Below, one piece after another: positions 1 through 64,000 of a stretch of DNA of 64,000 nt. The position numbers and the translations under genes are program-made. Every line of letters starts with the position of its first letter. Position 1 is the stretch's first letter. The notes under the pieces were generated by a model. That model saw only the letters and a list, made by a program, of their open reading frames with translations, did no database searches and was not told the origin of the DNA. Source of the stretch: Flavobacteriales bacterium (GTDB lineage: Bacteria; Bacteroidota; Bacteroidia; Flavobacteriales_G; Salibacteraceae); contig JABMOM010000032.1 of NCBI GenBank assembly GCA_013204105.1, forward strand, positions 62,001 through 126,000, in the 5' to 3' direction.

Positions 1-12
1 AGGAAAAGTGCA

Positions 13-936
13 TCAAGGCCATTGAATGCTCCATATTCCCCTCAATTCACCAGCCCCATATCCAGTTGCACGGTCAGCGGGATAGAGCTGATTCAGCGTG
101 TGAGCGACTTCAGGTTGAATGTCTCCTTGATTTCCGTGGCATCGGAGGCACATGGCATTAGTCAGGATGGGAGCATAGAAATTAAAGGAGCCATCCGCGT
201 TTGAGTCAAGTAGGGGTTCTATGACTTTTCCAGCGCTGAGCGCTCGCTTCCAACGTCCAATGATCTCTGCTTCCGTCGGATTGGCTTTGTTCTTGGCATT
301 TCTAGCCTGATCCGTAACGCGTTTAATGGCAGCGTTATGTTTCAGGGACATGCTATCAGTGAAGTGCATAGCCTGGAGATTGCAGAATTCAAGGGCCGCC
401 AATGTTCCGTCGCCATGGAGCTTGCCCATTAGCTGCTTTCCCAGCACGGCTTTTGTGCTTGAAGCAAAGTACTGACCCTTCTCGTATGCGGTCATCGACT
501 CTAACGGAACAGGTCCATCCTGCAAGCGATCACTAGGATGCTTGAATGCCTGCTTTGCGATGTAGTCCGCAATCTGAACAAGGTCATCCTCAGGATACGC
601 CATTGGAAGCATGAGATTGAATTTCCTCACCGCATTTGACATGAGTGCTTTTTCTTGAGCTGGATGCAAGACGAAGTCAACAATGGCTTTTGTAAATGAT
701 GCTGAATCTGGGTGCGCATTCTGGTAGCGTTGTTTGATGGCTAACATTGGGGGAGCGAGCCGTGCGCCTTCCATGGCTACATCGTTATGGCATGAATTGC
801 AGTAAGCATTGAAAAGTACTTCGCCTGGATGAATGGCAAGTGAATCTTTCTGAACTGCCGTGCTGTTCAGTTCGATTTTTGAAGGTGTACACGACAGAAG
901 GGTCATGATCATCACAGGTAGCCAGAGTAAGCGCAT
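13..936 (-). CDS. DUF3365-type c-haem lipoprotein
   Basis: 307 aa. The N-terminus is a lipoprotein signal: a hydrophobic stretch followed by LLSC with the lipidation Cys at residue 16. A first haem-binding CNSCH lies at residues 46-50 within a cytochrome-c-like segment. A second motif, CLRCHG, lies at 263-268, followed by a TGYGAGELRG stretch typical of DUF3365 (Tll0287-like) domains. It is therefore probably a periplasmic or outer-membrane-facing dihaem protein with a fused cytochrome c domain and a DUF3365 sensory/redox domain. Its redox partner is not evident: it is divergent from a CoA-transferase gene and no operon partner lies inside the window. The architecture call is firm; the function is inference. 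Confidence 0.8.
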   Translation of the reverse strand: MRLLWLPVMIMTLLSCTPSKIELNSTAVQKDSLAIHPGEVLFNAYCNSCHNDVAMEGARLAPPMLAIKQRYQNAHPDSASFTKAIVDFVLHPAQEKALMSNAVRKFNLMLPMAYPEDDLVQIADYIAKQAFKHPSDRLQDGPVPLESMTAYEKGQYFASSTKAVLGKQLMGKLHGDGTLAALEFCNLQAMHFTDSMSLKHNAAIKRVTDQARNAKNKANPTEAEIIGRWKRALSAGKVIEPLLDSNADGSFNFYAPILTNAMCLRCHGNQGDIQPEVAHTLNQLYPADRATGYGAGELRGIWSIQWP

Positions 937-1034
937 AGTTGTTCGTTTTTCCGTCTTTCACAAAGAAAAAACTAACCCTTATCATAGGAAGTGCCTTTTA
1001 TCACCAACACCTTTGCGCCATAAAATGAGTAACA

Positions 1035-2300
1035 ATGAAATGGGTTAGTGCAGAAGAAGCGATGCTGAGTTTAAAGACCGGCGACAACGTATACATACAC
1101 AGCGTTGCGGCTGCTCCGGCCGCCTTGATAAGCGCAATGACAGAGCGTGGAAAGCAACTAGAGGGTATCAACGTGTATCACCTGCATACCGAAGGAGCGG
1201 CTCCCTACGCGGCCCCCGAATTGGCAGATAAATTTCACATCCATGCTTTGTTTGTGGGCGCCAATGTTAGGGCTGCGGTGCAAGAAGGTCGTGCTTCTTA
1301 CATTCCTGTGTTTTTAAGTGAGATGCCGATTTTGTTTCGTGAGAAGCACATTACGCTGAATGTTGCGCTAATTAGCGTTTCTCCCCCAGACCGTCATGGG
1401 TATTGCACCCTAGGCCCATCTGTAGACGCAACCCCCGCAGCTATCGAAATGGCCGATATCGTAATTGCGCAGATCAACAACAAAATGCCGCGCGTACAAG
1501 GCGATGGATTTGTCCACATCGATCAGATTGATTTTGGCGTTGCGCATGATGAACCCCTGCATGAAGTAGTGCCTGGACCGATCAGTGAAGTAGAAAGAGC
1601 GATTGGGCAACACGTGACCGGATTGATTGAAAATGGCTCTACCCTTCAGATGGGCATTGGAAATATTCCAAATGCCGTGCTGGCAAGTTTGACTGGCCAT
1701 AAGCACTTAGGAGTGCATACGGAAATGTTTTCTGATGGCTTACTTCCACTGCTAGAGAATGGGGTGGTAGACAATAGTTTGAAGCGCAGTCATCCTGGCA
1801 AGACAGTGGCGACTTTTGTAATGGGTACCCAGAAATTGTACGACTACGTGGACAACAACCCCGGGGTAGTGCTGCTGGATTGTCAATACGTCAACAATAC
1901 TGCGATCATTCGAAAGAATCCCAAGGTGGTGGCGATCAACAGCGCCATCGAAGTTGATCTTACCGGACAAGTCTGTGCAGACTCCATTGGAAATAACATC
2001 TACTCAGGTGTGGGAGGACAAATGGATTACATACGTGCGGCTTCTTTGAGTCCTGGTGGTAAGCCGATTATTGCATTGCCTTCGACTACTAAAAGGGGTG
2101 AGAGCCGCATCGTATTCATGCTTAAACATGGAGCTGGAGTCGTTACCACGCGAGCCCACATTCACTATGTATGCACAGAGTACGGTGTCGTGAATCTGTA
2201 TGGCAAGGATCTAAAGGAACGTGCCAGATTATTGACCAGTATTGCACACCCTGACCATCGTGAAGCACTCGAAAAAAGCTCATTCGAAGCATTCAGATAA
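1035..2300 (+). CDS. Acetyl-CoA hydrolase / 4-hydroxybutyrate CoA-transferase family protein
   Basis: 421 aa, full family length. It has the two-domain CoA-transferase fold signature: the glutamate that forms the acyl-CoA intermediate is in GVHTEMFSDG (E230), preceded by the glycine-rich GIGNIPNAV and followed by GVGGQMDYIRAA. Family members move CoA between acetate/butyrate-type acids or hydrolyse acetyl-CoA in the cytoplasm; substrate cannot be fixed here. I use the ATG at 1035. An ATG at 1025 is out of frame. A degenerate -7 box (CACCTTTG, 1008-1015) lies upstream. The next gene starts within 45 bases of its stop. Confidence 0.88.
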   Translation: MKWVSAEEAMLSLKTGDNVYIHSVAAAPAALISAMTERGKQLEGINVYHLHTEGAAPYAAPELADKFHIHALFVGANVRAAVQEGRASYIPVFLSEMPILFREKHITLNVALISVSPPDRHGYCTLGPSVDATPAAIEMADIVIAQINNKMPRVQGDGFVHIDQIDFGVAHDEPLHEVVPGPISEVERAIGQHVTGLIENGSTLQMGIGNIPNAVLASLTGHKHLGVHTEMFSDGLLPLLENGVVDNSLKRSHPGKTVATFVMGTQKLYDYVDNNPGVVLLDCQYVNNTAIIRKNPKVVAINSAIEVDLTGQVCADSIGNNIYSGVGGQMDYIRAASLSPGGKPIIALPSTTKRGESRIVFMLKHGAGVVTTRAHIHYVCTEYGVVNLYGKDLKERARLLTSIAHPDHREALEKSSFEAFR

Positions 2301-2330
2301 AGAACATCCCATGCGGATGGTTTGTGCGGT

Positions 2331-2338
2331 TAATTTTG
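2331..2338 (+). promoter_or_regulatory. Bacteroidota -7 promoter element (leaderless)
   Basis: TAATTTTG matches the Bacteroidota primary-sigma -7 consensus TAnnTTTG. Five bases separate it from the GTG at 2344, so transcription would begin at or next to the start codon. It lies just after the preceding CoA-transferase gene ends and gives the YceI-like gene its own promoter. Confidence 0.55.
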
Positions 2339-2343
2339 CGGCC

Positions 2344-2961
2344 GTGAAAAAAGCCAGCGCACTGATTTTTATACTGATCCTTGGTACAGGATTGTGCTTC
2401 GGACAAGTCAAGGAATACGATTGTTTAGTCCTGCAAGTGATCAGCGAAGTAACGGTGCAGGGGTCAGCTAATATTGGTGGATTCAAATGCTACACGAGTC
2501 CGCTAACCCCAGAAGATCCGCTGCCTTCTTGTTTTGAAAAAGCACCAGGCTATATCAGGATCACCGAGGTTCAATTTGATATACCGGTAGATGATTTTGA
2601 CTGCGGTAATCCACTTATTCTTCGTGATTTGAAAGATGTGCTCGAATGTGATGAACATCCATTCATAGCATTCAACTTAAATCATTTGATGGCGCGAGAC
2701 GTGAATGGACTTTTTTATCAAGGAGAGGTAGAGGCTACCACTACGGTTCGGGGTCAACAAAAGGACATCTTAATCCCAATCGAGGTGGATGTTTTGGGGC
2801 CCCAAGAGTACAAAGTCGCTGGCCGAACAACCATAAAATTGTCTTGGTACGGTATTGCACAACCCTCTCGGATGTTCGGATTGCTAACCTTGAACGATGA
2901 GGTAGATGTCTGTTTTGATCTCTACTTCACAAAGAGTAACGGAATAGCCCCCACTCCATGA
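2344..2961 (+). CDS. Secreted YceI-like protein
   Basis: 205 aa from a GTG start at 2344, which gives a clean signal peptide (KKASALIFILILGTGLCFG). An in-frame ATG at 2311 would add 11 poorly matching residues. The mature part has YceI-like features: an early VQGSANIGGF segment, an internal ITEVQFDIPVDDFDCG strand pair, and a closing block (EVDVCFDLYF). YceI domains are lipocalin-like barrels that bind isoprenoid or amphiphilic lipids. Six cysteines in the mature part are unusual for YceI and suggest disulfides. A perfect TAATTTTG promoter box sits 5 bases before the GTG, so the mRNA may be leaderless. Confidence 0.65.
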   Translation: MKKASALIFILILGTGLCFGQVKEYDCLVLQVISEVTVQGSANIGGFKCYTSPLTPEDPLPSCFEKAPGYIRITEVQFDIPVDDFDCGNPLILRDLKDVLECDEHPFIAFNLNHLMARDVNGLFYQGEVEATTTVRGQQKDILIPIEVDVLGPQEYKVAGRTTIKLSWYGIAQPSRMFGLLTLNDEVDVCFDLYFTKSNGIAPTP

Positions 2962-2972
2962 GTGAGGGCTAT
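2944..2972. terminator. Hairpin between convergent genes
   Basis: ATAGCCC pairs with GGGCTAT, enclosing CACTC/GAGTG with a CAT loop. The hairpin overlaps the stop of the YceI-like gene and lies before the stop of the opposing porin gene, the usual place for a bidirectional terminator. Neither strand has a good U-tract, so termination is inferred. Confidence 0.45.
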
Positions 2973-2994
2973 CGCAGTGTCTATTTTGGTGTGA

Positions 2995-4353
2995 TTAGAA
3001 GCTAATAGCAGCTTCTACAACTACCCCACTGAATTCAGCGCCTTGGAATTCAGAATAATCCCATCCAGCTCCGTAGTAACCTTGCTGAACGTACTCCACT
3101 TTGGTCATGATGTTCTTGGTAAGAAACCAGCCACCGCCAACATTAAGTCGAGAAATTCGAGTTACTGGGGCTGCGTCATAGTCGACGCCCGCGTCGTCTG
3201 TTCCGGCTGCGTATGCGCTGCCAGTCACCATGTTGTAGCGACCTCCAAGGTAGAATTGTTCCATTCCACCGAAGCGGTAGATCAATTCAGCACCTACCTG
3301 AGTGTAGTTAGCATCTGTGAAAACATCTCCGTCTTTGTTGTCTCCCATCACCATTTCATAGAATCCGAAGAATTCAGCTCCCTTGAACTTGGTGAATAAG
3401 GCACCTTGGAAGGAGTTGTAGCTCTTCAATCGAGGGTTCAGACGTCCAGAGAAGTCATTTCCTAGTGGGCTGAACAACTTGTAGTAGCGAGATCCACCAC
3501 GGTCACCTCCGAAGAGGTAGGTTCCGTTGTCATAGCTGAGTGAAGAGATGTACCCAGAACCTGTAACACGGATTCTAAGGTCTTCATTGATTTGATCATC
3601 GTATCCAGCTTTGAAGTACACTACAGGGGCCAAGCTTTTGTTGTTGTTGACCACACTTTGATTCAACTTGCCATTGGAAATAGCCGCCATCGCTATGATG
3701 CCTGACTTGCGGAACAGTACTTCACCGAATGCTTCTGTTGTGAATGCATCCATGATGTAGTTACCTACAAATGGGTTAAAGATGGCGCGTCCGTTGTCTG
3801 TTCTTCGGAAGTGAGCGTCACCGTAGTTGATCTCGTCCATACCTACCCGGATGGTCACCATCTCCATAAGTCCAGAGGCAAGACCTTCTTTGATGAAGTC
3901 GAGCTTGTCGATCTGCAAGTAACCTCCTTTCACCCATGCTTCCGCATGGTGGCGGGCAGAAAGGTATGTACGTAAGTGCATACGAAGCCCGTCCGCGAAC
4001 TGAGCATCGATGTTGAAGTTCGCTGTAGGAAGGTTGAAGTCGGCGGTCAAGGTGTCGAGGTACAAGGAAGAAGGACTCATGCCATAAATTCCGATATATC
4101 CTGCGGTATCATCTGAGTAGCTCATGGCTGTGTTGGTCTGACTTAGCCCTTGGAACTGTAGTGCGAAGTCTCCTCCGACTCTTACTCTTACACCCTCGAA
4201 CTCGACGTCGGTCTTAGGGTCTTCAAACACGTTCAGACCCCGCTGATCATTCGGTCGCCAGTTCTGAAGATTGTCATACTTGGATAATTCGTCTTGTGCA
4301 AAGACGTTGAGCGAAAACATCGCTGCTGCGGCAATAACTGCTAAGCGTTTCAT
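2995..4353 (-). CDS. Porin-like outer-membrane beta-barrel protein
   Basis: 452 aa from ATG 4353, which starts directly at a Sec signal peptide ending in NVFAQ; the frame is open 18 codons further upstream but those residues do not look like a signal. The mature protein alternates short aromatic-rich strands and Gly/Asn/Asp turns and ends in an aromatic residue (VVEAAISF), the usual C-terminal signature of an outer-membrane barrel. It resembles Bacteroidota phosphate-selective or alginate-type porins but no family could be fixed. It lies about 50 bases after a YceI gene on the same strand, so the two are probably co-transcribed. Confidence 0.7.
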   Translation of the reverse strand: MKRLAVIAAAAMFSLNVFAQDELSKYDNLQNWRPNDQRGLNVFEDPKTDVEFEGVRVRVGGDFALQFQGLSQTNTAMSYSDDTAGYIGIYGMSPSSLYLDTLTADFNLPTANFNIDAQFADGLRMHLRTYLSARHHAEAWVKGGYLQIDKLDFIKEGLASGLMEMVTIRVGMDEINYGDAHFRRTDNGRAIFNPFVGNYIMDAFTTEAFGEVLFRKSGIIAMAAISNGKLNQSVVNNNKSLAPVVYFKAGYDDQINEDLRIRVTGSGYISSLSYDNGTYLFGGDRGGSRYYKLFSPLGNDFSGRLNPRLKSYNSFQGALFTKFKGAEFFGFYEMVMGDNKDGDVFTDANYTQVGAELIYRFGGMEQFYLGGRYNMVTGSAYAAGTDDAGVDYDAAPVTRISRLNVGGGWFLTKNIMTKVEYVQQGYYGAGWDYSEFQGAEFSGVVVEAAISF

Positions 4354-4403
4354 TTTTATTGGATTAGTTTGGTGTGACTTAAATGTTTTTCTGATTGGAT
4401 GAA

Positions 4404-4958
4404 TCATTTGAACTCTATTTCGTAGTGGATCTCGACTTCCTTGCCTACCGTCATGGCTCCGAACATCACGCTCGGTGGTTCAATACCGAATTTGGTCATG
4501 TCAACGACCTTTACTCCAGAGCATTTTAGCCCATATGGTGAGTAGGTACAGGATGCATTGATCCTCTCAGTTTGCGTATTTCCTGCAATGGTCAACTTAC
4601 CGTCGGCGACCACCTTTAATGATAGTGGTGATCCACTGGTGGTGACTTCGGTTGACTTGAAGGTGATTGTCGGATACTCTTCTTCCAAGAGTGCTTCATA
4701 GGTGTAATTGTCCATTGTGTTTTTACCGCTTTTGATGTCGGTTACCTGCACCTTAAAATTTAGACCTTCGAGGTCTATTTCATCACCTTCTTGAGTCAAT
4801 TGGATGGTTCCTTTTACTGCTTCGCAGTGTTCTGACCAGTCGTGTACGTTGCTCGTTCCGTAAATCGATACAGACGACTCGTCGGTCAAGTGCATGTCCT
4901 GTTGAGCCAGTCCGAAAGCAGGAATTAATGTCAACAGTATCCAAGTAAGTATTTTCAT
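4404..4958 (-). CDS. YceI family periplasmic protein
   Basis: 184 aa from ATG 4958 (an in-frame ATG at 4970 adds four residues). The signal peptide ends in FGLAQQ. The YceI pattern is clear: SIYGTSNVHDW near the start, DIKSGKNTMDNYTYEALL, YPTITFKSTEV, a central GKLTIAGNTQTERI, and the final GKEVEIHYEIEF strand. The SxxHxW-type opening is the version common in Bacteroidota. It is expected to bind a hydrophobic ligand in the periplasm. It is the first gene of a likely two-gene operon with the porin-like protein. A degenerate -7 box (CACCTTTG on the minus strand, 4979-4986) lies upstream. Confidence 0.85.
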   Translation of the reverse strand: MKILTWILLTLIPAFGLAQQDMHLTDESSVSIYGTSNVHDWSEHCEAVKGTIQLTQEGDEIDLEGLNFKVQVTDIKSGKNTMDNYTYEALLEEEYPTITFKSTEVTTSGSPLSLKVVADGKLTIAGNTQTERINASCTYSPYGLKCSGVKVVDMTKFGIEPPSVMFGAMTVGKEVEIHYEIEFK

Positions 4959-4970
4959 TTCGTTTCTCAT

Positions 4971-5127
4971 TTCAAGACCAAAGGTGAGGCCGGGGGGGTG
5001 AAGGATGTATGCCCCCTATCAAAATTGAAGTTGATAATTCTCACCTTCAATTATTATCGATTCACAGCACAAACTTACCACTCCTTCGGGCTGGCTTGAT
5101 TAACATTGTAGGTTACAATATAAGATC
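4971..5127. promoter_or_regulatory. Divergent regulatory region between YceI/porin and kynurenine genes
   Basis: This 157-base region serves two divergent transcripts. It holds a G-run/C-run pair (4994-4998 with 5012-5016) and a perfect 8-base inverted repeat, AATTGAAG at 5023-5030 and CTTCAATT at 5045-5052, with a 14-base spacer that itself contains half of a second repeat (TGATAATT paired with AATTATTATC). The arms could be a regulator operator or an mRNA hairpin; no regulator gene is adjacent. Confidence 0.4.
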
Positions 5128-6393
5128 GTGGAGAGAACACTTGATTACGTAAAAAAACAGGATAAACGGGACGAACTTTCATCTTTCCGTGACCGTTTCT
5201 ATCTCCCCAAGATAAAAGGAAAGGAAGCCGTCTATTTCACTGGGAACAGCCTTGGACTTCAACCCAAGTCAGCGGAGTCTTTCCTAAAACAAGAATTGGA
5301 GGATTGGGCGAAGTACGGGGTAGAAGGGCATTTTGAAGCACGAAGACCTTGGTATGCCTACCATGAATTCTTTAGCGAGCACTTGGCGTACATAGTGGGC
5401 GCAAAATCCAAGGAGGTGGTGGCTATGGGCTCATTAACGGCCAATCTGCACAGTTTGATGGTGAGCTTCTATCGCCCAAACGGAAATCGAAACATGATCC
5501 TTTGTGAAAAAAAGGCCTTCCCTTCGGATACCTATGCACTGCAGGCCCAAGCGACGCTACATGGCTTGGACCCTAAACAAGTGATCTTTGAAATGGAGCC
5601 TGCGAAAGGATCCGAGATCATTACCGAGGATGCGATCATTGAAAAAATCTTTGAATTGGGAGACCGCTTGGCCATGGTCATGATCGGAGGAGTGAATTAC
5701 TATACGGGACAGGCCTTTGATATGGCTGCCATCACGGATGCGGCGCATAAAGTAGGAGCTTCTTGTGGTTTCGACCTTGCACATGCCATAGGAAACATTG
5801 AATTGAAGTTGCACGAGTGGCAAGTTGATTTTGCTGCGTGGTGTACGTATAAGTACCTCAACAGCGGGCCAGGTTCTGTGGGAGGTCTGTTTGTGCATTC
5901 GAACCACCTTAAAAAGAAACTACCAATCTTGGCAGGTTGGTGGGGGCACGACAAGGAAAAACGCTTTCTTATGGAGCCTGAATTCATGCCGATGCAAAGT
6001 GCAGAAGCTTGGCAAATGAGCAATGCACCGGTCTTCAATATGGCCATTCACTTGGCTTCCTTGGAGATCTTTCGTGAAGCAACCATGGGTCGTCTTTTGG
6101 CAAAGAGTTGGCGACTGACAGACTACCTTGCATTTATCGTGGAAGAAGTAGCCTCTGCCACAGGAGCTGACTTGGAAATCATCACCCCTCCGGAACATCA
6201 TAGACGCGGGTGTCAATTAAGCATTGTTGCTCATGGATATGGAAAACGGCTATTCGATTCCATTACCGAGGCTGGAGTGATCGCAGATTGGCGCGAGCCA
6301 AATGTGATTCGCGTAGCTCCTGTGCCATTGTATAATTCCTTCTTAGATGTTTACCGATTTGGTGAGATCCTGCAGAAGTCACTAAAAGCATAA
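5128..6393 (+). CDS. kynU: Kynureninase
   Basis: 421 aa from a GTG start. A fold-type I PLP enzyme that hydrolyses kynurenine or 3-hydroxykynurenine to (3-hydroxy)anthranilate plus alanine in tryptophan catabolism or de novo NAD synthesis. Family hallmarks: YFTGNSLGLQPK near the N-terminus, RPWYAYHEF, the PLP-binding FDLAHAIGN (Asp of the pyridine-N contact) and the Schiff-base lysine in CTYKYLNSGPG (K242), then GWWGHD. Length is normal. Six bases separate it from kynurenine 3-monooxygenase, so the two are an operon. No 3-hydroxyanthranilate dioxygenase or tryptophan dioxygenase lies in the window. Confidence 0.95.
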   Translation: MERTLDYVKKQDKRDELSSFRDRFYLPKIKGKEAVYFTGNSLGLQPKSAESFLKQELEDWAKYGVEGHFEARRPWYAYHEFFSEHLAYIVGAKSKEVVAMGSLTANLHSLMVSFYRPNGNRNMILCEKKAFPSDTYALQAQATLHGLDPKQVIFEMEPAKGSEIITEDAIIEKIFELGDRLAMVMIGGVNYYTGQAFDMAAITDAAHKVGASCGFDLAHAIGNIELKLHEWQVDFAAWCTYKYLNSGPGSVGGLFVHSNHLKKKLPILAGWWGHDKEKRFLMEPEFMPMQSAEAWQMSNAPVFNMAIHLASLEIFREATMGRLLAKSWRLTDYLAFIVEEVASATGADLEIITPPEHHRRGCQLSIVAHGYGKRLFDSITEAGVIADWREPNVIRVAPVPLYNSFLDVYRFGEILQKSLKA

Positions 6394-6399
6394 AATAAG

Positions 6400-7752
6400 A
6401 TGAAGGAAGTCACGATTGTTGGAGCGGGCTTGGTCGGGTCCTTGTGGGCGGTCTATCTCTCCAAGGCTGGATATAAGGTAAGCATCTATGAACGTCGTCC
6501 AGATATCAGAAAGGCGGAGATCTCCGCGGGCAAGTCAATCAACTTGGCGCTATCCGATCGAGGATGGAAGGCTCTGAAAGGGGCTGGTGTCGATCATCTC
6601 ATCCGGGAGATTGCCATTCCGATGCCCGGGAGGATCATGCACAACCTCGAGGGTAAACTAACCTATCAAGCTTACGGAAAGGAAGGTCAGGCGATCAATT
6701 CTGTCTCTCGAGGAGGTGTGAATGCGCGCATGATGGATATTGCCGAAAAAGTGGGCGGGGCCACGATGTACTACGATATGAAGTGCACCGGGGCGGATCT
6801 CAAGGAAGGGATCTGCCATTTTGAGCACACTATAACCGGGGAGAAGAAAACCGTGTCGTCGGATCTGATTTTTGCATGCGATGGCGCCTTTTCTGCTGTG
6901 CGATATAACGCGATGCAAAAGATTGACCGCTTCAATTACAGTCAGAACTACATCGAAGATGGGTATCGAGAAATCCTCCTTCCTGCGAATGATGATGGGT
7001 CGTACAAACTCGAAAAGAATGCACTGCATATTTGGCCACGCGGCCGCTTCATGCTGATCGCCTTGCCCAATGAGGATGGATCGTTTACGTGTACCCTTTT
7101 CATGCCCTTTGATGGCGAAAACAGTTTTAGCAAACTGACGAGCAAGGAGGCTGTGAATGATTTCTTCCAAACTACCTTCCCTGACTTCTATGCGATGATG
7201 CCAAATATCGCGGAGGCATGGGAAGACCATCCTCTCTCTTCTTTGGCCATAACCCGATGCTATCCTTGGCATCACGGAAAATGTGCACTCATGGGTGATG
7301 CCGCTCACGCTACGGTTCCATTTTATGGCCAGGGCATGAATGCCGGATTCGAAGATTGTACCGTCATGTGGGAGCTCATGCAAAAGCACAATGAAGACTG
7401 GGATAAGGTCTTTGCCGAATACAGCGAACAACGCAAGCCAGATGGTGATGGATTGCAAGATCTTTCATTGCATAACTACCATGTCATGCGCGACTACGTC
7501 GCTGACCCTAAATTTCTACTTCAAAAGAAGATCGAAGCACGTTTTTCGGAGAAGCATCCTGAAAAATGGTTGCCCCTGTACAGCATGACGACGTTCAGTG
7601 AGATCCGGTATTCTGTAGCATGGAAAGAAGGCCAGCGACAGCAAAAGATCATGGATGAAGTCATGGCAATGGATAACATCGAAGAAAGATGGGATTCGCA
7701 AGTCGTGGAGGATGCTATACTGAGCCGCCTCTCACATACAGCTTCTGCTTAA
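6400..7752 (+). CDS. kmo: Kynurenine 3-monooxygenase
   Basis: 450 aa FAD-dependent aromatic hydroxylase that converts kynurenine to 3-hydroxykynurenine with NADPH and O2. The dinucleotide-binding VGAGLVGS starts at residue 7, followed by RRPDIRKAEISAGKSINLALS (substrate/FAD loop), and the second FAD motif GDAAHATVPFYGQGMN is near residue 300. Bacterial KMOs lack the mitochondrial C-terminal anchor and this one ends in a helical tail without an obvious membrane segment. It follows kynU after 6 bases. Its last 38 bases overlap the 3' end of the opposing gene at 7715-8284. Confidence 0.95.
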   Translation: MKEVTIVGAGLVGSLWAVYLSKAGYKVSIYERRPDIRKAEISAGKSINLALSDRGWKALKGAGVDHLIREIAIPMPGRIMHNLEGKLTYQAYGKEGQAINSVSRGGVNARMMDIAEKVGGATMYYDMKCTGADLKEGICHFEHTITGEKKTVSSDLIFACDGAFSAVRYNAMQKIDRFNYSQNYIEDGYREILLPANDDGSYKLEKNALHIWPRGRFMLIALPNEDGSFTCTLFMPFDGENSFSKLTSKEAVNDFFQTTFPDFYAMMPNIAEAWEDHPLSSLAITRCYPWHHGKCALMGDAAHATVPFYGQGMNAGFEDCTVMWELMQKHNEDWDKVFAEYSEQRKPDGDGLQDLSLHNYHVMRDYVADPKFLLQKKIEARFSEKHPEKWLPLYSMTTFSEIRYSVAWKEGQRQQKIMDEVMAMDNIEERWDSQVVEDAILSRLSHTASA

Positions 7753-8284
7753 CCCAAAATCCAAAGCCGAGATTGATGGCTACGAAGGGAACCATGGCGT
7801 TCTTTCGGTTCAGGCGGAATTCATAGGTGCCTCCTGCTTGAATATTCAAGCTCAGCGCGAAACTCCGTTTGTCTTCAAATATGGCTCCGAATTCTAGGCC
7901 GGGAGAAGCGGTGTATAAATTCCGGTAAAAGTCACGTGTTCCGGAGACAAAGGGCCCTAGATACCAGCCTTTGGATTTTTCACTGTAGCGTTGTTTGGCC
8001 TTGAAATACCTAGGAAACACTAGCTGCCCACCAACTGCAGAAAGCCTTGGGGAATCCCCATAACGATAGATCCCAATGGATGCACATTTGATATCTGTAA
8101 CAGTATTGATCGGTGTCTCGAAAACAAAGGGTACAACATTGATATCGTACCGAGCGATGGGGTAATAAGGGTCGATAATATCTATGGCTCCACCTGGCAT
8201 CAGTCCAATGTATCGGTAGCGTTTTTGAGCGAAGGATGCAAGGGTGATGCAACAGAGTAGGGCTGCTAGCAAGGCGCTTTTCAT
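7715..8284 (-). CDS. Secreted outer-membrane-type protein, unknown family
   Basis: 189 aa with a signal peptide ending in ASFAQ. The mature part is rich in alternating hydrophobic/polar strands with Tyr, Phe and Gly (YLGPFVSGTRDFYRN; TYEFRLNRKNAM; INLGFGFWVKQKLYV), consistent with a small outer-membrane barrel. I do not recognise the family. The gene ends inside the 3' end of kmo with 38 bases of tail-to-tail overlap. A perfect TAAGTTTG box stands 4 bases before its ATG. Confidence 0.65.
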   Translation of the reverse strand: MKSALLAALLCCITLASFAQKRYRYIGLMPGGAIDIIDPYYPIARYDINVVPFVFETPINTVTDIKCASIGIYRYGDSPRLSAVGGQLVFPRYFKAKQRYSEKSKGWYLGPFVSGTRDFYRNLYTASPGLEFGAIFEDKRSFALSLNIQAGGTYEFRLNRKNAMVPFVAINLGFGFWVKQKLYVRGGSV

Positions 8285-8288
8285 GGTC

Positions 8289-8296
8289 CAAACTTA
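8289..8296 (-). promoter_or_regulatory. Bacteroidota -7 promoter element (leaderless)
   Basis: On the minus strand the sequence reads TAAGTTTG, a perfect TAnnTTTG, then GACC and the ATG at 8284. Transcription would start at or within a base or two of the start codon. Confidence 0.6.
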
Positions 8297-8345
8297 CGCT
8301 CGACGCAATCAGAGATTTAGGCGACTTTGCAATCTTTCAAACAGC

Positions 8346-9332
8346 CTATAGAAGAAAACCATTGATGGGTTCAACAGGACTTGGAATGTCCGTGTCATCG
8401 ATCATTTCCCTCATGTCGATCTCAATACCTCTTGAGATGGAGCTTATGGGAATATCGTTATAGGTCCCTTCGAAGGGATTTTCAGAATAGTCGCCAATCT
8501 TTTCCATCAGCATGAAGATCCAAATGACGAGAGCTGATATGAAAGGTGATATCCAAAAAAGCATCCCCGGTTGGTTCTTGAATACATCGACCAAACCAAA
8601 GGGCACAAAGACGCAGAAGACAATGGAGAGCCAGAGCGCCGTGGAAGCGTATTGCCGTGGAAAAGGAAAATTCTTGATGCGTTCGGATTTGCCTTGGTCC
8701 GCGTAAAAACTCACGATGAGCTGATGAAATTCCATGTGACGGAAGTCATCCATATGATGGTCATCCTTTATCGCTTGAAGTCTTTCGGATTGATGCCTGA
8801 GCAGTTGGGTAGCGCAATTGGAGTAGGTCAAGATTTTGTCGAGTTCCTCCTTTGATAAATAGGGTTTGAGTTCAACTGCGAGTTCCCCTTTTAAGTCTTT
8901 GGTAGACTCGGGGCCAAAAAGTGAGTTGAAAATGAGCTCATTGTGTTCCCAGGTTCGAGGGGTGCGCAATTGATGACGCAAGGCGGTCAGCCAGGCTATG
9001 TGTCGATAGATGAGCTCTCTGCGTAAAGCGTCTTGTTTTTCACCTTGAATGAGGGAGCAGGCAGCGGCTCCAAGAGACCTGCTGTTGTTGACAATGCTCC
9101 CCCAAATTTTACGCGCCTCCCAGGTCCTGTCGTATGAACTGTTGTTCTTGAAACCCAAGTAAAAGGCAACGGCAATACCAATCACGCTCAAGGGCTGCCA
9201 TGGAAGTGCTACATAGAAGTCTGTGAAGTAGGACCCAGCTGCAATTACCGAAGCATAAATGAAACCTAGGATGAAGGGTTTTTTGGACCAATTGAAGGTC
9301 ATCCAAAACCCGTAATTTCTTTCGATGTACAT
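8346..9332 (-). CDS. Bestrophin-like (UPF0187) anion channel, copy B
   Basis: 328 aa inner-membrane protein of the bacterial bestrophin family, which form pentameric ion channels. Hallmarks are the conserved GFKNNSSYDRTWEARKIWG near residues 60-80, the paired hydrophobic helices before and after the cytosolic helical region, LLRHQSERLQAIK, and DYSENPFEGTYNDIPI near the C-terminus. It lies about 80 bases downstream of a paralogue on the same strand with the same length and motif order, so the pair arose by tandem duplication. Which ion it carries cannot be read from the sequence. Confidence 0.9.
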   Translation of the reverse strand: MYIERNYGFWMTFNWSKKPFILGFIYASVIAAGSYFTDFYVALPWQPLSVIGIAVAFYLGFKNNSSYDRTWEARKIWGSIVNNSRSLGAAACSLIQGEKQDALRRELIYRHIAWLTALRHQLRTPRTWEHNELIFNSLFGPESTKDLKGELAVELKPYLSKEELDKILTYSNCATQLLRHQSERLQAIKDDHHMDDFRHMEFHQLIVSFYADQGKSERIKNFPFPRQYASTALWLSIVFCVFVPFGLVDVFKNQPGMLFWISPFISALVIWIFMLMEKIGDYSENPFEGTYNDIPISSISRGIEIDMREMIDDTDIPSPVEPINGFLL

Positions 9333-9413
9333 GTTGTTTGGCTATTAAGTTGACAATATACCTCTTCCTTTCAGTTCCTTGAAAATCTCGAAACGTCGAT
9401 CTAATGAGCGTGG

Positions 9414-10460
9414 TTAGAGTAGCACGTTGTTCACTGGTTGAATGGCCGGGGGGAGATCTGTCTCTCCTAGCATTTCCCGCAGGTCGATCTCGATCGTCCT
9501 GCACAGCGCTAACATAGGAATGTCGTTTCCCAGCCCTTCGAAGGGGTTTTCGCTGTAGTCGCCTACCAACTCCATCATGATGTATACCCAGCCTACTAGG
9601 GCCACAAAAGGAACCGATACCCAGTGCCCCCAAGCCGGACTCAATTCCATAAAGGCGGGAATCATTCCGAACGGCAAAAGGATGATGAAAAGGGAGACGA
9701 AAACAAAGCTCATCGAAGCGTATTGACGCGGTAATGGAAACTTCTTGATGCGTTCGCATTTCCCTTGATGCGTATAAAAATCATTCAACACTTGCTGCAT
9801 TTCCATGTGCCTGAAATCGTCAATGAGGTGGTCTGCACGGAGTGTTTTAAGCTCTTGTGATTGATTGTCGATCAGCTGCGTTGCCGTATTCTGAAAGTTG
9901 ATCACTTTTTCGAGCTCACTTTTATCAAGTAATAGGTTGAGTTCCTTGCGTGTGACATCTTCCCCGAGCATTCCAATACCAAAGCTGTTTTTTCTAGAAT
10001 CATAGAAGCGCTTTACCCAACCAGTGTGACTGTCTCGAAGGTGCTCCCATTGCGTGGGAATGAGCAGTTGATCACGTAAGACGTAGAGCCAGGCTATGTG
10101 TCTATAAACCAAACGTTTGTGCACGGCGCTGATTTCCGCCTCCGACAAGGGGGAATCCTTAAATTGATTGCCGATAAATCCTTTCACGACGGTGCCCCAC
10201 ATCCTGCTGCTGTTTACGATGGCACCCCAAATTTTGCGGGCCTCCCAAAGTCGATCGTATGCACTGTTGTTCTTGAAGCCGATGTAAAAAGCCACCGCAG
10301 TACCCATGATAGAAAGGGGTAGCCACGGAATTTTCATCCATTCGAAATGAAAATAGTGATAGATTGTTGCCATCAGTATGGCCCACAATGAAAGCCATAT
10401 CATGTGAAACCAACTAAAGGAAATGATACCCAATAAGTCGATGTTCTTTTTTACGATCAT
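9414..10460 (-). CDS. Bestrophin-like (UPF0187) anion channel, copy A
   Basis: 348 aa paralogue of the gene at 8346-9332. It shares GFKNNSAYDRLWEARKIWGAIVN, DDFRHMEMQQVLNDFY, FPLPRQYAS and DYSENPFEGLGNDIPM. Four hydrophobic segments are visible, two in the first 60 residues and two around residues 235-290. The upstream stretch contains TATATTGT about 22 bases before the ATG; a near-identical TATATTGT lies before copy B, so both may have their own promoter of a variant type. Confidence 0.9.
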   Translation of the reverse strand: MIVKKNIDLLGIISFSWFHMIWLSLWAILMATIYHYFHFEWMKIPWLPLSIMGTAVAFYIGFKNNSAYDRLWEARKIWGAIVNSSRMWGTVVKGFIGNQFKDSPLSEAEISAVHKRLVYRHIAWLYVLRDQLLIPTQWEHLRDSHTGWVKRFYDSRKNSFGIGMLGEDVTRKELNLLLDKSELEKVINFQNTATQLIDNQSQELKTLRADHLIDDFRHMEMQQVLNDFYTHQGKCERIKKFPLPRQYASMSFVFVSLFIILLPFGMIPAFMELSPAWGHWVSVPFVALVGWVYIMMELVGDYSENPFEGLGNDIPMLALCRTIEIDLREMLGETDLPPAIQPVNNVLL

Positions 10461-10487
10461 AAGTTCAGATTGATGGTTACAATATAG

Positions 10488-11156
10488 TTATCGCGCAGCC
10501 AATGCATTGATCATTCCCGGATCTAGGATGCTTCTGTCCGTTTCATATTCAGGTGCGTTGATCATGGCAAGGCCGATTCTGGTGGTGTCAGTAATGGAAT
10601 TAGGGGAGATCTTTTCAATGAGCTTGAGAAGCCAGGTGAGGTAAGTGTACATGAATCGGTAGGCCTTGGTTCTCGATTGGATACCGCGCAACGGAATGAT
10701 GCCGCCTGGCCGAAACATGATGGCTTTTTTAAACCCTAGTTTCATCAAATCATTTTCTGTCTTTCCCTTTACGCGTGCCCACATCATGCGTCCTTTTTCG
10801 GAACTGTCTGTTGATTGTCCAGAAACGTAAATGAAAGTCATGGCTGGGTTCATTTGAACAAGCGTCTTGGCAACGGATAATGTGTAGTCATAGGTCACCT
10901 TCGTGTAGTCGGCTTCGCTCATCCCTGCTGCGCTGATCCCCAGACAAAAAAAACAGGCGTCATAGCCTTGCAATTCCAAGGTTATTGCGCGCAAATCCAT
11001 CAAATGAGCATGCTTTATTTGCTGCAGCTTTGGATGCTTAAGTTCAAGGCTCGAGCGCCCAAGGCTGAGCACTGTTTCAATGTTCGGGTGGTCTAAGCAT
11101 TCTAGAAGAACGCCTTTCCCGATCATGCCTGTTGCACCGAGAATGATTGCTTTCAT
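10488..11156 (-). CDS. NAD(P)-binding Rossmann-fold protein (NmrA/SDR-like epimerase family)
   Basis: 222 aa atypical short-chain dehydrogenase/epimerase-type protein. The cofactor motif ILGATGMIGKGVLLE is at the N-terminus, followed by CFFCLGISAAGMSE and FIYVSGQSTDSSEKG, with RPGGIIPLRG in the substrate region. No YxxxK catalytic pair is evident, as in many NmrA/HTATIP2-like members, so it may be a redox sensor or an oxidoreductase of unknown substrate. It is the last gene of the run headed by the TetR gene at 13361. Confidence 0.78.
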   Translation of the reverse strand: MKAIILGATGMIGKGVLLECLDHPNIETVLSLGRSSLELKHPKLQQIKHAHLMDLRAITLELQGYDACFFCLGISAAGMSEADYTKVTYDYTLSVAKTLVQMNPAMTFIYVSGQSTDSSEKGRMMWARVKGKTENDLMKLGFKKAIMFRPGGIIPLRGIQSRTKAYRFMYTYLTWLLKLIEKISPNSITDTTRIGLAMINAPEYETDRSILDPGMINALAAR

Positions 11157-11199
11157 AAGAGAGTGTTCGTTTGTTCAGTGCGGATTGGCCCCGATAATG

Positions 11200-12228
11200 T
11201 TACTTCCACCAGGGGGTGGTTTTATCTGTCGATGAGAATAGGGACCCCAATTGCGGGGTGAGAATGGTAAGCGACTCGTCTTGAGCGGCTGCGCTGAAAC
11301 GTTCAGCTGGCTCTGTCCATGTGTGCAGGGAAAGTGAGAACCCTCCCCAGTGCACAGGTACCCCAACTTGCACCTTTGAATCAAGAGCAGCTTGAACGAC
11401 TTCTTCCGGGTACATGTGGATTTGATGCCAATGTTTATTGTACTGTCCGCATTCCATAAACCCAATATCGAAGGGTCCGAATTTGTCTCCAACAGCTTTG
11501 AAGTGATCCCCATAACCGCCGTCACCGCTCCAGTAAAAGTTGAAGTCTTCAGACCGGATTACCCAACCACCCCACAACGAAGTGGCTCTATCGGTCAGTC
11601 CTCTGCCAGAGAAGTGTCGGGAAGGAGTGAAGTGGAATTCCAAACCGTCCAGCGTTGCAGTGTTCCACCAGTCAAACTCTCTGATCCGATCACTTTCTAT
11701 TCCCCAAGCTTCGAGATGCCTTCCAACGCCTAAGGCTACGTACCACTTATCGGTCTTTGCGCGCAATCTTCGGATGCTCTCTAGGTCTAAATGGTCATAG
11801 TGATCATGGGTCATCAATACGAGGTCGATTGGAGGCAGCTCCTCGATCAAGTCCAAGGTGGATTCAGAGAAACGTTTCGTTCTGAACGGCGCGATGGGCG
11901 AAGCATCAGGGCCCATCATGGGATCTACGAAGATGGTTTTATCCTTCCAGCGAATCAACACGGCTGAATGGCCGTACCAAATGAATTTGGGTGCCGCGCT
12001 GGGGGCTATGAATGACGGCAGGTCAAATGCTTCGACCGGCAAAGGCGACGACGGATTTCGCCCTTTGGTCTTGAAGAATTGCTCGTACAACAACTTCGGC
12101 ATGGAGTGGAAGGAAATATCCATGGTTGTCGTTTCCATGTTGTAGAATTTTCCTTGTTTCCATTGCTCAGACCGAGCGTACTTCTCGCTGAGTGCCTTGG
12201 TGAGTTTTCCTCCGAATTGTTTGGTCAT
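11200..12228 (-). CDS. Metallo-beta-lactamase-fold hydrolase (NAPE-PLD/UlaG-like)
   Basis: 342 aa. The di-metal motif THDHYDHLD (HxHxDH) is near residue 140, followed by PSRHFSGRGLTDR and the metal Asp region YWSGDGGYGDHF, and a late PVHWGGFSLSLH. This order matches the N-acyl-phosphatidylethanolamine phospholipase D-like branch of the fold, which includes lipid and cyclic-ester hydrolases. No signal peptide is visible, so it is probably cytoplasmic. It lies between the interrupted SDR gene and the NmrA-like gene, 35-45 bases from each, and is probably in the same transcript. Confidence 0.85.
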   Translation of the reverse strand: MTKQFGGKLTKALSEKYARSEQWKQGKFYNMETTTMDISFHSMPKLLYEQFFKTKGRNPSSPLPVEAFDLPSFIAPSAAPKFIWYGHSAVLIRWKDKTIFVDPMMGPDASPIAPFRTKRFSESTLDLIEELPPIDLVLMTHDHYDHLDLESIRRLRAKTDKWYVALGVGRHLEAWGIESDRIREFDWWNTATLDGLEFHFTPSRHFSGRGLTDRATSLWGGWVIRSEDFNFYWSGDGGYGDHFKAVGDKFGPFDIGFMECGQYNKHWHQIHMYPEEVVQAALDSKVQVGVPVHWGGFSLSLHTWTEPAERFSAAAQDESLTILTPQLGSLFSSTDKTTPWWK

Positions 12229-12263
12229 AGCATGTGTTGTTTCTCCGTATACTGCGAGCTGCG

Positions 12264-13322
12264 TCAGATCAACTTGTGGTCTATCAATACCTGGAAAGAG
12301 TCTTCCATTGTCTCTGTGAGTGGTTTGAATTCCATGCCTAGGTCCTTTTTGATCTTTGAATTATCTGCATTCCACGGAATGTTCACGTTGTCTCGTATGA
12401 ATCTTCTGCTAAAGGCTTTATTCACCAAGGGGCCGACGAGAACGAGCAGCCATTTGGGGAGTGCCCGCGTCGGAAGCGGATAGGATGAACCATACTTCGG
12501 TTGCAGCGTTTTAGCGAGCTCAAGAATGTTGGTGTTGTGGCCTGAAGTAATATAACGTCCCTTGGCTTCAGGATAGAAACCCGCTCGGAGGTGTGCCTCG
12601 GCTACATCCCGCACATCCACTACTCCTACTCCAAGCATGGGCGCTCCTGCCTTCATGGTGCCATTTCCCAATTGTTCCAAAACGCGGTAACTCTCAGAGG
12701 TGACAGAAGCGGCATTCAATGCTGGTCCGAGCACAAAGCTTGGGTTGACGGTGACGAGGTCCCATCGATCCTGCCGCTCATTGATTTCCCAAGCCTTCTT
12801 TTCTGCAAGTGTCTTGGAATAGGAATAAGGTTAGTAGGTCAATGAAGCCGTTTTATTCCACATGGATTCCGTCAATTTCTTGCCGGGAGCGTTCACCGTG
12901 TCGATGGCGTCGTTGTAGATGGCTGCGCAACTGCTGGTGACCACGACCCGTTTCACAGATGCCGTCTTATTGGCCTGCTCCAATACGTTAGCCGTTCCTT
13001 TCACGGCGGGGTCGATCAGGTCTTTTTGCGCGTCCTTGAAATTAAAGGTGAAGGGAGATGCTGTGTGGAATACGACCTCGCACCCCTCCATCGCATCGGC
13101 GTATGATCCTTCTTCCAATAAGTCCGACTTGAAGTATTGGATGCTTCCTGGCAGTGCTTCAGCGAGCTTGTCAAGGTGTTCAATCTTCTTTTTGTCCTGA
13201 GGATTACGGACCGCCGCATGAACGGTCATTCCTTCTTCAAGTAAGCCTTTAACGATCCAGGCGGCTACGTATCCTGTGGCTCCCGTGACTAAGACGGGTT
13301 TCGTTTTATCGGTTATTGTCAT
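12264..13322 (-). pseudogene. SDR aldehyde reductase / epimerase interrupted by an in-frame TAA
   Basis: Reading through one stop gives about 352 residues, the normal length of dihydroflavonol-4-reductase-like aldehyde reductases. The 5' part (12834-13322) has VLVTGATGYVAAWIVKGLLE and VVFHTASPF. The stop codon at 12831-12833 falls just before PYSYSKTLAEKKAW, which carries the catalytic YxxxK. The 3' part continues in the same frame with VTVNPSFVLGPALNAAS and SGHNTNILELAKTL to the stop at 12264. There is no frameshift. Relatives commonly have Gln near this position, and CAA to TAA is one transition (from memory, not checked). It may be a recent pseudogene, a sequencing error or suppressed. It is first in the run downstream of the TetR gene. 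Confidence 0.8.
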
Positions 13323-13335
13323 AATAAGTAATTAA

Positions 13336-13354
13336 TCACTCGCTTAGGGAGTGA
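13336..13354. promoter_or_regulatory. Inverted repeat, candidate TetR operator before the SDR gene
   Basis: TCACTC (13336-13341), a 7-base spacer and GAGTGA (13349-13354). It sits in the 38-base gap between the TetR gene and the SDR gene. It shares the half-site and the left flank TAATCACT with the palindrome upstream of the TetR gene, which suggests one regulator binds both. Confidence 0.5.
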
Positions 13355-13360
13355 AATTTT

Positions 13361-13882
13361 TTAAAGCTTGTATTTGGCTTTGAGTGTGTTTAATATTTCG
13401 GACCTGTGCTCAGGTGGATGCAGAAGAAACGAAGTGGCTGCCCCGTCGATGAACATATAGATCAGCTCTGCTTCCGCAGCAGGGTTTTCATAGCCCAGTT
13501 TTTCAAAGGCATTTCGAAGGGCGAGTTTAACCGGTTCCTGGCTGCTTGCGTCGTAGCTATCGGTTTGCCACTTAAGCGCGTAGGTAAGCCGCCACATCTC
13601 GTATTCCTCTTCTTTAATTTTGAAAGGAAGCGTTAGAATTTTGCTTATCAACTCCTTTGGGTCCGCGGTCATAACGATGTCAGCCATGTGCAGCTTTGCT
13701 GCTTCCATACTCATTTGCAGTACAGCCGCCAGGAGGCCTTCTTTGTTTTTAAAGTGGCGAAAAATCAATCCTTCAGACACGCCAGCCGACCTTGCTACTT
13801 TACTCGTAGAGGTGGATGCATATCCCTCTTGCGCGTATAACTTCAATGCTGATTTGAGAATATTTTTTTGTTTTTCCGTCAC
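13361..13882 (-). CDS. TetR/AcrR family transcriptional regulator
   Basis: 173 aa from a GTG start at 13882. The N-terminal helix-turn-helix is typical: ILKSALKLYAQEGYAST, then STSKVARSAGVSEGLIFRHFKNKEGLL. The C-terminal ligand domain is helical and not assignable. It stands first in a minus-strand run followed by the interrupted SDR gene, the metallo-hydrolase and the NmrA-like gene. A palindrome with AGTGA/TCACT half-sites lies between its -7 box and its start codon, and a similar repeat lies before the next gene, so it probably represses itself and the downstream genes. Confidence 0.88.
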   Translation of the reverse strand: MTEKQKNILKSALKLYAQEGYASTSTSKVARSAGVSEGLIFRHFKNKEGLLAAVLQMSMEAAKLHMADIVMTADPKELISKILTLPFKIKEEEYEMWRLTYALKWQTDSYDASSQEPVKLALRNAFEKLGYENPAAEAELIYMFIDGAATSFLLHPPEHRSEILNTLKAKYKL

Positions 13883-13885
13883 AAT

Positions 13886-13899
13886 AGTGAGTAATCACT
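13886..13899. promoter_or_regulatory. Palindrome, candidate TetR auto-operator
   Basis: AGTGA-GTAA-TCACT, symmetric except for one base pair. It begins 3 bases upstream of the GTG start of the TetR gene and ends 2 bases before a perfect -7 box (TACATTTG on the minus strand, 13902-13909). It would therefore cover the transcription start, the classic position for repression. Confidence 0.6.
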
Positions 13900-13901
13900 T
13901 A

Positions 13902-13909
13902 CAAATGTA
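13902..13909 (-). promoter_or_regulatory. -7 promoter element of the TetR gene
   Basis: TACATTTG on the minus strand, a perfect match to TAnnTTTG. It is 19 bases upstream of the GTG, and the intervening bases hold the palindrome described at 13886-13899. Confidence 0.55.
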
Positions 13910-14023
13910 AAAGGAATACTGAGCGAAGCAATACATGGGCTTTATTTTTTCTTTTTTGGAGAAATAGAGAGGTGTACGTTGATAAAATCCATCCCCGATG
14001 CAACCGTGTGATTCGAACGAACG

Positions 14024-14031
14024 TAGATTTG
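14024..14031 (+). promoter_or_regulatory. Bacteroidota -7 promoter element (leaderless)
   Basis: TAGATTTG, then ATGT, then the ATG at 14036. The 4-base spacing puts the expected transcription start at or next to the start codon. Confidence 0.6.
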
Positions 14032-14035
14032 ATGT

Positions 14036-14920
14036 ATGCGTTCTATTCTTCTCTTCTTCTTGTTCTCGCTGATTGTTGGCGGTGCTACTGCCCAATACAA
14101 GGGCAAGCAAAAGCCTGTTTCTTTTCAGAAGCATTACAATGAGGTGCTTCCTAAGACGCCGCAACACAAAAAGAGTGGGTGGTTATTTGCACCGGGTGCC
14201 ACGTATATGTTGACCCCGTTTGTCTACCAATCACGGACGTTTGATGAGACCGATGGTGCCAAGTTCGACGCTCGGGCTCGAGGCATTGGAAAACCAGGCA
14301 TATATGGTGAGGTAGGGCGCTATCAAATGCTTGAATATTGGTACTTCTTCAAGTACATGGATTATGGTATTTCTTATACAGGATTGAGAGGAAATGAACG
14401 TGCGAATGGCCAATACGTTTCTATTCCTGCTGAAGCGGAGCTTTCGCCGATCGAGCAAACCCAGGGTACGTTTGAGTTTCATTACGCCCAGGCCTTCGTG
14501 AATTTCAATCACGTTTGGCGCATCAGTAAGTATAACTTCATTCAAAACTCGATCGGCGCAAACGCCGGCTATGCATTTTTAGCGAACCAAGGAGGTACGT
14601 CGCTCTCTCCAGTTGGGTATGAGAATCCAGGTAAAATAGCCGCACAATTGCACTATAAACTTGGTTTCGGCATCAAGATGCGTGGCAATTGGTTGTTGAT
14701 CCCGTCCATAGAAACGCCGATCCTCAATGGCTGGCCATGGGAGAACGGGCGCTCCACATATGGCTTCTTCGCGAGTCGCTATCGCCCGCTCATCTTTAGC
14801 TTGCGCTTCTTCTTCATCAGAAATGCCAATACCTTGGACTGTACACCCGTCCGCACAAGGGAGGGATTGAAGATGCCGACCGACATGGATAAGCAGCAGC
14901 AGATGGAAAAGGTGAAGTAA
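14036..14920 (+). CDS. Secreted beta-strand-rich protein, probable outer-membrane protein
   Basis: 294 aa with a signal peptide ending in GGATAQ. The mature protein is rich in aromatic residues and short strands (YWYFFKYMDYGISYTGL; RISKYNFIQNSIGANAGYAF; LHYKLGFGIKMRGNWLLIPS), followed by a polar tail with a Gln-rich end. That fits an outer-membrane barrel-like protein but no family was recognised. It is transcribed away from the TetR gene and followed after about 50 bases by the hydrolase-OsmC gene, with which it may be co-transcribed. Confidence 0.7.
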   Translation: MRSILLFFLFSLIVGGATAQYKGKQKPVSFQKHYNEVLPKTPQHKKSGWLFAPGATYMLTPFVYQSRTFDETDGAKFDARARGIGKPGIYGEVGRYQMLEYWYFFKYMDYGISYTGLRGNERANGQYVSIPAEAELSPIEQTQGTFEFHYAQAFVNFNHVWRISKYNFIQNSIGANAGYAFLANQGGTSLSPVGYENPGKIAAQLHYKLGFGIKMRGNWLLIPSIETPILNGWPWENGRSTYGFFASRYRPLIFSLRFFFIRNANTLDCTPVRTREGLKMPTDMDKQQQMEKVK

Positions 14921-14974
14921 GCTGTAAGGGAGACCGCTGTCGGGCTTCATTCATTGAAAGATTACCTTTCAAGC

Positions 14975-16201
14975 ATGAAGGACCCACGACTGAAAATCCC
15001 GAATTCTAGAGGCCATTTACTCAGCGCGACGCTTGAGCTTCCCTCGGATCAACATCCGCATTCCTACGCCATTTTCGCGCATTGTTTTACGTGCAGTAGC
15101 TCCTTGGCAGCGGCGCGCAACATCAGTCGTTCATTGACGGCCCATGGTTTCGGTGTTGTGCGATTTGACTTTACCGGATTGGGTAAAAGTCAGGGGGAGT
15201 TTGCGGACAGTCATTTTTCAGCCAACGTTGATGACTTGATCGCTGTCCATGATTACATGTCCGAGCATTATAACGCCCCGAAGCTGCTGATCGGACATTC
15301 CTTGGGAGGGGCTGCTGTGATTGTGGCGGCTTCAAAGATCGATGCAGTGAAGGCGGTTGCTACGGTGGGAGCGCCTTCGAGTGTGGCCCACACTAAGCAA
15401 CACTTTTCGCATCAGCTGGAAGAGATGCAAGAAAAGGGAGACATAGAGGTGAATATCGGGGGAAGGCCATTTACGATCGATCGGACCTTCATCCAAGATT
15501 TTGACAAGATTGACCTGCTCGATGTGGTGCGTAACCTGCGAAAGCCACTGCTCATTATGCATGCTCCGTTTGATAAAACGGTAGGCATTGACAGCGCTCA
15601 GGAATTGTACAGCGCTGCGCACCACCCTAAGAGTTTCATCAGTCTGGATGGTGCAGATCATTTGCTCAGCGATGGACGAGATAGTATGTATGTCGGCAGT
15701 GTTATTGGTAGTTGGGTGCAACGTTATTTTTCGGTACCGGCGAAGAAGGAGACCGATACGGGGGATGAGCAAGTGGTTGGAAGATTGGACCTCAGGGAAG
15801 GGCATTTCACCACCGAGATTCAAACCAAGCATCACCACTTGACAGCAGACGAACCAAAAGATGTGGGAGGAGATGATTTTGGTCCTTCTCCGTATGAATT
15901 ATTGAATGCATCGCTCGCAGCGTGCACGGCTATGACCATCAAGCTATATGCAGAGCGAAAGAAATGGCCATTGGATGAGGTGTTGGTGTATTTGAGTCAT
16001 TCCAAAAAACACATCATTGATATCGGCGAGGATAAAAAGGGAGCCTACTTAGATCACATTTCCAAAAAATTGGTTTTTCATGGCGATCTAAATGCTGAGC
16101 AACGCCTTAAGTTGAAGGAAATAGCCTCTAAGTGTCCAGTTCACAGGACGCTTCTGGGGGAAGTAAGGATTGAAACAGAGTTGTTGGACGCAACTATTTA
16201 G
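14975..16201 (+). CDS. Bifunctional alpha/beta hydrolase - OsmC family protein
   Basis: 408 aa from ATG 14975; a TTG upstream in the same frame is a poorer start. Residues 1 to about 265 are an alpha/beta hydrolase: [10 protein letters not shown] near the oxyanion region, nucleophile elbow IGHSLGGAA, acid in HAPFDKTV and the histidine in LDGADHLLS. Residues from about 275 to the end are an OsmC/Ohr-type domain with [22 protein letters not shown] and the late [10 protein letters not shown], giving the two redox cysteines. OsmC proteins reduce organic peroxides. The fusion suggests hydrolysis of an ester and reduction of a peroxide in one chain. Its stop overlaps the opposing CDGSH gene by 4 bases. 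Confidence 0.9.
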
Positions 16202-16632
16202 TCGGCCGTCCAGTTGTTCTTTCTGTGAGAGCCGTCGCAATAAGGTTTGCTTCCAGACATTCCACAGCGACACAAAGCCGTGGTCTTTTCTCGACGTTCT
16301 TTTGTTCCGTTTGGATGCTGCAATTCAATCGTTCCATGCACAAGCAGCGGTCCGTTGTCGGTGATCTCCACTTGCGTCTCTGCTGAAATCGATTCTTGGC
16401 TAGGCTTTCCTTCGCTGTTGCGATACCAGCTCAATGCTCCAGAAGGACATGTTTCCACCTGAGCGATGATCTCATTGGTAGAGGCGCCTTCTACATTGAT
16501 CCATGGTTTGCCTTTTGGATTAAATACCGTTCCCAGGCCTCTCCAACATTTTTCTGAATGGATGCAAGTATTGGGTTTCCAAACAACGGTAATCTCACCG
16601 TTGGTATACTCTTTCACGATGTTAGCGCTCAT
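16198..16632 (-). CDS. YjdI-type 4Fe-4S mono-cluster domain fused to a CDGSH iron-sulfur domain
   Basis: 144 aa. The first half is a divergent mono-cluster ferredoxin of the YjdI/Fer4_19 type: [11 protein letters not shown] and CPSGALSWY. The second half is a CDGSH zinc-finger-like 2Fe-2S domain with [16 protein letters not shown]. Both are electron-transfer or cluster-storage modules, probably cytoplasmic. The start codon overlaps the stop of the upstream sulfotransferase-like gene (16629-16632, ATGA type), indicating translational coupling. Confidence 0.88.
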
Positions 16633-17363
16633 GTTTTCGGTTGGTAATTGTTCTGAAGGTGAAAGGTGGTTTCGCTTTCAAGACGTTCGAACTGTAATTT
16701 TTCGCAAACTACAGGATCAATCATTTCAGAAATGACGCGGAAGTGCTTTGGATCGAATTCTTCCAAATAGGATCCTTCTGTGTAATACTTCTTCCGCTTG
16801 AAATTGAATTTCTTACTCATGCCTACCGCCTTAGGATTGTGCCACTCCTTGGCTTTTCGTGTCATGCCAAACCTGTCTTCAATCCGTTCTAAAGAAGGTC
16901 CCAGATCCTTGAGCAGGTCTTTGTATCGGATGATGTGGACACGGTCAGGAGCCTCTTGTTGAAATTGTAGCCATTTCCCGTAAAAAAGGTTCCATTCCAA
17001 AATAAATTGTCCGTTGGCGTCTTTCTTTAGGAAGTTGATCTCTGTGGTTCGATGGGCGTAACGCAAATAGCTCAAGTACCACCCATACGGATCCTTGACA
17101 ACCACCACGTACTTGAGGTCTTTCTTCTTTGTCAAGCCACTTACGTGTGCATCGAAAGACTGAAAAGTGGGATAGTAAAATTCATTGAGATAATAAAGGC
17201 TAGGCACCAAATGCTTCTGTTCATACAAACGGAAATGCTTGTGTGTAGGAAGGCTTTTCGGGTAGTGCTCATTCCAGAAGGAAGTGTGCTTGAAGTTCTC
17301 AAGAATGAGAGCTTCCGTATAGTTCGTTCCCGAACGCTGCAGGCCGTAAATCATCAAGTCCAT
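16629..17363 (-). CDS. Sulfotransferase-like P-loop protein
   Basis: 244 aa from ATG 17363; a TTG at 17387 and an ATG at 17354 are alternative starts. The N-terminal MIYGLQRSGTNYTEALI is a PAPS-type P-loop with the 5'-phosphosulfate-binding RSGTN, and VVVKDPYGWYLSYLR is the 3'-phosphate-binding segment of sulfotransferases. The substrate is unknown. It overlaps the YjdI-CDGSH gene by 4 bases. A perfect TATGTTTG box (17398-17405, minus strand) could be its promoter. Confidence 0.75.
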   Translation of the reverse strand: MDLMIYGLQRSGTNYTEALILENFKHTSFWNEHYPKSLPTHKHFRLYEQKHLVPSLYYLNEFYYPTFQSFDAHVSGLTKKKDLKYVVVVKDPYGWYLSYLRYAHRTTEINFLKKDANGQFILEWNLFYGKWLQFQQEAPDRVHIIRYKDLLKDLGPSLERIEDRFGMTRKAKEWHNPKAVGMSKKFNFKRKKYYTEGSYLEEFDPKHFRVISEMIDPVVCEKLQFERLESETTFHLQNNYQPKT

Positions 17364-17424
17364 AGGAGAAAGAAAAAGCGCATCCAAGGACGCGCTTCAA
17401 ACATAATTATATTAACAAGACGAC

Positions 17425-18315
17425 TCAGGAGAGCTGCATCGGAACTTCCATGAGCAGGACCTCCGCATCTGCATCTGCTTTAATGTCAAGGTTGTCAACA
17501 TTCCAAACGCCGATGCCATCTCGTTTGCCTAGACGTTGGCCACTGATGGTCAGGCTTCCATCCAAAACGAATACATATACTCCGTTACCAGGCTTCTTTA
17601 TGTCGTAGGAAGTTGTGAATCCCTTGTCAAATGATCCCAGGTGGAACCACGCATCTTGATGGATCCAAACGCCTTCGTCCTCCGCATGTGGGGAAAGCAC
17701 CTGCTGCAGCTTATTCTTTCGATCCTCGACTTTGAAATTCATCTGGTCGTATCGGGGTTGAACGTTCTTCTTTTTCGGGAATAACCAGATCTGAAGAAAC
17801 TTCACTGCACGGTCCTTGTTCTTGTTGAACTCGCTGTGTTGAATGCCGGTTCCAGCGCTCATAACTTGGACGTCGCCCTGTCGGATCACACCTTTGTTGC
17901 CCATGCTGTCTTTGTGCTCTAAGTCTCCTTCCAAAGGAATTGAAATGATTTCCATGTTGTTGTGAGGGTGCGTGCCGAATCCCATACCAGCCTCGACATG
18001 ATCATCGTTGAGCACCCGTAAAACACCAAAGTGCATCCGCTCAGGATTGTGGTAGTTAGCAAAGCTGAAAGTGTGGTTTGAGTCGAGCCAACCGTGGTTG
18101 GCGTGTCCGCGCGTACTGGCGCGGTGCAATACCATGTTTTCCATGATTTTGGGTGATGTATTGGGTAAATGATTGAATCCAACCCGGTCGGCCTCAGGTT
18201 GGAAAATGGAATGTTCGAGGTCAGAGACTTGCAGGTTGCTAGCCAAAGCTTTTGCCGCAGCCAAACCACCTACAACTCCCATTGCCGATCGCTTTATAAA
18301 ATCTTTTCTTTTCAT
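17425..18315 (-). CDS. Pirin family protein with an N-terminal export-like signal
   Basis: 296 aa. The bicupin pirin pattern is clear: GFGTHPHNNMEIISIPLEG and VMSAGTGIQHSEFN hold the metal-binding histidines and glutamate of the first cupin. Pirins bind Fe(II) and act as quercetinases or redox-sensitive proteins. The N-terminus (KRKDFIKRSAMGVVGGLAAA) looks like a signal, with KR in place of the Tat RR pair, which is unusual because most bacterial pirins are cytoplasmic. The start overlaps the stop of the DoxX gene by 4 bases. It is the last gene of the nitroreductase-GNAT-DoxX-pirin operon. Confidence 0.88.
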   Translation of the reverse strand: MKRKDFIKRSAMGVVGGLAAAKALASNLQVSDLEHSIFQPEADRVGFNHLPNTSPKIMENMVLHRASTRGHANHGWLDSNHTFSFANYHNPERMHFGVLRVLNDDHVEAGMGFGTHPHNNMEIISIPLEGDLEHKDSMGNKGVIRQGDVQVMSAGTGIQHSEFNKNKDRAVKFLQIWLFPKKKNVQPRYDQMNFKVEDRKNKLQQVLSPHAEDEGVWIHQDAWFHLGSFDKGFTTSYDIKKPGNGVYVFVLDGSLTISGQRLGKRDGIGVWNVDNLDIKADADAEVLLMEVPMQLS

Positions 18316-18722
18316 AATCGATTCAGTTTTGCGTCCAACGAAAATTTACCGGGTCCGGTAAGAAAGAGGGTGACGTAAGGGATCAAGAACAACAACCCGA
18401 ATTCTTGTTTCGCAAAAGGGTCATCGCCGTGAATGTAGAATACAGCCACCAGCATGGTAATGATCAATGGAACAAGTGAGAAGCGCGTGAAGAGGCCTAG
18501 GGCAAGGAAGAGGGAGCAGATTACTTCAGCGAATACGGCTAGCATCAAAGAAGGTGCTTCACCGATGCCCATGACGTCCGCAAAGCCAAAGTCGCCGTCA
18601 AGCATGCGCATCATCTTTCCCCAACCATGACTGAAAAGCATTGTCAGTCCAACGAAAACGCGCAAAAGCAAAAGCCCAGCGTCAATATGCAGTGCTTTTG
18701 TATTGGTCAGTATTCTTTTCAT
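18312..18722 (-). CDS. DoxX family membrane protein
   Basis: 136 aa with four predicted membrane segments: DAGLLLLRVFVGLTMLFSHG, a stretch around residues 50-70, PLIITMLVAVFYIHG and a final hydrophobic helix. The HGWGK motif is typical of DoxX/SURF4-like proteins, which are associated with thiol or radical detoxification in membranes. It overlaps both neighbours by 4 bases, so all are translationally coupled. Confidence 0.85.
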   Translation of the reverse strand: MKRILTNTKALHIDAGLLLLRVFVGLTMLFSHGWGKMMRMLDGDFGFADVMGIGEAPSLMLAVFAEVICSLFLALGLFTRFSLVPLIITMLVAVFYIHGDDPFAKQEFGLLFLIPYVTLFLTGPGKFSLDAKLNRL

Positions 18723-19009
18723 TTTCTCAGGACATCTCGCATTTCGGGCGTCTTTTCAATGATCGCCTTAGCGAAAGGACAAAGGGGAAGGATTTTTTGA
18801 TCATGCTGTCTTGCCCAATCCACAGCGTACACCACGATCTTCTTTCCTGCTCCAGTGCCTTTAGCCGATGGGTTGACCGCTGTATGGTTAATGATGAAGT
18901 TGTTGGCGTCAATCCTCGAATAGCTCATGCGAGCCATCGTATCATCCCCAACGCGCATTTCGAAAAGACCGCGGGATTGTTCTTCGCTTTGATGAAAAGT
19001 CGCTTCCAT
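18719..19009 (-). CDS. GNAT-like N-acetyltransferase (YjdJ type)
   Basis: 96 aa. It matches short GCN5-related acetyltransferases: ANNFIINHTAVNPSAKGTGAGKKIV with the acetyl-CoA pyrophosphate loop, and a terminal LPLCPFAKAIIEKTPE. This single-domain form is about 90 aa in the family. The target is unknown. Its start base coincides with the end of the nitroreductase gene. Confidence 0.85.
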   Translation of the reverse strand: MEATFHQSEEQSRGLFEMRVGDDTMARMSYSRIDANNFIINHTAVNPSAKGTGAGKKIVVYAVDWARQHDQKILPLCPFAKAIIEKTPEMRDVLRK

Positions 19010-19605
19010 TAGTGCTTATGTTCTTCGGCAATCGCGTCAATCGGCTTCCGTGCCCGTTTTCCGGTTTCACGCGATTTGAACGGCTCTTCTAGCCGAGATG
19101 GGTCGTCAAGATAGCCCAAGACAATGAAACAAGCAGGATCCCATTCTTCGGGGTTAATGTTAAACTCTTGAAGTGTTTCTTGCATGTGAAAGCCACCCAT
19201 CATGTGTCCGAAGATGTCGTGGTGTGCGGCTTGCAGCAGTAAACTGGTGTTCGCCGCACCCGTGTCATGCATGTGATGGTGATTCAGTTGCCCGTTGCGC
19301 TCGAAGTGTTTTTTGGCAAGAGAAAGGAGCATTACGGCGCCCTCCTTTGCCCAAACCTTGTTGCCATCCATAAGGCAGGCCGCCATGCGGTCAAAGGCCT
19401 CTGTGCCACGATGGGCATAGATGTATTTCCACGGCTGTTCGTTCATGCTACTGGCAGCCCACGAGGCCGCTTCGATCAATGTGTCGAGGCTTTCTTTAGA
19501 GATCGGCTTATCGGAGAAAGAACGCGCGCTCCACCGCTTCTTGATCAATTCGTGCACATCGTGCTGCGTCTCGGCTGTCTTGGTCATTTTTGTTGTTGTT
19601 TCCAT
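19009..19605 (-). CDS. Nitroreductase family protein
   Basis: 198 aa from ATG 19605 (ATG 19587 is an alternative). FMN-dependent NAD(P)H oxidoreductase with the classic KKRWSARSFSDKPIS opening, AASWAASSMNEQPWKYIY and GAANTSLLLQAAHHDIFGHMMGGF. It heads a four-gene operon with GNAT, DoxX and pirin, a set that looks like a response to electrophiles or quinones. A -7 box (TACATTTG, minus strand, 19614-19621) lies 8 bases upstream of ATG 19605, and the region contains the 8-base palindrome TGTATACA (19618-19625) and repeated ATACA/TGTAT motifs that could bind a regulator. Confidence 0.88.
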   Translation of the reverse strand: METTTKMTKTAETQHDVHELIKKRWSARSFSDKPISKESLDTLIEAASWAASSMNEQPWKYIYAHRGTEAFDRMAACLMDGNKVWAKEGAVMLLSLAKKHFERNGQLNHHHMHDTGAANTSLLLQAAHHDIFGHMMGGFHMQETLQEFNINPEEWDPACFIVLGYLDDPSRLEEPFKSRETGKRARKPIDAIAEEHKH

Positions 19606-19613
19606 TTCAATGA

Positions 19614-19625
19614 CAAATGTATACA
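19614..19625 (-). promoter_or_regulatory. Promoter box and palindrome upstream of the nitroreductase operon
   Basis: The minus strand reads TACATTTG at 19621-19614, a perfect -7 element, overlapping the palindrome TGTATACA at 19618-19625. Further TGTAT and TACATA motifs follow up to about 19655. The overlap of box and palindrome fits repressor control, but no regulator gene is adjacent. Confidence 0.45.
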
Positions 19626-19697
19626 AATACAATAAATGTATCTACATACATATAAATCATCTTCTTCACATCGAAACGAATGAGCGGCGAAAAAGGT

Positions 19698-20963
19698 TTA
19701 ATCTGGTTTAGAAGCGTAAGGGTCTTCCGTGATGCCATCTTCCGGTTTTTCTCGGTTTAGCATCTCGAGAACTTCGTCTCCCAAGTCCTTGTCATTCGCC
19801 CGGATCATAGCCCATGTCATGACCAAAGCGGTGGCTATAATAACGAACAAGAGAATGCCCGTATCAAAGGATGCGACCTGGAGTTCTTGAGGAATGGCAA
19901 AGAAGAGGAGCACGGTAATCAAACCACGGGGAGCTACATAGACTTCCGGGTAGATGTCCCTGCCTAAGAACCATTGAAACATCATGAACCGCAAACCATA
20001 GATGGAGGCGAGGATGAGGGCCGATACGAGGATGACCTTTATGCTGAGCAAAGAGCTCAACATGATCGTGATGCCGAAAATGATGAAGAAGAAGGTGCGA
20101 ACGATGAAAGCCGTTTCCCCAGTGACGATATGTAATTCGTGAAAGAGTGTCTTGACACTGTCTTCATTGAGGTGCTTTTTAAGAAAGCCGGGAAAGAAAA
20201 TATTGGCATTGCTGATGACCAGTCCGAATACAAGTATGATGATCAAGCTGGAGAGATGCAGCTGCTTTCCAATCGCATAAAGCAGGATTAAAATGGCGAT
20301 CAATAAGAATGTTTTTACCTGAGAACGCACGTTTTGAAACACATAGACCAATCCATAGGAAGCGACCGCACTCACTACGATCGTGATCAATAAATTGATG
20401 AAGAAATCTCCGACTGCTCCTGACCCAGAACCTGGTTCTGTCAAAGAGATGAGGAAGTAAAAGAACATGATGCCCAAGATGTCACTGAACGTACTCTCGT
20501 AAATACAGAACTCCTTCTTTTTCTCAGGAAGAAAGGAAACGGATGGAATGATAATGGCGCTGCTGAGTATGGACAATGGCACTGCGTAGATCATCGCTTG
20601 TAGCCACGTGAAATCTGGCAGGATCAGTAAGATGATGAATGCTGCAATGATGGATGAGACTACGAGGCCGAGCAATGCGATTAACATCGATAGACCGATC
20701 AAGGGCATCTTCTTCTTTTCCAGCTTCAGATCCAAGGCCGCTTCAAGCACGATCATGATCAGTCCAACGATTCCAAGGATTTCGAGGTATGGAAACCAAT
20801 CGATGCGGCCCACATCAGCGTAATTCATCGCTTGTTTTATCAGAATGCCGGTGATGATCAGCAGCAATACGGAAGGGATGTTATACCGCTTCGCGATGAG
20901 GTTGAAGAAATAAGAAAGGATGACCAGCACAGACGCTGCGATGACCAAGGTATAGGCGCTCAT
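19698..20963 (-). CDS. Cation:proton antiporter (CPA family)
   Basis: 421 aa, about 12 hydrophobic segments. The N-terminal half matches Na+/H+ exchanger-type proteins: YNIPSVLLLIITGILIKQA, LEILGIVGLIMIVLEAALDLKL, and YAVPLSILSSAIIIPSVSFLPE, where the unwound helix is expected. The C-terminus is a short charged cytosolic tail. The exported ion (Na+ or K+) is not clear. No operon partner overlaps; the DUF389 gene lies 70 bases upstream on the same strand. Confidence 0.85.
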   Translation of the reverse strand: MSAYTLVIAASVLVILSYFFNLIAKRYNIPSVLLLIITGILIKQAMNYADVGRIDWFPYLEILGIVGLIMIVLEAALDLKLEKKKMPLIGLSMLIALLGLVVSSIIAAFIILLILPDFTWLQAMIYAVPLSILSSAIIIPSVSFLPEKKKEFCIYESTFSDILGIMFFYFLISLTEPGSGSGAVGDFFINLLITIVVSAVASYGLVYVFQNVRSQVKTFLLIAILILLYAIGKQLHLSSLIIILVFGLVISNANIFFPGFLKKHLNEDSVKTLFHELHIVTGETAFIVRTFFFIIFGITIMLSSLLSIKVILVSALILASIYGLRFMMFQWFLGRDIYPEVYVAPRGLITVLLFFAIPQELQVASFDTGILLFVIIATALVMTWAMIRANDKDLGDEVLEMLNREKPEDGITEDPYASKPD

Positions 20964-21033
20964 AGGCTCTGTTTAGCTACCAGGTAAACCAGTTGTTGGG
21001 CGGAAAGGTAAGCAATAGGACATAGGCCTAAAC

Positions 21034-22503
21034 TCAATCCACTTGGATGACCAGGCGGAGTGATTCGGCCTTGCAACGGGCTTTCAACCAGCTCTCCAAG
21101 CGATCTGTTTCTTCTTTTTTAGGACGTTTCTTGAAATGCACGTAGGCAAAGGTCACCGTGTCGATCCGCATGCTGTCCATGTTTACAATCGGATTGCGCA
21201 TCAGCGTAAATTCTTTAACATTCTCGTGTTGTGCCTTGAGTTCCGCAGAGATGTCATCGATCGGTAATTCGTGCGATTTTAATTTATAGATCTCATTTTC
21301 AAGTACTTTGATCTGTTCATCTTTGGATTGGATCACATCCTCGTTGCGTTTGTAAAGGTCTTCGATGATCCCCGTCTTCATACTCTGGTTCATGAGCTGT
21401 ACCGTTTCCATGTCTAAGCCGGCATCGTTGATGGGGCCTTGTCGCACTACAAGCACGGCATCTGAGAGTCGACTGTTTTGCTTCAACTTGTTCTCAAGGA
21501 GTTTGATGGTCTCAGAAGATATAGGTTGCCCGATCAGCGCAACTTCAATCCTTTTGTTCTCACCCTCTACCACGACGTTTTTACTGATAACCTGTGCCTG
21601 ATCAAACACGAAGTTTTCTGTGATGAAAACGCCCGCTTCTCGCTGGAAGACACTTTCCCTAACCAAATTGTAAGCGATGAAAAGACTGGGTAGAATCACA
21701 ATGATCACAAAGCCCGCAATCCAGCGCTTCACCCTTTTCTCTCGCGCAGCATCCACAAAATCTCGCGTCGGATACTTGAGAAAGCGAACGATGATAGTGG
21801 TAGAAAGACTGATGAAAACCGAATTGATCGTGAACAGATAGAAAGCTCCGAGGAAGTAACTGAGGTTACCGGTGGCAATCCCATAACCGGCCGTGCAAAG
21901 GGGAGGCATGAGCGCGGTTGCGATGGCAACACCCGGAATGGCATTGCTCTTTTCCCTGCGAGAACCAGCGACAATGCCCGCCAATCCGCCGAAGATCGCA
22001 ATGAGTACATCCCAGATGGTTGGTGTGGTGCGGGCGAGTAATTCGCTCTGTGCATCGTTCAGAGGGGTTAGAAAGAAGTAAATCGTGGAAGTAAGAACGG
22101 AGATGCCTACCATGAGGCCTAGGTTCTTCCCAGATCGTTTGATCAGATCGAAATCGTTGATACCCACGCCCATGCCCACGCCCATAATGGGACCCATGAG
22201 TGGGGAGATCAACATCGCTCCGATGATGACCGCGGCTGAGTTCATGTTGAGTCCGATCGATGCAACGAGGATCGCAAAGACTAGAATCCAGACGTTGGTG
22301 CCCCGGAATTCGATCCCCTTTTTGATGTAATCGATCGTTTCTTGTGGATCTGCTTTGTCTTCGTCCAAACTGACACGTTGACGAAGAAAAACCAATATTT
22401 CCTTTATAGAACGAGAGAGGCCCGTGCGGGGAGTAGCTTCAGGTGGGGTGCTTTCTGGTTTCGGATCGGCGCCGGAGGAAGAAGTGTCAGAGTCGTTTTG
22501 CAT
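21034..22503 (-). CDS. DUF389 (TIGR00341) membrane protein
   Basis: 489 aa. The DUF389 core occupies about residues 70-290: ILVFAILVASIGLNMNSAAVIIGAMLISPLMGPIMG, then GIVAGSRREKSNAIPGVAIATALMPPLC. Several membrane helices follow, then a soluble coiled-coil-prone domain of about 190 residues to the C-terminus. The N-terminus is a Pro/Ser-rich acidic linker. The family's function is not established. It is likely in one transcript with the downstream antiporter. Confidence 0.88.
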   Translation of the reverse strand: MQNDSDTSSSGADPKPESTPPEATPRTGLSRSIKEILVFLRQRVSLDEDKADPQETIDYIKKGIEFRGTNVWILVFAILVASIGLNMNSAAVIIGAMLISPLMGPIMGVGMGVGINDFDLIKRSGKNLGLMVGISVLTSTIYFFLTPLNDAQSELLARTTPTIWDVLIAIFGGLAGIVAGSRREKSNAIPGVAIATALMPPLCTAGYGIATGNLSYFLGAFYLFTINSVFISLSTTIIVRFLKYPTRDFVDAAREKRVKRWIAGFVIIVILPSLFIAYNLVRESVFQREAGVFITENFVFDQAQVISKNVVVEGENKRIEVALIGQPISSETIKLLENKLKQNSRLSDAVLVVRQGPINDAGLDMETVQLMNQSMKTGIIEDLYKRNEDVIQSKDEQIKVLENEIYKLKSHELPIDDISAELKAQHENVKEFTLMRNPIVNMDSMRIDTVTFAYVHFKKRPKKEETDRLESWLKARCKAESLRLVIQVD

Positions 22504-22608
22504 GGCCGTATTTGGTCTGACTAAAGTGCGAAAGATTTTATTGGTGTACCCAAGCTGCTGAAAATATTTCTAGTCGATTGCCCCGGGGGCTATTCCTATG
22601 CCCTATAC

Positions 22609-22616
22609 TATCTTTG
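22609..22616 (+). promoter_or_regulatory. -7 promoter element of the E1 gene
   Basis: TATCTTTG, a perfect TAnnTTTG, 20 bases before the ATG at 22637. It lies inside the extended open frame, which argues for the downstream ATG as the true start. Confidence 0.5.
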
Positions 22617-22636
22617 GCAGCCCGAATTTTGGAGAT

Positions 22637-24730
22637 ATGCGTGAGACAACGAAAGAGGTGAAGACGAAGCTGCCGGTTGAAAAGAAGACCTTACTGAGGG
22701 CTTGGGAATTGATGAGTACGGCCAAGCGTATGAGTGACTTGTACAACGAGAACATTCAATTGACCTCCAAATACGTCCACGCCACAAGCCGAGGGCACGA
22801 AGCAGCCCAATTGGCATTGGCGCTTCAACTCAAACCACAAGACTTTGTAGCACCTTATTACCGAGATGACTCTATTCTGCTCGGAATTGGGATGCGGCCT
22901 TACGACCTTATGCTACAGCTCTTCGCCAAGCGCGATGATCCCTTCTCCGGAGGTCGAACGTATTATTGTCACCCGTCGCTCAACGATCCTGACAAACCAA
23001 AAATCCCGCATCAATCGTCGGCCACGGGAATGCAGGCGATTCCTACTACGGGTGTTGGAATGGGCATACAATACAAAGAGAAACTAGGACTGGCGAAGGA
23101 TTATAAGGGTGAGAATCCAGTGGTTGTTTGTTCCCTTGGTGACGCGTCTATTACAGAAGGTGAAGTAGCCGAGGCATTTCAAATGGCTGTATTGAAGCAA
23201 TTGCCGATGCTCTATTTCATTCAAGACAACGAATGGGATATTTCGGCAAGTGCTGATGAAATTCGTGCGGGTGATGCAACGCATTATGCAAAAGGCTTCA
23301 AAGGGCTCGAGGTAATTACCGTTGAACACGGCCATGATTTCATCGCTTGCTACGAAGCCTTGAATCGCGCAATCACAACCATCCGAAAAGAGCGCAGGCC
23401 GTTTTTAGTCCACTTGAAGGTTCCACTGCTCAGTCACCACACTTCAGGGGTGCGCATGGAATGGTACCGCGATGACCTTGAAGACGACCGCAAACGCGAT
23501 CCGCATCCCTTCTTCAAGAACCAACTCTTGGCCTTAGGGATCAAGAGCGACGACCTCGAAAAATTACAGATGGAGGCGATTGAGCGGGTAGAAAAGGACT
23601 TCAAGAAAGCACAGAAGGCAGAAGATCCCAAACCGGAGGATTTGACCGATCACATCTTCGCCCCCACCCCGATCACGGAGGAAAGGGGAGAACGCGATCC
23701 GAAAGGAAAGGAAAAGACGGTCATGGTCGACAGCGCTTTGTTCGCCATGCGGGAATTGCTTGAAAAGCATCCTGAAGCCTTGCTCTATGGACAAGACGTT
23801 GGCCATCGATTAGGCGGCGTTTTCCGTGAAGCGGCTACGCTTGCGGATAAATTTGGAAAGGATAGGGTATTCAACACGCCGATTCAAGAGGCATTCATCA
23901 TCGGCTCTACCGTTGGCATGAGTGCTGTCGGTCTTAAACCAATTGTAGAAGTGCAGTTTGCGGATTACATCTGGCCAGGGCTGAACCAACTCTTTACCGA
24001 AGTGAGTCGAAGCTACTACCTCAGCAACGGCAAATGGCCAGTCAGCTGTGTGATCCGAGTTCCGGTTGGAGCCTATGGAAGTGGGGGTCCCTACCACAGT
24101 TCTTCCATCGAGAGTATACTGTCCAATATTCGCGGAATCAAAGTCGCATATCCTTGTACAGGGGCGGATTTGAAGGGATTGCTCAAGGCAGCTTACTATG
24201 ATCCAAACCCTTGCGTGTTGTTGGAACACAAAGGGTTGTATTGGAGTAAAATCAAAGGCACCGAAGGCGCGAAGACCACCGAGCCGAGCGAAGACTATGT
24301 CGTTCCATTTGGAAAGGCGCGCATTGTACAAGAAGCCGATCCTGATATGGTTAAGCGCGGTGAGAGCTGTGTAGTGATTACATACGGACGTGGAGTTTAT
24401 TGGAGTGAAGCAGCGGCCAAATCTTTCCCAGGAAGGGTTGAGATCTTGGATCTACGTTCCATTCAGCCGGTCGATGCGGAAGCCATCTTCGCTGCTACCA
24501 AGCGACATGGTAAGGTGGTGGTGGTGACGGAAGAGCCTCGTGGAAGTAGTTTCGGCCAAGGCATCGCAGGACGGGTGGTGGACGACTGTTTCGAATACTT
24601 GGATGCGCCTGTGATCACGGTAGGGGCTGTTGATACTCCAGCCATTCCATTGAATGAGATATTGGAGGCTACTTATCTTCCCGATGAGGATCAGGTCAGA
24701 GAGGCCTTAGAACGAGTGCTTTCTTTCTAA
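22637..24730 (+). CDS. 2-oxoacid dehydrogenase E1, fused alpha and beta subunits (branched-chain type)
   Basis: 697 aa from ATG 22637. Residues 1 to about 345 are the alpha subunit: RGHEAAQLALALQL, YYRDDSILLGIG, CHPSLNDPDKPKIPHQSS and the thiamine-diphosphate motif GDASITEGEVAEAF ending in DNEW. Residues from about 365 onward are the beta subunit: LLYGQDVGHRLGGVFREA, NTPIQEAFIIGSTVGMS, EVQFADYIWPG, PVGAYGSGGPYHSSSIE. It decarboxylates branched-chain 2-oxoacids, passing the acyl group to a lipoyl E2 that is not in the window. The fused form is common in Bacteroidota. Its stop overlaps the stop of the opposing aminotransferase gene by 4 bases. Confidence 0.92.
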   Translation: MRETTKEVKTKLPVEKKTLLRAWELMSTAKRMSDLYNENIQLTSKYVHATSRGHEAAQLALALQLKPQDFVAPYYRDDSILLGIGMRPYDLMLQLFAKRDDPFSGGRTYYCHPSLNDPDKPKIPHQSSATGMQAIPTTGVGMGIQYKEKLGLAKDYKGENPVVVCSLGDASITEGEVAEAFQMAVLKQLPMLYFIQDNEWDISASADEIRAGDATHYAKGFKGLEVITVEHGHDFIACYEALNRAITTIRKERRPFLVHLKVPLLSHHTSGVRMEWYRDDLEDDRKRDPHPFFKNQLLALGIKSDDLEKLQMEAIERVEKDFKKAQKAEDPKPEDLTDHIFAPTPITEERGERDPKGKEKTVMVDSALFAMRELLEKHPEALLYGQDVGHRLGGVFREAATLADKFGKDRVFNTPIQEAFIIGSTVGMSAVGLKPIVEVQFADYIWPGLNQLFTEVSRSYYLSNGKWPVSCVIRVPVGAYGSGGPYHSSSIESILSNIRGIKVAYPCTGADLKGLLKAAYYDPNPCVLLEHKGLYWSKIKGTEGAKTTEPSEDYVVPFGKARIVQEADPDMVKRGESCVVITYGRGVYWSEAAAKSFPGRVEILDLRSIQPVDAEAIFAATKRHGKVVVVTEEPRGSSFGQGIAGRVVDDCFEYLDAPVITVGAVDTPAIPLNEILEATYLPDEDQVREALERVLSF

Positions 24731-25815
24731 AGGCTCGCGAGCGAGCGAGCCAATAAGTCGTTCTCCTGCACTGTTCCTGTGGAGATCCGAACGCAATGGG
24801 CTAATCCAAAGGCGCGCAAGTGACGTATGAAAACACCTTTGTGCAACATTGCGTTGACAAACTGTTTCGCGTCTTCTTCTGAACCCAAGTCTACCATTAC
24901 AAAATTCCCAAAGGAAGCGGTGTAGCTTAACCCAGCATTTTCTAAGGCGCCGTAGTATTGAGACAAGGCTTTTCTGTTGACTTCTACCGTCTTTTGCACG
25001 TGTTCCACATCCTGGATTGCGCCCACTGCTGCGGCTTGTGATAGATGCGAAGGGGCAAAGGTCATGCGCACCTTGCGGATAGACTCGATCAAAGGCTGTG
25101 GCCCGAGGGCATAGCCTACCCGAATACCAGCAATGCCATGTGCCTTGCTAAAGGTTCGGAGCGTAATGACATTTGGTCGTCGCATTTGAAAGCTGTCGGG
25201 GTATTCCTCTGACAAGGCCTTGGCGTACTCAAAGTAAGCTTCATCCACAATCACAAGCACCTCCTTGGACACGGAATGTACCAAGCGTTCTAATTCAACG
25301 CGGCTGATCATAGCCCCAGTTGGATTGTTAGGATTGGCCACATAAATAGCCTTGGTTTTTGGTCCTACCGATGCGATGAGTTGATCGATGTCAAATTGAT
25401 ACCCTGCCGCGAGCGGGATCTTTTCACAGTGGACATTGTTCGCTTTCGCCCAAATATATACCGCCACGAAGGTTCCTTCGCAGGTGAGCAATTCGTCGCC
25501 AGGTTCAAAAAAAGCGCGCAGCATGCAGTCGAAAACGGATTCCGACCCGTTGTCCACCGTTACATTGGCGGAAGTGCAGTCGTTTTCCTGCGCAATGAGC
25601 GAACACAGCTTTTCTGCGGAAGGATCGGGATAGAGATGAGAAAGTGCTAAAGCGCTTTGAATCTCACTCAACGCCTTGGGTGAAGGGCCAAGGTTGTTTT
25701 CGTTGTTCCAGAGAACAGCCCATTCTTTCAGCCCCAGCTCTTGAACGATCTGCGCGACGGGTTTACCGGGCTTGTAAGAAACTAGATCTTGAATGTTGGA
25801 GGGTATGCGTACCAT
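24727..25815 (-). CDS. hisC: Histidinol-phosphate aminotransferase-like PLP enzyme
   Basis: 362 aa, fold-type I. The signature order is that of HisC: ANPNNPTGAMISR, VIVDEAYFEYA (Asp to the pyridine N) and the Schiff-base lysine in RTFSKAHGIAGIRVGYA. It converts histidinol phosphate and 2-oxoglutarate to imidazole acetol phosphate and glutamate, or acts on aromatic amino acids. It is not linked to other histidine genes here, so a different aminotransferase role is possible. It is tail-to-tail with the E1 gene, with 4 bases overlap. Confidence 0.85.
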   Translation of the reverse strand: MVRIPSNIQDLVSYKPGKPVAQIVQELGLKEWAVLWNNENNLGPSPKALSEIQSALALSHLYPDPSAEKLCSLIAQENDCTSANVTVDNGSESVFDCMLRAFFEPGDELLTCEGTFVAVYIWAKANNVHCEKIPLAAGYQFDIDQLIASVGPKTKAIYVANPNNPTGAMISRVELERLVHSVSKEVLVIVDEAYFEYAKALSEEYPDSFQMRRPNVITLRTFSKAHGIAGIRVGYALGPQPLIESIRKVRMTFAPSHLSQAAAVGAIQDVEHVQKTVEVNRKALSQYYGALENAGLSYTASFGNFVMVDLGSEEDAKQFVNAMLHKGVFIRHLRAFGLAHCVRISTGTVQENDLLARSLASL

Positions 25816-25880
25816 AGCGCCTACGATTCACACGATGGGTAGGTCCATCGCTTTGCAGGCTAAATGTACGCTTTCGGGTA

Positions 25881-26015
25881 TTAACCCAAAAGAAGCAGCA
25901 AGAAGATGACGATCAAAAGTGCAGAAGACAATACGATGCCGAATCCACCCATGGTGCTGTCGAATACTGTATTTAGGAAACCTTCTGGCTTTTCTTCGTG
26001 ATGATCGTGTGACAT
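25881..26015 (-). CDS. Small single-span membrane protein
   Basis: 44 aa from ATG 26015. A polar His/Glu-rich N-terminus (SHDHHEEKPEGF) is followed by one long membrane segment (MGGFGIVLSSALLIVIFLLLLLG) that ends the protein. The open frame extends further upstream to 26120, but the added residues do not look like coding sequence. I do not recognise it. It lies alone between the aminotransferase and the divergent carboxypeptidase. Confidence 0.55.
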   Translation of the reverse strand: MSHDHHEEKPEGFLNTVFDSTMGGFGIVLSSALLIVIFLLLLLG

Positions 26016-26120
26016 GCCTTTGAAATTTGAGACGAAAATAATCGATTCACTCAATTCTAACGTCTGTTCGAAAGGAAACCTTTTTGTACGGGTATATTCG
26101 TATGATAGAAACTCTTGCAT

Positions 26121-28547
26121 ATGCGACTCATACTAGCCTTCTTCTTTTCGATTTCTGCGACACTTTCGTTTGCACAGGACCATTCGCGCGTTAAAATCTG
26201 GTTGGACCCGATCACGGAAGGACTCCTTCTCGAACAGGGATTGGAAATGGACCACGGCATTCGCAAGCCTGGCGTATTCATGATCAACGACGTGGATGAG
26301 GAAACCTTGGCATGGATGGATGATGCTGGAATTAGATATGACGTGGTGATCGAGGACGTAAAGGCATTTTATCGTTCCCGTACTACCATCGATCAGAGTG
26401 CGCGTGGTGGGAGATCGGCTTGTTTTGAGGGTCAAGGTGATACGGTTGCAGTACCGGATAATTTCACTACCGGGAGCATGGCAGGATTCTATACATATGA
26501 AGAGTTCCTGCAACAACTCGATTCGATGCATACCCTGTATCCCGACCTGATTACGTTGCGCGATTCCATCGATACGTTTCTGACGCATGAGGGCAGACCC
26601 GTCCAGTGGGTGAAGATTTCTGACAACGCGGCGGCCAGCGAAAGTGAGCCAGAAGTCTTGTATACTGCGCTGCACCATGCACGAGAGCCAGAATCCATGA
26701 CGCAGTTGATCTTTTATATGTGGTATCTCTTGGAGAACTATGGTAGCGATGACGAAGTGACCGGATTGGTGGATGCAACGGAAATGTATTTCGTGCCCAT
26801 GCTCAATCCTGACGGATACATTGAGAACCAAACCGAGGATCCTAACGGAGGTGGTTTATGGCGAAAAAACAAGCGCGACAACGGCGACGGAACCTACGGC
26901 GTCGACTTGAATCGGAATTACGGGTACGAATGGGGGCATGACAACAGTGGCTCTTCTCCGAATACGAGTAGTCAAACGTACAGAGGTCCATCCGCGTTTT
27001 CTGAACCGGAAACCCGAGCAATCAAATGGTTCTGCGAACAACACAACTTCGGCATAGCCTTGAATTACCACAGCTATGGCAACTACTTGATCTACCCATG
27101 GGGTTACAATGATCAGTTCACGCCAGACTCCAGTACTTTCATCGCCTTCGCTACCGAAATGACGAAATACAACGATTATGTCTTTGGTACAGGAATGGAA
27201 ACCGTGGGATATCCAGTTAACGGAGACTCTGACGACTGGATGTACGGCGAGCAGAACACCAAGGGAATGATCATTTCGATGACGCCGGAGGTAGGCAATC
27301 AAGGGGATGGGTTTTGGCCTTCTCCTTCGCGTATCGTTCCGTTGAGTCAGGAGAACGTTCATCCAAACTTGACATTGGCTCACTTGGTCGGTGATTACGC
27401 GAGCATCGCAGATAACTCATCGAATTTATTGGACAGTTTAAACCCCATGATTCATGCAACGGCGACCCGATTGGGGATGCAGTTCAATGCACCCTATACC
27501 TTTTCAATTGAAGCAGTGAGCGCCAACATCACATCTGGTGGGAATGCAGTTGTGCTCACGACGATGGATCAGCTCGTTCCCAATCCGATTGAATGGCAGC
27601 TCACACTCGACCCTCAGATTGCTCAAGGTGATGAGGTAGTCTATGATCTGGTGGCGGCTTTCGGTTCTTTTGAAATCAAGCAAAGGGTGACCAAGATTTA
27701 CGGTTCTCCAACACTTCTCTTGAGCAACGATGGAGACATGGACGATTTCGTTTCCGGAAGCGAGTGGGCAGCGACAGACGAGGAATATTTCTCACCTGAT
27801 CATTCCATTACTGATTCACCGTATGCTCCATATCAGAATGGCGCCTACAGCGAATTGGAGTACAACAGAATCATTGATTTACGCGAAGCGGACAAGGCTA
27901 TCTTATCCTTCAAGGCGAAATGGAGCATTGAGGCGGGATGGGATTTCGCGCAAGTCTTGGCGAGTCCAGTAGGTGAGGAAAACTGGTCTCCACTTTGCGG
28001 GAAGTATTCAGTGGAAGGAAATCAATACCAAGATTCTGGTCAGCCCCTTTGGGACGGTTATCAGAACGATTGGGTGAGCGAAGAAGTGAGACTGGACGAT
28101 TATTTGGGTGAACGCATCAAGATCAAGTTCAAGCTAGAGAGCGATAATTATGTGACATACGATGGCTTCTACTTTGACGACATAGAGGTTGTTGCTTTGC
28201 TTTCAGAGAGTGTTACTCAGTTTCCTGATACTGGCTACGTAGACACGATTGGAACGGGGCCTATTGATACCAGTGATTCTACAATTGGAGTCGGAGCTAT
28301 CCTGCCTTCATCCTTTCTATGGACACCCTATCCAAATCCAACGGAAAATGTGATCCGAATGGCCATTCCCGGCCGACTGCAAGTGGATGCTGCACTCTTT
28401 TCTTCTACGGGTGTTTTGGTGCGTAAGGAGCGCATCCAGAGCGGTCAAATCAACGTAGAAAGCTTACCAAGCGGAGCCTATTTTTTACGCCTCAAGTCTG
28501 AGTCGACGGGGCGTGTTGAAGTGCATCAAGTGGTTATTTTCCACTAG
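26121..28547 (+). CDS. T9SS-exported M14 zinc carboxypeptidase
   Basis: 808 aa from ATG 26121. Signal peptide ending in LSFAQ. The peptidase domain has the zinc ligands H186 and E189 in LHHAREPES, the third ligand H317 in LNYHSYGNYL, the substrate-binding Asn-Arg in DLNRNYGYEW (N264, R265) and the catalytic E390 in SMTPEVGNQGDGF. After it come a beta-rich region with a MAM/jelly-roll-like segment (residues about 540-720) and, in the last 80 or so residues, a type IX secretion sorting domain (PYPNPTENVIRM, SSTGVLVRKE, LPSGAYFLRL). It is expected to be exported across the outer membrane and to trim peptides for nutrition. Confidence 0.93.
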   Translation: MRLILAFFFSISATLSFAQDHSRVKIWLDPITEGLLLEQGLEMDHGIRKPGVFMINDVDEETLAWMDDAGIRYDVVIEDVKAFYRSRTTIDQSARGGRSACFEGQGDTVAVPDNFTTGSMAGFYTYEEFLQQLDSMHTLYPDLITLRDSIDTFLTHEGRPVQWVKISDNAAASESEPEVLYTALHHAREPESMTQLIFYMWYLLENYGSDDEVTGLVDATEMYFVPMLNPDGYIENQTEDPNGGGLWRKNKRDNGDGTYGVDLNRNYGYEWGHDNSGSSPNTSSQTYRGPSAFSEPETRAIKWFCEQHNFGIALNYHSYGNYLIYPWGYNDQFTPDSSTFIAFATEMTKYNDYVFGTGMETVGYPVNGDSDDWMYGEQNTKGMIISMTPEVGNQGDGFWPSPSRIVPLSQENVHPNLTLAHLVGDYASIADNSSNLLDSLNPMIHATATRLGMQFNAPYTFSIEAVSANITSGGNAVVLTTMDQLVPNPIEWQLTLDPQIAQGDEVVYDLVAAFGSFEIKQRVTKIYGSPTLLLSNDGDMDDFVSGSEWAATDEEYFSPDHSITDSPYAPYQNGAYSELEYNRIIDLREADKAILSFKAKWSIEAGWDFAQVLASPVGEENWSPLCGKYSVEGNQYQDSGQPLWDGYQNDWVSEEVRLDDYLGERIKIKFKLESDNYVTYDGFYFDDIEVVALLSESVTQFPDTGYVDTIGTGPIDTSDSTIGVGAILPSSFLWTPYPNPTENVIRMAIPGRLQVDAALFSSTGVLVRKERIQSGQINVESLPSGAYFLRLKSESTGRVEVHQVVIFH

Positions 28548-28651
28548 ACCTTTCGCAATGAGAGTGGATAACTATCGGTCGAATACCTGATTTGGTGTAG
28601 GTTTCAAGAATTGGCGATGCGTTAAGTTCGTCAGAACATTTAAATCCTACT

Positions 28652-29329
28652 ATGATCGAACGCTCCATGTCACTCAACGAGGCCATGCACCTCGAACCGC
28701 TTACAGAGTTAGCGTTGCGGAGATACACGTTGAGAGAGGTGAACGGTGAATTAACCTTTGACGCACTGGGGGAGAACGCGGTTAAGGACGTACAATTTGT
28801 AGTTGATTTGATCAATTTTTATACTGAACCGAAGGCCGCACAGATTGGACAATTCAAGCAATACTCGCTGGGAGTCATCATGGATTACCTCAGGCGGACC
28901 CATGAGTTTTACTCATTGCGAATGTTGCCGCGCATGGAAATGGCAATCCAAAGCATTCAACAAACGTTTAGCGATCATCCGATTGTCGGTATTTTAGATC
29001 ATTTCTACAAGAATTACCAAAATGAGCTATTGGAGCACATCGAGCTGGAGGAGAATCGCTTGTTTCCCTATGCGGAAGAATTATACGACGGAAAGTTTTC
29101 CAGTGACTATTCGATAAAGGAATTCGTGCGTCATCACAACCACAATATTGAAGATCATTTACAGGATGTTTTGAAGCTAATCGAAGAGGATTACCCCGAA
29201 GTATCGAGGTCATTCGCTTATCGATCGTTTAAACTTTTATTGAATCAATTTAAGGCCGATTTGAAGATTCATCACCTGATCGAGGAGTCCATATTTCTCC
29301 CAAAGGTTTTGATGCTGGAATGCAGTTGA
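28652..29329 (+). CDS. Hemerythrin-domain protein
   Basis: 225 aa. Residues from about 70 on form a four-helix hemerythrin-like domain with metal-ligand candidates in DYLRRTHEFY, EHIELEENRLFPYAE, FVRHHNHNIEDHL and HHLIEESIFLPKV. The first 60 residues include a short helical segment. Such proteins sense O2 or NO or repair Fe-S clusters (YtfE/RIC-like). It is followed by a strong terminator and faces the cytochrome gene that ends the respiratory run, so it may be related to that function. Confidence 0.82.
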   Translation: MIERSMSLNEAMHLEPLTELALRRYTLREVNGELTFDALGENAVKDVQFVVDLINFYTEPKAAQIGQFKQYSLGVIMDYLRRTHEFYSLRMLPRMEMAIQSIQQTFSDHPIVGILDHFYKNYQNELLEHIELEENRLFPYAEELYDGKFSSDYSIKEFVRHHNHNIEDHLQDVLKLIEEDYPEVSRSFAYRSFKLLLNQFKADLKIHHLIEESIFLPKVLMLECS

Positions 29330-29360
29330 TGCGATGTAACTGTAAATCTAAGGGCATAAA

Positions 29361-29383
29361 AAAAGGCCCAAGTTGGGCCTTTT
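29361..29383. terminator. Bidirectional intrinsic terminator
   Basis: AAAAGGCCCA and TGGGCCTTTT form a 10-base-pair stem around AGT. A-rich sequence on one side and T-rich on the other give U-tracts in both directions. It separates the hemerythrin gene (+) from the end of the respiratory run (-). Confidence 0.85.
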
Positions 29384-29406
29384 ATAACATTGGATGAGGT
29401 GTGAAC

Positions 29407-29832
29407 CTATTTGAGCGTTCTGAGGTAGTTCACGATGTACCAAACATCTTCTTCTTCTGTAATCTTCTTTTTAAAAGAAGGCATGTCATCCCTTCCTTCT
29501 CGAGTCTTGTAGAAAATAGACCCGTCAGACTGGGATTGAAATTCTTCCATGGTAAAGTCACCGCAATCGGTGTCTAGTTCTCCAGCCTTTGGACCATCTC
29601 CCATTCCTTCTGATCCATGGCACGACTTGCAATGTTTGTTGTAGAGAGATTTCCCGATAGCCATGCCCTCCTTGTCCGAGGAACTGGTTGGATTTTTCAT
29701 GTTTTTTGCTGCGTCGGGAACTTCCCAACCTTCTTCGCCAGCACTGGCCAATTCATTGGCTCCATTTGTAAAGGAAAGGAGCGTCAGGAAAAGTCCTGCG
29801 ACTCCTAAAAATGTAAATGCCTTAAGTTTCAT
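29407..29832 (-). CDS. Small c-type cytochrome
   Basis: 141 aa. A signal-like N-terminus (FLGVAGLFLTLLSF) is followed by the haem motif in YNKHCKSCHGSEGMGDGP and, 50 or so residues later, DDMPSFKKKI with the likely axial Met, and the C-terminal helix VWYIVNYLRTL. This is a typical mono-haem cytochrome c domain. It is the last gene of the electron-transfer run and is a good candidate electron carrier to a terminal oxidase or an outer-membrane partner. Confidence 0.9.
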   Translation of the reverse strand: MKLKAFTFLGVAGLFLTLLSFTNGANELASAGEEGWEVPDAAKNMKNPTSSSDKEGMAIGKSLYNKHCKSCHGSEGMGDGPKAGELDTDCGDFTMEEFQSQSDGSIFYKTREGRDDMPSFKKKITEEEDVWYIVNYLRTLK

Positions 29833-29846
29833 GGTAATGTGGTTTT

Positions 29847-30743
29847 TTATTTCTCTAAAAGTGAGGTTGCTTTTTTACCTAACGAGTTCATTTTTACGAT
29901 TCGAGTACCAATATAGATGATAACTGTCCAAATGCCAATGATCATGCCAATGATAGTTATCATTAGATATATTGGCGCATTGGCACCAGACGCCCATAAA
30001 GCGCGTTCATTTATAACATCTAAGGAAGAAACAGGAATTCCCCAATCGATGATCTTGTGCGCTTCTAGCGTTCCAAAATCGGAATGATCGTTCACCCTGA
30101 TTACGAGTGTTACATTGCCTTCTTCATCCCCGGGTATTCCCTGAGGAAATTCTACATGAAGCCTTCCATCTTCGTCGGTCATCAAGTAATCACCACCGAT
30201 TGGCAAAAGACTGTACATACGCTTTACAAATACCTGTATCGCTTCCTGGGCAATTCCGACACGCTCGCTATCTCCGGGTATGGAAAGTCGAACATCGAAG
30301 GACAGCACGGAATCCGCGTTGAACTGTTCAAATTCGAGCAGTGCTTTATCGATGAATATTTCCTTGGTTAGATCCTCGTAACGAGGGTCATTGATCACAC
30401 GTGCGATGAAATGGAATGAGTCTACGGTATCGCGCGCTAATTCAAATTTGTTGACCAATGGAAAGACACACATTCCTTCGGCATCGGTAGCTAAGCTTCC
30501 CATCATTCCTCCTTTGCTGATCTCATTCATATAGAGGTTGACCAACATTTTGACAGCGGGAAGGCGTTCACGACCATTCCGGACGAATGCCTTTAGCTTT
30601 ACGACGTGACTATCGTTGCCAAGCTGAACGTAGTTTAGACTGACCCGAGGGGCCAATTTTTCCTGATCGTCATCCTGTGTCAACCCAGGAAAGGACAGCG
30701 CAAGGACAAGTGCGCAAAGAGCAATTTTCTTAAGCGTTCTCAT
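29847..30743 (-). CDS. Membrane-anchored periplasmic protein of the NrfD-containing run
   Basis: 298 aa. Signal peptide ending in SFPGLTQ, then about 220 periplasmic residues that look like beta-sandwich repeats (VSLNYVQLGN; VKLKAFVRNG; GSLATDAEGMCVFPL; MTDEDGRLHVEFP), then one membrane helix near residues 257-283 and a short Lys-rich cytoplasmic tail. No redox-cofactor motif is visible, so it is probably an assembly or scaffold part of the complex. I do not recognise a family. Its start overlaps the stop of the NrfD-like gene by 14 bases. Confidence 0.7.
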   Translation of the reverse strand: MRTLKKIALCALVLALSFPGLTQDDDQEKLAPRVSLNYVQLGNDSHVVKLKAFVRNGRERLPAVKMLVNLYMNEISKGGMMGSLATDAEGMCVFPLVNKFELARDTVDSFHFIARVINDPRYEDLTKEIFIDKALLEFEQFNADSVLSFDVRLSIPGDSERVGIAQEAIQVFVKRMYSLLPIGGDYLMTDEDGRLHVEFPQGIPGDEEGNVTLVIRVNDHSDFGTLEAHKIIDWGIPVSSLDVINERALWASGANAPIYLMITIIGMIIGIWTVIIYIGTRIVKMNSLGKKATSLLEK

Positions 30744-32097
30744 TGTATTCTAGGTTTTCATGCGTAACTCCTTTCTGTTCTGCAATTTCCCAAATAGGAA
30801 TGATTGGTAGAATTCGGATAAAGAGGGTAACTACCAAAAGTGCCCCTGCGAGGGATCCTGCAGTGATGGACCATTCTTCCCACGTGGGCATATAATGATG
30901 CCATTCTTCTGGAAAGCCTTGGATTGGCACAAAGGGATGTAGCAGCGTTGGAATGACGATTAGAAATCGCTTGAACCAGGCCCCGACGATAACCATCAGG
31001 GAAATAATGAATACGGGCCAAGGACGTCTACCACCTTTAAAAAAGAGCACAATGATTGGAACGATCATTCCAAAGATCTGGACGGACCAAAAGAGAGGTG
31101 CATAGCTTCCCGTGAACAGCGCATCTAAGTGGGCGGCCTCAGCCAATTTCATCTTGTAAGCGGGCACTAAGTACTCGTTGATGTTGAAATAGAGGTAGAT
31201 CAACGATAAAAGAACCAGGAGTTTGCTCATCAAGTCAAAGTGTTTATCGGTTATAAACTCTTTGAGATTGTATTGTCTTCTCAGTACAAACATGCCTGCA
31301 ATAACCGCCGCAGCCCCTACCATGAACGCTCCGGAAACGAAGTAAGGTCCGAAATTCGTGCTGTCCCAGCCGGATCTAAACGTAGTGGCAAACAACCAGG
31401 ATGTCACCGTGTGGATTCCCAATGCAACGGGTATGATCAAGATGCTTAGGGTGCGAATCGAACTGTTCAAGATCTTGTATTGGCCGATAGGTGCGGCGGC
31501 CCATTTGATGGAGAAAAAGCGGATAATGCGTTGATGCCAACCGCGGAACCGTGATTGGTTCGCTTTCATAATGTTCAAGTCTGGAATCAGAGGCAGGTAG
31601 AGCAGCAGTAAGCTGATCGCTAAGTAGGTTGTAATGACAATCACGTCCCATATAATCGGCGACTGAAGTCGTCCATGGGCGAAGAGATTCAGCATGCGTT
31701 CTGGACGCCCCATGTCTACGATAATGATGAGTGCAGCGAACATAATGGCTGACACTGCAATGATTTCGGAGATTCTCGTCAAGGGAATCGCCCAACTGAC
31801 TTTGAGCAATTTCAAAATTGCACTTATGAGCGAACCGACCAAACTGATCGCCACGAAGAAGACGAAGTTACTCACGTAGATTCCCCAGGATGTGAAATCC
31901 CGCATACCGGTGACGATCAATCCATCATCGAGTTGACGCAGGTAGGCGAAGAGACCTACTGCGCAAATCATTACTAAGACCACGACCCAGGCTTTACCCA
32001 GAGGGCCAAATTCGGTCGGCATAAGGGTGTTTTTCAACTCCTTAGCAATGGAGCGTTGCTCCTCGGTTGTCAATGCGTTAGCTCTTGTCTGTTCCAT
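30730..32097 (-). CDS. NrfD/PsrC-like polytopic quinol-reactive membrane subunit
   Basis: 455 aa with roughly ten membrane segments. It has the NrfD/PsrC/ActC pattern: a first helix pair around residues 34-80, GRPERMLNLFAHGRLQSPIIWDVIVI (conserved Gly-Arg-Pro and Trp-Asp near the quinol site), HTVTSWLFATTF and a late region HHYMPTWEEW. Such subunits oxidise or reduce quinol and pass electrons to a periplasmic 4Fe-4S partner, here the gene just upstream, with which it overlaps by 20 bases. Confidence 0.9.
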   Translation of the reverse strand: MEQTRANALTTEEQRSIAKELKNTLMPTEFGPLGKAWVVVLVMICAVGLFAYLRQLDDGLIVTGMRDFTSWGIYVSNFVFFVAISLVGSLISAILKLLKVSWAIPLTRISEIIAVSAIMFAALIIIVDMGRPERMLNLFAHGRLQSPIIWDVIVITTYLAISLLLLYLPLIPDLNIMKANQSRFRGWHQRIIRFFSIKWAAAPIGQYKILNSSIRTLSILIIPVALGIHTVTSWLFATTFRSGWDSTNFGPYFVSGAFMVGAAAVIAGMFVLRRQYNLKEFITDKHFDLMSKLLVLLSLIYLYFNINEYLVPAYKMKLAEAAHLDALFTGSYAPLFWSVQIFGMIVPIIVLFFKGGRRPWPVFIISLMVIVGAWFKRFLIVIPTLLHPFVPIQGFPEEWHHYMPTWEEWSITAGSLAGALLVVTLFIRILPIIPIWEIAEQKGVTHENLEYNENA

Positions 32098-33013
32098 CGT
32101 TCAAGGTTTCTTCAAAAGGAAATAATCGATCAACAGGAGGGATGTAATAGACCCTTGGTTTCGTGCCTAGCTCCTCCATGAAACGGTAGGCTGCTTTTTC
32201 TCGGATCAGTGTGCTTAACCGAACGGTCTCACCTCCATTGGTCACGGTATCTTCATTCTCATCACCGAAGTAAAAGACACCATTGGGGCAAGCAGATACA
32301 CAATCAGGAAGTTCGTTCTTCTCTGCCATTTGGGGACAGAAATCGCACTTTTCTACCGTTCCTACTTCGTGGGAAGAGCAAGCCAAGTGAGAGGAGATTG
32401 CTTCAAGGTTTGATGAGTCCATTTCGAGTACTTCATCTCCCCAATTAAAGACACGAGACGAGTATGGACATGCGACCATGCAAAAACGACAGCCAATACA
32501 GCGTTCATTGTCGATGGCAACAATCCCGTCGGAAAGTTTGAATGTTGCATCAACCGGACAAACCTTCGTACAAGGTGGGTTATCACAATGGAAGCAAGTG
32601 ATGGGCATCCAATACGGAGCCGTTGTCTCGGCGTCCTGCATTTCGTTTACCCTTACATAGCTGCGATCTTCAGGTAGGTAATGCATTTTAGAACAAGCAC
32701 TCTTGCATTTAAGGGCATTTCTGCACTTCGAAAGGTCGATCACCATTACGAATTTCTTGCCTTTAACGCCTTGCCTTATGTCCCGATTTGCTACTTGAAA
32801 TTGGGGCATTTCTTTGACCACCGCCGAATCTATCTTGACAATTTCTCCTTCTGGAGTAAGCAGCTCTAATGTGTCGGATGTGGTTCCCACAGGAGCGAGT
32901 TCATCGCTTGCAGTTGAGCAAGAAGAAACGAAGCTTGAGGCGGCTGCGAGAGCGACCGTAGTCCGCAGGCTTTCTTGAATAAAGGCCCTCCTGGTTTTTT
33001 TATTTGCTTCCAT
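32078..33013 (-). CDS. Tat-targeted 4Fe-4S electron-transfer protein (NrfC/PsrB-like)
   Basis: 311 aa. The N-terminus is a Tat signal (TRRAFIQ) with a possible lipobox (FVSSC). The redox part carries four cysteine groups: an atypical C-x5-C-x3-C opening (KCRNALKCKSAC), CFHCDNPPCTKVCP, CIGCRFCMVACP and the split CDFCPQMA...CVSACP. This is the four-cluster plan of NrfC/PsrB/DmsB. Residues about 48-85 resemble the whole of the 81-aa protein encoded just upstream. It should sit at the periplasmic face and exchange electrons with the NrfD-like subunit. It overlaps both neighbours. Confidence 0.92.
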   Translation of the reverse strand: MEANKKTRRAFIQESLRTTVALAAASSFVSSCSTASDELAPVGTTSDTLELLTPEGEIVKIDSAVVKEMPQFQVANRDIRQGVKGKKFVMVIDLSKCRNALKCKSACSKMHYLPEDRSYVRVNEMQDAETTAPYWMPITCFHCDNPPCTKVCPVDATFKLSDGIVAIDNERCIGCRFCMVACPYSSRVFNWGDEVLEMDSSNLEAISSHLACSSHEVGTVEKCDFCPQMAEKNELPDCVSACPNGVFYFGDENEDTVTNGGETVRLSTLIREKAAYRFMEELGTKPRVYYIPPVDRLFPFEETLNDGTDKS

Positions 33014-33245
33014 AGTTGTCTGATGCTTTTCCTGATTTCATCCAGGAGTAGAGTCTCTGATTGCTTACTTTGACCTTTTTGGATTTATCCAGGGTAGAAC
33101 GTTTAACGTGTACCAGCTTTCCGTCTGAGGTCAAGAGGGGAACTTCTTCATCTTCCGATGCAGAAGGCATTACCCACCGAAGAAAGGGCAGGGCCAAAAG
33201 GCCTAGGCCGAGTGTTTTAATGAATTTCCTTTTTGTCGTTGCCAT
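33000..33245 (-). CDS. Small export-signal protein resembling the N-terminus of the 4Fe-4S subunit
   Basis: 81 aa. It begins with a Tat-like signal (KRKFIKTLGLGLLALP) and has a short acidic/basic mature part (PLLTSDGKLVHVKRSTLD) that parallels the segment LLTPEGEIVKIDSAVV of the adjacent 4Fe-4S protein. It has no cysteine, so it binds no cluster itself. A role as a scaffold, chaperone or docking subunit is inferred. It overlaps the 4Fe-4S gene by 14 bases. Confidence 0.7.
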   Translation of the reverse strand: MATTKRKFIKTLGLGLLALPFLRWVMPSASEDEEVPLLTSDGKLVHVKRSTLDKSKKVKVSNQRLYSWMKSGKASDNYGSK

Positions 33246-33257
33246 GGCTAGTATAGG

Positions 33258-34103
33258 TTAGAAATTCCAGAGTCTTGTCATGTTGAATCCCAGCAAGAAG
33301 TCGAGATCTGTATAACTGTTATCGTTGTACATATAGTCGTATTGACTATTGATCCTATTGAAGGTGCTGACGAATATTTGGAATGCATGTGCACTCGTAA
33401 CGAGTTCTATTCCTAGACCAATGTTTGGCAAGGATTCATCGGAGGGCTGAGAGGTCAAAGGATGATCATATTCCAGTAGGATGTTCATCTGATCCCGAAC
33501 CTTGACCCGCGCCGTGGATGAAACCCCAATCACGTCATGATTTCTTCCCTCAGCAACGATGTTGAAGTGGGTGAAGCTCGGAGATACCTGCATAGAGAAT
33601 CGACGATGAAACTTTCTGGCGATGATCAGCTGATGGAAATAGGTGAATCGATTTGAAAAGCTGGTGAAAACATCTTTTCTGACGTCGATACTTACATTGC
33701 TGAAGTAAGTCACCCCAACGGGTATATTGCCCGATCGCGTTTGTCTCAGCAAGGCTACTTTGACGTTGGCATCCTGCAATTTGTTGTTCTTCGTCGATCC
33801 AACACCCACTTGAAGGAAATCGGTTAGACTGTAACAAAGCCCAAACCGAATGTTAGAGGGGGCGTAGAGGCCTAATAAATCAAAGCCCTCAGAGTTCATT
33901 TTTCCAAAGCGGTGCTGAATGACATACTCCAGGGTCTTGGCTTGGTTGACTATGATCGTTTGATTGTTGATCAGGTAAGAACTTTCAAATGGATCTCTAA
34001 CGGGTCGCGTATCCTTTTTTTGCTCTTCGGTCTCCTCTTGAGCATACAACGTAATCGTTAGTGTGCACATTAGAAACAACAGGAAATGTTTGGTAATCTT
34101 CAT
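33258..34103 (-). CDS. DUF5777 family beta-barrel protein
   Basis: 281 aa. Signal peptide ending in TLYAQ, then NNQTIIVNQAKTLEYVIQHRFG, GLYAPSNIRFGLCYS and repeated amphipathic strands ending in LLGFNMTRLWNF with a C-terminal Phe, as in outer-membrane barrels. The pattern fits DUF5777. It lies within the electron-transfer run, so the module may include an outer-membrane component. Confidence 0.85.
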   Translation of the reverse strand: MKITKHFLLFLMCTLTITLYAQEETEEQKKDTRPVRDPFESSYLINNQTIIVNQAKTLEYVIQHRFGKMNSEGFDLLGLYAPSNIRFGLCYSLTDFLQVGVGSTKNNKLQDANVKVALLRQTRSGNIPVGVTYFSNVSIDVRKDVFTSFSNRFTYFHQLIIARKFHRRFSMQVSPSFTHFNIVAEGRNHDVIGVSSTARVKVRDQMNILLEYDHPLTSQPSDESLPNIGLGIELVTSAHAFQIFVSTFNRINSQYDYMYNDNSYTDLDFLLGFNMTRLWNF

Positions 34104-34118
34104 GGCTTTCAGTGTTGT

Positions 34119-34493
34119 CTAGTTTTCTTTTGCTCCTTGTTTGATCCACAGTAATACCTGCTCAATTTGTAAATCGCTCAGCGCACCGGATGGCGGCATG
34201 TCTTTTTCGATGCGCAGGTAGAGCGTACTTTCTTCAGCGTTCAGCGTATCGACATAATTGCCTCCGATCAAGCTGAGATAGGCAAAGTCTGCCTCCAAAT
34301 TTGGAGGAACACCGCCCGCCGATACGTGGCAACCAGAACCGAGACACGATGCCTCGAACATGGGTTGAATTATTTCCGAGTAACTGATGGTATCAGTGTC
34401 GTCTAACACTACGGGTTCGAACTCCTGGTATTCACAAGCTTGGAAAAGAATGCTCACGCTTAGTAGGAATATTGCAAAACATAGGTTTCTCAT
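34119..34493 (-). CDS. Cytochrome-type lipoprotein with a CX4CH haem motif
   Basis: 124 aa from ATG 34493 (a GTG at 34502 overlaps the previous stop). Lipoprotein signal with the lipidation Cys at residue 20 (SILFQAC). The haem motif is CLGSGCH at residues 50-56, with four residues between the cysteines instead of two. The late segment IEKDMPPSGALSD carries a Met-Pro-Pro typical of planctomycete-type cytochrome c domains, followed by LLWIKQGAKEN. It is probably an outer-membrane or periplasmic electron carrier. Confidence 0.8.
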   Translation of the reverse strand: MRNLCFAIFLLSVSILFQACEYQEFEPVVLDDTDTISYSEIIQPMFEASCLGSGCHVSAGGVPPNLEADFAYLSLIGGNYVDTLNAEESTLYLRIEKDMPPSGALSDLQIEQVLLWIKQGAKEN

Positions 34494-34498
34494 TGCCT

Positions 34499-35842
34499 TC
34501 ACTCTTTAGGTAGAAACGTAAGGATCTCAAGTGGGGATCCAATATGATTAATGCCATCGTTGTCCATGAGAGCGACCGAGAATGGGTAAGATGATTGGGT
34601 TGCCGGATCGAATTGGATATCATCTTGATGCTCATTCTTCAAGGCTCTTTTAAGCAAAACAGTGTAGGTTTTTTGCTCTGCATTATTCTCAATTTTCACA
34701 AGAGATAGGTTTGACGAGGCGGTCACATCTGCGCAACTTCCAGAGGGATCTTGTAAAATATGTCCCGGAACTCCAGCAAATCCACGAATCCTTGCGACGA
34801 CATCGATTTTTTCTTTTTGTGTTAGGCTATTGTAGTATACCGACCCGCTGTGTTCATTAGAAGGGGCTAACTCCGCTATTGCTTCCCTGGAAAGACGATT
34901 AGAGAAGCCGATATTATTGAAAGGAGGACCATCCCCACCTTGTGCTTTGTCGCCGTGACAACTTGCGCACGCGTGTTGGTAAACCTCCTCGCCGTTGGCG
35001 ACGTCGCCTTCAAAGACCGTTGCATTGTACAGGAAGAATCCAGCGTCTAGGAGCGCCAAGGATCCGTCTGGTTTGGTAGTCGATTGACTTTCTCCGCTCC
35101 ATTCATGGGAAGGGCCACTTCGGGGTCCTTCTACTAAATTTCTTACGTAGGATAATACGCCATCATCTTGCAACAACCCGCTGTCTGGCGTTACGTTGTA
35201 GTCCATCGCATAACCCAAAGGTTCGGTCAATGCTGGCATCCAATTCCAAACGTCCACGGAGCCGGATTGGGTTTTCATTTGGTCATTATGACAGGATGCT
35301 TCACAACCTGTACTCGCAAAAGTTCCCGATGCTCCCGTAGCTCCATTGATGTCGAACATGAGGGACACTCCATCGGTGTTGAGTTGGGATGTCCAGCCCT
35401 CGCTTGAATCCGACTTGAGGGGATCAATTGGGCCATCATAGAATGAAGTTCCGCGGGAAGCGTTCAGATCACTATCTGACCACTCCAACAGAAGGTATAG
35501 GAAGTTATCGTCGTACGCTGCCTTCATTGTAAGAGCGGGATCATTCCTGTCATTAAATCCAGCCATTCCATCGAACGTACCCGTCATATTTAAATTTCCG
35601 TCAGGATAAAGGCTACCACTGCTAATCGCAGCTAAGGTGATGTCAACGTAGTTTGCTGTTTTCCAATACGGGGATTTGATGGAGTTGGGTCCCGATGTAA
35701 CGAACTCTGCTTCAAGGGTCTCGGTGGGCTCGCTTACTTTGGGAACAGGAGGGGCAGGGAAGTATTCGTATTGGCAACCACTCGTCACAGACAAGAAAAT
35801 ACCCATAACGAAGACTATCCTTCCTAACGGTAAAGCATTCAT
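34499..35842 (-). CDS. Ethylbenzene-dehydrogenase-type haem-binding lipoprotein with cytochrome c domain
   Basis: 447 aa from ATG 35842. Lipoprotein signal with Cys 23 (SVTSGC). Residues about 60-270 form an EB_dh/DMSO-reductase-type haem-binding domain with YLLLEWSDSDLN and DGVSLMFDING; inside it is CEASCH at 180-185, a CX3CH variant. Residues about 280-375 are a cytochrome c domain with CASCHG at 292-297. A tail of beta strands follows. It likely receives or delivers electrons for the NrfC/NrfD pair on the outer side. A hairpin precedes its start. Confidence 0.82.
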   Translation of the reverse strand: MNALPLGRIVFVMGIFLSVTSGCQYEYFPAPPVPKVSEPTETLEAEFVTSGPNSIKSPYWKTANYVDITLAAISSGSLYPDGNLNMTGTFDGMAGFNDRNDPALTMKAAYDDNFLYLLLEWSDSDLNASRGTSFYDGPIDPLKSDSSEGWTSQLNTDGVSLMFDINGATGASGTFASTGCEASCHNDQMKTQSGSVDVWNWMPALTEPLGYAMDYNVTPDSGLLQDDGVLSYVRNLVEGPRSGPSHEWSGESQSTTKPDGSLALLDAGFFLYNATVFEGDVANGEEVYQHACASCHGDKAQGGDGPPFNNIGFSNRLSREAIAELAPSNEHSGSVYYNSLTQKEKIDVVARIRGFAGVPGHILQDPSGSCADVTASSNLSLVKIENNAEQKTYTVLLKRALKNEHQDDIQFDPATQSSYPFSVALMDNDGINHIGSPLEILTFLPKE

Positions 35843-35870
35843 GAGGTGATGAGTTTTGAGTGAAAACAAC

Positions 35871-35898
35871 AATGCACCCTGAGAATTCAGGGTGCATT
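35871..35898 (-). terminator. Hairpin inside the electron-transfer run
   Basis: AATGCACCCTGA and TCAGGGTGCATT form a perfect 12-base-pair stem around a 4-base loop. On the minus strand it is followed by TTGTTGTTTTC, T-rich but interrupted. It lies between the carboxypeptidase-regulatory-like lipoprotein gene and the ethylbenzene-dehydrogenase-type gene, so it could terminate or reduce transcription entering the remaining genes, or mark a processing site. Confidence 0.6.
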
Positions 35899-35907
35899 GA
35901 AATGGTT

Positions 35908-36282
35908 TTAGTTAACGGTCAGGTTTACGTCTGCTAGATCGTCTTTTTTATTCTCCACAGTAACAACTACTCCAGGAGAGGAATACTCGAGACCGAAGTC
36001 ATCCATATACGTTGCATTGATATAATATGAACCCGGGTTAATTGCTTCAAAAGAGTAGCTTCCACTTTCGTCCGAAACCGTGGTGTAATTGTACACGTCA
36101 GTTGCTTCAGTAACATCGAATGCGATATTAACGTCAGCACCTTCTACAGCGACACCATCAAGTGTGACTGTGCCTATAATTGCTTTCTTTCCTCCAAATC
36201 CAGGATCTTTGGTACAAGAGACGAAGGCTACAGTGGCTACTATTAGTACTGCCAGTGTTGTTATTTTTGCTATTGTTTTCAT
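35908..36282 (-). CDS. Carboxypeptidase-regulatory-like domain lipoprotein
   Basis: 124 aa. Lipoprotein signal (VAFVSC, Cys 23). The remainder is one beta-sandwich of the CarboxypepD_reg type: GTVTLDGVAVEGADVNI, then SDESGSYSFEAINPGSYYI. These domains are surface or periplasmic binding modules. It follows the YceI lipoprotein gene after about 30 bases and precedes the hairpin at 35871-35898. Its role in electron transfer is not evident. Confidence 0.8.
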   Translation of the reverse strand: MKTIAKITTLAVLIVATVAFVSCTKDPGFGGKKAIIGTVTLDGVAVEGADVNIAFDVTEATDVYNYTTVSDESGSYSFEAINPGSYYINATYMDDFGLEYSSPGVVVTVENKKDDLADVNLTVN

Positions 36283-36313
36283 TGTATTTCAGTTTTGTTA
36301 GTTGGTCAAATGC

Positions 36314-37036
36314 TTAGATTTTGCGGAGATTACAGTCGATTCTAACCACAATTTCATCCTCAATAGATGTGGATGCCACACCAAAATCTGAGATTGCATT
36401 GAAGGAGAATTCGCCTACTAATCCGGCATATGTTCGGTCTCCTGAAGTACCCGTATAAGTATTCTGACCTGTGTAGTTAAATTTCAGCTCTACCTCTTTG
36501 CTCACTCCTCGGAAATCCAAGGTGCCTTTTGCAACATAGCCGCTTCCCGCTCGAGAAATTGAAGTGCTCTTGAAATAGGCGAAGTCTGTGGCAGATTGTG
36601 GCTCAAGGATGGCGTTTCCAGCGGTATCCGCTCCTACGCTGTCAAAGGCTACACCACAGTAACTAGGGCCGCATTTGCCATATGCATCGCGTCCAGGCTC
36701 GCCGGTGTTAAACGTAGAGAGTTGTACCCAAGCTTCGATGGTAGAGTTTGCTGGTGTCTGTTCATCAAAGTAGACGTCGATGTCGAAGCTATTGAATCGA
36801 CCGGTTAACAATGCATTGTCACCGTAATACTTTGTTTCCCACATTACGTTAGAGTGGACCTTATCAAAGGTCCAGGTTCCATCATCACGAGAATCGAGTA
36901 TATCCGATCCAGTAGTAGTTGTGGCTTCAACAGGTTCCCAGGAGTCCTCCTTGCTGCAACCTATCAGGATCATGGCTGAAAGGATTACTACTCCTGCAAC
37001 AAGACCCACCGCGTTTTTTAAATTCTTTGTTTTCAT
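36314..37036 (-). CDS. YceI family lipoprotein
   Basis: 240 aa from ATG 37036. Lipoprotein signal (ILIGCSKED). YceI core from about residue 55: WTFDKVHSNVMWETKY, LTGRFNSFDIDVYFD, ATDFAYFKSTSI, YVAKGTLDFRGVSKEVELKF, GEFSFNAISDFGV. It is expected to bind a hydrophobic molecule such as a quinone or polyprenoid, which fits its position at the head of a quinol-linked module. A perfect CRP/FNR-type palindrome lies about 86 bases upstream of its start. Confidence 0.87.
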   Translation of the reverse strand: MKTKNLKNAVGLVAGVVILSAMILIGCSKEDSWEPVEATTTTGSDILDSRDDGTWTFDKVHSNVMWETKYYGDNALLTGRFNSFDIDVYFDEQTPANSTIEAWVQLSTFNTGEPGRDAYGKCGPSYCGVAFDSVGADTAGNAILEPQSATDFAYFKSTSISRAGSGYVAKGTLDFRGVSKEVELKFNYTGQNTYTGTSGDRTYAGLVGEFSFNAISDFGVASTSIEDEIVVRIDCNLRKI

Positions 37037-37062
37037 TGTAAAGGTGTTTTTGATTTCAACTA

Positions 37063-37070
37063 CAAAGCAA
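37063..37070 (-). promoter_or_regulatory. Near-consensus -7 promoter element for the electron-transfer run
   Basis: The minus strand reads TTGCTTTG, one base from TAnnTTTG. It lies 26 bases before the ATG at 37036 and about 50 bases downstream of the CRP/FNR palindrome, a spacing compatible with activation. Confidence 0.35.
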
Positions 37071-37112
37071 TTCACTGAGCGATAGGGTTAGCATGACTAA
37101 GCACAAGCAGGA

Positions 37113-37130
37113 ATGTGACCTTTGTCACAT
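37113..37130. promoter_or_regulatory. CRP/FNR-family operator palindrome
   Basis: ATGTGAC-CTTT-GTCACAT is a perfect 7-base inverted repeat and contains TGTGA-N6-TCACA, the exact CRP-class consensus. Its centre is about 86 bases upstream of the YceI lipoprotein start and about 65 upstream of the start site expected from the -7-like box. CRP/FNR-family regulators in Bacteroidota are known to control respiratory genes; the regulator itself is not in the window. Confidence 0.72.
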
Positions 37131-37287
37131 GGACCTATTTGAGTAGGAATACATGAGGGTTTATGTTTGCCTAAAGGAGTGGGCAGCGCTTGGTATTTGG
37201 GAGTTTTTACTACGCCCAACGCTCAGACCCAAGCATGAAAATGCAGGGAAGGAGGTGCCAAGATTGTCTGAGATACTTTGGAAATCT

Positions 37288-37668
37288 CTATTCTGACTGT
37301 CGGATGAGGGTGTATTTGACCCGTCGATCACAGCGCCGATCTAAATTTTCACCGACCGAACGACCTATCATGAAGCCATCGTTGGAAAGATCATCCAGCA
37401 CTTCACGTATCGCGTTGAGGTTATAAAAATTGCTCGCTGCATTTCTTAGGTTAGAGTCGTGGTATAGAAAGGCGACCTTTTCTCGTTTACCATCAATCAA
37501 TTCGTAGATCGAAGATTCATAACCAAGGCATTCTTCTGCGTTTCTAACGATGAGAATCTCCACCTCTTCCTTTATATCGGTCGGTTTTAATTCCGCAGTG
37601 AAGTTGAGCTGAGCGAAGAGTGACGAGGTGAGCAGCAAAAAAGCTATTGTCAGAGTAGTCGCTTGCAT
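37288..37668 (-). CDS. Secreted protein of unknown function
   Basis: 126 aa. Signal peptide ending in SLFAQ. The mature part is mixed and polar with two cysteines in EECLGYES and RRCDRRV that could form a disulfide. No recognised family. It lies between rnfB and the YceI lipoprotein gene on the same strand, with 200 to 250 bases of non-coding DNA upstream, and seems to be its own unit. Confidence 0.55.
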   Translation of the reverse strand: MQATTLTIAFLLLTSSLFAQLNFTAELKPTDIKEEVEILIVRNAEECLGYESSIYELIDGKREKVAFLYHDSNLRNAASNFYNLNAIREVLDDLSNDGFMIGRSVGENLDRRCDRRVKYTLIRQSE

Positions 37669-37777
37669 GGTTACTAGGATTTTTAGTTCTAGTAAGACTA
37701 CAAAGTCTTCTTGATTAAAGCTTGCGGCGATTTCCGACCGTGTCCATCGAATTGCCGATGGTGTGAAAAATGACTGC

Positions 37778-37805
37778 GCCTAGAGGAATTGAAATTCATT
37801 TAGGC
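37778..37805 (-). terminator. Weak terminator-like hairpin after rnfB
   Basis: Outer arms GCCTA/TAGGC enclose inner arms GAAT/ATTC. It lies just past the rnfB stop on the minus strand and is followed within a few bases by a short T-run (CATTTTTC). The stem is short and nested, so termination is only probable. Confidence 0.4.
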
Positions 37806-37815
37806 CTGATCATTC

Positions 37816-38682
37816 TTAAGAATACCCCATCGGGCGACTGTCTTTTCGAATGATTTTCTTACTCTCTCGACCACGAAGACTTCCCTTTTCTTTATCGAGC
37901 CAGACGATAGCTCCGGTTGGACAGCGTTGAATTGGATCCATAGTCTGGAGCGCTTTTCCGTAGTCGACATGTGGGAGGTTCTTAATCATCGTGATGAGGT
38001 CATCGGGAGCATCCATGGCGCATTTCCCACATGCGGTGCATCCAACTTGGCAATCTTCCAGCACTTCATCACCGGTCTCAAGGTTTTTACAAGCCACCCA
38101 TAATCGGTTACTAATGGTCTGAAGGGAAAATAGATCCTTGGGGCATACCTCCACGCAATCGCCGCAGGCCGTGCATTTGTCCTCATCTACAACCGGAAGA
38201 CCATGGGCATCCATTGTGATCGCATCAAAGTCACAAACGACTTGGCAATCTCCGAAACCTAAACAACCCCAGAAACAACCCTTGCCTCCCCCAGATACCA
38301 AAGCCGCTCCTCGGCAGCTCTGGAGACCTGCGTATTCGGCTCGATTGACCGCCACATTAGTACCCCCTGCGCATGCCAACCTTGCCACTTGTTTCTCCTC
38401 GGCACCCAAAGCAATCCCCAAATAGTCGGCGATTCCTTCGCGTCCTTCTTCAGAGCTTACCGTGCATTTTCCCGGTAATACCTGTCCCGTGACCAAGGCC
38501 TCTGCAAAAGGCCGACATCCTGGAAATCCACAAGCACCACAGTTTGCGTGGGGAAGCATGTCCTCCACGGTGTCAATGCGTGGATCTTCATAGACGTAAA
38601 GCTTCCTGTTGGCCACAATGAGCATGATGGCCAACAGGAGTGTCAAGCCTCCCAAAGCGAGTAGTGCAGTGAGGATGGTCAT
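37816..38682 (-). CDS. rnfB: Rnf complex subunit B (ferredoxin-type)
   Basis: 288 aa. One N-terminal membrane helix, then the RnfB Fe-S domain with ANCGACGFPGCRPFAEA, then CRGAALVSGGGKGCFWGCLGFGDC, a 4Fe-4S pair CTACGDCVEVCP and CQVGCTACGKC, and a C-terminal basic tail. It takes electrons from reduced ferredoxin (or passes them to it) at the cytoplasmic face of the Rnf complex. It is encoded last, after the ferredoxin reductase gene, whereas rnfB is usually first or adjacent to rnfC. Confidence 0.95.
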   Translation of the reverse strand: MTILTALLALGGLTLLLAIMLIVANRKLYVYEDPRIDTVEDMLPHANCGACGFPGCRPFAEALVTGQVLPGKCTVSSEEGREGIADYLGIALGAEEKQVARLACAGGTNVAVNRAEYAGLQSCRGAALVSGGGKGCFWGCLGFGDCQVVCDFDAITMDAHGLPVVDEDKCTACGDCVEVCPKDLFSLQTISNRLWVACKNLETGDEVLEDCQVGCTACGKCAMDAPDDLITMIKNLPHVDYGKALQTMDPIQRCPTGAIVWLDKEKGSLRGRESKKIIRKDSRPMGYS

Positions 38683-38721
38683 TTTCTAGTTCTCATTCAT
38701 GCGTCATTTTGAGCGGATTTC

Positions 38722-39579
38722 TCAATAGATGATTTCAGCCCATTTATTTCCGGCCGACAGTTCTGCTTTGCGTGTGTTCCAATTTTCTTCCGAACCTAAA
38801 ATGTTGCCGAAGGCTTTGTCGAGTTTGTCCAAAACGCGCTCGTAACCGGCCACATAGACATAGGTGTTGGATTTTTCCAGCATTTCTCGGATTTCCTCAG
38901 CACGCCCTTCAAGTGCTGCATCCAATGCAATTGGGTCCGACCATTCAGGTCTTGGACTCACTGCGTGGAATGCCTTGAACGTTGCTTCATCATAGTAATT
39001 CGTCAAGTCGCCGTCCTTGTCGTTCAAGTACAACAACTCCAACCCACTGCGTGCGCCGTAGAACAATCGGATCTTTCCTTTCCAGTCTCCTACTTCATTG
39101 TAAATGTGCTTCACGAAAGCGCGAAACGGTGCGATACCCGTTCCCATTCCTATCAGTAGAAGGTCGGCCGTTTTGTCTTCAGGAATCTGAAAAGGCAGCT
39201 TGTGCGGTCCAGTAATCGTGATGGCATCGCCCTTGTGTCTATCGCATAAGTAATTCGAAGCCGCACCGTGGTATAGCTCTCCACTGAATTCATCTACGTA
39301 AGAGCACCGCTTTACGAGCATGGTGAGGCGCGTTTTGTCCTTCTTTTTAGATGGAAGATCGGCTACGCTGTACAGGCGATGATGCCACTCGTTGCCGAAT
39401 TCATTGTTTGACTTCACCATCACGCCAAAGCTTTGGTCTACTTGACATGAAAAGGAAGGGTCATCCACTTCCAATTGAATCTCCCGAACCTCCTCAGTGT
39501 CAGGCGGAGTAAGGCGATCTGTTTTCAATACCGTAGCGCGGTATGTTACGTCCGTGTTGTAGTCAGTTAAATTGGCCAT
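38722..39579 (-). CDS. Plant-type ferredoxin-NAD(P)H reductase
   Basis: 285 aa. FAD-binding HRLYSVADL, LYHGAASNYLCD, the NAD(P) loop IGMGTGIAPFRAF, FYGARSGLELLYL and VYVAGYERVLDKLDKAF, with a C-terminal aromatic (Tyr). It would move electrons between ferredoxin and NAD(P)H in the cytoplasm. Its position between the rnf genes and rnfB puts ferredoxin:NADP exchange in the same operon as the Rnf ion pump and the PFOR. It lies 1 base from the small NqrM-like gene. Confidence 0.88.
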   Translation of the reverse strand: MANLTDYNTDVTYRATVLKTDRLTPPDTEEVREIQLEVDDPSFSCQVDQSFGVMVKSNNEFGNEWHHRLYSVADLPSKKKDKTRLTMLVKRCSYVDEFSGELYHGAASNYLCDRHKGDAITITGPHKLPFQIPEDKTADLLLIGMGTGIAPFRAFVKHIYNEVGDWKGKIRLFYGARSGLELLYLNDKDGDLTNYYDEATFKAFHAVSPRPEWSDPIALDAALEGRAEEIREMLEKSNTYVYVAGYERVLDKLDKAFGNILGSEENWNTRKAELSAGNKWAEIIY

Positions 39580-39580
39580 G

Positions 39581-39790
39581 TCAAGTTGTTTTTTCGTTCA
39601 TTCTAGTATGTAAGTCGGTCCTGTTACTACAGGCCGTTGTGCAACCGCAATTACCACATTCGGAACGCCCTGCCAGCGCATCATCATTGATGACGTCCTC
39701 GGCGAAGGACTTTTTCCACCATTCCTGCACGGTAACCCAGATCACCATCAGTCCAATGATGCTCGCGATTCCTATGATGTAGCTTGCCAT
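39581..39790 (-). CDS. NqrM-like small cysteine-rich membrane protein
   Basis: 69 aa from ATG 39790. One N-terminal membrane helix (YIIGIASIIGLMVIWVTV) and a cytoplasmic tail with SECGNCGCTTACS, four cysteines in a cluster-like spacing. NqrM (DUF539) proteins have one helix and a cysteine cluster and deliver iron to the 2Fe-2S centre shared by the NqrD/E or RnfA/E pair. Assignment by this arrangement and the neighbouring rnfA/E is inference. Confidence 0.6.
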   Translation of the reverse strand: MASYIIGIASIIGLMVIWVTVQEWWKKSFAEDVINDDALAGRSECGNCGCTTACSNRTDLHTRMNEKTT

Positions 39791-39802
39791 ATGCATTTTT
39801 CT

Positions 39803-40384
39803 TTATTCAATATTCAGTCCTGAGAAACCCATGAAAGCCAGCGAGAGAATTCCCGCGATGACCAGTGTGAGTACGGTACCCTTTACCACCTTGGGCACCT
39901 CTGCAAAGTCTAGCTTCTCTCTAAGTCCAGCGATCAATATCAGCGCGAGCGTGAATCCAAGTCCAGCGCCGAGGGCATAAACGATGCTTTCTCCGAATCC
40001 ATAGCCTTTGTTGGTTTGGAACAAGGCGAGACCGAGTATGGCGCAATTGGTCGTGATCAGAGGTAAAAAGATGCCCAAGGCCCGAAAGAGGGATGGGCTG
40101 ATTTTCTTGATGAACATCTCCACCAACTGAACGGTGGAGGCGATGACCACTATGTAGCTGATCAACTGCAGAAAAGGAGCGTTGATGGCCACTAGCAGAG
40201 CGTGAATGCCATAGGCACACATGGAACTGATCAGCATGACAAAGGTCACGGCACCCCCCATCTTAGTGGCGGTTTCCATTTTGCCAGACACGCCTAAGAA
40301 TGGACAAATGCCAAGGAAGTAGGCCAAGACAAAATTGTTGACCAGACAGGCATTGATGAAAATGGTTTGGAGCGACTCGTTCAT
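39803..40384 (-). CDS. rnfA: Rnf complex subunit A
   Basis: 193 aa from ATG 40384. Six membrane helices. FINACLVNNFVLAYFLGICPFLGVSGK holds the conserved Cys near the first helix, and TTNCAILGLALFQ the second, which together with RnfE bind a 2Fe-2S centre in the membrane. Its start overlaps the rnfE stop (ATGA, 40381-40384). It is part of the ion-translocating core. Confidence 0.93.
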   Translation of the reverse strand: MNESLQTIFINACLVNNFVLAYFLGICPFLGVSGKMETATKMGGAVTFVMLISSMCAYGIHALLVAINAPFLQLISYIVVIASTVQLVEMFIKKISPSLFRALGIFLPLITTNCAILGLALFQTNKGYGFGESIVYALGAGLGFTLALILIAGLREKLDFAEVPKVVKGTVLTLVIAGILSLAFMGFSGLNIE

Positions 40385-41019
40385 GATCTTTTTCTTTCTT
40401 TCGCCACATTGAATAACAAGAGCCAGAGCGCTAGCGTAAAGAAGCCTCCAGCAGGCAAGATCATTACGATCCACTTCTGAAATCCTCCCGGGAAAAGTGA
40501 GATCTCGAAGAGGGTGCCGTTTCCTACGATTTCTCGTACGGCGCCCAAACAGAAAAGCGCGAAGACGAAACCAGCCCCCATTCCAAGCGCGTCAAGCAAT
40601 GATTTGTAAGGTGTATTCTTTGAAGCAAATGCCTCGGCTCGGCTCAGGATAAGGCAGTTGACCACGATCAATGAGATGAAGGCTCCCAAGCTTTTGTGCA
40701 ATTCAACGCTGATGGCCTGTATGCCATAGTCGGTGATCGTAACAAAGGATGCGATGATGAGGATGTACGATGCGATGCGGACTTCCTTGGGGATGAAGTT
40801 TCTCAGTGAGGCAACCAACAGGTTGGACATGACTAAGACGAAGGTCGTTGCCAATCCCATCGCCAATGCGTTTTCTGCGGTGTTCGATACCGCTAGTACC
40901 GGACACATTCCAAGCACCTGCACAAAGACGGGATTGTCCTTCCAAAGACCTTTGATGAATTCATTGGTCGATTGGGTGTTCGCGCCCGAGCTATGCGTAA
41001 TCATTGACTTGTCATCCAT
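40381..41019 (-). CDS. rnfE: Rnf complex subunit E
   Basis: 212 aa from ATG 41019. Six helices, paralogous to RnfA: FIKGLWKDNPVFVQVLGMCPVLAVSN with the conserved Cys, and VVNCLILSRAEAFASKN in the middle. Pairs with RnfA to carry electrons across the membrane. The start overlaps the rnfG stop. Confidence 0.93.
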   Translation of the reverse strand: MDDKSMITHSSGANTQSTNEFIKGLWKDNPVFVQVLGMCPVLAVSNTAENALAMGLATTFVLVMSNLLVASLRNFIPKEVRIASYILIIASFVTITDYGIQAISVELHKSLGAFISLIVVNCLILSRAEAFASKNTPYKSLLDALGMGAGFVFALFCLGAVREIVGNGTLFEISLFPGGFQKWIVMILPAGGFFTLALWLLLFNVAKERKRS

Positions 41020-41728
41020 CTGTTCCAATATTGTCGTTCACCGATGATGATTTTTTGTCGAAACTGTCCCTCGCACGGTAGATCAGCGGCACCCATTCCT
41101 TGGTGCTGAAATCGATGATGTCCGTGATCGCCCTTGAGGAGATCGTAGCACCAGTAATGGCGTCTACTTCCCATGGGTTTAGCTTGGTGCCATTCTTCAC
41201 GGAGAGTATATTGTTGCTCAATGCTCCCTCTTCTGACAGCGATACGTCGAGCGCATTGAAATTGGCGAGGAAGTTGGAATCCTTCTCGATTCTATCTCCA
41301 AGTCCAGGCGTTTCGTTGCTCTGTAACACGTAGAATCCTACTACTTTTTGGGCATGTGGGTCATAGCCATAGAGAATGCGGATTTCTCCGGCGTATCCTT
41401 GACCGCTTGCTTCAATGGCGACTCCTTTAAAGGATCCTTGTTCATCGTATCCAGCGTAAACGACGCTCGCAGTTTTATCAGGGTCTGCGGCTATTTCAAA
41501 CCGACTTTCTTCGGTCAAGGCGAAGGTTTCCATGGTGCTGGACCCGGGAAGTACTTTGAAGATGGCTGATTTGAGGGCTTCATCCTGCAGGTATGCAATG
41601 CGGTCAAACGTACCCTCATAGGTCATGGCAATGAGCAAGGCGCAGACGGTACCGATACTTACCATGGCAAGAAGCATTTTGCTGCTGCTGGTAGAGCTGT
41701 TGACCGATATGTTCTCCGCTTGACTCAT
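41012..41728 (-). CDS. rnfG: Rnf complex subunit G (covalent FMN)
   Basis: 238 aa. One N-terminal membrane helix, then a periplasmic FMN-binding domain. The covalent-FMN motif is ITGATIS within DAITGATISSRAI; the expected attachment residue is its Thr. GLGDRIEKDSNFLANF is the other family hallmark. Overlaps rnfD by 4 bases upstream and rnfE by 8 bases downstream. Confidence 0.92.
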   Translation of the reverse strand: MSQAENISVNSSTSSSKMLLAMVSIGTVCALLIAMTYEGTFDRIAYLQDEALKSAIFKVLPGSSTMETFALTEESRFEIAADPDKTASVVYAGYDEQGSFKGVAIEASGQGYAGEIRILYGYDPHAQKVVGFYVLQSNETPGLGDRIEKDSNFLANFNALDVSLSEEGALSNNILSVKNGTKLNPWEVDAITGATISSRAITDIIDFSTKEWVPLIYRARDSFDKKSSSVNDNIGTDG

Positions 41729-42741
41729 GTCCCTCTAGATTTGGCTGTTCCGTAAACCCGCGGCCGAATAAGATTGTCGATGTGTGGAGAGACTGCATTG
41801 GCCAATAAGATGGCGTACATCACTCCTTCAGGTAATCCACCCCACAGTCGAATGACAACTACCAGCACTCCGATGAGTACGCCGTACACCACTACTCCCA
41901 TAGGGGTGAGTGGAGATGCCACCATATCCGTCGCCATGAAAATTGCGCCGAGCATGAGACCGCCGGAGAAGAGCATGAATAAAGGAGAAGGATAAATAGT
42001 GCTATCCACTAAGTGGAGAACACCACTGAATACATAGACCGTCAGCAGTATCGCGACGGGGATGCGCCAGTTCATCATTTTCCTCACTACCAAGTAAAGG
42101 CCACCCAGGAGAATGAATATGGCACTTGTCTCACCAGTGGATCCACTTACCAATCCGAATGCTAGGTCATACGTCGGCGTGATCACGTGGTCAAATTTGA
42201 ATGCGGACAAGGGGGTCGCGCCTGAAATAGCATCTACGGTTGGTTCCATGAATGGGAGTGCCAAAACGGACGATGATACATGTTGGAAGCGGTCGATGGC
42301 AAAGGAAGGTAGCCAGGTGGTGATGGCCACAGGAAATGCTGCTTGCAGTACGGCTCTGCCCACAAGGGCAGGGTTAAATACATTATATCCCAGACCGCCG
42401 AACATGAATTTTCCCAGTCCGATGGCGATCACTCCTCCGCAAAAGGTCATCCACAGCGGAAAGATGGGTGGTAGGGTCAGGCCAAGTAACAATCCTGTGA
42501 TCACCGCCGACCAATCGGAGACGGTGCTTTCCTTTCTTGAGAGCCTGCACAAGACGTGCTCCGTTAAGACGCAGGAGACTACCGCCGTTGTCATCACGAA
42601 CAGGGCGTTGAGTCCAAAAGAGTAGACAGCGAAGGCCGCCACAGGAAGCATTGCCCATACCACATTGCGCATGATCGCATCGGTACTCGTTCCATCTGTG
42701 ATGTGCGGAGATGTGCTGATATGGAGGGTGCGATTAAGCAT
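41725..42741 (-). CDS. rnfD: Rnf complex subunit D (covalent FMN)
   Basis: 338 aa, about nine membrane helices. The covalent flavin motif is SGATPLSAFK within AISGATPL. MWTFCGG and LGKFMFGGLGYNVFNPALVGRA-type features mark the RnfD/NqrB family. Central ion-pumping subunit. Overlaps rnfC by 8 bases. Confidence 0.93.
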   Translation of the reverse strand: MLNRTLHISTSPHITDGTSTDAIMRNVVWAMLPVAAFAVYSFGLNALFVMTTAVVSCVLTEHVLCRLSRKESTVSDWSAVITGLLLGLTLPPIFPLWMTFCGGVIAIGLGKFMFGGLGYNVFNPALVGRAVLQAAFPVAITTWLPSFAIDRFQHVSSSVLALPFMEPTVDAISGATPLSAFKFDHVITPTYDLAFGLVSGSTGETSAIFILLGGLYLVVRKMMNWRIPVAILLTVYVFSGVLHLVDSTIYPSPLFMLFSGGLMLGAIFMATDMVASPLTPMGVVVYGVLIGVLVVVIRLWGGLPEGVMYAILLANAVSPHIDNLIRPRVYGTAKSRGT

Positions 42742-44074
42742 TCGTTACCTCCTTCGTTTTTCGTTTTCTGACGATGGACTTTGACAGCCTGAAGTACTGC
42801 ACCAAAGGGATGTGCGAAGGGCATACATAGGTGCATGAGCCACATTCGAAACAGTCCATGAGGTTGTACGATTCAGCCATCTTATCGTAGGCTTCGAACT
42901 TCGCGAGGATGCCTAGCTTGGATGGGTTCAAGAAAATAGGACAAGCGTCTACGCAAGCCCCGCATTTGATGCACGGAAAGATCTTCTCTGATTTTGTCAC
43001 GTGCTCTTCGCCGAACACAACGATACCCGAGGTGCCTTTGACAATCGAAATGTCCAGGTTAGAGACAGCTACCCCCATCATGGGCCCGCCCATGTACACT
43101 TCGCTGATGTTGTCCGTTACGCCCACTTCCTCCAATACAAACCGCAAGGGCGTTCCGATCGGGATCAAATAATTGCCCTTCTTTTTAACGGCAGGGCCAG
43201 TAATGGTGACCACCCTTTCCTGAATGCCTCTTCCGTGGGGGAGTAAGCGCCCGATCTCTGCAGTGGTAGCTACGTTGACCACAACGGCTCCTACATCGAT
43301 TGGCAATCCTCCCGATGGCACCTCATGCCCAAGCAGCGAGGTGATCAACATCTTTTCAGAGCCCTGCGGGTACTTCACAGGGACCACCTTGATCTCTACG
43401 GGAAGTCCGCGGGGGATGTGCCATGCCAAATGTTTCGCCGCGTCTTGTTTGTTCGCCTCGATGCCGATGATGACGCGCTTCGCACTAGTGACCTTAATTA
43501 AGTAGCGAATGCCCATGAAGATGTCGTCCGCCTGTTCCAACATGACGCGATGATCGGTTGTCAAGAAAGGTTCGCATTCGATGCCGTTGATCAGGAGTGT
43601 GTCGCAATGCTTGCCGTCTGGCACCTTGAGCTTTACGTGGGTAGGGAACGCAGCACCACCAAGACCTACGATTCCCGCATCTTGTATTGCTTGAAGGATC
43701 TGTTCAGGGTTGGCGCTCTCCACATCTACTGGCGTTCCTTCCATGACCTCCTGGGTAGAAGATGGGAAGGGCTCGATGTAAATGCCTTGCACCATCTTTC
43801 CGGAAATCGTATGAACGTTTCCCAAGGAGCGAATGGTGCCTGAAACGGGTGCATGAATCGGAACAGAGACATATCCTCCGGCCTTCGCCAGTACCTGCCC
43901 TCTCGAAACCTCCTGTCCTTGCCTAACCAAGATTTCGGCCGGTGCTCCAATGTGCATCTCAACGGGCAAGATGAACAATGGTGCAAAGGGGAACTGCCGG
44001 ATGGGAGACTTATTGGTCTCATCCTTGTGTTCCGGAGGGTGAACACCGTGCTTGAATGTATTGTTGGTCAACAC
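42734..44074 (-). CDS. rnfC: Rnf complex subunit C (NADH-binding)
   Basis: 446 aa from a GTG start. Cytoplasmic. Residues 1-110 are a barrel-sandwich (biotinyl-lipoyl-like) domain, residues 130-340 the NADH/FMN domain with GIVGLGGAAFPTHVKL and GGPMMGVAV, and the C-terminus has two 4Fe-4S motifs, CIKCGACVDACP and CFECGSCTYVCP. It oxidises or reduces NAD(H). It follows nifJ after 18 bases. Confidence 0.94.
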   Translation of the reverse strand: MLTNNTFKHGVHPPEHKDETNKSPIRQFPFAPLFILPVEMHIGAPAEILVRQGQEVSRGQVLAKAGGYVSVPIHAPVSGTIRSLGNVHTISGKMVQGIYIEPFPSSTQEVMEGTPVDVESANPEQILQAIQDAGIVGLGGAAFPTHVKLKVPDGKHCDTLLINGIECEPFLTTDHRVMLEQADDIFMGIRYLIKVTSAKRVIIGIEANKQDAAKHLAWHIPRGLPVEIKVVPVKYPQGSEKMLITSLLGHEVPSGGLPIDVGAVVVNVATTAEIGRLLPHGRGIQERVVTITGPAVKKKGNYLIPIGTPLRFVLEEVGVTDNISEVYMGGPMMGVAVSNLDISIVKGTSGIVVFGEEHVTKSEKIFPCIKCGACVDACPIFLNPSKLGILAKFEAYDKMAESYNLMDCFECGSCTYVCPSHIPLVQYFRLSKSIVRKRKTKEVTNA

Positions 44075-44092
44075 GTTTTCTAGCCCAGGTAT

Positions 44093-47000
44093 TTAGTTGA
44101 ATTTATCTGCTCGCTTCACCCATTTCTCCAGGTCTTTCATTTCTCCATTTGAGGGTAAGCCTGGGTGAATCACACCAGCCGTGCATTTCTCAGCGGCTTT
44201 CACGAAGTCTTCAAAGGACCCCGCTTCGGGATCCTTGAGGTAAACCTTTTTGGCGTCGTTATAAGCGAATACGTCTGGGTTGATTTTAATGCATTCGTCG
44301 CAAGCGGTGCAGCTTTCTGTTTCGATCCAGGGCGATGAGCCGCCACCGCTGGTCGGTGCCGCGTCCTGCGTTCCATGCGCCGCCTTGCCTCCTGATTCAC
44401 CAAGGGCGAGATCTAATAGGCCGTTGCCATTCCCTCCTGCCATTTGCATGAGGCCCTTGGCAATATTCCCAACCACCTCTGTGCGAATCTTGCTTTCCAC
44501 CTCCTTAGCGTTGGGTTGATTCGGACGAATTCCGGCAAGGTCGCGCAACATGATCCAGAAATCTCGGCGTTCTTCGCAGGATTCTACGATCTTCTTCGCG
44601 ACGAGTACACGGCTGAGGTTTTGCTTTCGGTCCACGGCCCATATGAATGGGAACTTGCCTTCGCGAGCGTCGATGTCGAATTCAAGGAATTCGGCCAACG
44701 GAACCATGTTTTCATTCCAGCTATCGCGTGGAACCTTTCGGAAGTGCTTTCTGAAGCGAGCCTCGGTGATGGCGAAGTCAGCGAAGGTCATGGCGACCTC
44801 CATGGATTTCTCCCTGCCGTTCTCTTTGTATTTGAGTTGGTACGTAGGCCAGAGGTTGTTCATGTCTGGGTTTCCGCTCAGGTCAAAGGCTTCCTCGACC
44901 GTTTTACCGTCGTCCGGATTGTACTTGAAGATGGGGTAAGCCCTAGATTCAACTGCTAATTTCGCCTGATTCACACCCATATCATCACCGATACCGTGTT
45001 CCGGTTGGCAAGTGGTGTAGAGGTTAAACAAGGCGGGGCGCTTGGTCATTAATCCATCGATGAATCCTTCGATCATGTGACTGGTATTCGCCAATGTTCC
45101 CTGCATTACATAGGTGGTGCGGTGTGCCATGGCGATCAGTCCGATCTCCTTTCGAGGCTCGGGTTTTCCTTGCCATACTTTTCCGAATTGAGCCATGTCG
45201 GATATCTGACCGATGAAGCCGGATGTACATGCCTGGCCTCCTGTATTGGAATAGACCTGGGTGTCAACCACGATGACCTTGATGGGTTTTCCGGAAGCCA
45301 TCATGCGCGACAGGTTTTGGAAGCCGATGTCGTACATCGCTCCGTCGCCTCCCAAGGCCACTACTGGCGGACATAAGTTCCATTCTTCATCGGTAAACTG
45401 GTGCCAGTTAAAGTAGGTGAAGAAGGAATCGTGCTCCTCCCTGTTATAGGTTCCAGTCAACTCGAGTTCGGCCTTTCGGATGACCCTGAAGCCATCTGCC
45501 ATCTTAGACATGTGGCCTTCAAAAATGCCCATGGCTATCGATGGAGAATCTTGGAAGAGGTGATTGGTCCATGGGAAAGGATAAGGATTGTAGGGCCAAG
45601 TACTGCCCCAAACTGAGGTACACCCAGTGGAGTTGCACATTCCCATGTTTGATCGTCCTTTTCCCGTGGTACCATTGGTATACTTCCACTTCAATTGTTT
45701 GAGTTTGGCGAGCAGTTGGGTCACATCCCTCAACCATTCCTGATCGATGGGTTCGCTTGACTTTTCGCGTTCCATGCGTTGCGCAATTTCCGATACGGTT
45801 AGGTCGTGATCCTGTGAATCGGACACGATCTTGCTGATCATATCGGCGTCCCCCACATTCACCGAGCCCATGAGCTTCACCTGTATGTGCTTCTCCAGCT
45901 TCTCAATCAATCCAGTGAGGTAGACAACATGTTTATCCACCCTTGGCTGCATGAGTGACTCTACGGTAGCTGTAAAAAGGTGAACCACTGACTTTTCGGA
46001 GCATCCGAGGCAAGCGCCATCTCCACTAGCAAAGTTTAAGTAGGCATCCTTGTTGAGCAAGATGGTCTCCAATGGACCGATCTTTTGCTCCAGGTCATCG
46101 ATGCGCTTGAATTTATCGGGGGTGTTTGGTAAATCACTCCAGAAGTCCCATTCCTTGCGCATGCGATCGATGGAAGTTTCTGTCTGGGGGACAGACCTCA
46201 AAGCGTCATCATCGCATACCTGCACGCATTCCATGCAGCCCTTACATGTAGTTGGGTTGATGGTAATGCTGAAGAGACCGCCACTTCCGGCTTTCTTTTT
46301 CTCGTGCAATTCAAAGTATGGTCGAGTAAGGGCGAACTTGAAATCACCCAGTTCATCTCGGAACCATTCAAATTCCTGTGACAGTTTTTGGTCGCTGCCC
46401 TCTTCTTTGATCATTTGATCGATGGCGTCGTACATGAGCACCTGAACGGTCGCTCCGTTTTTTTCCTCCGTGAAGAGTGCTTTCACCCTTCCTTCCAATC
46501 GGCGCACTGCCTTTGGTAGGAGTTCGACGTCAGCATGTTTTTTCTTTACACGTCGTACCACTGTGTCCAATACATCTGACAATTCACTTACGAGCCCTGG
46601 AATTGCTGTGTCTGGACAGACCGTATAGCAGTTGCCGCAGGCCGTACAGTTATTAGGCACCCATTCTGGGTGGTCGAATCGAATCCCCGTCATGTCTCTG
46701 AACAGGGAGGATGCCGCGGGCATAACACTCAGTCCGATGAAGGGGTCTGTGAGGTTGTCGTTGCCCATCCCTCTCTGGTAGAAATTCCCGGTCTGTTCCC
46801 AGAAACGATGCACGTCGCTGAGCTTTGATTGGCTTTTGGGAATATCCTTCAACATGTTTGGAATAGGCATGGGGGCCTGGCCATTGTTTTGCTCAGCCTT
46901 GTGATTTCCAAGTGCCTTTTCAGTGATTTCATGCACTTCGTCAAAACCGCGTTTGACCACGCGCATGTTGTCATCTACCACGCGCTGGCCTTTTCCTCCG

Positions 47001-49006
47001 AACTTGTGTTGTAACTGTTCTTCGATGGCTTTCAGTAGCGTAGCCTGCGTTAGACCCGCTTGTTGCATCAACGGGGAAGCGGCAAAGAAGGCGCCTTGAA
47101 AGGCGATGCCTTGCATCCTAAGTTGCAATTCTGGATCGGTGGCCTCTTCACGCGCAATCTTAAATCCGTCGATATAGAAAACGTGGATGTTCTTTTCTAC
47201 GATGGTCTTTTGGTAGCGTTCGGGGATGTCAGCCCATACCTCCTCTGGCTTGGATCGTTCGCTTTGGATGATGAGGTATCCTTCTTCCTTGAGTCCAGCC
47301 AGCGCATTGGTATGCTTAAATACATTAGGGTCTGGAGAAAGGACCACATCGACGAAGAAGTATTCGCAGTTCACACGGATGGGTTCCGGCGCTGCCGCTA
47401 AATAATAAGTGGTTGGTTGCCCTTTCTTTTCTGAGCCGTACTTAGGATTTGCCTTGATATGGTAGCCCAAGAGGTCGAAGAGGGTCATGGCGAGGTTCTT
47501 ACCCGTTGTGATGGCGCCCCATCCTCCAACAGAGTGAAAGCGTACCGTGATGGCACTCTTCGGCATGAGGTTCGGGTTCTCCGAACCGTGGATGGCCAGG
47601 TCCTTCACCTTTGGATAGGATGCCTGAATCTTTTCTTGATATGCCTTTTGGGTAGGCGTGGCTGCGTTTTCGCGGATGAAGTCGATGGATAAGTAGAATT
47701 GTTTCTTGTGCTTACCTGTCGGCAACATATTCTCTACCGCTCCGATGATGCCTTCTGGTTGAAGGTCGCGGCTTCCCATACCGAAGGAGCCGGAATAGAT
47801 GATGGGAATTTCGGAGGCTTTATAACTGGCCAAATCGGGATATGCCTTATACTTATCGGAACCTCCGTTCTCAATGCACTTGGTGAGCACCGCTCTTACC
47901 TCTCTAGCAAGGGGTAGGTCTTCGGCAAGCGGCTGGTCGAGTCGTTCGAGGATCGCTACTCCTTTCTTTCCTTTTAATATATGTCCGATCAGGTCGGCGG
48001 GGAATGGTCGGAACATGACCAAGTTGACTACACCTACCTTGATCTTGCGTGTGGTACGCAGGTAGTCGGCGACCACCTCAGCAGATGGAATCACGCTTCC
48101 TTGCCCTAAGATGAGGTAATCGGCATCCTCTGCGCGGTATGTCATCACACGCGCGTATTCACGTCCTGTGAGCTTTCCAAAATCCTCAAAGGCCTTGTCC
48201 GTGATTTCCTTTATATGGTCAAAGAAGAAGGGCCGTTGTGCGGCGACGCTTTGCATGTAAGAGTCTTGATTCTGCACGATGCCCGCCATCATCGGATTGT
48301 CCACGTCCCAAATCTCTGGGATGCGCCTACGTTGATCCCCATAAATGATCCGTTGGGATGGCGTGGGGGTGTCGATGATGTCGTCTGGTTTGCCTAAAAA
48401 TTCCTTGATCAGTTCTCGTTCAGGAATATTCAGCGATTCGATGAGGTGGGTGGTCAAGAAGCCATCCTGAGCGATTGCGCCTGGGGTCAGCGACATTTCA
48501 GCCACTTTGTGTGAGATAATGTTTAAGTCAGCCACGTGCTGGGCGTTCTTAGCAAAGAGCTGAAAGAAGCCTGTGTCATCGATGGCGTGGTAGTCGTCGT
48601 GTCCAGCATGTACGTTAAGGGTAGACTTTGTCATGGCACGCGCTCCGATGTTGAGCACATAGGTCAAACGTTTTCCCACAGCAGCATACAGGGATTCATG
48701 CATGTACGCGATCCCTTGGCCAGAAGAGAAGTTTGATGACCGAAGCCCGGTCATAGAAAGACCAGCCGTCACTGCAGCGGCGGCATGTTCTCCTTCTGGT
48801 TCGATGAAGATGAGGGGTTTGTCGGAAATATTCAGGTGTCCTTTCGCCGCTTCTTCTGCCCAGTACTCACCCATTTGGGTAGATGGAGTAATAGGATATG
48901 CACCAGCCGCGTCTGACGATTCGCGCTCACACATGATGGCGGCAGTGTTACCATCCATGGCGGCACGGACACCGGGGTACTTGACCTTGTTTTTATTCTT
49001 TTCCAT
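44093..49006 (-). CDS. nifJ: Pyruvate:ferredoxin (flavodoxin) oxidoreductase with extra C-terminal ferredoxin
   Basis: 1637 aa against about 1180-1200 for ordinary NifJ. Order: domain I/II (residues 1-430) with AAYPITPST-type AGAYPITPSTQMGEYW and GRLTYVLNI-like KRLTYVLNI; gamma domain from about 490 (RFHSVGGWGAITTGKNLA); 4Fe-4S motifs CTACGNCYTVCP (787-798) and CKGCMECVQVC (921-931), with about 120 residues of insertion between them; proximal cluster ligands ACLGCSEKS (998-1006); thiamine-diphosphate motif GGDGAMYDIGF (1219-1229) and VYSNTGGQ; and after a linker rich in Gly/Ser/Thr, a third ferredoxin-like domain (CTACDEC and a later Cys). It decarboxylates pyruvate to acetyl-CoA, reducing ferredoxin. 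It heads the rnf genes. Confidence 0.93.
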   Translation of the reverse strand: MEKNKNKVKYPGVRAAMDGNTAAIMCERESSDAAGAYPITPSTQMGEYWAEEAAKGHLNISDKPLIFIEPEGEHAAAAVTAGLSMTGLRSSNFSSGQGIAYMHESLYAAVGKRLTYVLNIGARAMTKSTLNVHAGHDDYHAIDDTGFFQLFAKNAQHVADLNIISHKVAEMSLTPGAIAQDGFLTTHLIESLNIPERELIKEFLGKPDDIIDTPTPSQRIIYGDQRRRIPEIWDVDNPMMAGIVQNQDSYMQSVAAQRPFFFDHIKEITDKAFEDFGKLTGREYARVMTYRAEDADYLILGQGSVIPSAEVVADYLRTTRKIKVGVVNLVMFRPFPADLIGHILKGKKGVAILERLDQPLAEDLPLAREVRAVLTKCIENGGSDKYKAYPDLASYKASEIPIIYSGSFGMGSRDLQPEGIIGAVENMLPTGKHKKQFYLSIDFIRENAATPTQKAYQEKIQASYPKVKDLAIHGSENPNLMPKSAITVRFHSVGGWGAITTGKNLAMTLFDLLGYHIKANPKYGSEKKGQPTTYYLAAAPEPIRVNCEYFFVDVVLSPDPNVFKHTNALAGLKEEGYLIIQSERSKPEEVWADIPERYQKTIVEKNIHVFYIDGFKIAREEATDPELQLRMQGIAFQGAFFAASPLMQQAGLTQATLLKAIEEQLQHKFGGKGQRVVDDNMRVVKRGFDEVHEITEKALGNHKAEQNNGQAPMPIPNMLKDIPKSQSKLSDVHRFWEQTGNFYQRGMGNDNLTDPFIGLSVMPAASSLFRDMTGIRFDHPEWVPNNCTACGNCYTVCPDTAIPGLVSELSDVLDTVVRRVKKKHADVELLPKAVRRLEGRVKALFTEEKNGATVQVLMYDAIDQMIKEEGSDQKLSQEFEWFRDELGDFKFALTRPYFELHEKKKAGSGGLFSITINPTTCKGCMECVQVCDDDALRSVPQTETSIDRMRKEWDFWSDLPNTPDKFKRIDDLEQKIGPLETILLNKDAYLNFASGDGACLGCSEKSVVHLFTATVESLMQPRVDKHVVYLTGLIEKLEKHIQVKLMGSVNVGDADMISKIVSDSQDHDLTVSEIAQRMEREKSSEPIDQEWLRDVTQLLAKLKQLKWKYTNGTTGKGRSNMGMCNSTGCTSVWGSTWPYNPYPFPWTNHLFQDSPSIAMGIFEGHMSKMADGFRVIRKAELELTGTYNREEHDSFFTYFNWHQFTDEEWNLCPPVVALGGDGAMYDIGFQNLSRMMASGKPIKVIVVDTQVYSNTGGQACTSGFIGQISDMAQFGKVWQGKPEPRKEIGLIAMAHRTTYVMQGTLANTSHMIEGFIDGLMTKRPALFNLYTTCQPEHGIGDDMGVNQAKLAVESRAYPIFKYNPDDGKTVEEAFDLSGNPDMNNLWPTYQLKYKENGREKSMEVAMTFADFAITEARFRKHFRKVPRDSWNENMVPLAEFLEFDIDAREGKFPFIWAVDRKQNLSRVLVAKKIVESCEERRDFWIMLRDLAGIRPNQPNAKEVESKIRTEVVGNIAKGLMQMAGGNGNGLLDLALGESGGKAAHGTQDAAPTSGGGSSPWIETESCTACDECIKINPDVFAYNDAKKVYLKDPEAGSFEDFVKAAEKCTAGVIHPGLPSNGEMKDLEKWVKRADKFN

Positions 49007-49178
49007 GTTTTCTCAGGTACGTGATGTATTGTTCTCTTTACGTGAATAGTCTTGGTCAGACACGAGGTAGGGGGTGTCGATTTTTTGCAAGACGATGGTA
49101 GTTGCCTTTCCCTGCCACAATGCGGGGTGGCTGTGCGCTAACCCAAGATTTAGGGTATGCACGTTATATAAAGGCGCT

Positions 49179-49200
49179 CGAGCACGAGAGCTCGTGCTTG
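49179..49200 (-). terminator. Hairpin between the HEPN-like gene and nifJ
   Basis: AGCACGAG (49181-49188) and CTCGTGCT (49191-49198) extended by one GC and one GT pair. On the minus strand it starts 6 bases after the stop of the HEPN-like gene and is followed by a partly T-rich tail (CCTTTATATAAC). It probably separates that gene from nifJ. Confidence 0.55.
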
Positions 49201-49205
49201 ATGAT

Positions 49206-49577
49206 TCAAGCCTTTGCATCCTGGGCCACCATTTCTTTGGTCTTTGCGGCCAGGTTGAGATGGTCTTTTGCGACCTCTATGTTCATGTAGACATCCTCCG
49301 GATCTTCAAGTTTGAGGAAAGGAGAGAGGTCCAAGGCATGGAAGCGCTCGTCGACCTTTTGGCATTCATTCAGAAGTGCTTGAAGGGAGTTGATCGGGTA
49401 TTCGGATATTCCGTGTCGATGCAGTAATCCGAACAGCGAGTGCTGCACAGAGTTATAAGCGTGTTTGCATACCATATATACGACAACGTCCTCTTCGGGA
49501 CGTGCCATTTCCTCCCACGCGGCATCGTAATGATCCTCCGCCTCTTGGAGTTTGACTTTGAAAAGTTCTTCGTTCAT
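49206..49577 (-). CDS. HEPN-like helical protein
   Basis: 123 aa from ATG 49577. All-helical with KLQEAEDHYDAAWEEM, YMVCKHAYNSVQHSLFGLL and AKDHLNLAAKTKEM; the pattern resembles HEPN-domain proteins, which often bind nucleotides or cleave RNA. The RxxxxH ribonuclease motif is not seen. No minimal nucleotidyltransferase (MNT) neighbour is present, so a toxin-antitoxin role is not supported. It lies upstream of nifJ on the same strand but is separated by a hairpin. Confidence 0.6.
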   Translation of the reverse strand: MNEELFKVKLQEAEDHYDAAWEEMARPEEDVVVYMVCKHAYNSVQHSLFGLLHRHGISEYPINSLQALLNECQKVDERFHALDLSPFLKLEDPEDVYMNIEVAKDHLNLAAKTKEMVAQDAKA

Positions 49578-49902
49578 GGCTAGGTCTTTTGTTGGTTTCA
49601 CTTGGAGTGCACGCAGGGAGTGCATTTTCGAAGCGAAAACTAGCCATAGTCAGAACCGACCCATATGATAAGGGTCAGCAGGAAGAGTGATAGAGGTTAG
49701 TGGGCCATACCGTTTGCCCCTATCCATGAGGATGAAGATCAGGGACTGAGGATGCCGGTCATAAAAAACATCCTTGGCGTGTTTATTAATCAGAGCTATC
49801 ACAACTCCGGGCAGGATCCCTGGCGGGGGTAAACTTCTCACCTGCCAATGCTGCTTCGCATCATGTGTGACTTGCTTCGCAAATCACATCGTGTCTACTT
49901 CG
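49578..49902. other. Non-coding stretch between the HEPN-like gene and tRNA-Arg
   Basis: No convincing gene. It holds two copies of TGCTTCGCA (49852-49860 and 49873-49881, 21 bases apart), a strong hairpin at 49866-49888 and, at 49807-49818, CCGGGCAGGATC, which repeats a 12-base segment of the tRNA-Arg T-arm region (49909-49920). This may be a decayed duplicate or a former attachment site of the tRNA. Confidence 0.5.
49866..49888. repeat. Strong hairpin beside tRNA-Arg
   Basis: TGTGACTTGC and GCAAATCACA form a 10-base-pair stem with one mismatch on this strand (a G-T wobble on the other) and a 3-base loop. It is 15 bases beyond the 3' end of the tRNA gene. It has no T-tract, so it may be a processing or stability element and not a terminator. 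Confidence 0.5.
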
Positions 49903-49974
49903 TAGCCCCGGGCAGGATCGAACTGCCATCTAAAGTTTAGGAAACTTCTATTCTATCCATTGAACTACGGGGCC
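49903..49974 (-). tRNA. tRNA-Arg (anticodon CCT)
   Basis: On the minus strand the acceptor GGCCCCG (49974-49968) pairs with CGGGGCT (49910-49904), followed by an A discriminator. D-arm around AGTTCAATGGAT, anticodon stem GAAGT/ACTTT with the loop TTCCTAA (anticodon CCT) and a T-arm GGCAG-TTCGATC-CTGCC. It reads AGG codons. CCA is not encoded. Confidence 0.92.
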
Positions 49975-50001
49975 AAAACGTCAAATAACGCTTCAAATGT
50001 C

Positions 50002-50068
50002 GGAAACTTCTATTCCCTGCCCGAATGCACCGTCAGGTGTGAGCGGGTATCCATTAAACTACGGGGCC
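50002..50068 (-). pseudogene. Interrupted copy of the 5' half of tRNA-Arg
   Basis: Minus strand. Bases 50068-50048 repeat the first 21 bases of the neighbouring tRNA-Arg with one change. Then a 32-base insert (50047-50016) interrupts the D-loop, with its own arms CCCG/CGGG and CACC/GGTG. Then GAATAGAAGTTTCC (50015-50002) returns to the exact tRNA sequence up to the anticodon, and the T-arm half is missing. It cannot make a mature tRNA. Confidence 0.75.
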
Positions 50069-50117
50069 AAAGGAAGGTGCGAATTTCAATAAAATGAACG
50101 AAATTCCGGCAACGAAA

Positions 50118-50143
50118 AAACGGGACCCTTGCGAGTCCCGTTT
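50118..50143 (-). terminator. Intrinsic terminator of the T9SS-exported acidic protein
   Basis: AAACGGGAC and GTCCCGTTT, 9 base pairs around an 8-base loop. Read on the minus strand it ends in a run of six T, a strong intrinsic terminator 35 bases past the stop of the gene at 50178-51224. Confidence 0.85.
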
Positions 50144-50177
50144 ACCTAACTAAACAGTGTGAGATTGCCTTACCCTG

Positions 50178-51224
50178 TTATTCTATAATCAGCTTGCTGG
50201 ACATCATCCCGCTTTCCAGTCCCACAGTCACCACGTAGGTTCCAGGCGCTAAATCCGAGACGTCTAGGTCCATCAGGGACTTCTTCTTGGCATTGCCGTT
50301 CAGTTGGCGAACGACCCCACCTTCAAGGCTTGTAACCTGAATGCTATACCTTCCGTTGAGCGCTTCTTCAAAGCGCAGAGATACTTTATCGTTTGCCGGA
50401 TTTGGATAAAGATTGAATTGAGGAGAAAGCGACATCGCACTCACTGCTTGGTGCTTCTTCTCTTCTGGTCGAACAATGACCAAGGCCTTTTTTTCCATAT
50501 CGCTTGAGACTACCGTGTGGATCTCTTTCTTGTGAATCGCGTCGAATTGCTGCACTGCTCCTTCACCGATAAAGACCATCTTCTTGTCGGTTGAGATATC
50601 GGTCGAGATCTCGACGTGGTGTTCTTGCATCAATGCGTCAAGCTCTTCCTGAGACTTTTCTTCTCCATTGACGAGTATCACCTGATGGGTCTCGCCATTC
50701 TCCACCGACTTTTCAATCTGGATTTCCATGGGTTCTCCATCCCCTTCCAGTTCTTTTCGAACTCGAATAGTGTGAACTTCACCGTTTGATGCAGCGTCTC
50801 CCTCGGGGGACCACATATGCATGCGTCCTTCTTTGATCATGGCGCGCTCTTCCTCACTTAGACTTTCAAGGTCTGTGTCCTCTCCATTCACGCGGATCAT
50901 TTTAATCGTATGCGGCTCTTGCTCACCGTCTGAGATGTCCTCGGTGTGCACCATGATGATTTCTGCATGTTCTCCTCCTTCGGTCATTTCAGACATGAAG
51001 TCGCTGATGCGCATCAGATGCACTTCCTCTATGCTGAGGCCTTGAGATGTGAGGAGCAATTCTAGGGATTCTTGACCTCCGTCGATGACGGTATCAATGG
51101 TGTGCGTGGTTGCTGAGGAAGTAGGGATGATGCTCACAAATTGTGAGCTTGCTAACTTCTGGGCTGATGCGGTCAAACCAATAAAGAGGCTTGCGATCAG
51201 TAAGGTGTGCTTGATTGTTTTCAT
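50178..51224 (-). CDS. Acidic T9SS-exported protein next to a two-component system
   Basis: 348 aa from ATG 51224, whose signal peptide ends in GLTASAQ. The middle (residues 40-260) is highly acidic and repetitive, with recurring HTI and NGE motifs: HTIKMIRVNGEDTD, VHTIRVRKELEGDG, THQVILVNGEEKS. The last 80 residues are a type IX sorting domain (LYPNPANDKVSLRFEE; LDVSDLAPGTYVVTV). I do not recognise a catalytic domain. It is divergent from a histidine kinase whose sensor domain has a similar acidic style, which suggests a sensed or sensing partner. Confidence 0.7.
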   Translation of the reverse strand: MKTIKHTLLIASLFIGLTASAQKLASSQFVSIIPTSSATTHTIDTVIDGGQESLELLLTSQGLSIEEVHLMRISDFMSEMTEGGEHAEIIMVHTEDISDGEQEPHTIKMIRVNGEDTDLESLSEEERAMIKEGRMHMWSPEGDAASNGEVHTIRVRKELEGDGEPMEIQIEKSVENGETHQVILVNGEEKSQEELDALMQEHHVEISTDISTDKKMVFIGEGAVQQFDAIHKKEIHTVVSSDMEKKALVIVRPEEKKHQAVSAMSLSPQFNLYPNPANDKVSLRFEEALNGRYSIQVTSLEGGVVRQLNGNAKKKSLMDLDVSDLAPGTYVVTVGLESGMMSSKLIIE

Positions 51225-51281
51225 AACTAAACGGTTTTTGATTTTCATAGACCGAAAGTATCCTGAGGGCAATGCTGCTAT

Positions 51282-51319
51282 GGTTAATGCCTGACTAAAA
51301 CCGGTTAAAATTGGGTTAA
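51282..51319. promoter_or_regulatory. Three GGTTAA direct repeats, candidate response-regulator sites
   Basis: GGTTAA at 51282-51287, 51303-51308 and 51314-51319; spacings 21 and 11 bases, close to two and one DNA turns. The last two extend to GGTTAAA. They lie between two divergent genes, just upstream of the histidine-kinase promoter. OmpR-family regulators bind direct repeats with about 11-base spacing, so the response regulator encoded here is the obvious candidate. Confidence 0.55.
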
Positions 51320-51346
51320 AGCCATGGGTGGCGCATCTACTTAGGG

Positions 51347-51354
51347 TAGTTTTG
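51347..51354 (+). promoter_or_regulatory. Bacteroidota -7 promoter element (leaderless)
   Basis: TAGTTTTG, then AAAG, then the GTG at 51359. Perfect TAnnTTTG with the 4-base spacing also seen at three other genes. No clear -33 element is seen, which would fit activator dependence on the nearby GGTTAA repeats. Confidence 0.6.
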
Positions 51355-51358
51355 AAAG

Positions 51359-52933
51359 GTGAAAAAGAGGAACTACAACCACTTTCTTGTCTTAGCAGCC
51401 TTCGCATTGTTAGGAAGCACCTCGGTTCAGTGTTATTGGATCGTACAGGGCTATGAGCAGGCGCGCGCCCACCTAGAAGAGCAATTGGATGGAGCTGTAG
51501 CCCAGACAATCACCGACTTGACAATGGCCGAGGATATCGCCTTTATCGCGCAAGTCGCACATCCAGACTCCACCCACGACCAGGTGCAAATGCAAGAGGT
51601 TCATTTTGTGCAAAAGTCCAATGCTGGTTGGAGCGAGGAGCATGTGGATTCCATGGCTGAATCGGGCGATATTCGGGTGGTCGTAAGAAGCGGAACCAAT
51701 GTGCATGAGATCATTTCAAATGACGGAGAGGATGTGCACATAGAAGAAGCTGACTCGGTTAATGAGACCGTGATCATCGACGCCAGTCCTGGAGATAAAG
51801 CGGTTACTGAGGTCCTCCACCTTGAACGAGAGGGACGCTTGAATGCAGTAGTGCAACGTATTCGTCTTGAAAACCTGAGTGCTTCAGAGGGCATCGAGTC
51901 TCGGATAGACAGCGCCGAGATCCATGGACAACTTTCAGAATCGCTGAGAGAGCGTGGATTACTGCTGCCGTTTGCGTTTGCTGTGGTCAATGGAGAAGGC
52001 ACCGAGTTCGAACAATTCGGATCAAACACATACACCAAAGATTTCGATGGGATTCAAGTCACCCGTTCCCTTTTTCCATCGGACTTGTTCTCAAAAGGGA
52101 TTGCATTGAACGTCCAGATGCAAGCTGATTTCTCTGACATTTTTGTGGAAGTATTGGGCATGACAGCGCTATCCCTCTTATTTACCTTGGTGATGCTGTT
52201 GCTCTTTGTCGCAATCTGGAGAAAACTATTGAGCCAAGCGAAACTCTCACAAATGAAAAGCGCCTTTATCAGCAACATGAGCCATGAATTGCGCACTCCC
52301 TTGGCGACCATCTCTCTTGCTACAGATGCTCTGCTACATCCCAAGAATAAAGACGATCAGGAAGCTATGGGTGGATTGGTATCCACGATTCGGAGCGAGC
52401 ACGATCGCATACTTCAACACGTTGACCGCGTTCTTCAGATGGCCAATGCCGAAGCGGGATCACTTGAACTCAAACGTGAAAAGCTAGCCCTTGACCCTTG
52501 GCTTTCGAAGAGTGTGACGCATATTTCTGCAATGGCCCTTTCGAAGGGAATGGAGTTGGAAATGGACTTACAAGCATCCGTCACGGCTGATATAGATCCG
52601 TTACACATGCAGAGTGCAATCGAAAACCTTCTTGACAACGCCATTAAGTACAATCCAAAAGAGACGCACATTAAGTTGAGTACTCGGGTGTCAAATGAAT
52701 GGATTGAGATAGAGGTTGCAGACTCAGGTATAGGTATCCCAGCAAAGGATCAGCCATCAGTATTTGATCGCTTCTACCGCGTGCAAAGCGGAAACATTCA
52801 TGCCGTAAAGGGATTTGGGTTAGGGCTCAGTTATGTGCGCATGGTAGTCCTTGCCCATGGTGGAGATATTCACTTGCAAAGTCAAGAAGGGAAGGGAAGT
52901 ACATTCACGATAAAGCTTCCTGTCCATGGATAA
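51359..52933 (+). CDS. Sensor histidine kinase
   Basis: 524 aa from a GTG start. TM1 about residues 8-28, periplasmic sensor domain 29-260 (acidic, no recognised fold), TM2 262-288, no HAMP, then HisKA with H309 in SNMSHELRTPLA, and the HATPase with NLLDNAIKYNP, DSGIGIPAKD and GFGLGLSYV. It overlaps the response regulator gene by 8 bases, so the two are a translationally coupled pair. Confidence 0.93.
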   Translation: MKKRNYNHFLVLAAFALLGSTSVQCYWIVQGYEQARAHLEEQLDGAVAQTITDLTMAEDIAFIAQVAHPDSTHDQVQMQEVHFVQKSNAGWSEEHVDSMAESGDIRVVVRSGTNVHEIISNDGEDVHIEEADSVNETVIIDASPGDKAVTEVLHLEREGRLNAVVQRIRLENLSASEGIESRIDSAEIHGQLSESLRERGLLLPFAFAVVNGEGTEFEQFGSNTYTKDFDGIQVTRSLFPSDLFSKGIALNVQMQADFSDIFVEVLGMTALSLLFTLVMLLLFVAIWRKLLSQAKLSQMKSAFISNMSHELRTPLATISLATDALLHPKNKDDQEAMGGLVSTIRSEHDRILQHVDRVLQMANAEAGSLELKREKLALDPWLSKSVTHISAMALSKGMELEMDLQASVTADIDPLHMQSAIENLLDNAIKYNPKETHIKLSTRVSNEWIEIEVADSGIGIPAKDQPSVFDRFYRVQSGNIHAVKGFGLGLSYVRMVVLAHGGDIHLQSQEGKGSTFTIKLPVHG

Positions 52934-53615
52934 CATCAAGATCCTTCTGGTAGAAGATGAGATCAACTTCGGTTCGGTGCTTAGCCAGTTTCTTAAGCTC
53001 AGTGACTTCGATGTGACATGGGCCAAGAATGGCAAGGAGGCGTGGTCTATGATCCGAACGCACAGGGAATTTGATTGCTGTGTGCTCGATGTCATGATGC
53101 CAGAGATGGATGGCTTGACACTGGGTCGGGAGATCCGCCAAGCGAGGCCCGAGCTTCCGTTTGTCTTTCTCACGGCCAAGACGATGAAGGAGGACATGAT
53201 TGAGGGATTCGAAGCCGGTGCGGATGATTACATCACCAAACCATTTGACTCAGAATTGCTCGTTTACAAGCTGAAAGCTTTGGTGCAGAGAAAGGGTGTC
53301 GCAGAGCCGCTGCCAGAAATGATCCAGCTTGGGTCGTTTGTATTTGATACTGAGCGGAGACTGCTTTTGAGAAAAGGAAAGGAAGATCGGTTATCGCCCA
53401 AGGAGGCGGGCATTCTCCAACACCTGAGTAGGAATTTGGGGAGAGTGGTCTCGCGCGAAAAAATCATGGTCGATCTTTGGGATGAGGACAATTACTTCAA
53501 CAGGCGCAGCATGGATGTGTATATGACTAAGCTGAGAAAGCACCTGAAGGCAGATGCTTCGATTGAGTTGTCGAGCTTGCACGCTGGAGGCTATATCCTA
53601 TCCGTGGTTGAATAA
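52926..53615 (+). CDS. OmpR-family response regulator
   Basis: 229 aa. Receiver domain with the acidic pair in VEDE, phospho-acceptor D55 in CCVLDVMMPEMDG, and the conserved Lys in FLTAKTMKED. The C-terminal winged helix (residues 135-229) has LSPKEAGILQHL and DVYMTKLRKHLK. Its gene overlaps the kinase gene by 8 bases. Candidate binding sites are the GGTTAA repeats at 51282-51319. Confidence 0.94.
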   Translation: MDNIKILLVEDEINFGSVLSQFLKLSDFDVTWAKNGKEAWSMIRTHREFDCCVLDVMMPEMDGLTLGREIRQARPELPFVFLTAKTMKEDMIEGFEAGADDYITKPFDSELLVYKLKALVQRKGVAEPLPEMIQLGSFVFDTERRLLLRKGKEDRLSPKEAGILQHLSRNLGRVVSREKIMVDLWDEDNYFNRRSMDVYMTKLRKHLKADASIELSSLHAGGYILSVVE

Positions 53616-53806
53616 GAAGTCAGCGAGCCCCATGCGTTGACCAAACTAGTTCAAGCTGATTTCCATCAGTCCGAATGCTCGATTCTTTTGCTGAGCGCGC
53701 TAAGTTTTCTAATATTGTTTAGGCCTGATTTTAAATGGCTTAGCATTTACAGGTTTGGAAGAACCGAAAAGCCTTACGAGTAGGACAACCTAAAATCGAT
53801 AAAAAT

Positions 53807-54202
53807 ATGGACGTATTAGCAGGAGCGTTGGCCGCCATGGGCGTGGGATTCATCATCGCGGACATCGTTATTTTCATCTTAATTATCTTAAGCTACTGGA
53901 TGATCTTCGACAAGGCCGGTCAACCCGGCTGGGCAGCGATCATTCCGATCTACAACATCATCGTTTTGTTACAAGTGATCAAAAAGCCCATTTGGTGGAT
54001 CATTCTGATGTTGATTCCGTTTGTGAACATCATCGTTGCAATCATCGTGATACACGGTTTGTCAAAGGCCTTTGGGAAAGGAGGCGGATTCACCGTAGGA
54101 CTTATCCTACTTCCCTTCATTTTCTTCCCTGTGCTTGCCTTTGGCGATGCTACTTATCAACTTGGAGGAGCCGATAATGGGGGAGGAACTACCACCGCAT
54201 AA
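53807..54202 (+). CDS. DUF5684-like small membrane protein
   Basis: 131 aa with three or four membrane helices: MGVGFIIADIVIFILIILSYW, WAAIIPIYNIIVLLQVI and FTVGLILLPFIFFPVLAF. KAGQPGWAAIIPIYN is a hallmark of DUF5684-type proteins of unknown function. A near -7 box (TAATATTG) lies about 90 bases upstream. A strong terminator follows. Confidence 0.75.
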   Translation: MDVLAGALAAMGVGFIIADIVIFILIILSYWMIFDKAGQPGWAAIIPIYNIIVLLQVIKKPIWWIILMLIPFVNIIVAIIVIHGLSKAFGKGGGFTVGLILLPFIFFPVLAFGDATYQLGGADNGGGTTTA

Positions 54203-54227
54203 TCGAAGAAATATGCAATAAGCCACG

Positions 54228-54257
54228 AAGCCGTTTCCTGTTAGGAGACGGCTTTTT
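54228..54257 (+). terminator. Intrinsic terminator
   Basis: AAGCCGTTTCCT and AGGAGACGGCTT form a 12-base-pair stem (one GU) with a GTT loop, ending in TTTTT. It ends the transcript of the DUF5684-like gene. Confidence 0.88.
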
Positions 54258-54320
54258 AATGCCGAAAAGAATATTTCGAAATCGATTCTGAACTATAAGG
54301 GATAGAAGAGTGAGCGAATA

Positions 54321-55421
54321 TTAGGCTGCCAATTTTTTCTCGTGGCCCAGCATGTAGAGCATTTTCGCATGCTCTGCAATGGCCTCTCTGAATCTTCCAA
54401 TCGTATGATAAGGAATGCCGTATTCCTTGGCCGTGGCCTCTACGATTTTCGAGATCTTTCGATAATGAACGTGACAGACGTTTGGAAAGAGGTGGTGCTC
54501 CACTTGGAAGTTCAAACCGCCGACATACCAAGAGAGGAGACGGTTGTTAGGAGCAAAGTTTGTCGTAGTCATCAGCTGGTGAACTGCCCAATTGCTGTCC
54601 ATTTTACCCGTAGTTGTCGGTGCTGGGAATGACGTCTCGGGCATGACGTGCGCCGCCTGAAAAATGACCGCCATGCACATCCCAACCACATAGTGCATCA
54701 GGAAGAAACCTAGTAAGATCAGCCAAGGTGAAACCGGCATAAAGATGAAAGGCAACACGAAAAACAATCCGAAATAAACCGCCTTCCAGAGGCTGATCTT
54801 CATCACCAATTTGTTGAACTCTTTTCGGGTCTTGATGATCTCGATGTCCCGATAATGAAAGGCTTGCTTGAAATCGGTATAAAGCACTTTTAAAATAATC
54901 ATGAAGCCATACAGAAACCAAGCGTAGATGTACTGGTAACGATGGATAGGCTTGAGGGGGCGATGTGGTGAAAAGCGCAAGAATTCAGGAGAATTGATGT
55001 CTCCATCTGCTCCCTCGATATTTGTAAAGCTGTGGTGCAGCACGTTGTGTTGAAGCTTCCATATGCTGCTATTAGCGCCAAGGAAATTCATCAGGTTTCC
55101 CAGGGCCATGTTGACGTACTTATTCTTGGAATAAGCCTCATGGTTGGCATCGTGCATGATGCTGAATCCAATTCCTGCGGCTCCAAGTCCCATGATCAGC
55201 CAAAGACCCAGAAAGGGAAGGGTGCTGGTTACGGTCCCCGCTAACAGAAAGATATAAGGAACAAAATACATTGAAATCAAAACGATAGTCTTGATCACCA
55301 TGGAAGCATTCGCATGGCGCGAAATATTGTTCTCCGTAAAGTAAGAACTGACCCGGCCACGAAGGGTTTTGTAGAAATCAGCGTCAACTTTGCGATCAAA
55401 ACGATAGGAAGTAAAACTCAT
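54321..55421 (-). CDS. Membrane fatty-acid desaturase
   Basis: 366 aa. Three histidine boxes in order: HDANHEAYS, HNVLHHSFTN and QVEHHLFPNVCHVH, with four hydrophobic segments. It introduces a double bond into fatty acyl chains (acyl-lipid front-end type by the QVEHH box) using O2 and an electron donor. Its -7 region is weak (one mismatch). Stands alone between convergent neighbours. Confidence 0.93.
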   Translation of the reverse strand: MSFTSYRFDRKVDADFYKTLRGRVSSYFTENNISRHANASMVIKTIVLISMYFVPYIFLLAGTVTSTLPFLGLWLIMGLGAAGIGFSIMHDANHEAYSKNKYVNMALGNLMNFLGANSSIWKLQHNVLHHSFTNIEGADGDINSPEFLRFSPHRPLKPIHRYQYIYAWFLYGFMIILKVLYTDFKQAFHYRDIEIIKTRKEFNKLVMKISLWKAVYFGLFFVLPFIFMPVSPWLILLGFFLMHYVVGMCMAVIFQAAHVMPETSFPAPTTTGKMDSNWAVHQLMTTTNFAPNNRLLSWYVGGLNFQVEHHLFPNVCHVHYRKISKIVEATAKEYGIPYHTIGRFREAIAEHAKMLYMLGHEKKLAA

Positions 55422-55526
55422 GTCTGGAACTATGTAATTCTGAAATAATATTCAGGGTGCAATATTACGACGCTATTGGCCAGCAGGGAGGTTAATTCTT
55501 CCTATATGATGGAAATCAGCGATTTA

Positions 55527-57593
55527 TCATCGAATCTCGGCGCCGGTTTCGAAAGCGCTGAGCGGAGAGATAAACTGAAGTTTGCCTGTTGCATCTTCAG
55601 CCATCAAGATCATGCCTTGACTCTCAACGCCTCGGATTTTCCGAGGTTCGAGATTGCAGAGTACACTGACTTGCTTCCCTATCACCTCCTCGGGAGTGAA
55701 GTGCTCAGCGATGCCAGAAACAATGGTGCGCACCTCAGTGCTTAAGTCCACCGAAAGCTGAAGGAGTTTGTCAGCTTTTTTTACTTTCTCCGCGGACGTG
55801 ATCGTCCCGACTCGGATGTCCAATTTCATGAACTCATCAAAGCTGATGTCGTCTTTGAAGGGACGGGCAGCCGGTGTTTCCATTTCTGAAGTGCTTTCTG
55901 TTTTGTCGGCAACGGCATCTTCTTTTGCCAACTTGGCCATTTGACGGTCAACATCCGTGTCTTCGACCTTGGCGAAAAGCAATTTAGCTTCTCCGATCTC
56001 GTGCCCATCTAGGTAGCCCTTGAATACCTTGTCAATCTTGAGCATTTCTCGAAGCCTAGTGGATGTATCAGGCAAGAAAGGGTCCAAGGCCTCCGCTAAG
56101 AAAGCGGTAATGTTTAACGCGTTGAACATGATGTGCTTGACGGCCACTGGATCTGATTTTTGCAGTTTCCAAGGCTCACTATCGGCTAAGTATTTGTTAC
56201 CGTATCGCGCCAGGTTCATGGCAGCGGAAAGAGCATCCCTGAACTTGAAATTACTGATCTGACCTTCAACTTCTCCCATACACTTGTCGCGCTCAGCAAG
56301 GATGTTATCATCGACATCACCGAAAGGAACTACGCCATCGTAGTATTTATTCGTCAACACGACTACACGATTGACGAAGTTGCCCAAGATGGCTACCAAT
56401 TCATTGTTGACGCGTGCTTGATAATCCTTCCAGGTAAATTCACTGTCCTTGGTCTCCGGTGCGATGGAAGTGAGCACGTAGCGCAATTCATCTTTGCGGT
56501 CTGGGAAGTCTTCCAGGTATTCGTGCAACCAAACTGCGTGGTTTCTCGAAGTAGAGATTTTATCCCCTTCCAAGTTCAAAAACTCGTTCGCGGGCACATT
56601 TACGGGTAGGTTATACCCACCGTGCATTTTCAATAGGATAGGAAAGATGATGCAGTGGAATACAATGTTGTCCTTGCCAATAAAGTGGACCATATCGGTC
56701 TCTGCATCTTGCCACCATTTCTTCCATGCCTCAGGATTGTCTTGATCCACCGCCCATTGCTTTGTAGCCGAAACGTAGCCGATGGGAGCATCCAACCAGA
56801 CGTAGAGCACTTTGCCGTCGGCATCTTCCAAGGGAACAGGAACACCCCAGTCTAAGTCTCGGGTCATGGCTCGGTCTCCTAGGCCTCCTTCTATCCAGCT
56901 CAAGCACTGACCAACTACAGGCTTTCTCCATTTTGCAGGATCGTGGTGGGGCTCGCCTTCCAACCTTCCGTCGCGAATGAATTCCTCTACCCACTCGGCG
57001 TGCTCACCCATAGGCAGGTAAAAATGCCATGTGCTTCTCAACGTAGGCTCTGTTCCGCTCAAAGTAGATTTTGGGTCGATGAGGTCGGTGGGGCTCAAGG
57101 CCTTACCGCAATTTTCACATTGATCTCCGTAAGCGCGGTCACTGCCGCAATTTGGACAGGTTCCCATGATGAAACGATCGGCCAAAAACTGCTGGGCTTC
57201 GGGATCGTACATCTGCTCATTCGACACTTTCTTAAAGACGCCTTTTTCGTGAAGTTTCAAGAAAAATTCCTGCGAGGTTTCACGGTGCAAGTCTGAAGAC
57301 GTCCGGTGATAAATATCGAAGTCGATTCCAAATTCAGCGAAGGCCTGCTTGTTGATGGTGTGGTATTGATCTACAATGGCCTTTGGGGTCGTCCCCTCCT
57401 TTATGGCTTTCATTGAGATCGCTGCGCCGTGCTCGTCAGACCCACAAACGTGCAGCACGTTTTCGTGTCCGTACTTCCTTCGTAAATACCTGACATAGAT
57501 GTCGGCCGGTAGGTAGGCGCCGGCGATGTGGCCTATGTGCAAAGGGCCATTGGCGTAAGGAAGGGCGGAAGTGACCAGGTGTCTTTTGGGCAT
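55527..57593 (-). CDS. metG: Methionyl-tRNA synthetase
   Basis: 688 aa from ATG 57593 (an in-frame ATG at 57605 is possible). Class I synthetase: the HIGH box is in ANGPLHIGHIAGAY, the zinc-binding region has CPNCGSDRAYGDQCENCG, and the KMSKS equivalent is DKISTSRN, the Bacteroidota variant. The C-terminal 100 residues are an EMAP/Arc1-type tRNA-binding domain (KLDIRVGTITSAEKVKKADKLL; IVSGIAEHFTPEE). A -7 box TACTTTTG (57655-57662, minus strand) lies about 60 bases upstream. Confidence 0.97.
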   Translation of the reverse strand: MPKRHLVTSALPYANGPLHIGHIAGAYLPADIYVRYLRRKYGHENVLHVCGSDEHGAAISMKAIKEGTTPKAIVDQYHTINKQAFAEFGIDFDIYHRTSSDLHRETSQEFFLKLHEKGVFKKVSNEQMYDPEAQQFLADRFIMGTCPNCGSDRAYGDQCENCGKALSPTDLIDPKSTLSGTEPTLRSTWHFYLPMGEHAEWVEEFIRDGRLEGEPHHDPAKWRKPVVGQCLSWIEGGLGDRAMTRDLDWGVPVPLEDADGKVLYVWLDAPIGYVSATKQWAVDQDNPEAWKKWWQDAETDMVHFIGKDNIVFHCIIFPILLKMHGGYNLPVNVPANEFLNLEGDKISTSRNHAVWLHEYLEDFPDRKDELRYVLTSIAPETKDSEFTWKDYQARVNNELVAILGNFVNRVVVLTNKYYDGVVPFGDVDDNILAERDKCMGEVEGQISNFKFRDALSAAMNLARYGNKYLADSEPWKLQKSDPVAVKHIMFNALNITAFLAEALDPFLPDTSTRLREMLKIDKVFKGYLDGHEIGEAKLLFAKVEDTDVDRQMAKLAKEDAVADKTESTSEMETPAARPFKDDISFDEFMKLDIRVGTITSAEKVKKADKLLQLSVDLSTEVRTIVSGIAEHFTPEEVIGKQVSVLCNLEPRKIRGVESQGMILMAEDATGKLQFISPLSAFETGAEIR

Positions 57594-57681
57594 GATACGA
57601 TTCATTATTCATGACTCATCGTTCATGATTCGATGAATCGATGAAATCAGGGCTCAAAAGTAGGATTATCTTAGTCGCGTT

Positions 57682-58581
57682 TTGAGACCAGCTTTTCTAA
57701 ATAAGGGCGACAAAGTAGCCGTTGTTGCAACGGCTAAACGATTAGACCCCGGACAGATCGATGCTGCCCTAGATCACATTCGGTCTTGGGGCTTGGATGT
57801 CGTTTGCGGAAGGCATCTGCTTTCTTCGGATCGCCTCTTCGCTGGAACGGACGAAGAAAGGGGGGCCGACCTTCAATGGGCTATCAATGATCCTTCGATC
57901 AAGGCGGTCATCTTTGGGCGTGGCGGATACGGTACAGCTCGGATCGTAGATAGGATCGATTGGGAAGCATTCTCAAAAGCGCCAAAATGGTTGTGTGGTT
58001 TCTCTGACTTGACGGTATTGCACAGCCATCTGTTGGCGAATCTTGGGATGGAGAGCCTGCACACGACCATGCCTATTTTCTTTAAAGATGGGAATTCCAA
58101 TGCTGGAAGCGAGTCCTTGAGAAAGGCACTTTTTGGAGAGCAATCCAATGTGCTTTGGGGATCGCATGAAATGGACCGCTTAGGAAGTGCAGAGGGTGCT
58201 TTGGTGGGAGGAAACCTCTCTGTGCTTGATTCAATCGTCGGAACCCCAAGTGATGTGGATTGGACGGGTAAGGTCCTCTTCATCGAAGACTTGACTGAAT
58301 ACCTATATCACTTAGATCGCATGATGGTCCAGTTCCAGCGTTCTGGTCGATTCAAAGGACTCTCAGGGCTGATCGTAGGACAATTCACCGAGATGATCGA
58401 CAACGAAACGCCCTTTGGTAAGAGTGCTTATGAGATCATTCTAGAGGCTGTCAGTATGTATTCTTTTCCGGTAGCTTTCGGCGCTCCAATTGGACATGTA
58501 GATCATAACGAAGCTGTCTTTCATGGCCGGAGGGTTCAGTTGGAAAGTTCAGATAGCGGCAATAAAGTGACGTTCTTTTGA
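57682..58581 (+). CDS. LD-carboxypeptidase (peptidase S66)
   Basis: 299 aa from a TTG start, since the family begins right at the RPAFLNKGDKVAVVA segment. S66 hallmarks: IFGRGGYGTARIVDRI, the nucleophile serine in CGFSDLTVLH, the glutamate in LFIEDLTEYLYHLD and the histidine in GAPIGHVDHNEA. It cleaves the LD bond of tetrapeptide in murein recycling. Its stop overlaps the next gene start (TGATG). Confidence 0.92.
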   Translation: MRPAFLNKGDKVAVVATAKRLDPGQIDAALDHIRSWGLDVVCGRHLLSSDRLFAGTDEERGADLQWAINDPSIKAVIFGRGGYGTARIVDRIDWEAFSKAPKWLCGFSDLTVLHSHLLANLGMESLHTTMPIFFKDGNSNAGSESLRKALFGEQSNVLWGSHEMDRLGSAEGALVGGNLSVLDSIVGTPSDVDWTGKVLFIEDLTEYLYHLDRMMVQFQRSGRFKGLSGLIVGQFTEMIDNETPFGKSAYEIILEAVSMYSFPVAFGAPIGHVDHNEAVFHGRRVQLESSDSGNKVTFF

Positions 58582-59966
58582 TGCAGTTCAAGTCCTGGTT
58601 GACGGACATCAGGTTCTGGATCGGAGTCACCTTCATTCACCGACTCATCACGATTGTACAGCCACCGCTGGAGGTCGCGCACATTTGGCGACAGACGATG
58701 ATGTGCATGGTTGCGCGGAATTTCTACGAGATCGACGCCAATATCTTTTATCCACGTTTAGACATGCCAGGTGATCTACCAGGCATCACTGGAATGGAAT
58801 TCCCATTCCTCAACTACCTCATTTACCTTGTTTCCATCCCCTTTGGCTATGACCATTGGTATGGGCGCCTGATCAACTTGATCGTCAGTTCGATTGGGAT
58901 TTGGAGTTTTCACCGTTATATCTCGCAGCTCTTTAGCAAAAAAGTGGCTTTTTACAGTGCCTTCTTGTTGCTCTTTTCGATCTATTATTACTACAGTCGC
59001 AAGGTCATGACTGACACCTTTTCAGTAAGCTTGGTGATCATTGGGATGACCCTGTGGTTGGAATATTTGGATCACCGAAAGTGGATTGGATTTGGTGTTG
59101 GATTTGCACTTATCACTTTGGGTGTGCTGGGAAAGCTTCCGGTGGTGGTTGCACTCAGTCTTCTTTGGCCCACCTTTCTGAAGGCAGGGAGATCAGATCG
59201 ATGGTTGATCGTAGCGGCCACCTCTTTGGTAGGAATAATCGCAGGAGTTTGGTATTACGCATGGGTTCCCTACTTGCAAGAGACCTTTCAGCTTGATCGC
59301 TACTTTATGGGAGCGTCCATGTCCGAAACGACTCAATTTATTCTTGCGCATAAATTTCGCGTAGCGTCCGTATTCTTTCAAAAAGCGATGGGTTGGACCG
59401 GTTTCGGTGTATTCATTGCGGGTCTCTTCTTTGTGCGAAGAAAGGATTGGAACCTCTTGGCAGTTTTTGGGCTGGGAACGGCACTCATTCTTCTGGTGCT
59501 TTTGAAGTCAGGGGATCGCTTCATGGACCATCCTTATTATGTCATTCCTTTTGTTCCCGTTATGGTCTTGGTGGCGTCTTCAGCACTGGAAAGGATGCGT
59601 CCGATCGTGCTTTTTATTGCCATGCTCGCCGTTGCCACTGAGGGTGTCGTCTCGCGATGGGAAGACCAATTCATCAAAAATGGAGCGGCCATCGTCGACC
59701 TTGAGCAGCGCCTTGAACCCTTCGTTGGAAAGGATGAAACCATCGTGGTGAATAGCCAGGAAATTCCGGCACCCTTGTACTTCGCGCATCGCAGAGGATG
59801 GGTTGATTGGAATGGAAGTTTATTGGATGCGGAGGTGCGCCAATCCCTCGCATCGAGGGGTTGCGATTTCATTGTTATCCTCAAACAACGATTTGGCAAA
59901 GAGGTCCGATTGAACCTCCCATTGATTTATGAGGATGAACTTTTTCTTCTCTACCCTATAGAATGA
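58581..59966 (+). CDS. Glycosyltransferase family 39-like membrane protein
   Basis: 461 aa. About ten membrane helices in a GT-C pattern. The first luminal loop has AHIWRQTMMCMVARNFYE, in the position of the catalytic acidic/aromatic loop of dolichyl- or undecaprenyl-phosphate sugar transferases, and the C-terminal soluble part is small. It probably transfers a sugar from a polyprenyl carrier to lipid or protein. Translationally coupled to the LD-carboxypeptidase gene. Confidence 0.8.
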   Translation: MQFKSWLTDIRFWIGVTFIHRLITIVQPPLEVAHIWRQTMMCMVARNFYEIDANIFYPRLDMPGDLPGITGMEFPFLNYLIYLVSIPFGYDHWYGRLINLIVSSIGIWSFHRYISQLFSKKVAFYSAFLLLFSIYYYYSRKVMTDTFSVSLVIIGMTLWLEYLDHRKWIGFGVGFALITLGVLGKLPVVVALSLLWPTFLKAGRSDRWLIVAATSLVGIIAGVWYYAWVPYLQETFQLDRYFMGASMSETTQFILAHKFRVASVFFQKAMGWTGFGVFIAGLFFVRRKDWNLLAVFGLGTALILLVLLKSGDRFMDHPYYVIPFVPVMVLVASSALERMRPIVLFIAMLAVATEGVVSRWEDQFIKNGAAIVDLEQRLEPFVGKDETIVVNSQEIPAPLYFAHRRGWVDWNGSLLDAEVRQSLASRGCDFIVILKQRFGKEVRLNLPLIYEDELFLLYPIE

Positions 59967-60075
59967 GCCTCTTCGTCTGAATTGCGACAGACGCAAATAA
60001 TTCGATTCGACAAATGGAATTCCGCCCATAGTCCGCCATAATGAAACCATTTCTTTGGGCCTATATCGTTGACCT

Positions 60076-60438
60076 ATGGCAGAACACAATGAACTGGGAG
60101 AATTGGGTGAGGCGCTCGCTGCAGTCCATCTGAAAAAAAATGACTTTGAGATCATGGAGCGCAATTGGCGTTACGGAAAAGAAGAGGTAGATATCATCGC
60201 CAGGAAAGGAGATGAACTTGTGATCGTGGAGGTGAAGACCCGGAATTCAGATTTCTTTGGCGATCCCGAGCAGGCGGTTAGTAAGTCGAAACAGACCCAC
60301 CTGGTGCGCGCGGCCCATGCCTACGTGACCAAAAAAGACATCGACTTGGAGGTGCGCTTTGATGTGATTGGGATTGTCATCAATAAAAAGGAGAGGCGAC
60401 TCAACCACATTGAAGGGGCGTTTCAACCGCGTTGGTAG
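60076..60438 (+). CDS. yraN: YraN family (UPF0102) endonuclease-like protein
   Basis: 120 aa, full length. GELGEALAAVHLKKNDFEIMERNWRY then the PD-(D/E)xK-like core EVDIIARKGDELVIVEVKTR and SKSKQTHLVRAAHAYV, followed by RFDVIGIVI. Small soluble protein of uncertain role related to Holliday-junction nucleases. A one-mismatch -7 box (TTTCTTTG) lies about 20 bases upstream. Confidence 0.9.
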   Translation: MAEHNELGELGEALAAVHLKKNDFEIMERNWRYGKEEVDIIARKGDELVIVEVKTRNSDFFGDPEQAVSKSKQTHLVRAAHAYVTKKDIDLEVRFDVIGIVINKKERRLNHIEGAFQPRW

Positions 60439-60439
60439 G

Positions 60440-61408
60440 TCAGAAGTAAAGGCCCCTTCCTTTGAATCCTTGCTGGCTGTTCCATTCAATGGCCGGAAAC
60501 GGAAGCTTGATCACCCCAACGATTGGCCTGATCCAAATTAGGTACTTGGGCAGGTTCACATGATCAAGGTCTATGTCCAAGGAGAAAAGGAACTGGCGTT
60601 GCCTTGAGAGGGCGGAGGTGTAGTTCATCGTACTTCCTCCTTCATCGATCTCCCACGTATTGCGCTCAGCCCCTAAGACATTATTGACACTGTGCCCCAC
60701 CGCTATGTTCAGCCACTTTGGGAATCCTTCGGGCTTGCCCATCAGCGACCAAAGATTCAAGCTGAGCCAATAGGTTTGTCCGTTGTAGTCCTTGAGCCAT
60801 TGTTCGTGCAAGCCCGTTCCGAACAAGTATTCTGCTTGATCCACTTCTCTATAATTACTTGCCAGGTCATTCAAATGGGTAAGTCCACTGGGCGTGAAAC
60901 TGAATTTCAGTTTGACCCGTTGCTCTTTCCAAAAATGCTGCTGCACCACAAATCCACTCGACCCGATGGTGTTGAATGCTACGTCATAGACGCTAAATCC
61001 CCAGCCTTCTGAAAAGCCATCTAGCAGCTCAACGGCCAATTGATAACTGAATCCAACGCCTGCGGCATACCACATGCTTTGGCCCTCTCCCGCTCCGGTC
61101 CAGCGATTGAATCGATAAAGGTTGCACGCCGTTTGATAAGCTGCTGCACTGTGCCCCAATTTGTCCATTTGCATCCAACCGGGCCAGTCGTTGAAGAAGT
61201 GAAACTTTCCGTTTTGGTACTCACTGTACCAAGCAAAATTGAGCGCTGTGAGAGTAGTCCCGTACAGCAAGCCTTGACCACCAATGTTGATCATTCTCCG
61301 TTGCTTGTTCAAACTGTCAGGCGTGGAAAGAATTCCCTGTCCAACACTCACCTGAACTAGGAGTAGAAGCGCCAGAAGTGCTTTAGTTTTTTGTGCCCAC
61401 AATCGCAT
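60440..61408 (-). CDS. DUF2279 (YfiM-like) protein
   Basis: 322 aa. Signal peptide ending in SVGQG. The DUF2279 core has FHFFNDWPGWMQMDKLGHSAAAYQ near residues 75-95, MWYAAGVGFSYQLAVELLDGFSEGWGFSVYDVAFNTIGSS, and a beta-rich C-terminus. Function unknown. Its 5' end overlaps the 3' end of the methyltransferase gene by 26 bases, so they are co-transcribed. Confidence 0.85.
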   Translation of the reverse strand: MRLWAQKTKALLALLLLVQVSVGQGILSTPDSLNKQRRMINIGGQGLLYGTTLTALNFAWYSEYQNGKFHFFNDWPGWMQMDKLGHSAAAYQTACNLYRFNRWTGAGEGQSMWYAAGVGFSYQLAVELLDGFSEGWGFSVYDVAFNTIGSSGFVVQQHFWKEQRVKLKFSFTPSGLTHLNDLASNYREVDQAEYLFGTGLHEQWLKDYNGQTYWLSLNLWSLMGKPEGFPKWLNIAVGHSVNNVLGAERNTWEIDEGGSTMNYTSALSRQRQFLFSLDIDLDHVNLPKYLIWIRPIVGVIKLPFPAIEWNSQQGFKGRGLYF

Positions 61409-62015
61409 AGTAGTCGAACAAAGTTCCGCTTTTCAAAGGCTCGATGCGATCGATGGTGACACCGCGCGACTTCAAAGCCCCTTCGTATTCTTTCAAAGAG
61501 TATTGATAGGGGTGCAAGATATCAAGCGGGATGCGACGAAAGAGCCAACGAAAAAAGCCGCTGTTGTGGCTGTCGATGCTAAGCACGAGTGTTCCTCCAC
61601 TTTTTAGGCTCTTTACCAATGCATCGTAGGCAACATCAATGTCTTTCACGTGATTGATCACATTCAAGCAAAACACGACATCAAATGAATCGGACCTTTC
61701 GATGCGTTCTATGGTATTTTCCTCGAAGCGGACATGGGGGTAATCCAGCTTGCTGAAGTGAGGAAGCTTGGCTTCGTAGGATTCAATCAAAGGATCAACA
61801 GCCCATACCTTGCATTCTGAAAGGACGGTGAAAATTCCCGCAGGACCGCAGCCAGCATCCAGAATGGTAGAACCAGGTAGTGGGTGTATATCTAGTCGCT
61901 CCAAAAACGCGCGCCAATAGTTCCGCTTCCAATTAAGGTATTCCTTTTTATCCCGTCCGCGCAGATAGCGTTGCCACCACCGAATTTCGAACCATTGGGC
62001 TATTTTCCAGCGCAT
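61383..62015 (-). CDS. Class I SAM-dependent methyltransferase
   Basis: 210 aa from ATG 62015, chosen because a perfect -7 box lies 4 bases upstream; an ATG at 62045 would be upstream of that box. The motif I is TILDAGCGPAGIFTVL, acidic motif II is VWAVDPLIESYEAKL and motif IV is FDVVFCLNVINHV. The substrate is unknown. It overlaps the DUF2279 gene by 26 bases and is divergent from the pseudouridine synthase gene. Confidence 0.88.
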   Translation of the reverse strand: MRWKIAQWFEIRWWQRYLRGRDKKEYLNWKRNYWRAFLERLDIHPLPGSTILDAGCGPAGIFTVLSECKVWAVDPLIESYEAKLPHFSKLDYPHVRFEENTIERIERSDSFDVVFCLNVINHVKDIDVAYDALVKSLKSGGTLVLSIDSHNSGFFRWLFRRIPLDILHPYQYSLKEYEGALKSRGVTIDRIEPLKSGTLFDYYAIVGTKN

Positions 62016-62019
62016 CACG

Positions 62020-62027
62020 CAAAGGTA
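62020..62027 (-). promoter_or_regulatory. Bacteroidota -7 promoter element (leaderless)
   Basis: On the minus strand TACCTTTG, then CGTG, then the ATG at 62015. Fourth example with the same 4-base spacing. Confidence 0.6.
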
Positions 62028-62056
62028 ACGCGCTATTGGATGCACGTTAATTCCTG

Positions 62057-62064
62057 TACCTTTG
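62057..62064 (+). promoter_or_regulatory. -7 promoter element of the pseudouridine synthase gene
   Basis: TACCTTTG, a perfect TAnnTTTG, 18 bases before the ATG at 62083. A TTG at 62036-62038, 18 bases upstream, fits the -33 element. It is divergent from the box at 62020-62027. Confidence 0.65.
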
Positions 62065-62082
62065 CAGGTTCAAAACAATTGT

Positions 62083-63330
62083 ATGGCAAAGAAGAGTACC
62101 TGGGAGAAGCGCGCAAAGAAGGTTAAGAAGGAGGAATTCCTCGTGCTGGGAGGCACAACGGGAAAGAAACGTTCGACAACCAAGCCCGCTGCCGGAAAAG
62201 GAAAGCCCAAGTCGGAAACGGAATTCGGATCAGACGAACGGAAACCAAGAAGCAGAGGAGGAAGTCGTCCTTCGGAAGATTCCAAATATGGTAATTCACG
62301 AGGCGGAAGTCGCTCAAGCGGCGATTCCAAATTCGGAAATTCACGAGGAGGCAGTCGCTCAATTGGTGATTCCAAGTTCAGCAAGCCACGCGCTGGTGGA
62401 CGTTCAGACAGTGATTCCAGATTCAAAAGCGAAGCAGGCGAAAGAAAATTCAACCCTTCTGAATTCATCACCCGTGATGGCGATGAAGGGAAAAGCGATA
62501 AGTTTAAGTCACGCGGAAATGCCAACAAGGAATTCCGTCAAAACGACAAGAAAAGCTCGTACAACAAATTCACAAAGGACAAGCCGTTTGAAGGATTCAA
62601 GAAGAAGCCTGAAAACGATGGATTGACCCGCCTCAATAAGTACCTCGCCATGGCAGGTATCTGTTCGCGACGCGAAGCGGATAAGTATATTGAGAATGGA
62701 ATGGTCTCCATCAATGGCAAAGTGGTGACCGAGCTTGGTACCAAGGTTAAACCCGGAGATGTTGTAGAATACGGAGGAGAAAAAGTGAAGGCAGAAGCGC
62801 TTCGCTACATCCTATTGAATAAACCAAAAGATTGCATCACAACCCTCAGCGATGAGCTTGGTCGAAACACTGTGGTGGGATTGGTTAAGAATGCTTGCAA
62901 GGAGCGTGTGTTTCCTGTAGGAAGACTGGATCGCAATACTACTGGACTTCTCCTCGTGACCAACGATGGTGACCTCGCCGATAAGTTGGTCCATCCGAGC
63001 AATGAAATTCGGAAGGTCTATCACGTCATCACAAACAAGAACGTTACAATCGCTGACCTCAAGAAACTCGAGACCGGAGTTGAATTAGACGACGGCGTGG
63101 CTAAGGCCGATGCCGCGTTATTTGCCGGTGACGGTTCGGTTCGAAACGAGATCGGCTTGGAAATCCACTCAGGGCGTAATCGCATTGTGCGACGCATGTT
63201 TGAAACCCTTGGATACGAAGTGACACGACTCGATCGTGCTGCTTTTGCGGGTCTCAGCAAGAAAGGATTGCCACGCGGGAGATGGCGCTTCCTCACCGAT
63301 AAGGAAGTGGGCTATCTCAAGATGTTGTAG
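62083..63330 (+). CDS. RluB-type pseudouridine synthase with repetitive basic N-terminus
   Basis: 415 aa from ATG 62083. Residues 1-185 are a low-complexity basic tail with four 15-residue repeats (57-116) of the pattern SRGGSRSxGDSKFGN. From about residue 186 are an S4 RNA-binding domain (RLNKYLAMAGICSRREAD) and the catalytic domain with the aspartate in GRLDRNTTGLLLVTNDGD. It isomerises uridine in 23S rRNA, or in a related target. The repeats resemble RGG-type RNA-binding tails and are polymorphic-type sequence. Confidence 0.9.
   Translation: MAKKSTWEKRAKKVKKEEFLVLGGTTGKKRSTTKPAAGKGKPKSETEFGSDERKPRSRGGSRPSEDSKYGNSRGGSRSSGDSKFGNSRGGSRSIGDSKFSKPRAGGRSDSDSRFKSEAGERKFNPSEFITRDGDEGKSDKFKSRGNANKEFRQNDKKSSYNKFTKDKPFEGFKKKPENDGLTRLNKYLAMAGICSRREADKYIENGMVSINGKVVTELGTKVKPGDVVEYGGEKVKAEALRYILLNKPKDCITTLSDELGRNTVVGLVKNACKERVFPVGRLDRNTTGLLLVTNDGDLADKLVHPSNEIRKVYHVITNKNVTIADLKKLETGVELDDGVAKADAALFAGDGSVRNEIGLEIHSGRNRIVRRMFETLGYEVTRLDRAAFAGLSKKGLPRGRWRFLTDKEVGYLKML
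62251..62430 (+). repeat. Four tandem 45-base repeats in the pseudouridine synthase gene
   Basis: Each unit encodes 15 residues beginning Ser/Pro-Arg-Gly/Ala-Gly and ending in Asp-Ser-Lys/Arg plus aromatic. The first three are closest; the fourth is degenerate. The unit length is a multiple of three, so unit gain or loss keeps the frame. Confidence 0.7.
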
Positions 63331-63376
63331 TCAACTAAAACTCCCTCGTTCATAAGTCATTGCGGATGACAAACTT

Positions 63377-63422
63377 CACAGCTTTTGGCTGTGTAGCTTC
63401 GAATATTCGACACCCTGTGTCG
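63377..63422. repeat. Three consecutive palindromes between two same-strand genes
   Basis: CACAGC/GCTGTG (63377-63393), the perfect 12-base palindrome TCGAATATTCGA (63399-63410) and CGACAC/GTGTCG (63408-63422). They occupy 46 bases after the pseudouridine synthase gene. None has a T-tract. Confidence 0.5.
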
Positions 63423-63434
63423 TTCTAATTCGGT

Positions 63435-64000
63435 ATGCGCAAATTTCTCATATGGTTCTTCGGTCTTACCCTCGCCTTGATTCTAGGTGCAGTTGGTGCG
63501 TATTTTTTAGCCAAGAAATACGAAGAACCGGTTCGTAATTACGTCATAGGGGAAGTGAATAAGCGACTCCAGTCGCCGGTGCACGTGTCCGACATCAATT
63601 TCTCCTTGCTCGAAAACTTCCCTTCAGCATCATTGGTCATGGACAGTGTTTGGGCCAATGAAAACATCGTAAAGATGGGGGCTCCTGATACGCTCTTTTT
63701 CTTTGAAAAAGTCTACCTCAACCTGAACCTCCTGGACATGCTCAAGGGGCAATACAAGATCAATGAAATCGAGGCCCGCGATGGTTTTATGGATTTTCTC
63801 GTGGACGATGAGGGCTATGATAATTACCATATATGGGTCAAGAACCAGAACACAACAGGTTTTCTGCTTGAATTGGATAAAGTACACATTCAACGAACGC
63901 GACTGACCTATATCAATCGCGCGCGGGAGCAGGAATATCGCTTGAGAGCTAATGATCTCTACTTCAATGGTCGCTTCTCAGACGAGAGTTATACGATGGC
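63435..64000 (+). CDS. AsmA-like protein, 5' part (cut by window end)
   Basis: 188 codons are visible and the frame is open to the end. One N-terminal membrane helix (FLIWFFGLTLALILGAVGAYFL) is followed by an AsmA-like segment: VNKRLQSPVHVSDINFSLLENFPSASLVMDSVW and NLNLLDMLKGQYKINEIEARDG. AsmA-family proteins are large inner-membrane-anchored proteins with a beta-rich groove, implicated in lipid transport to the outer membrane. The full length (normally 600-1000 aa) is outside the window. Confidence 0.82.
   Translation, partial: MRKFLIWFFGLTLALILGAVGAYFLAKKYEEPVRNYVIGEVNKRLQSPVHVSDINFSLLENFPSASLVMDSVWANENIVKMGAPDTLFFFEKVYLNLNLLDMLKGQYKINEIEARDGFMDFLVDDEGYDNYHIWVKNQNTTGFLLELDKVHIQRTRLTYINRAREQEYRLRANDLYFNGRFSDESYTM

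Follow-up and report, generated by a model that had tools for sequence, protein, structure and literature searches.

What does a set of genes for quinol-linked electron transfer do when no catalytic subunit is encoded beside it? The question is raised by ten minus-strand genes at positions 29407–37036 of a 64,000-nucleotide stretch of a Flavobacteriales contig (the window), for which the preliminary description had suggested that electrons pass from quinol either to extracellular or outer-membrane haem carriers, or to an unlinked reductase. The reading that we favour, with a probability of about 0.55, is that the module is a quinol:cytochrome c oxidoreductase in minimal form, ActC/DsrP-like in type, that would feed unlinked periplasmic N-oxide reductases, chiefly NosZ.

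A ten-gene cluster conserved without a catalytic gene

All ten open reading frames were confirmed, with overlaps of 4–20 bases in four gene pairs, and Pfam backs the assignments to Cytochrom_C, NrfD, Fer4_11, DUF5777, EB_dh with a cytochrome domain, and YceI; the gene content thus stands as first described. In the direction of transcription the cluster begins with a YceI-domain lipoprotein (36314–37036; Pfam YceI 1.8e-18), which starts at an ATG at 37036 or alternatively at a GTG that would move the upper end of the cluster to 37075, and a small CarboxypepD_reg-like lipoprotein of 124 residues (35908–36282) with a Pfam match just under the cut-off. These are followed by an EB_dh-type lipoprotein of 457 residues that also carries a cytochrome c domain and a further CX3CH motif (34499–35872; Pfam EB_dh 1.9e-16, Cytochrome_CBB3 1.4e-7), a 127-residue lipoprotein, C4, with a CX4CH motif resembling a haem-attachment site (34119–34502), a DUF5777 outer-membrane beta-barrel of 281 residues (33258–34103; Pfam 1e-70), and an 81-residue protein with the motif LLTxDGxLVEVD (33000–33245), whose family is akin to the leader segment at the N-terminus of NrfC (hhalign probability 98.7). 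The remaining four genes encode a 311-residue Fe-S subunit with a Tat-like RR leader, NrfC, which resembles NrfC, DsrO and the C-terminus of ActB (32078–33013; Pfam Fer4_11, best NCBIfam match DsrO), a 455-residue membrane subunit of the NrfD family, of ActC/DsrP type (30730–32097; Pfam NrfD 1.4e-29), an anchored 298-residue protein, P298 (29847–30743), and a soluble monohaem cytochrome c of 141 residues with a Sec signal and one CXXCH (29407–29832; Pfam Cytochrome_CBB3 2e-11). The 298-, 81- and 127-residue proteins had no Pfam matches.

Downstream of the cytochrome gene, inspection of the sequence revealed a likely intrinsic terminator on the same strand (29358–29382; GGCCCAACTTGGGCC, then a T run; RNA fold -14.3 kcal/mol, z -2.7). 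A 13-bp hairpin followed by TTGTTTT, also on the minus strand (35870–35899; RNA fold -23.6 kcal/mol, z -7.1), is a candidate terminator or attenuator that would split the YceI and CarboxypepD_reg genes from the others. The TTG start of the EB_dh gene at 35872 sits within this strong hairpin, and the ATG at 35842 is the likelier start. A RIC-like hemerythrin gene adjoins the module at 28652–29329. An Rnf operon lies upstream; since Rnf does not recur beside relatives, a connection with it was considered and rejected.

The same gene neighbours are shared by 99 non-redundant loci, well beyond chance, with a patchy distribution in Bacteroidia when presence is scored by P298 similarity, by which divergent copies may be missed. 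The core consists of NrfC, NrfD, P298 (94/99 loci) and the monohaem cytochrome c (84/99), usually accompanied by DUF5777 (72/99) and the CX4CH lipoprotein (66/99). The 81-residue family is present in 48 loci and YceI in 34, EB_dh-like proteins fall into two clusters, one of 32 loci and one of 9, and the CarboxypepD_reg-like lipoprotein adjoins YceI in 5. Each copy has one NrfD gene, with the second NrfD-like subunit, ActF, absent. Crp/Fnr-family regulators adjoin 18 of the loci, and a related regulator adjoins the organism's own nos cluster. The neighbours MoaA, HemN and UspA recur in just three or four loci each.

The cluster contains no molybdopterin or multihaem catalytic gene, nor do most relatives, and none recurs across the 99 loci. 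The preliminary description allowed that such a gene might usually be present in homologous loci and have been lost here; since about 100 relatives are without one too, we reject this, and the view of a distinct module with no catalytic subunit of its own is borne out. Literature searches for DUF5777, and for NrfD with YceI or nosZ, in sources that omit most subscription journals, found no description of the module.

The NrfC/NrfD pair and P298

The membrane subunit had been labelled NrfD/PsrC-like, which did not hold up: its matches among solved structures in the PDB are limited to ActC and ActF, and among named families it resembles DsrP, QrcD and HybB, so that assignment of the pair to PsrC/PsrB is rejected. 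The match to ActC scores 7e-67 by profile and 6e-48 by sequence. ActC residues H139, S164, D169 and R395 align with D128, S146, D151 and R377 of NrfD, all four of which are invariant. S146, D151 and R377 are thus kept from the quinone-binding subunit of Alternative Complex III (ACIII), D128 replaces the histidine and sits at the position of the QrcD/DsrP aspartate, and ActC D253 corresponds to L235. From these alignments we propose NrfD as the probable quinol-oxidising site.

NrfC has four cluster motifs, as previously noted, but departs from the canonical four-[4Fe-4S] pattern: motif I (C97-x2-A-x2-C103-x3-C107) is missing its second Cys, a loss seen in 90/90 window-type relatives. With one Cys ligand gone, the first cluster is likely to be a [3Fe-4S].

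P298 has a signal peptide, two Ig/macroglobulin-like beta-sandwich domains and a C-terminal membrane helix. Neither a Pfam or NCBIfam match nor a cofactor motif was found in it, and its AlphaFold2 model (mean pLDDT 84) matches generic beta-sandwich folds only (Z up to 9.7). A redox role is therefore rejected, and we propose that P298 is a scaffold or docking subunit.

The nearest known systems include ACIII and DsrMKJOP. Like ACIII (ActABCDEF), the module has an ActC-like NrfD, an Fe-S protein that aligns to the C-terminus of ActB, and a monohaem cytochrome c comparable to ActE. However, as the preliminary description had recognised, it is not a standard ACIII set: the multihaem ActA, the fused molybdopterin-like ActB domain and ActF are absent, NrfC being free-standing, the altered Fe-S motif is the first in NrfC and the third in ActB, and P298 and an outer-membrane set are added. 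Moreover, the genome has a separate ACIII, with ActB/ActC-like genes from C30:143048 onward and an ActB-like gene of 1060 residues. DsrO and DsrP of DsrMKJOP are the best NCBIfam matches of NrfC and NrfD, and DsrP shares the aspartate at the quinone-proton position, yet both matches fall under the curated cut-offs (170.5 bits against 200 for DsrO, 137.4 against 350 for DsrP), and DsrM, DsrK and the trihaem DsrJ are absent from the cluster and not recurrent in relatives. The module differs from the CISM/Psr-Phs-Ttr systems in having no molybdopterin catalytic subunit, and from NrfABCD in that the pentahaem NrfA is absent from the genome.

That an NrfC/NrfD quinol module can donate to separate cytochromes is an already published idea, represented by QrcCD and by pairs without a molybdopterin subunit such as Mros1571-1572 of Melioribacter roseus, which have been linked to Fe(III) or to cytochromes with several haems (PMC3534657). 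The present module differs from these in its monohaem carriers, in P298, DUF5777, EB_dh and YceI, and in that the co-occurring enzyme is NosZ. The kinship of NrfC and NrfD with QrcC and QrcD, together with D128, could also suggest flow in the opposite direction, in which periplasmic or outer-membrane cytochromes reduce the menaquinone pool as in QrcABCD; a published account presents QrcCD as a redox dimer with menaquinone as the molecule it reduces (PMC13059093). We consider this improbable here: across the 99 loci, neither a periplasmic hydrogenase nor a formate dehydrogenase nor any other electron source is a recurrent neighbour of the module, and the N-oxide reductases associated with it consume electrons.

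Haem carriers and the DUF5777 barrel

The soluble cytochrome c has a single CXXCH in 91/91 relatives and a lipobox in just 2 of 93, and is proposed to be a periplasmic shuttle. C4, by contrast, has a lipobox in 68/70 relatives, 67 of which keep CX4CH and one the canonical CXXCH. The AlphaFold2 model of the DUF5777 protein (mean pLDDT 86.5) has 12 long strands and porin-like matches.

A barrel and haem lipoproteins that usually accompany a quinol module, as in MtrCAB-type conduits, might suggest that electrons leave the cell for extracellular acceptors by way of DUF5777, C4, the EB_dh cytochrome and YceI. Charged residues at +2 to +4 in Bacteroidota lipoproteins could favour surface export, and several of the lipoproteins carry them (for instance CSKED in YceI). 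However, MtrCAB-type barrels have 26 strands and decahaem partners, whereas the predicted 12-stranded DUF5777 barrel would be too narrow to sheathe a cytochrome as in MtrAB, and both C4 and the shuttle are monohaem. Furthermore, a scan of the genome for dihaem-spaced CXXCH gave two matches on a repeated stretch, judged not to be cytochromes, and otherwise no closely spaced haem motifs; the scan is weak, as it also missed the known hexahaem ActA-like gene, and so leaves room for multihaem proteins. The first of the two originally suggested destinations is thus unsupported, and extracellular electron transfer seems to us a poor candidate, less likely than the supply of N-oxide reductases.

Co-occurrence with NosZ and the proposed electron path

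The second destination, an unlinked reductase, fits the data. The organism's own genome (96% complete) encodes a clade II, Sec-type NosZ (920 bits) in a nos cluster flanked by two di-haem proteins of the cytochrome c peroxidase type. NirK, NirS, cNorB and NrfA were not found in it, and an unlinked molybdenum reductase is rejected, there being no matches to PF00384. Clade II NosZ is present in 19 of 21 genomes with window-type NrfD, whereas of the 269 genomes that lack the module 74 have it (p=1e-8); at the level of genera the figure is 14/15 compared to a background of 61/155 (p=2e-5). NosZ also occurs in 38 of 50 module genomes that were found independently, of which many are MAGs. Four culturable species that bear the module, Limnovirga soli, Pinibacter aurantiacus, Niastella vici and Solitalea agri, all have NosZ. 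Neither NirK (3/26 module genomes, 6/40 others) nor NirS (0/26 and 2/40) is associated, and both are rejected as partners. NrfA was seen in two of 66 genomes (G141 and G172), both of which have the module and lack NosZ, and a cNorB-like oxidase is found in 17/26 module genomes compared to 9/40, among them G100, G109 and G279, three further module genomes that lack NosZ; in all, 25 of the 26 have NosZ, cNorB or NrfA.

Physical linkage is rare. NosZ is adjacent in only one of about 100 loci examined (L132), where its gene begins roughly 4.5 kb downstream of P298; elsewhere it is unlinked, with module and NosZ 38 kb apart on one contig in G050. A cNorB-like gene lies 3 kb from the module in G158 and 14 kb in G037. 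The G100 genome is 100% complete and carries window-type modules, yet lacks NosZ, as do two genomes with only type-2 modules. Many NosZ genomes are without the module, which is therefore not obligatory. Genome co-occurrence makes NosZ the best lead for the acceptor, though it may reflect a common facultatively anaerobic niche, and the ACIII that is also encoded in the genome could deliver electrons to these cytochromes as well.

Two further explanations bear on these counts. The module might be a second, conditionally expressed complex III that supplies the cytochrome c pool at large; the main users of that pool would be oxygen reductases working at low oxygen, and its use by N-oxide reductases would be incidental. 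Its resemblance to the ActC/ActE part of ACIII, the plausibility of a paralogous quinol:cytochrome c route in a genome with its own ACIII, the nearby Crp/Fnr regulators and the absence of NosZ from the type-2-only genomes would all agree with this, but it does not predict the strong co-occurrence with NosZ, and the role is already filled by ACIII; we regard it as unlikely. Alternatively, the electrons might go to detoxification, through NO reductase or cytochrome c peroxidase, and not to respiration that conserves energy; in favour of this one could cite the adjoining hemerythrin gene, the cNorB counts and the di-haem proteins beside nos. As cNorB is absent from the organism itself and its association is weaker than that of NosZ, we give this explanation very little weight.

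Under the favoured reading, supply of N-oxide reductases, menaquinol would, we infer, be oxidised at the NrfD site on the periplasmic side, and electrons would run outward along the NrfC chain of three [4Fe-4S] clusters and probably one [3Fe-4S], in a complex with P298 as its non-redox scaffold. The soluble cytochrome c would accept electrons from NrfC and leave with them; C4 and the EB_dh cytochrome, presumably held by DUF5777, would together with it supply a terminal reductase whose gene lies elsewhere. For this organism the most likely acceptor would be the lipoprotein clade II NosZ, reached by way of its own lipoprotein cytochrome. The module would then power N2O respiration in a bacterium with no detected molybdenum reductase, NrfA, NirK, NirS or cNorB.

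The routes by which clade II NosZ has been described to receive electrons are those of cytochrome bc1 and NosGH (PMC11539149). The job proposed here, from menaquinol through periplasmic cytochrome c to NosZ, is that of bc1 and of NosG/NosH with NosC1/C2 in Wolinella, but with an ActC/DsrP-type NrfD and an NrfC encoded away from nos. More tentatively, we suggest that the module represents an undescribed, horizontally spread and possibly energy-conserving family of quinol:cytochrome c oxidoreductases that forms a third route to clade II NosZ, one reaching the outer membrane, to which NosZ itself is probably anchored as a lipoprotein; such a family would combine an NrfC with a [3Fe-4S] entry cluster, an ActC/DsrP-like NrfD and the scaffold P298. 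It would add a branch to the NrfD superfamily that is not listed in the main survey (PMC8076601).

In activated sludge, no group contributes more clade II nosZ carriers than the Bacteroidota, which make up 70.6% of nosZ clade II genomes (PMC11409646). Many Bacteroidota carriers reduce N2O without producing it, and the module may account for the electron supply with which many bacteria of soil and sludge remove this greenhouse gas. If the module served as a predictive marker of N2O respiration, its quinol-oxidising pair, now named, would make the feeding of NosZ in Bacteroidota directly testable.

Gene content of the module

All ten minus-strand open reading frames of the preliminary description are in place (window 29407-37036). 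Pfam matches the monohaem cytochrome c, NrfD (1.4e-29), the ferredoxin-type Fe-S protein, DUF5777 (1e-70), the EB_dh plus cytochrome c lipoprotein and YceI, with zero matches for the 298-aa anchored protein (P298), the 81-aa protein and the 127-aa CX4CH lipoprotein (C4). A hairpin with a T-rich tail (35870-35899; RNA fold -23.6 kcal/mol, z -7.1) separates YceI and the 124-aa CarboxypepD_reg-like lipoprotein (CPD) from the remaining eight genes, and a GGCCCAACTTGGGCC hairpin with a T run lies 3' of the cytochrome gene; from these signals we would expect two transcripts, of eight and of two genes, or else partial read-through joining the two.

In the P298 model (mean pLDDT 84), a signal peptide precedes two beta-sandwich domains, and a helix forms the C-terminus; its fold matches are generic only, and a search for a cofactor motif found none. 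DUF5777 is modelled (mean pLDDT 86.5) with 12 long strands, and its fold matches are porin-like. Lipoboxes are present in C4, EB_dh, CPD and most YceI proteins, as well as in 10/11 NosZ and 11/13 of NosZ's cytochromes; the small cytochrome c lacks one.

Convergent with the module is a hemerythrin-like gene (28652-29329, plus strand; weak RIC/YtfE match, 52 bits against a cut-off of 205), which suggests an NO/Fe-S stress context. Immediately upstream, an Rnf operon (37816-44074, minus strand) reads RnfC-D-G-E-A, a 71-aa Cys-rich membrane protein, a 285-aa ferredoxin:NAD(P)H reductase-like (FNR-like) flavoprotein and RnfB; the displaced RnfB and extra FNR-like gene are unusual, because the Bacteroidetes order is given as rnfBCDGEA (PMC3534657).

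Family placement of NrfD and NrfC

The best NCBIfam matches are both sub-threshold, DsrO for NrfC (170.5 bits, cut-off 200) and DsrP for NrfD (137.4, cut-off 350). A profile of 18 NrfD relatives (mean column identity 67%), searched against solved structures, matched only ActC (7e-67) and ActF of alternative complex III (ACIII, ActABCDEF), PsrC being absent, and the window NrfD as a single sequence matched ActC alone. When quinone-site residues (PMC8076601) are transferred via the ActC alignment, R. marinus ActC H139, S164, D169 and R395 become D128, S146, D151 and R377, all invariant in the profile, and D253 becomes L235. DsrP, QrcD and TtrC likewise have Asp at the H139 position. With these residues retained, the site looks competent for quinol chemistry.

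Motif I of NrfC (C97-x2-A-x2-C103-x3-C107) has lost its second Cys, as have 90/90 scored relatives from modules like this one, termed window-type (L 47, A 33, V 8, E 2); six NrfC paralogues from paralogous (type-2) modules keep it. In R. marinus ActB it is the third motif (CIGTRYC) that lacks its Cys, whereas here it is the first. By analogy with 7Fe ferredoxins, the motif I cluster is likely [3Fe-4S]. The leader segment of NrfC has a relative in the 81-aa protein (hhalign 98.7%).

Distribution of the module and association with NosZ

Relatives of P298 are spread patchily over 26/295 Bacteroidia genomes, with zero in other sampled members of the same genus or family; the phylum sample holds two carriers outside Bacteroidia. 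Of the 584 NrfD relatives that a scan of genome contigs gave, we kept the 80 best loci; these come from Chitinophagaceae, Saprospiraceae, Cyclobacteriaceae, Sphingobacteriaceae, Flavobacteriales and others. Among 99 non-redundant loci we counted NrfD 99 times, NrfC 96, P298 94, monohaem cytochrome 84, DUF5777 72, C4 66, the 81-aa protein 48, YceI 34 and a Crp/Fnr regulator 18, plus EB_dh-like proteins in two clusters (32 and 9). The usual order is [YceI][EB_dh-like][C4][DUF5777][cyt c][81 aa] NrfC-NrfD-P298 [cyt c]. Among the 99 loci there is no recurrent family of catalytic partners. The outcome that would have refuted the preliminary description, a catalytic gene at most homologous loci, was thus not observed.

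Type-2 modules (loci L041, L047, L050, L059 and L062) combine an NrfC with a canonical first Cys motif, an NrfD of ~480-490 aa and an EB_dh-like gene, usually with C4 and DUF5777; two genomes with a type-2 module alone encode a cNorB-like oxidase and no NosZ. Locus L038 (G007:C25) has a second NrfC/NrfD pair with tetrahaem and 14-haem proteins ~10 kb from its window-type module, and a divergent module at L055 (G172:C51, in one of two NrfA genomes) encloses a 7-haem and a b-type cytochrome. The Crp/Fnr regulators beside 18 module loci (L035-L062, L063-L142) carry an N-terminal CxxCxxxxCF-like Cys-rich motif, and a related form adjoins the organism's own nos cluster; they are possible Fe-S or NO sensors.

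The organism's own genome yielded no PF00384 protein and, with the thresholds applied, no NirK, NirS, cNorB or NrfA. It encodes a clade II Sec-type NosZ (TIGR04246, 920 bits) in a cluster NosCyt-NosZ-193aa-NosL-D-F-Y (NosCyt being a lipoprotein cytochrome) with a ribonucleotide reductase-like gene and the Crp/Fnr regulator. On either side of this cluster is a di-haem lipoprotein of the cytochrome c peroxidase/MauG type (L143, 3114-4145 and 16062-17168 (-)). From ~141500 on the module's contig, ~50 kb away, runs an ACIII-like cluster (L033, G000:C30:126001-146000) with a 6-haem protein, a 1060-aa ActB-like protein and an ActC-like NrfD, so this genome holds two ActC-type quinol modules.

NosZ occurs in 94/295 genomes overall and in 20/26 with the module (p=1e-6). 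The window-type NrfD clade (support 100/99) accompanies NosZ in 19/21 genomes, compared with 74/269 lacking the module (p=1e-8); both tests ignore phylogeny beyond genus, and G124, a NosZ-positive module genome, was left out of the typing as its NrfD is off contig. By genus the figures are 14/15 against a background of 61/155 (p=2e-5), and 38/50 independently found module genomes have NosZ. The module genomes without NosZ are informative exceptions: NrfA occurs in G141 and G172 alone among 66 genomes, and G100, G109 and G279 each encode a cNorB-like oxidase; the sixth, G209, is 68% complete. Thus NosZ, cNorB or NrfA is found in 25/26 module genomes against 19/40 controls (p=3e-5, ignoring phylogeny beyond genus), the control count taking in NirK, NirS and all other N-oxide reductases tested. 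The cNorB query was picked for adjoining a module (L049) and is placed by Pfam/NCBIfam only in the COX1 superfamily; by our reading of its sequence and the adjacent monohaem cytochrome it would be an NO reductase.

Physical linkage is found at L132 (Chitinophagales bacterium GL140_5), where YceI-C4-DUF5777-cyt c-81aa-NrfC-NrfD-P298 is followed by a HemN-like gene, a divergent membrane protein, NosCyt and NosZ. NosZ lies 38 kb from the module on one contig in G050, and a cNorB-like gene 3 kb away in G158 and 14 kb in G037; at the other loci examined, module and reductase genes are unlinked.

A proposed role in electron supply

Clade II NosZ is known to be supplied by way of bc1 and of NosGH (PMC11539149). 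In Methylacidiphilum, a nos cluster is reported to lie within an ACIII cluster (PMC11102522), which makes an ACIII-related donor to NosZ credible, and Melioribacter NrfCD pairs without a Mo subunit were proposed as quinol-to-cytochrome modules (PMC3534657). The general idea is therefore already known; in the literature searched we found no account of this family, of the partners conserved with it, of the missing Cys or of the link to NosZ. On a parsimonious reading, an NrfC and an NrfD of ActC/DsrP type would make up a quinol:cytochrome c oxidoreductase. The pair would pass quinol electrons to monohaem carriers, which would then supply periplasmic N-oxide reductases, chiefly NosZ.
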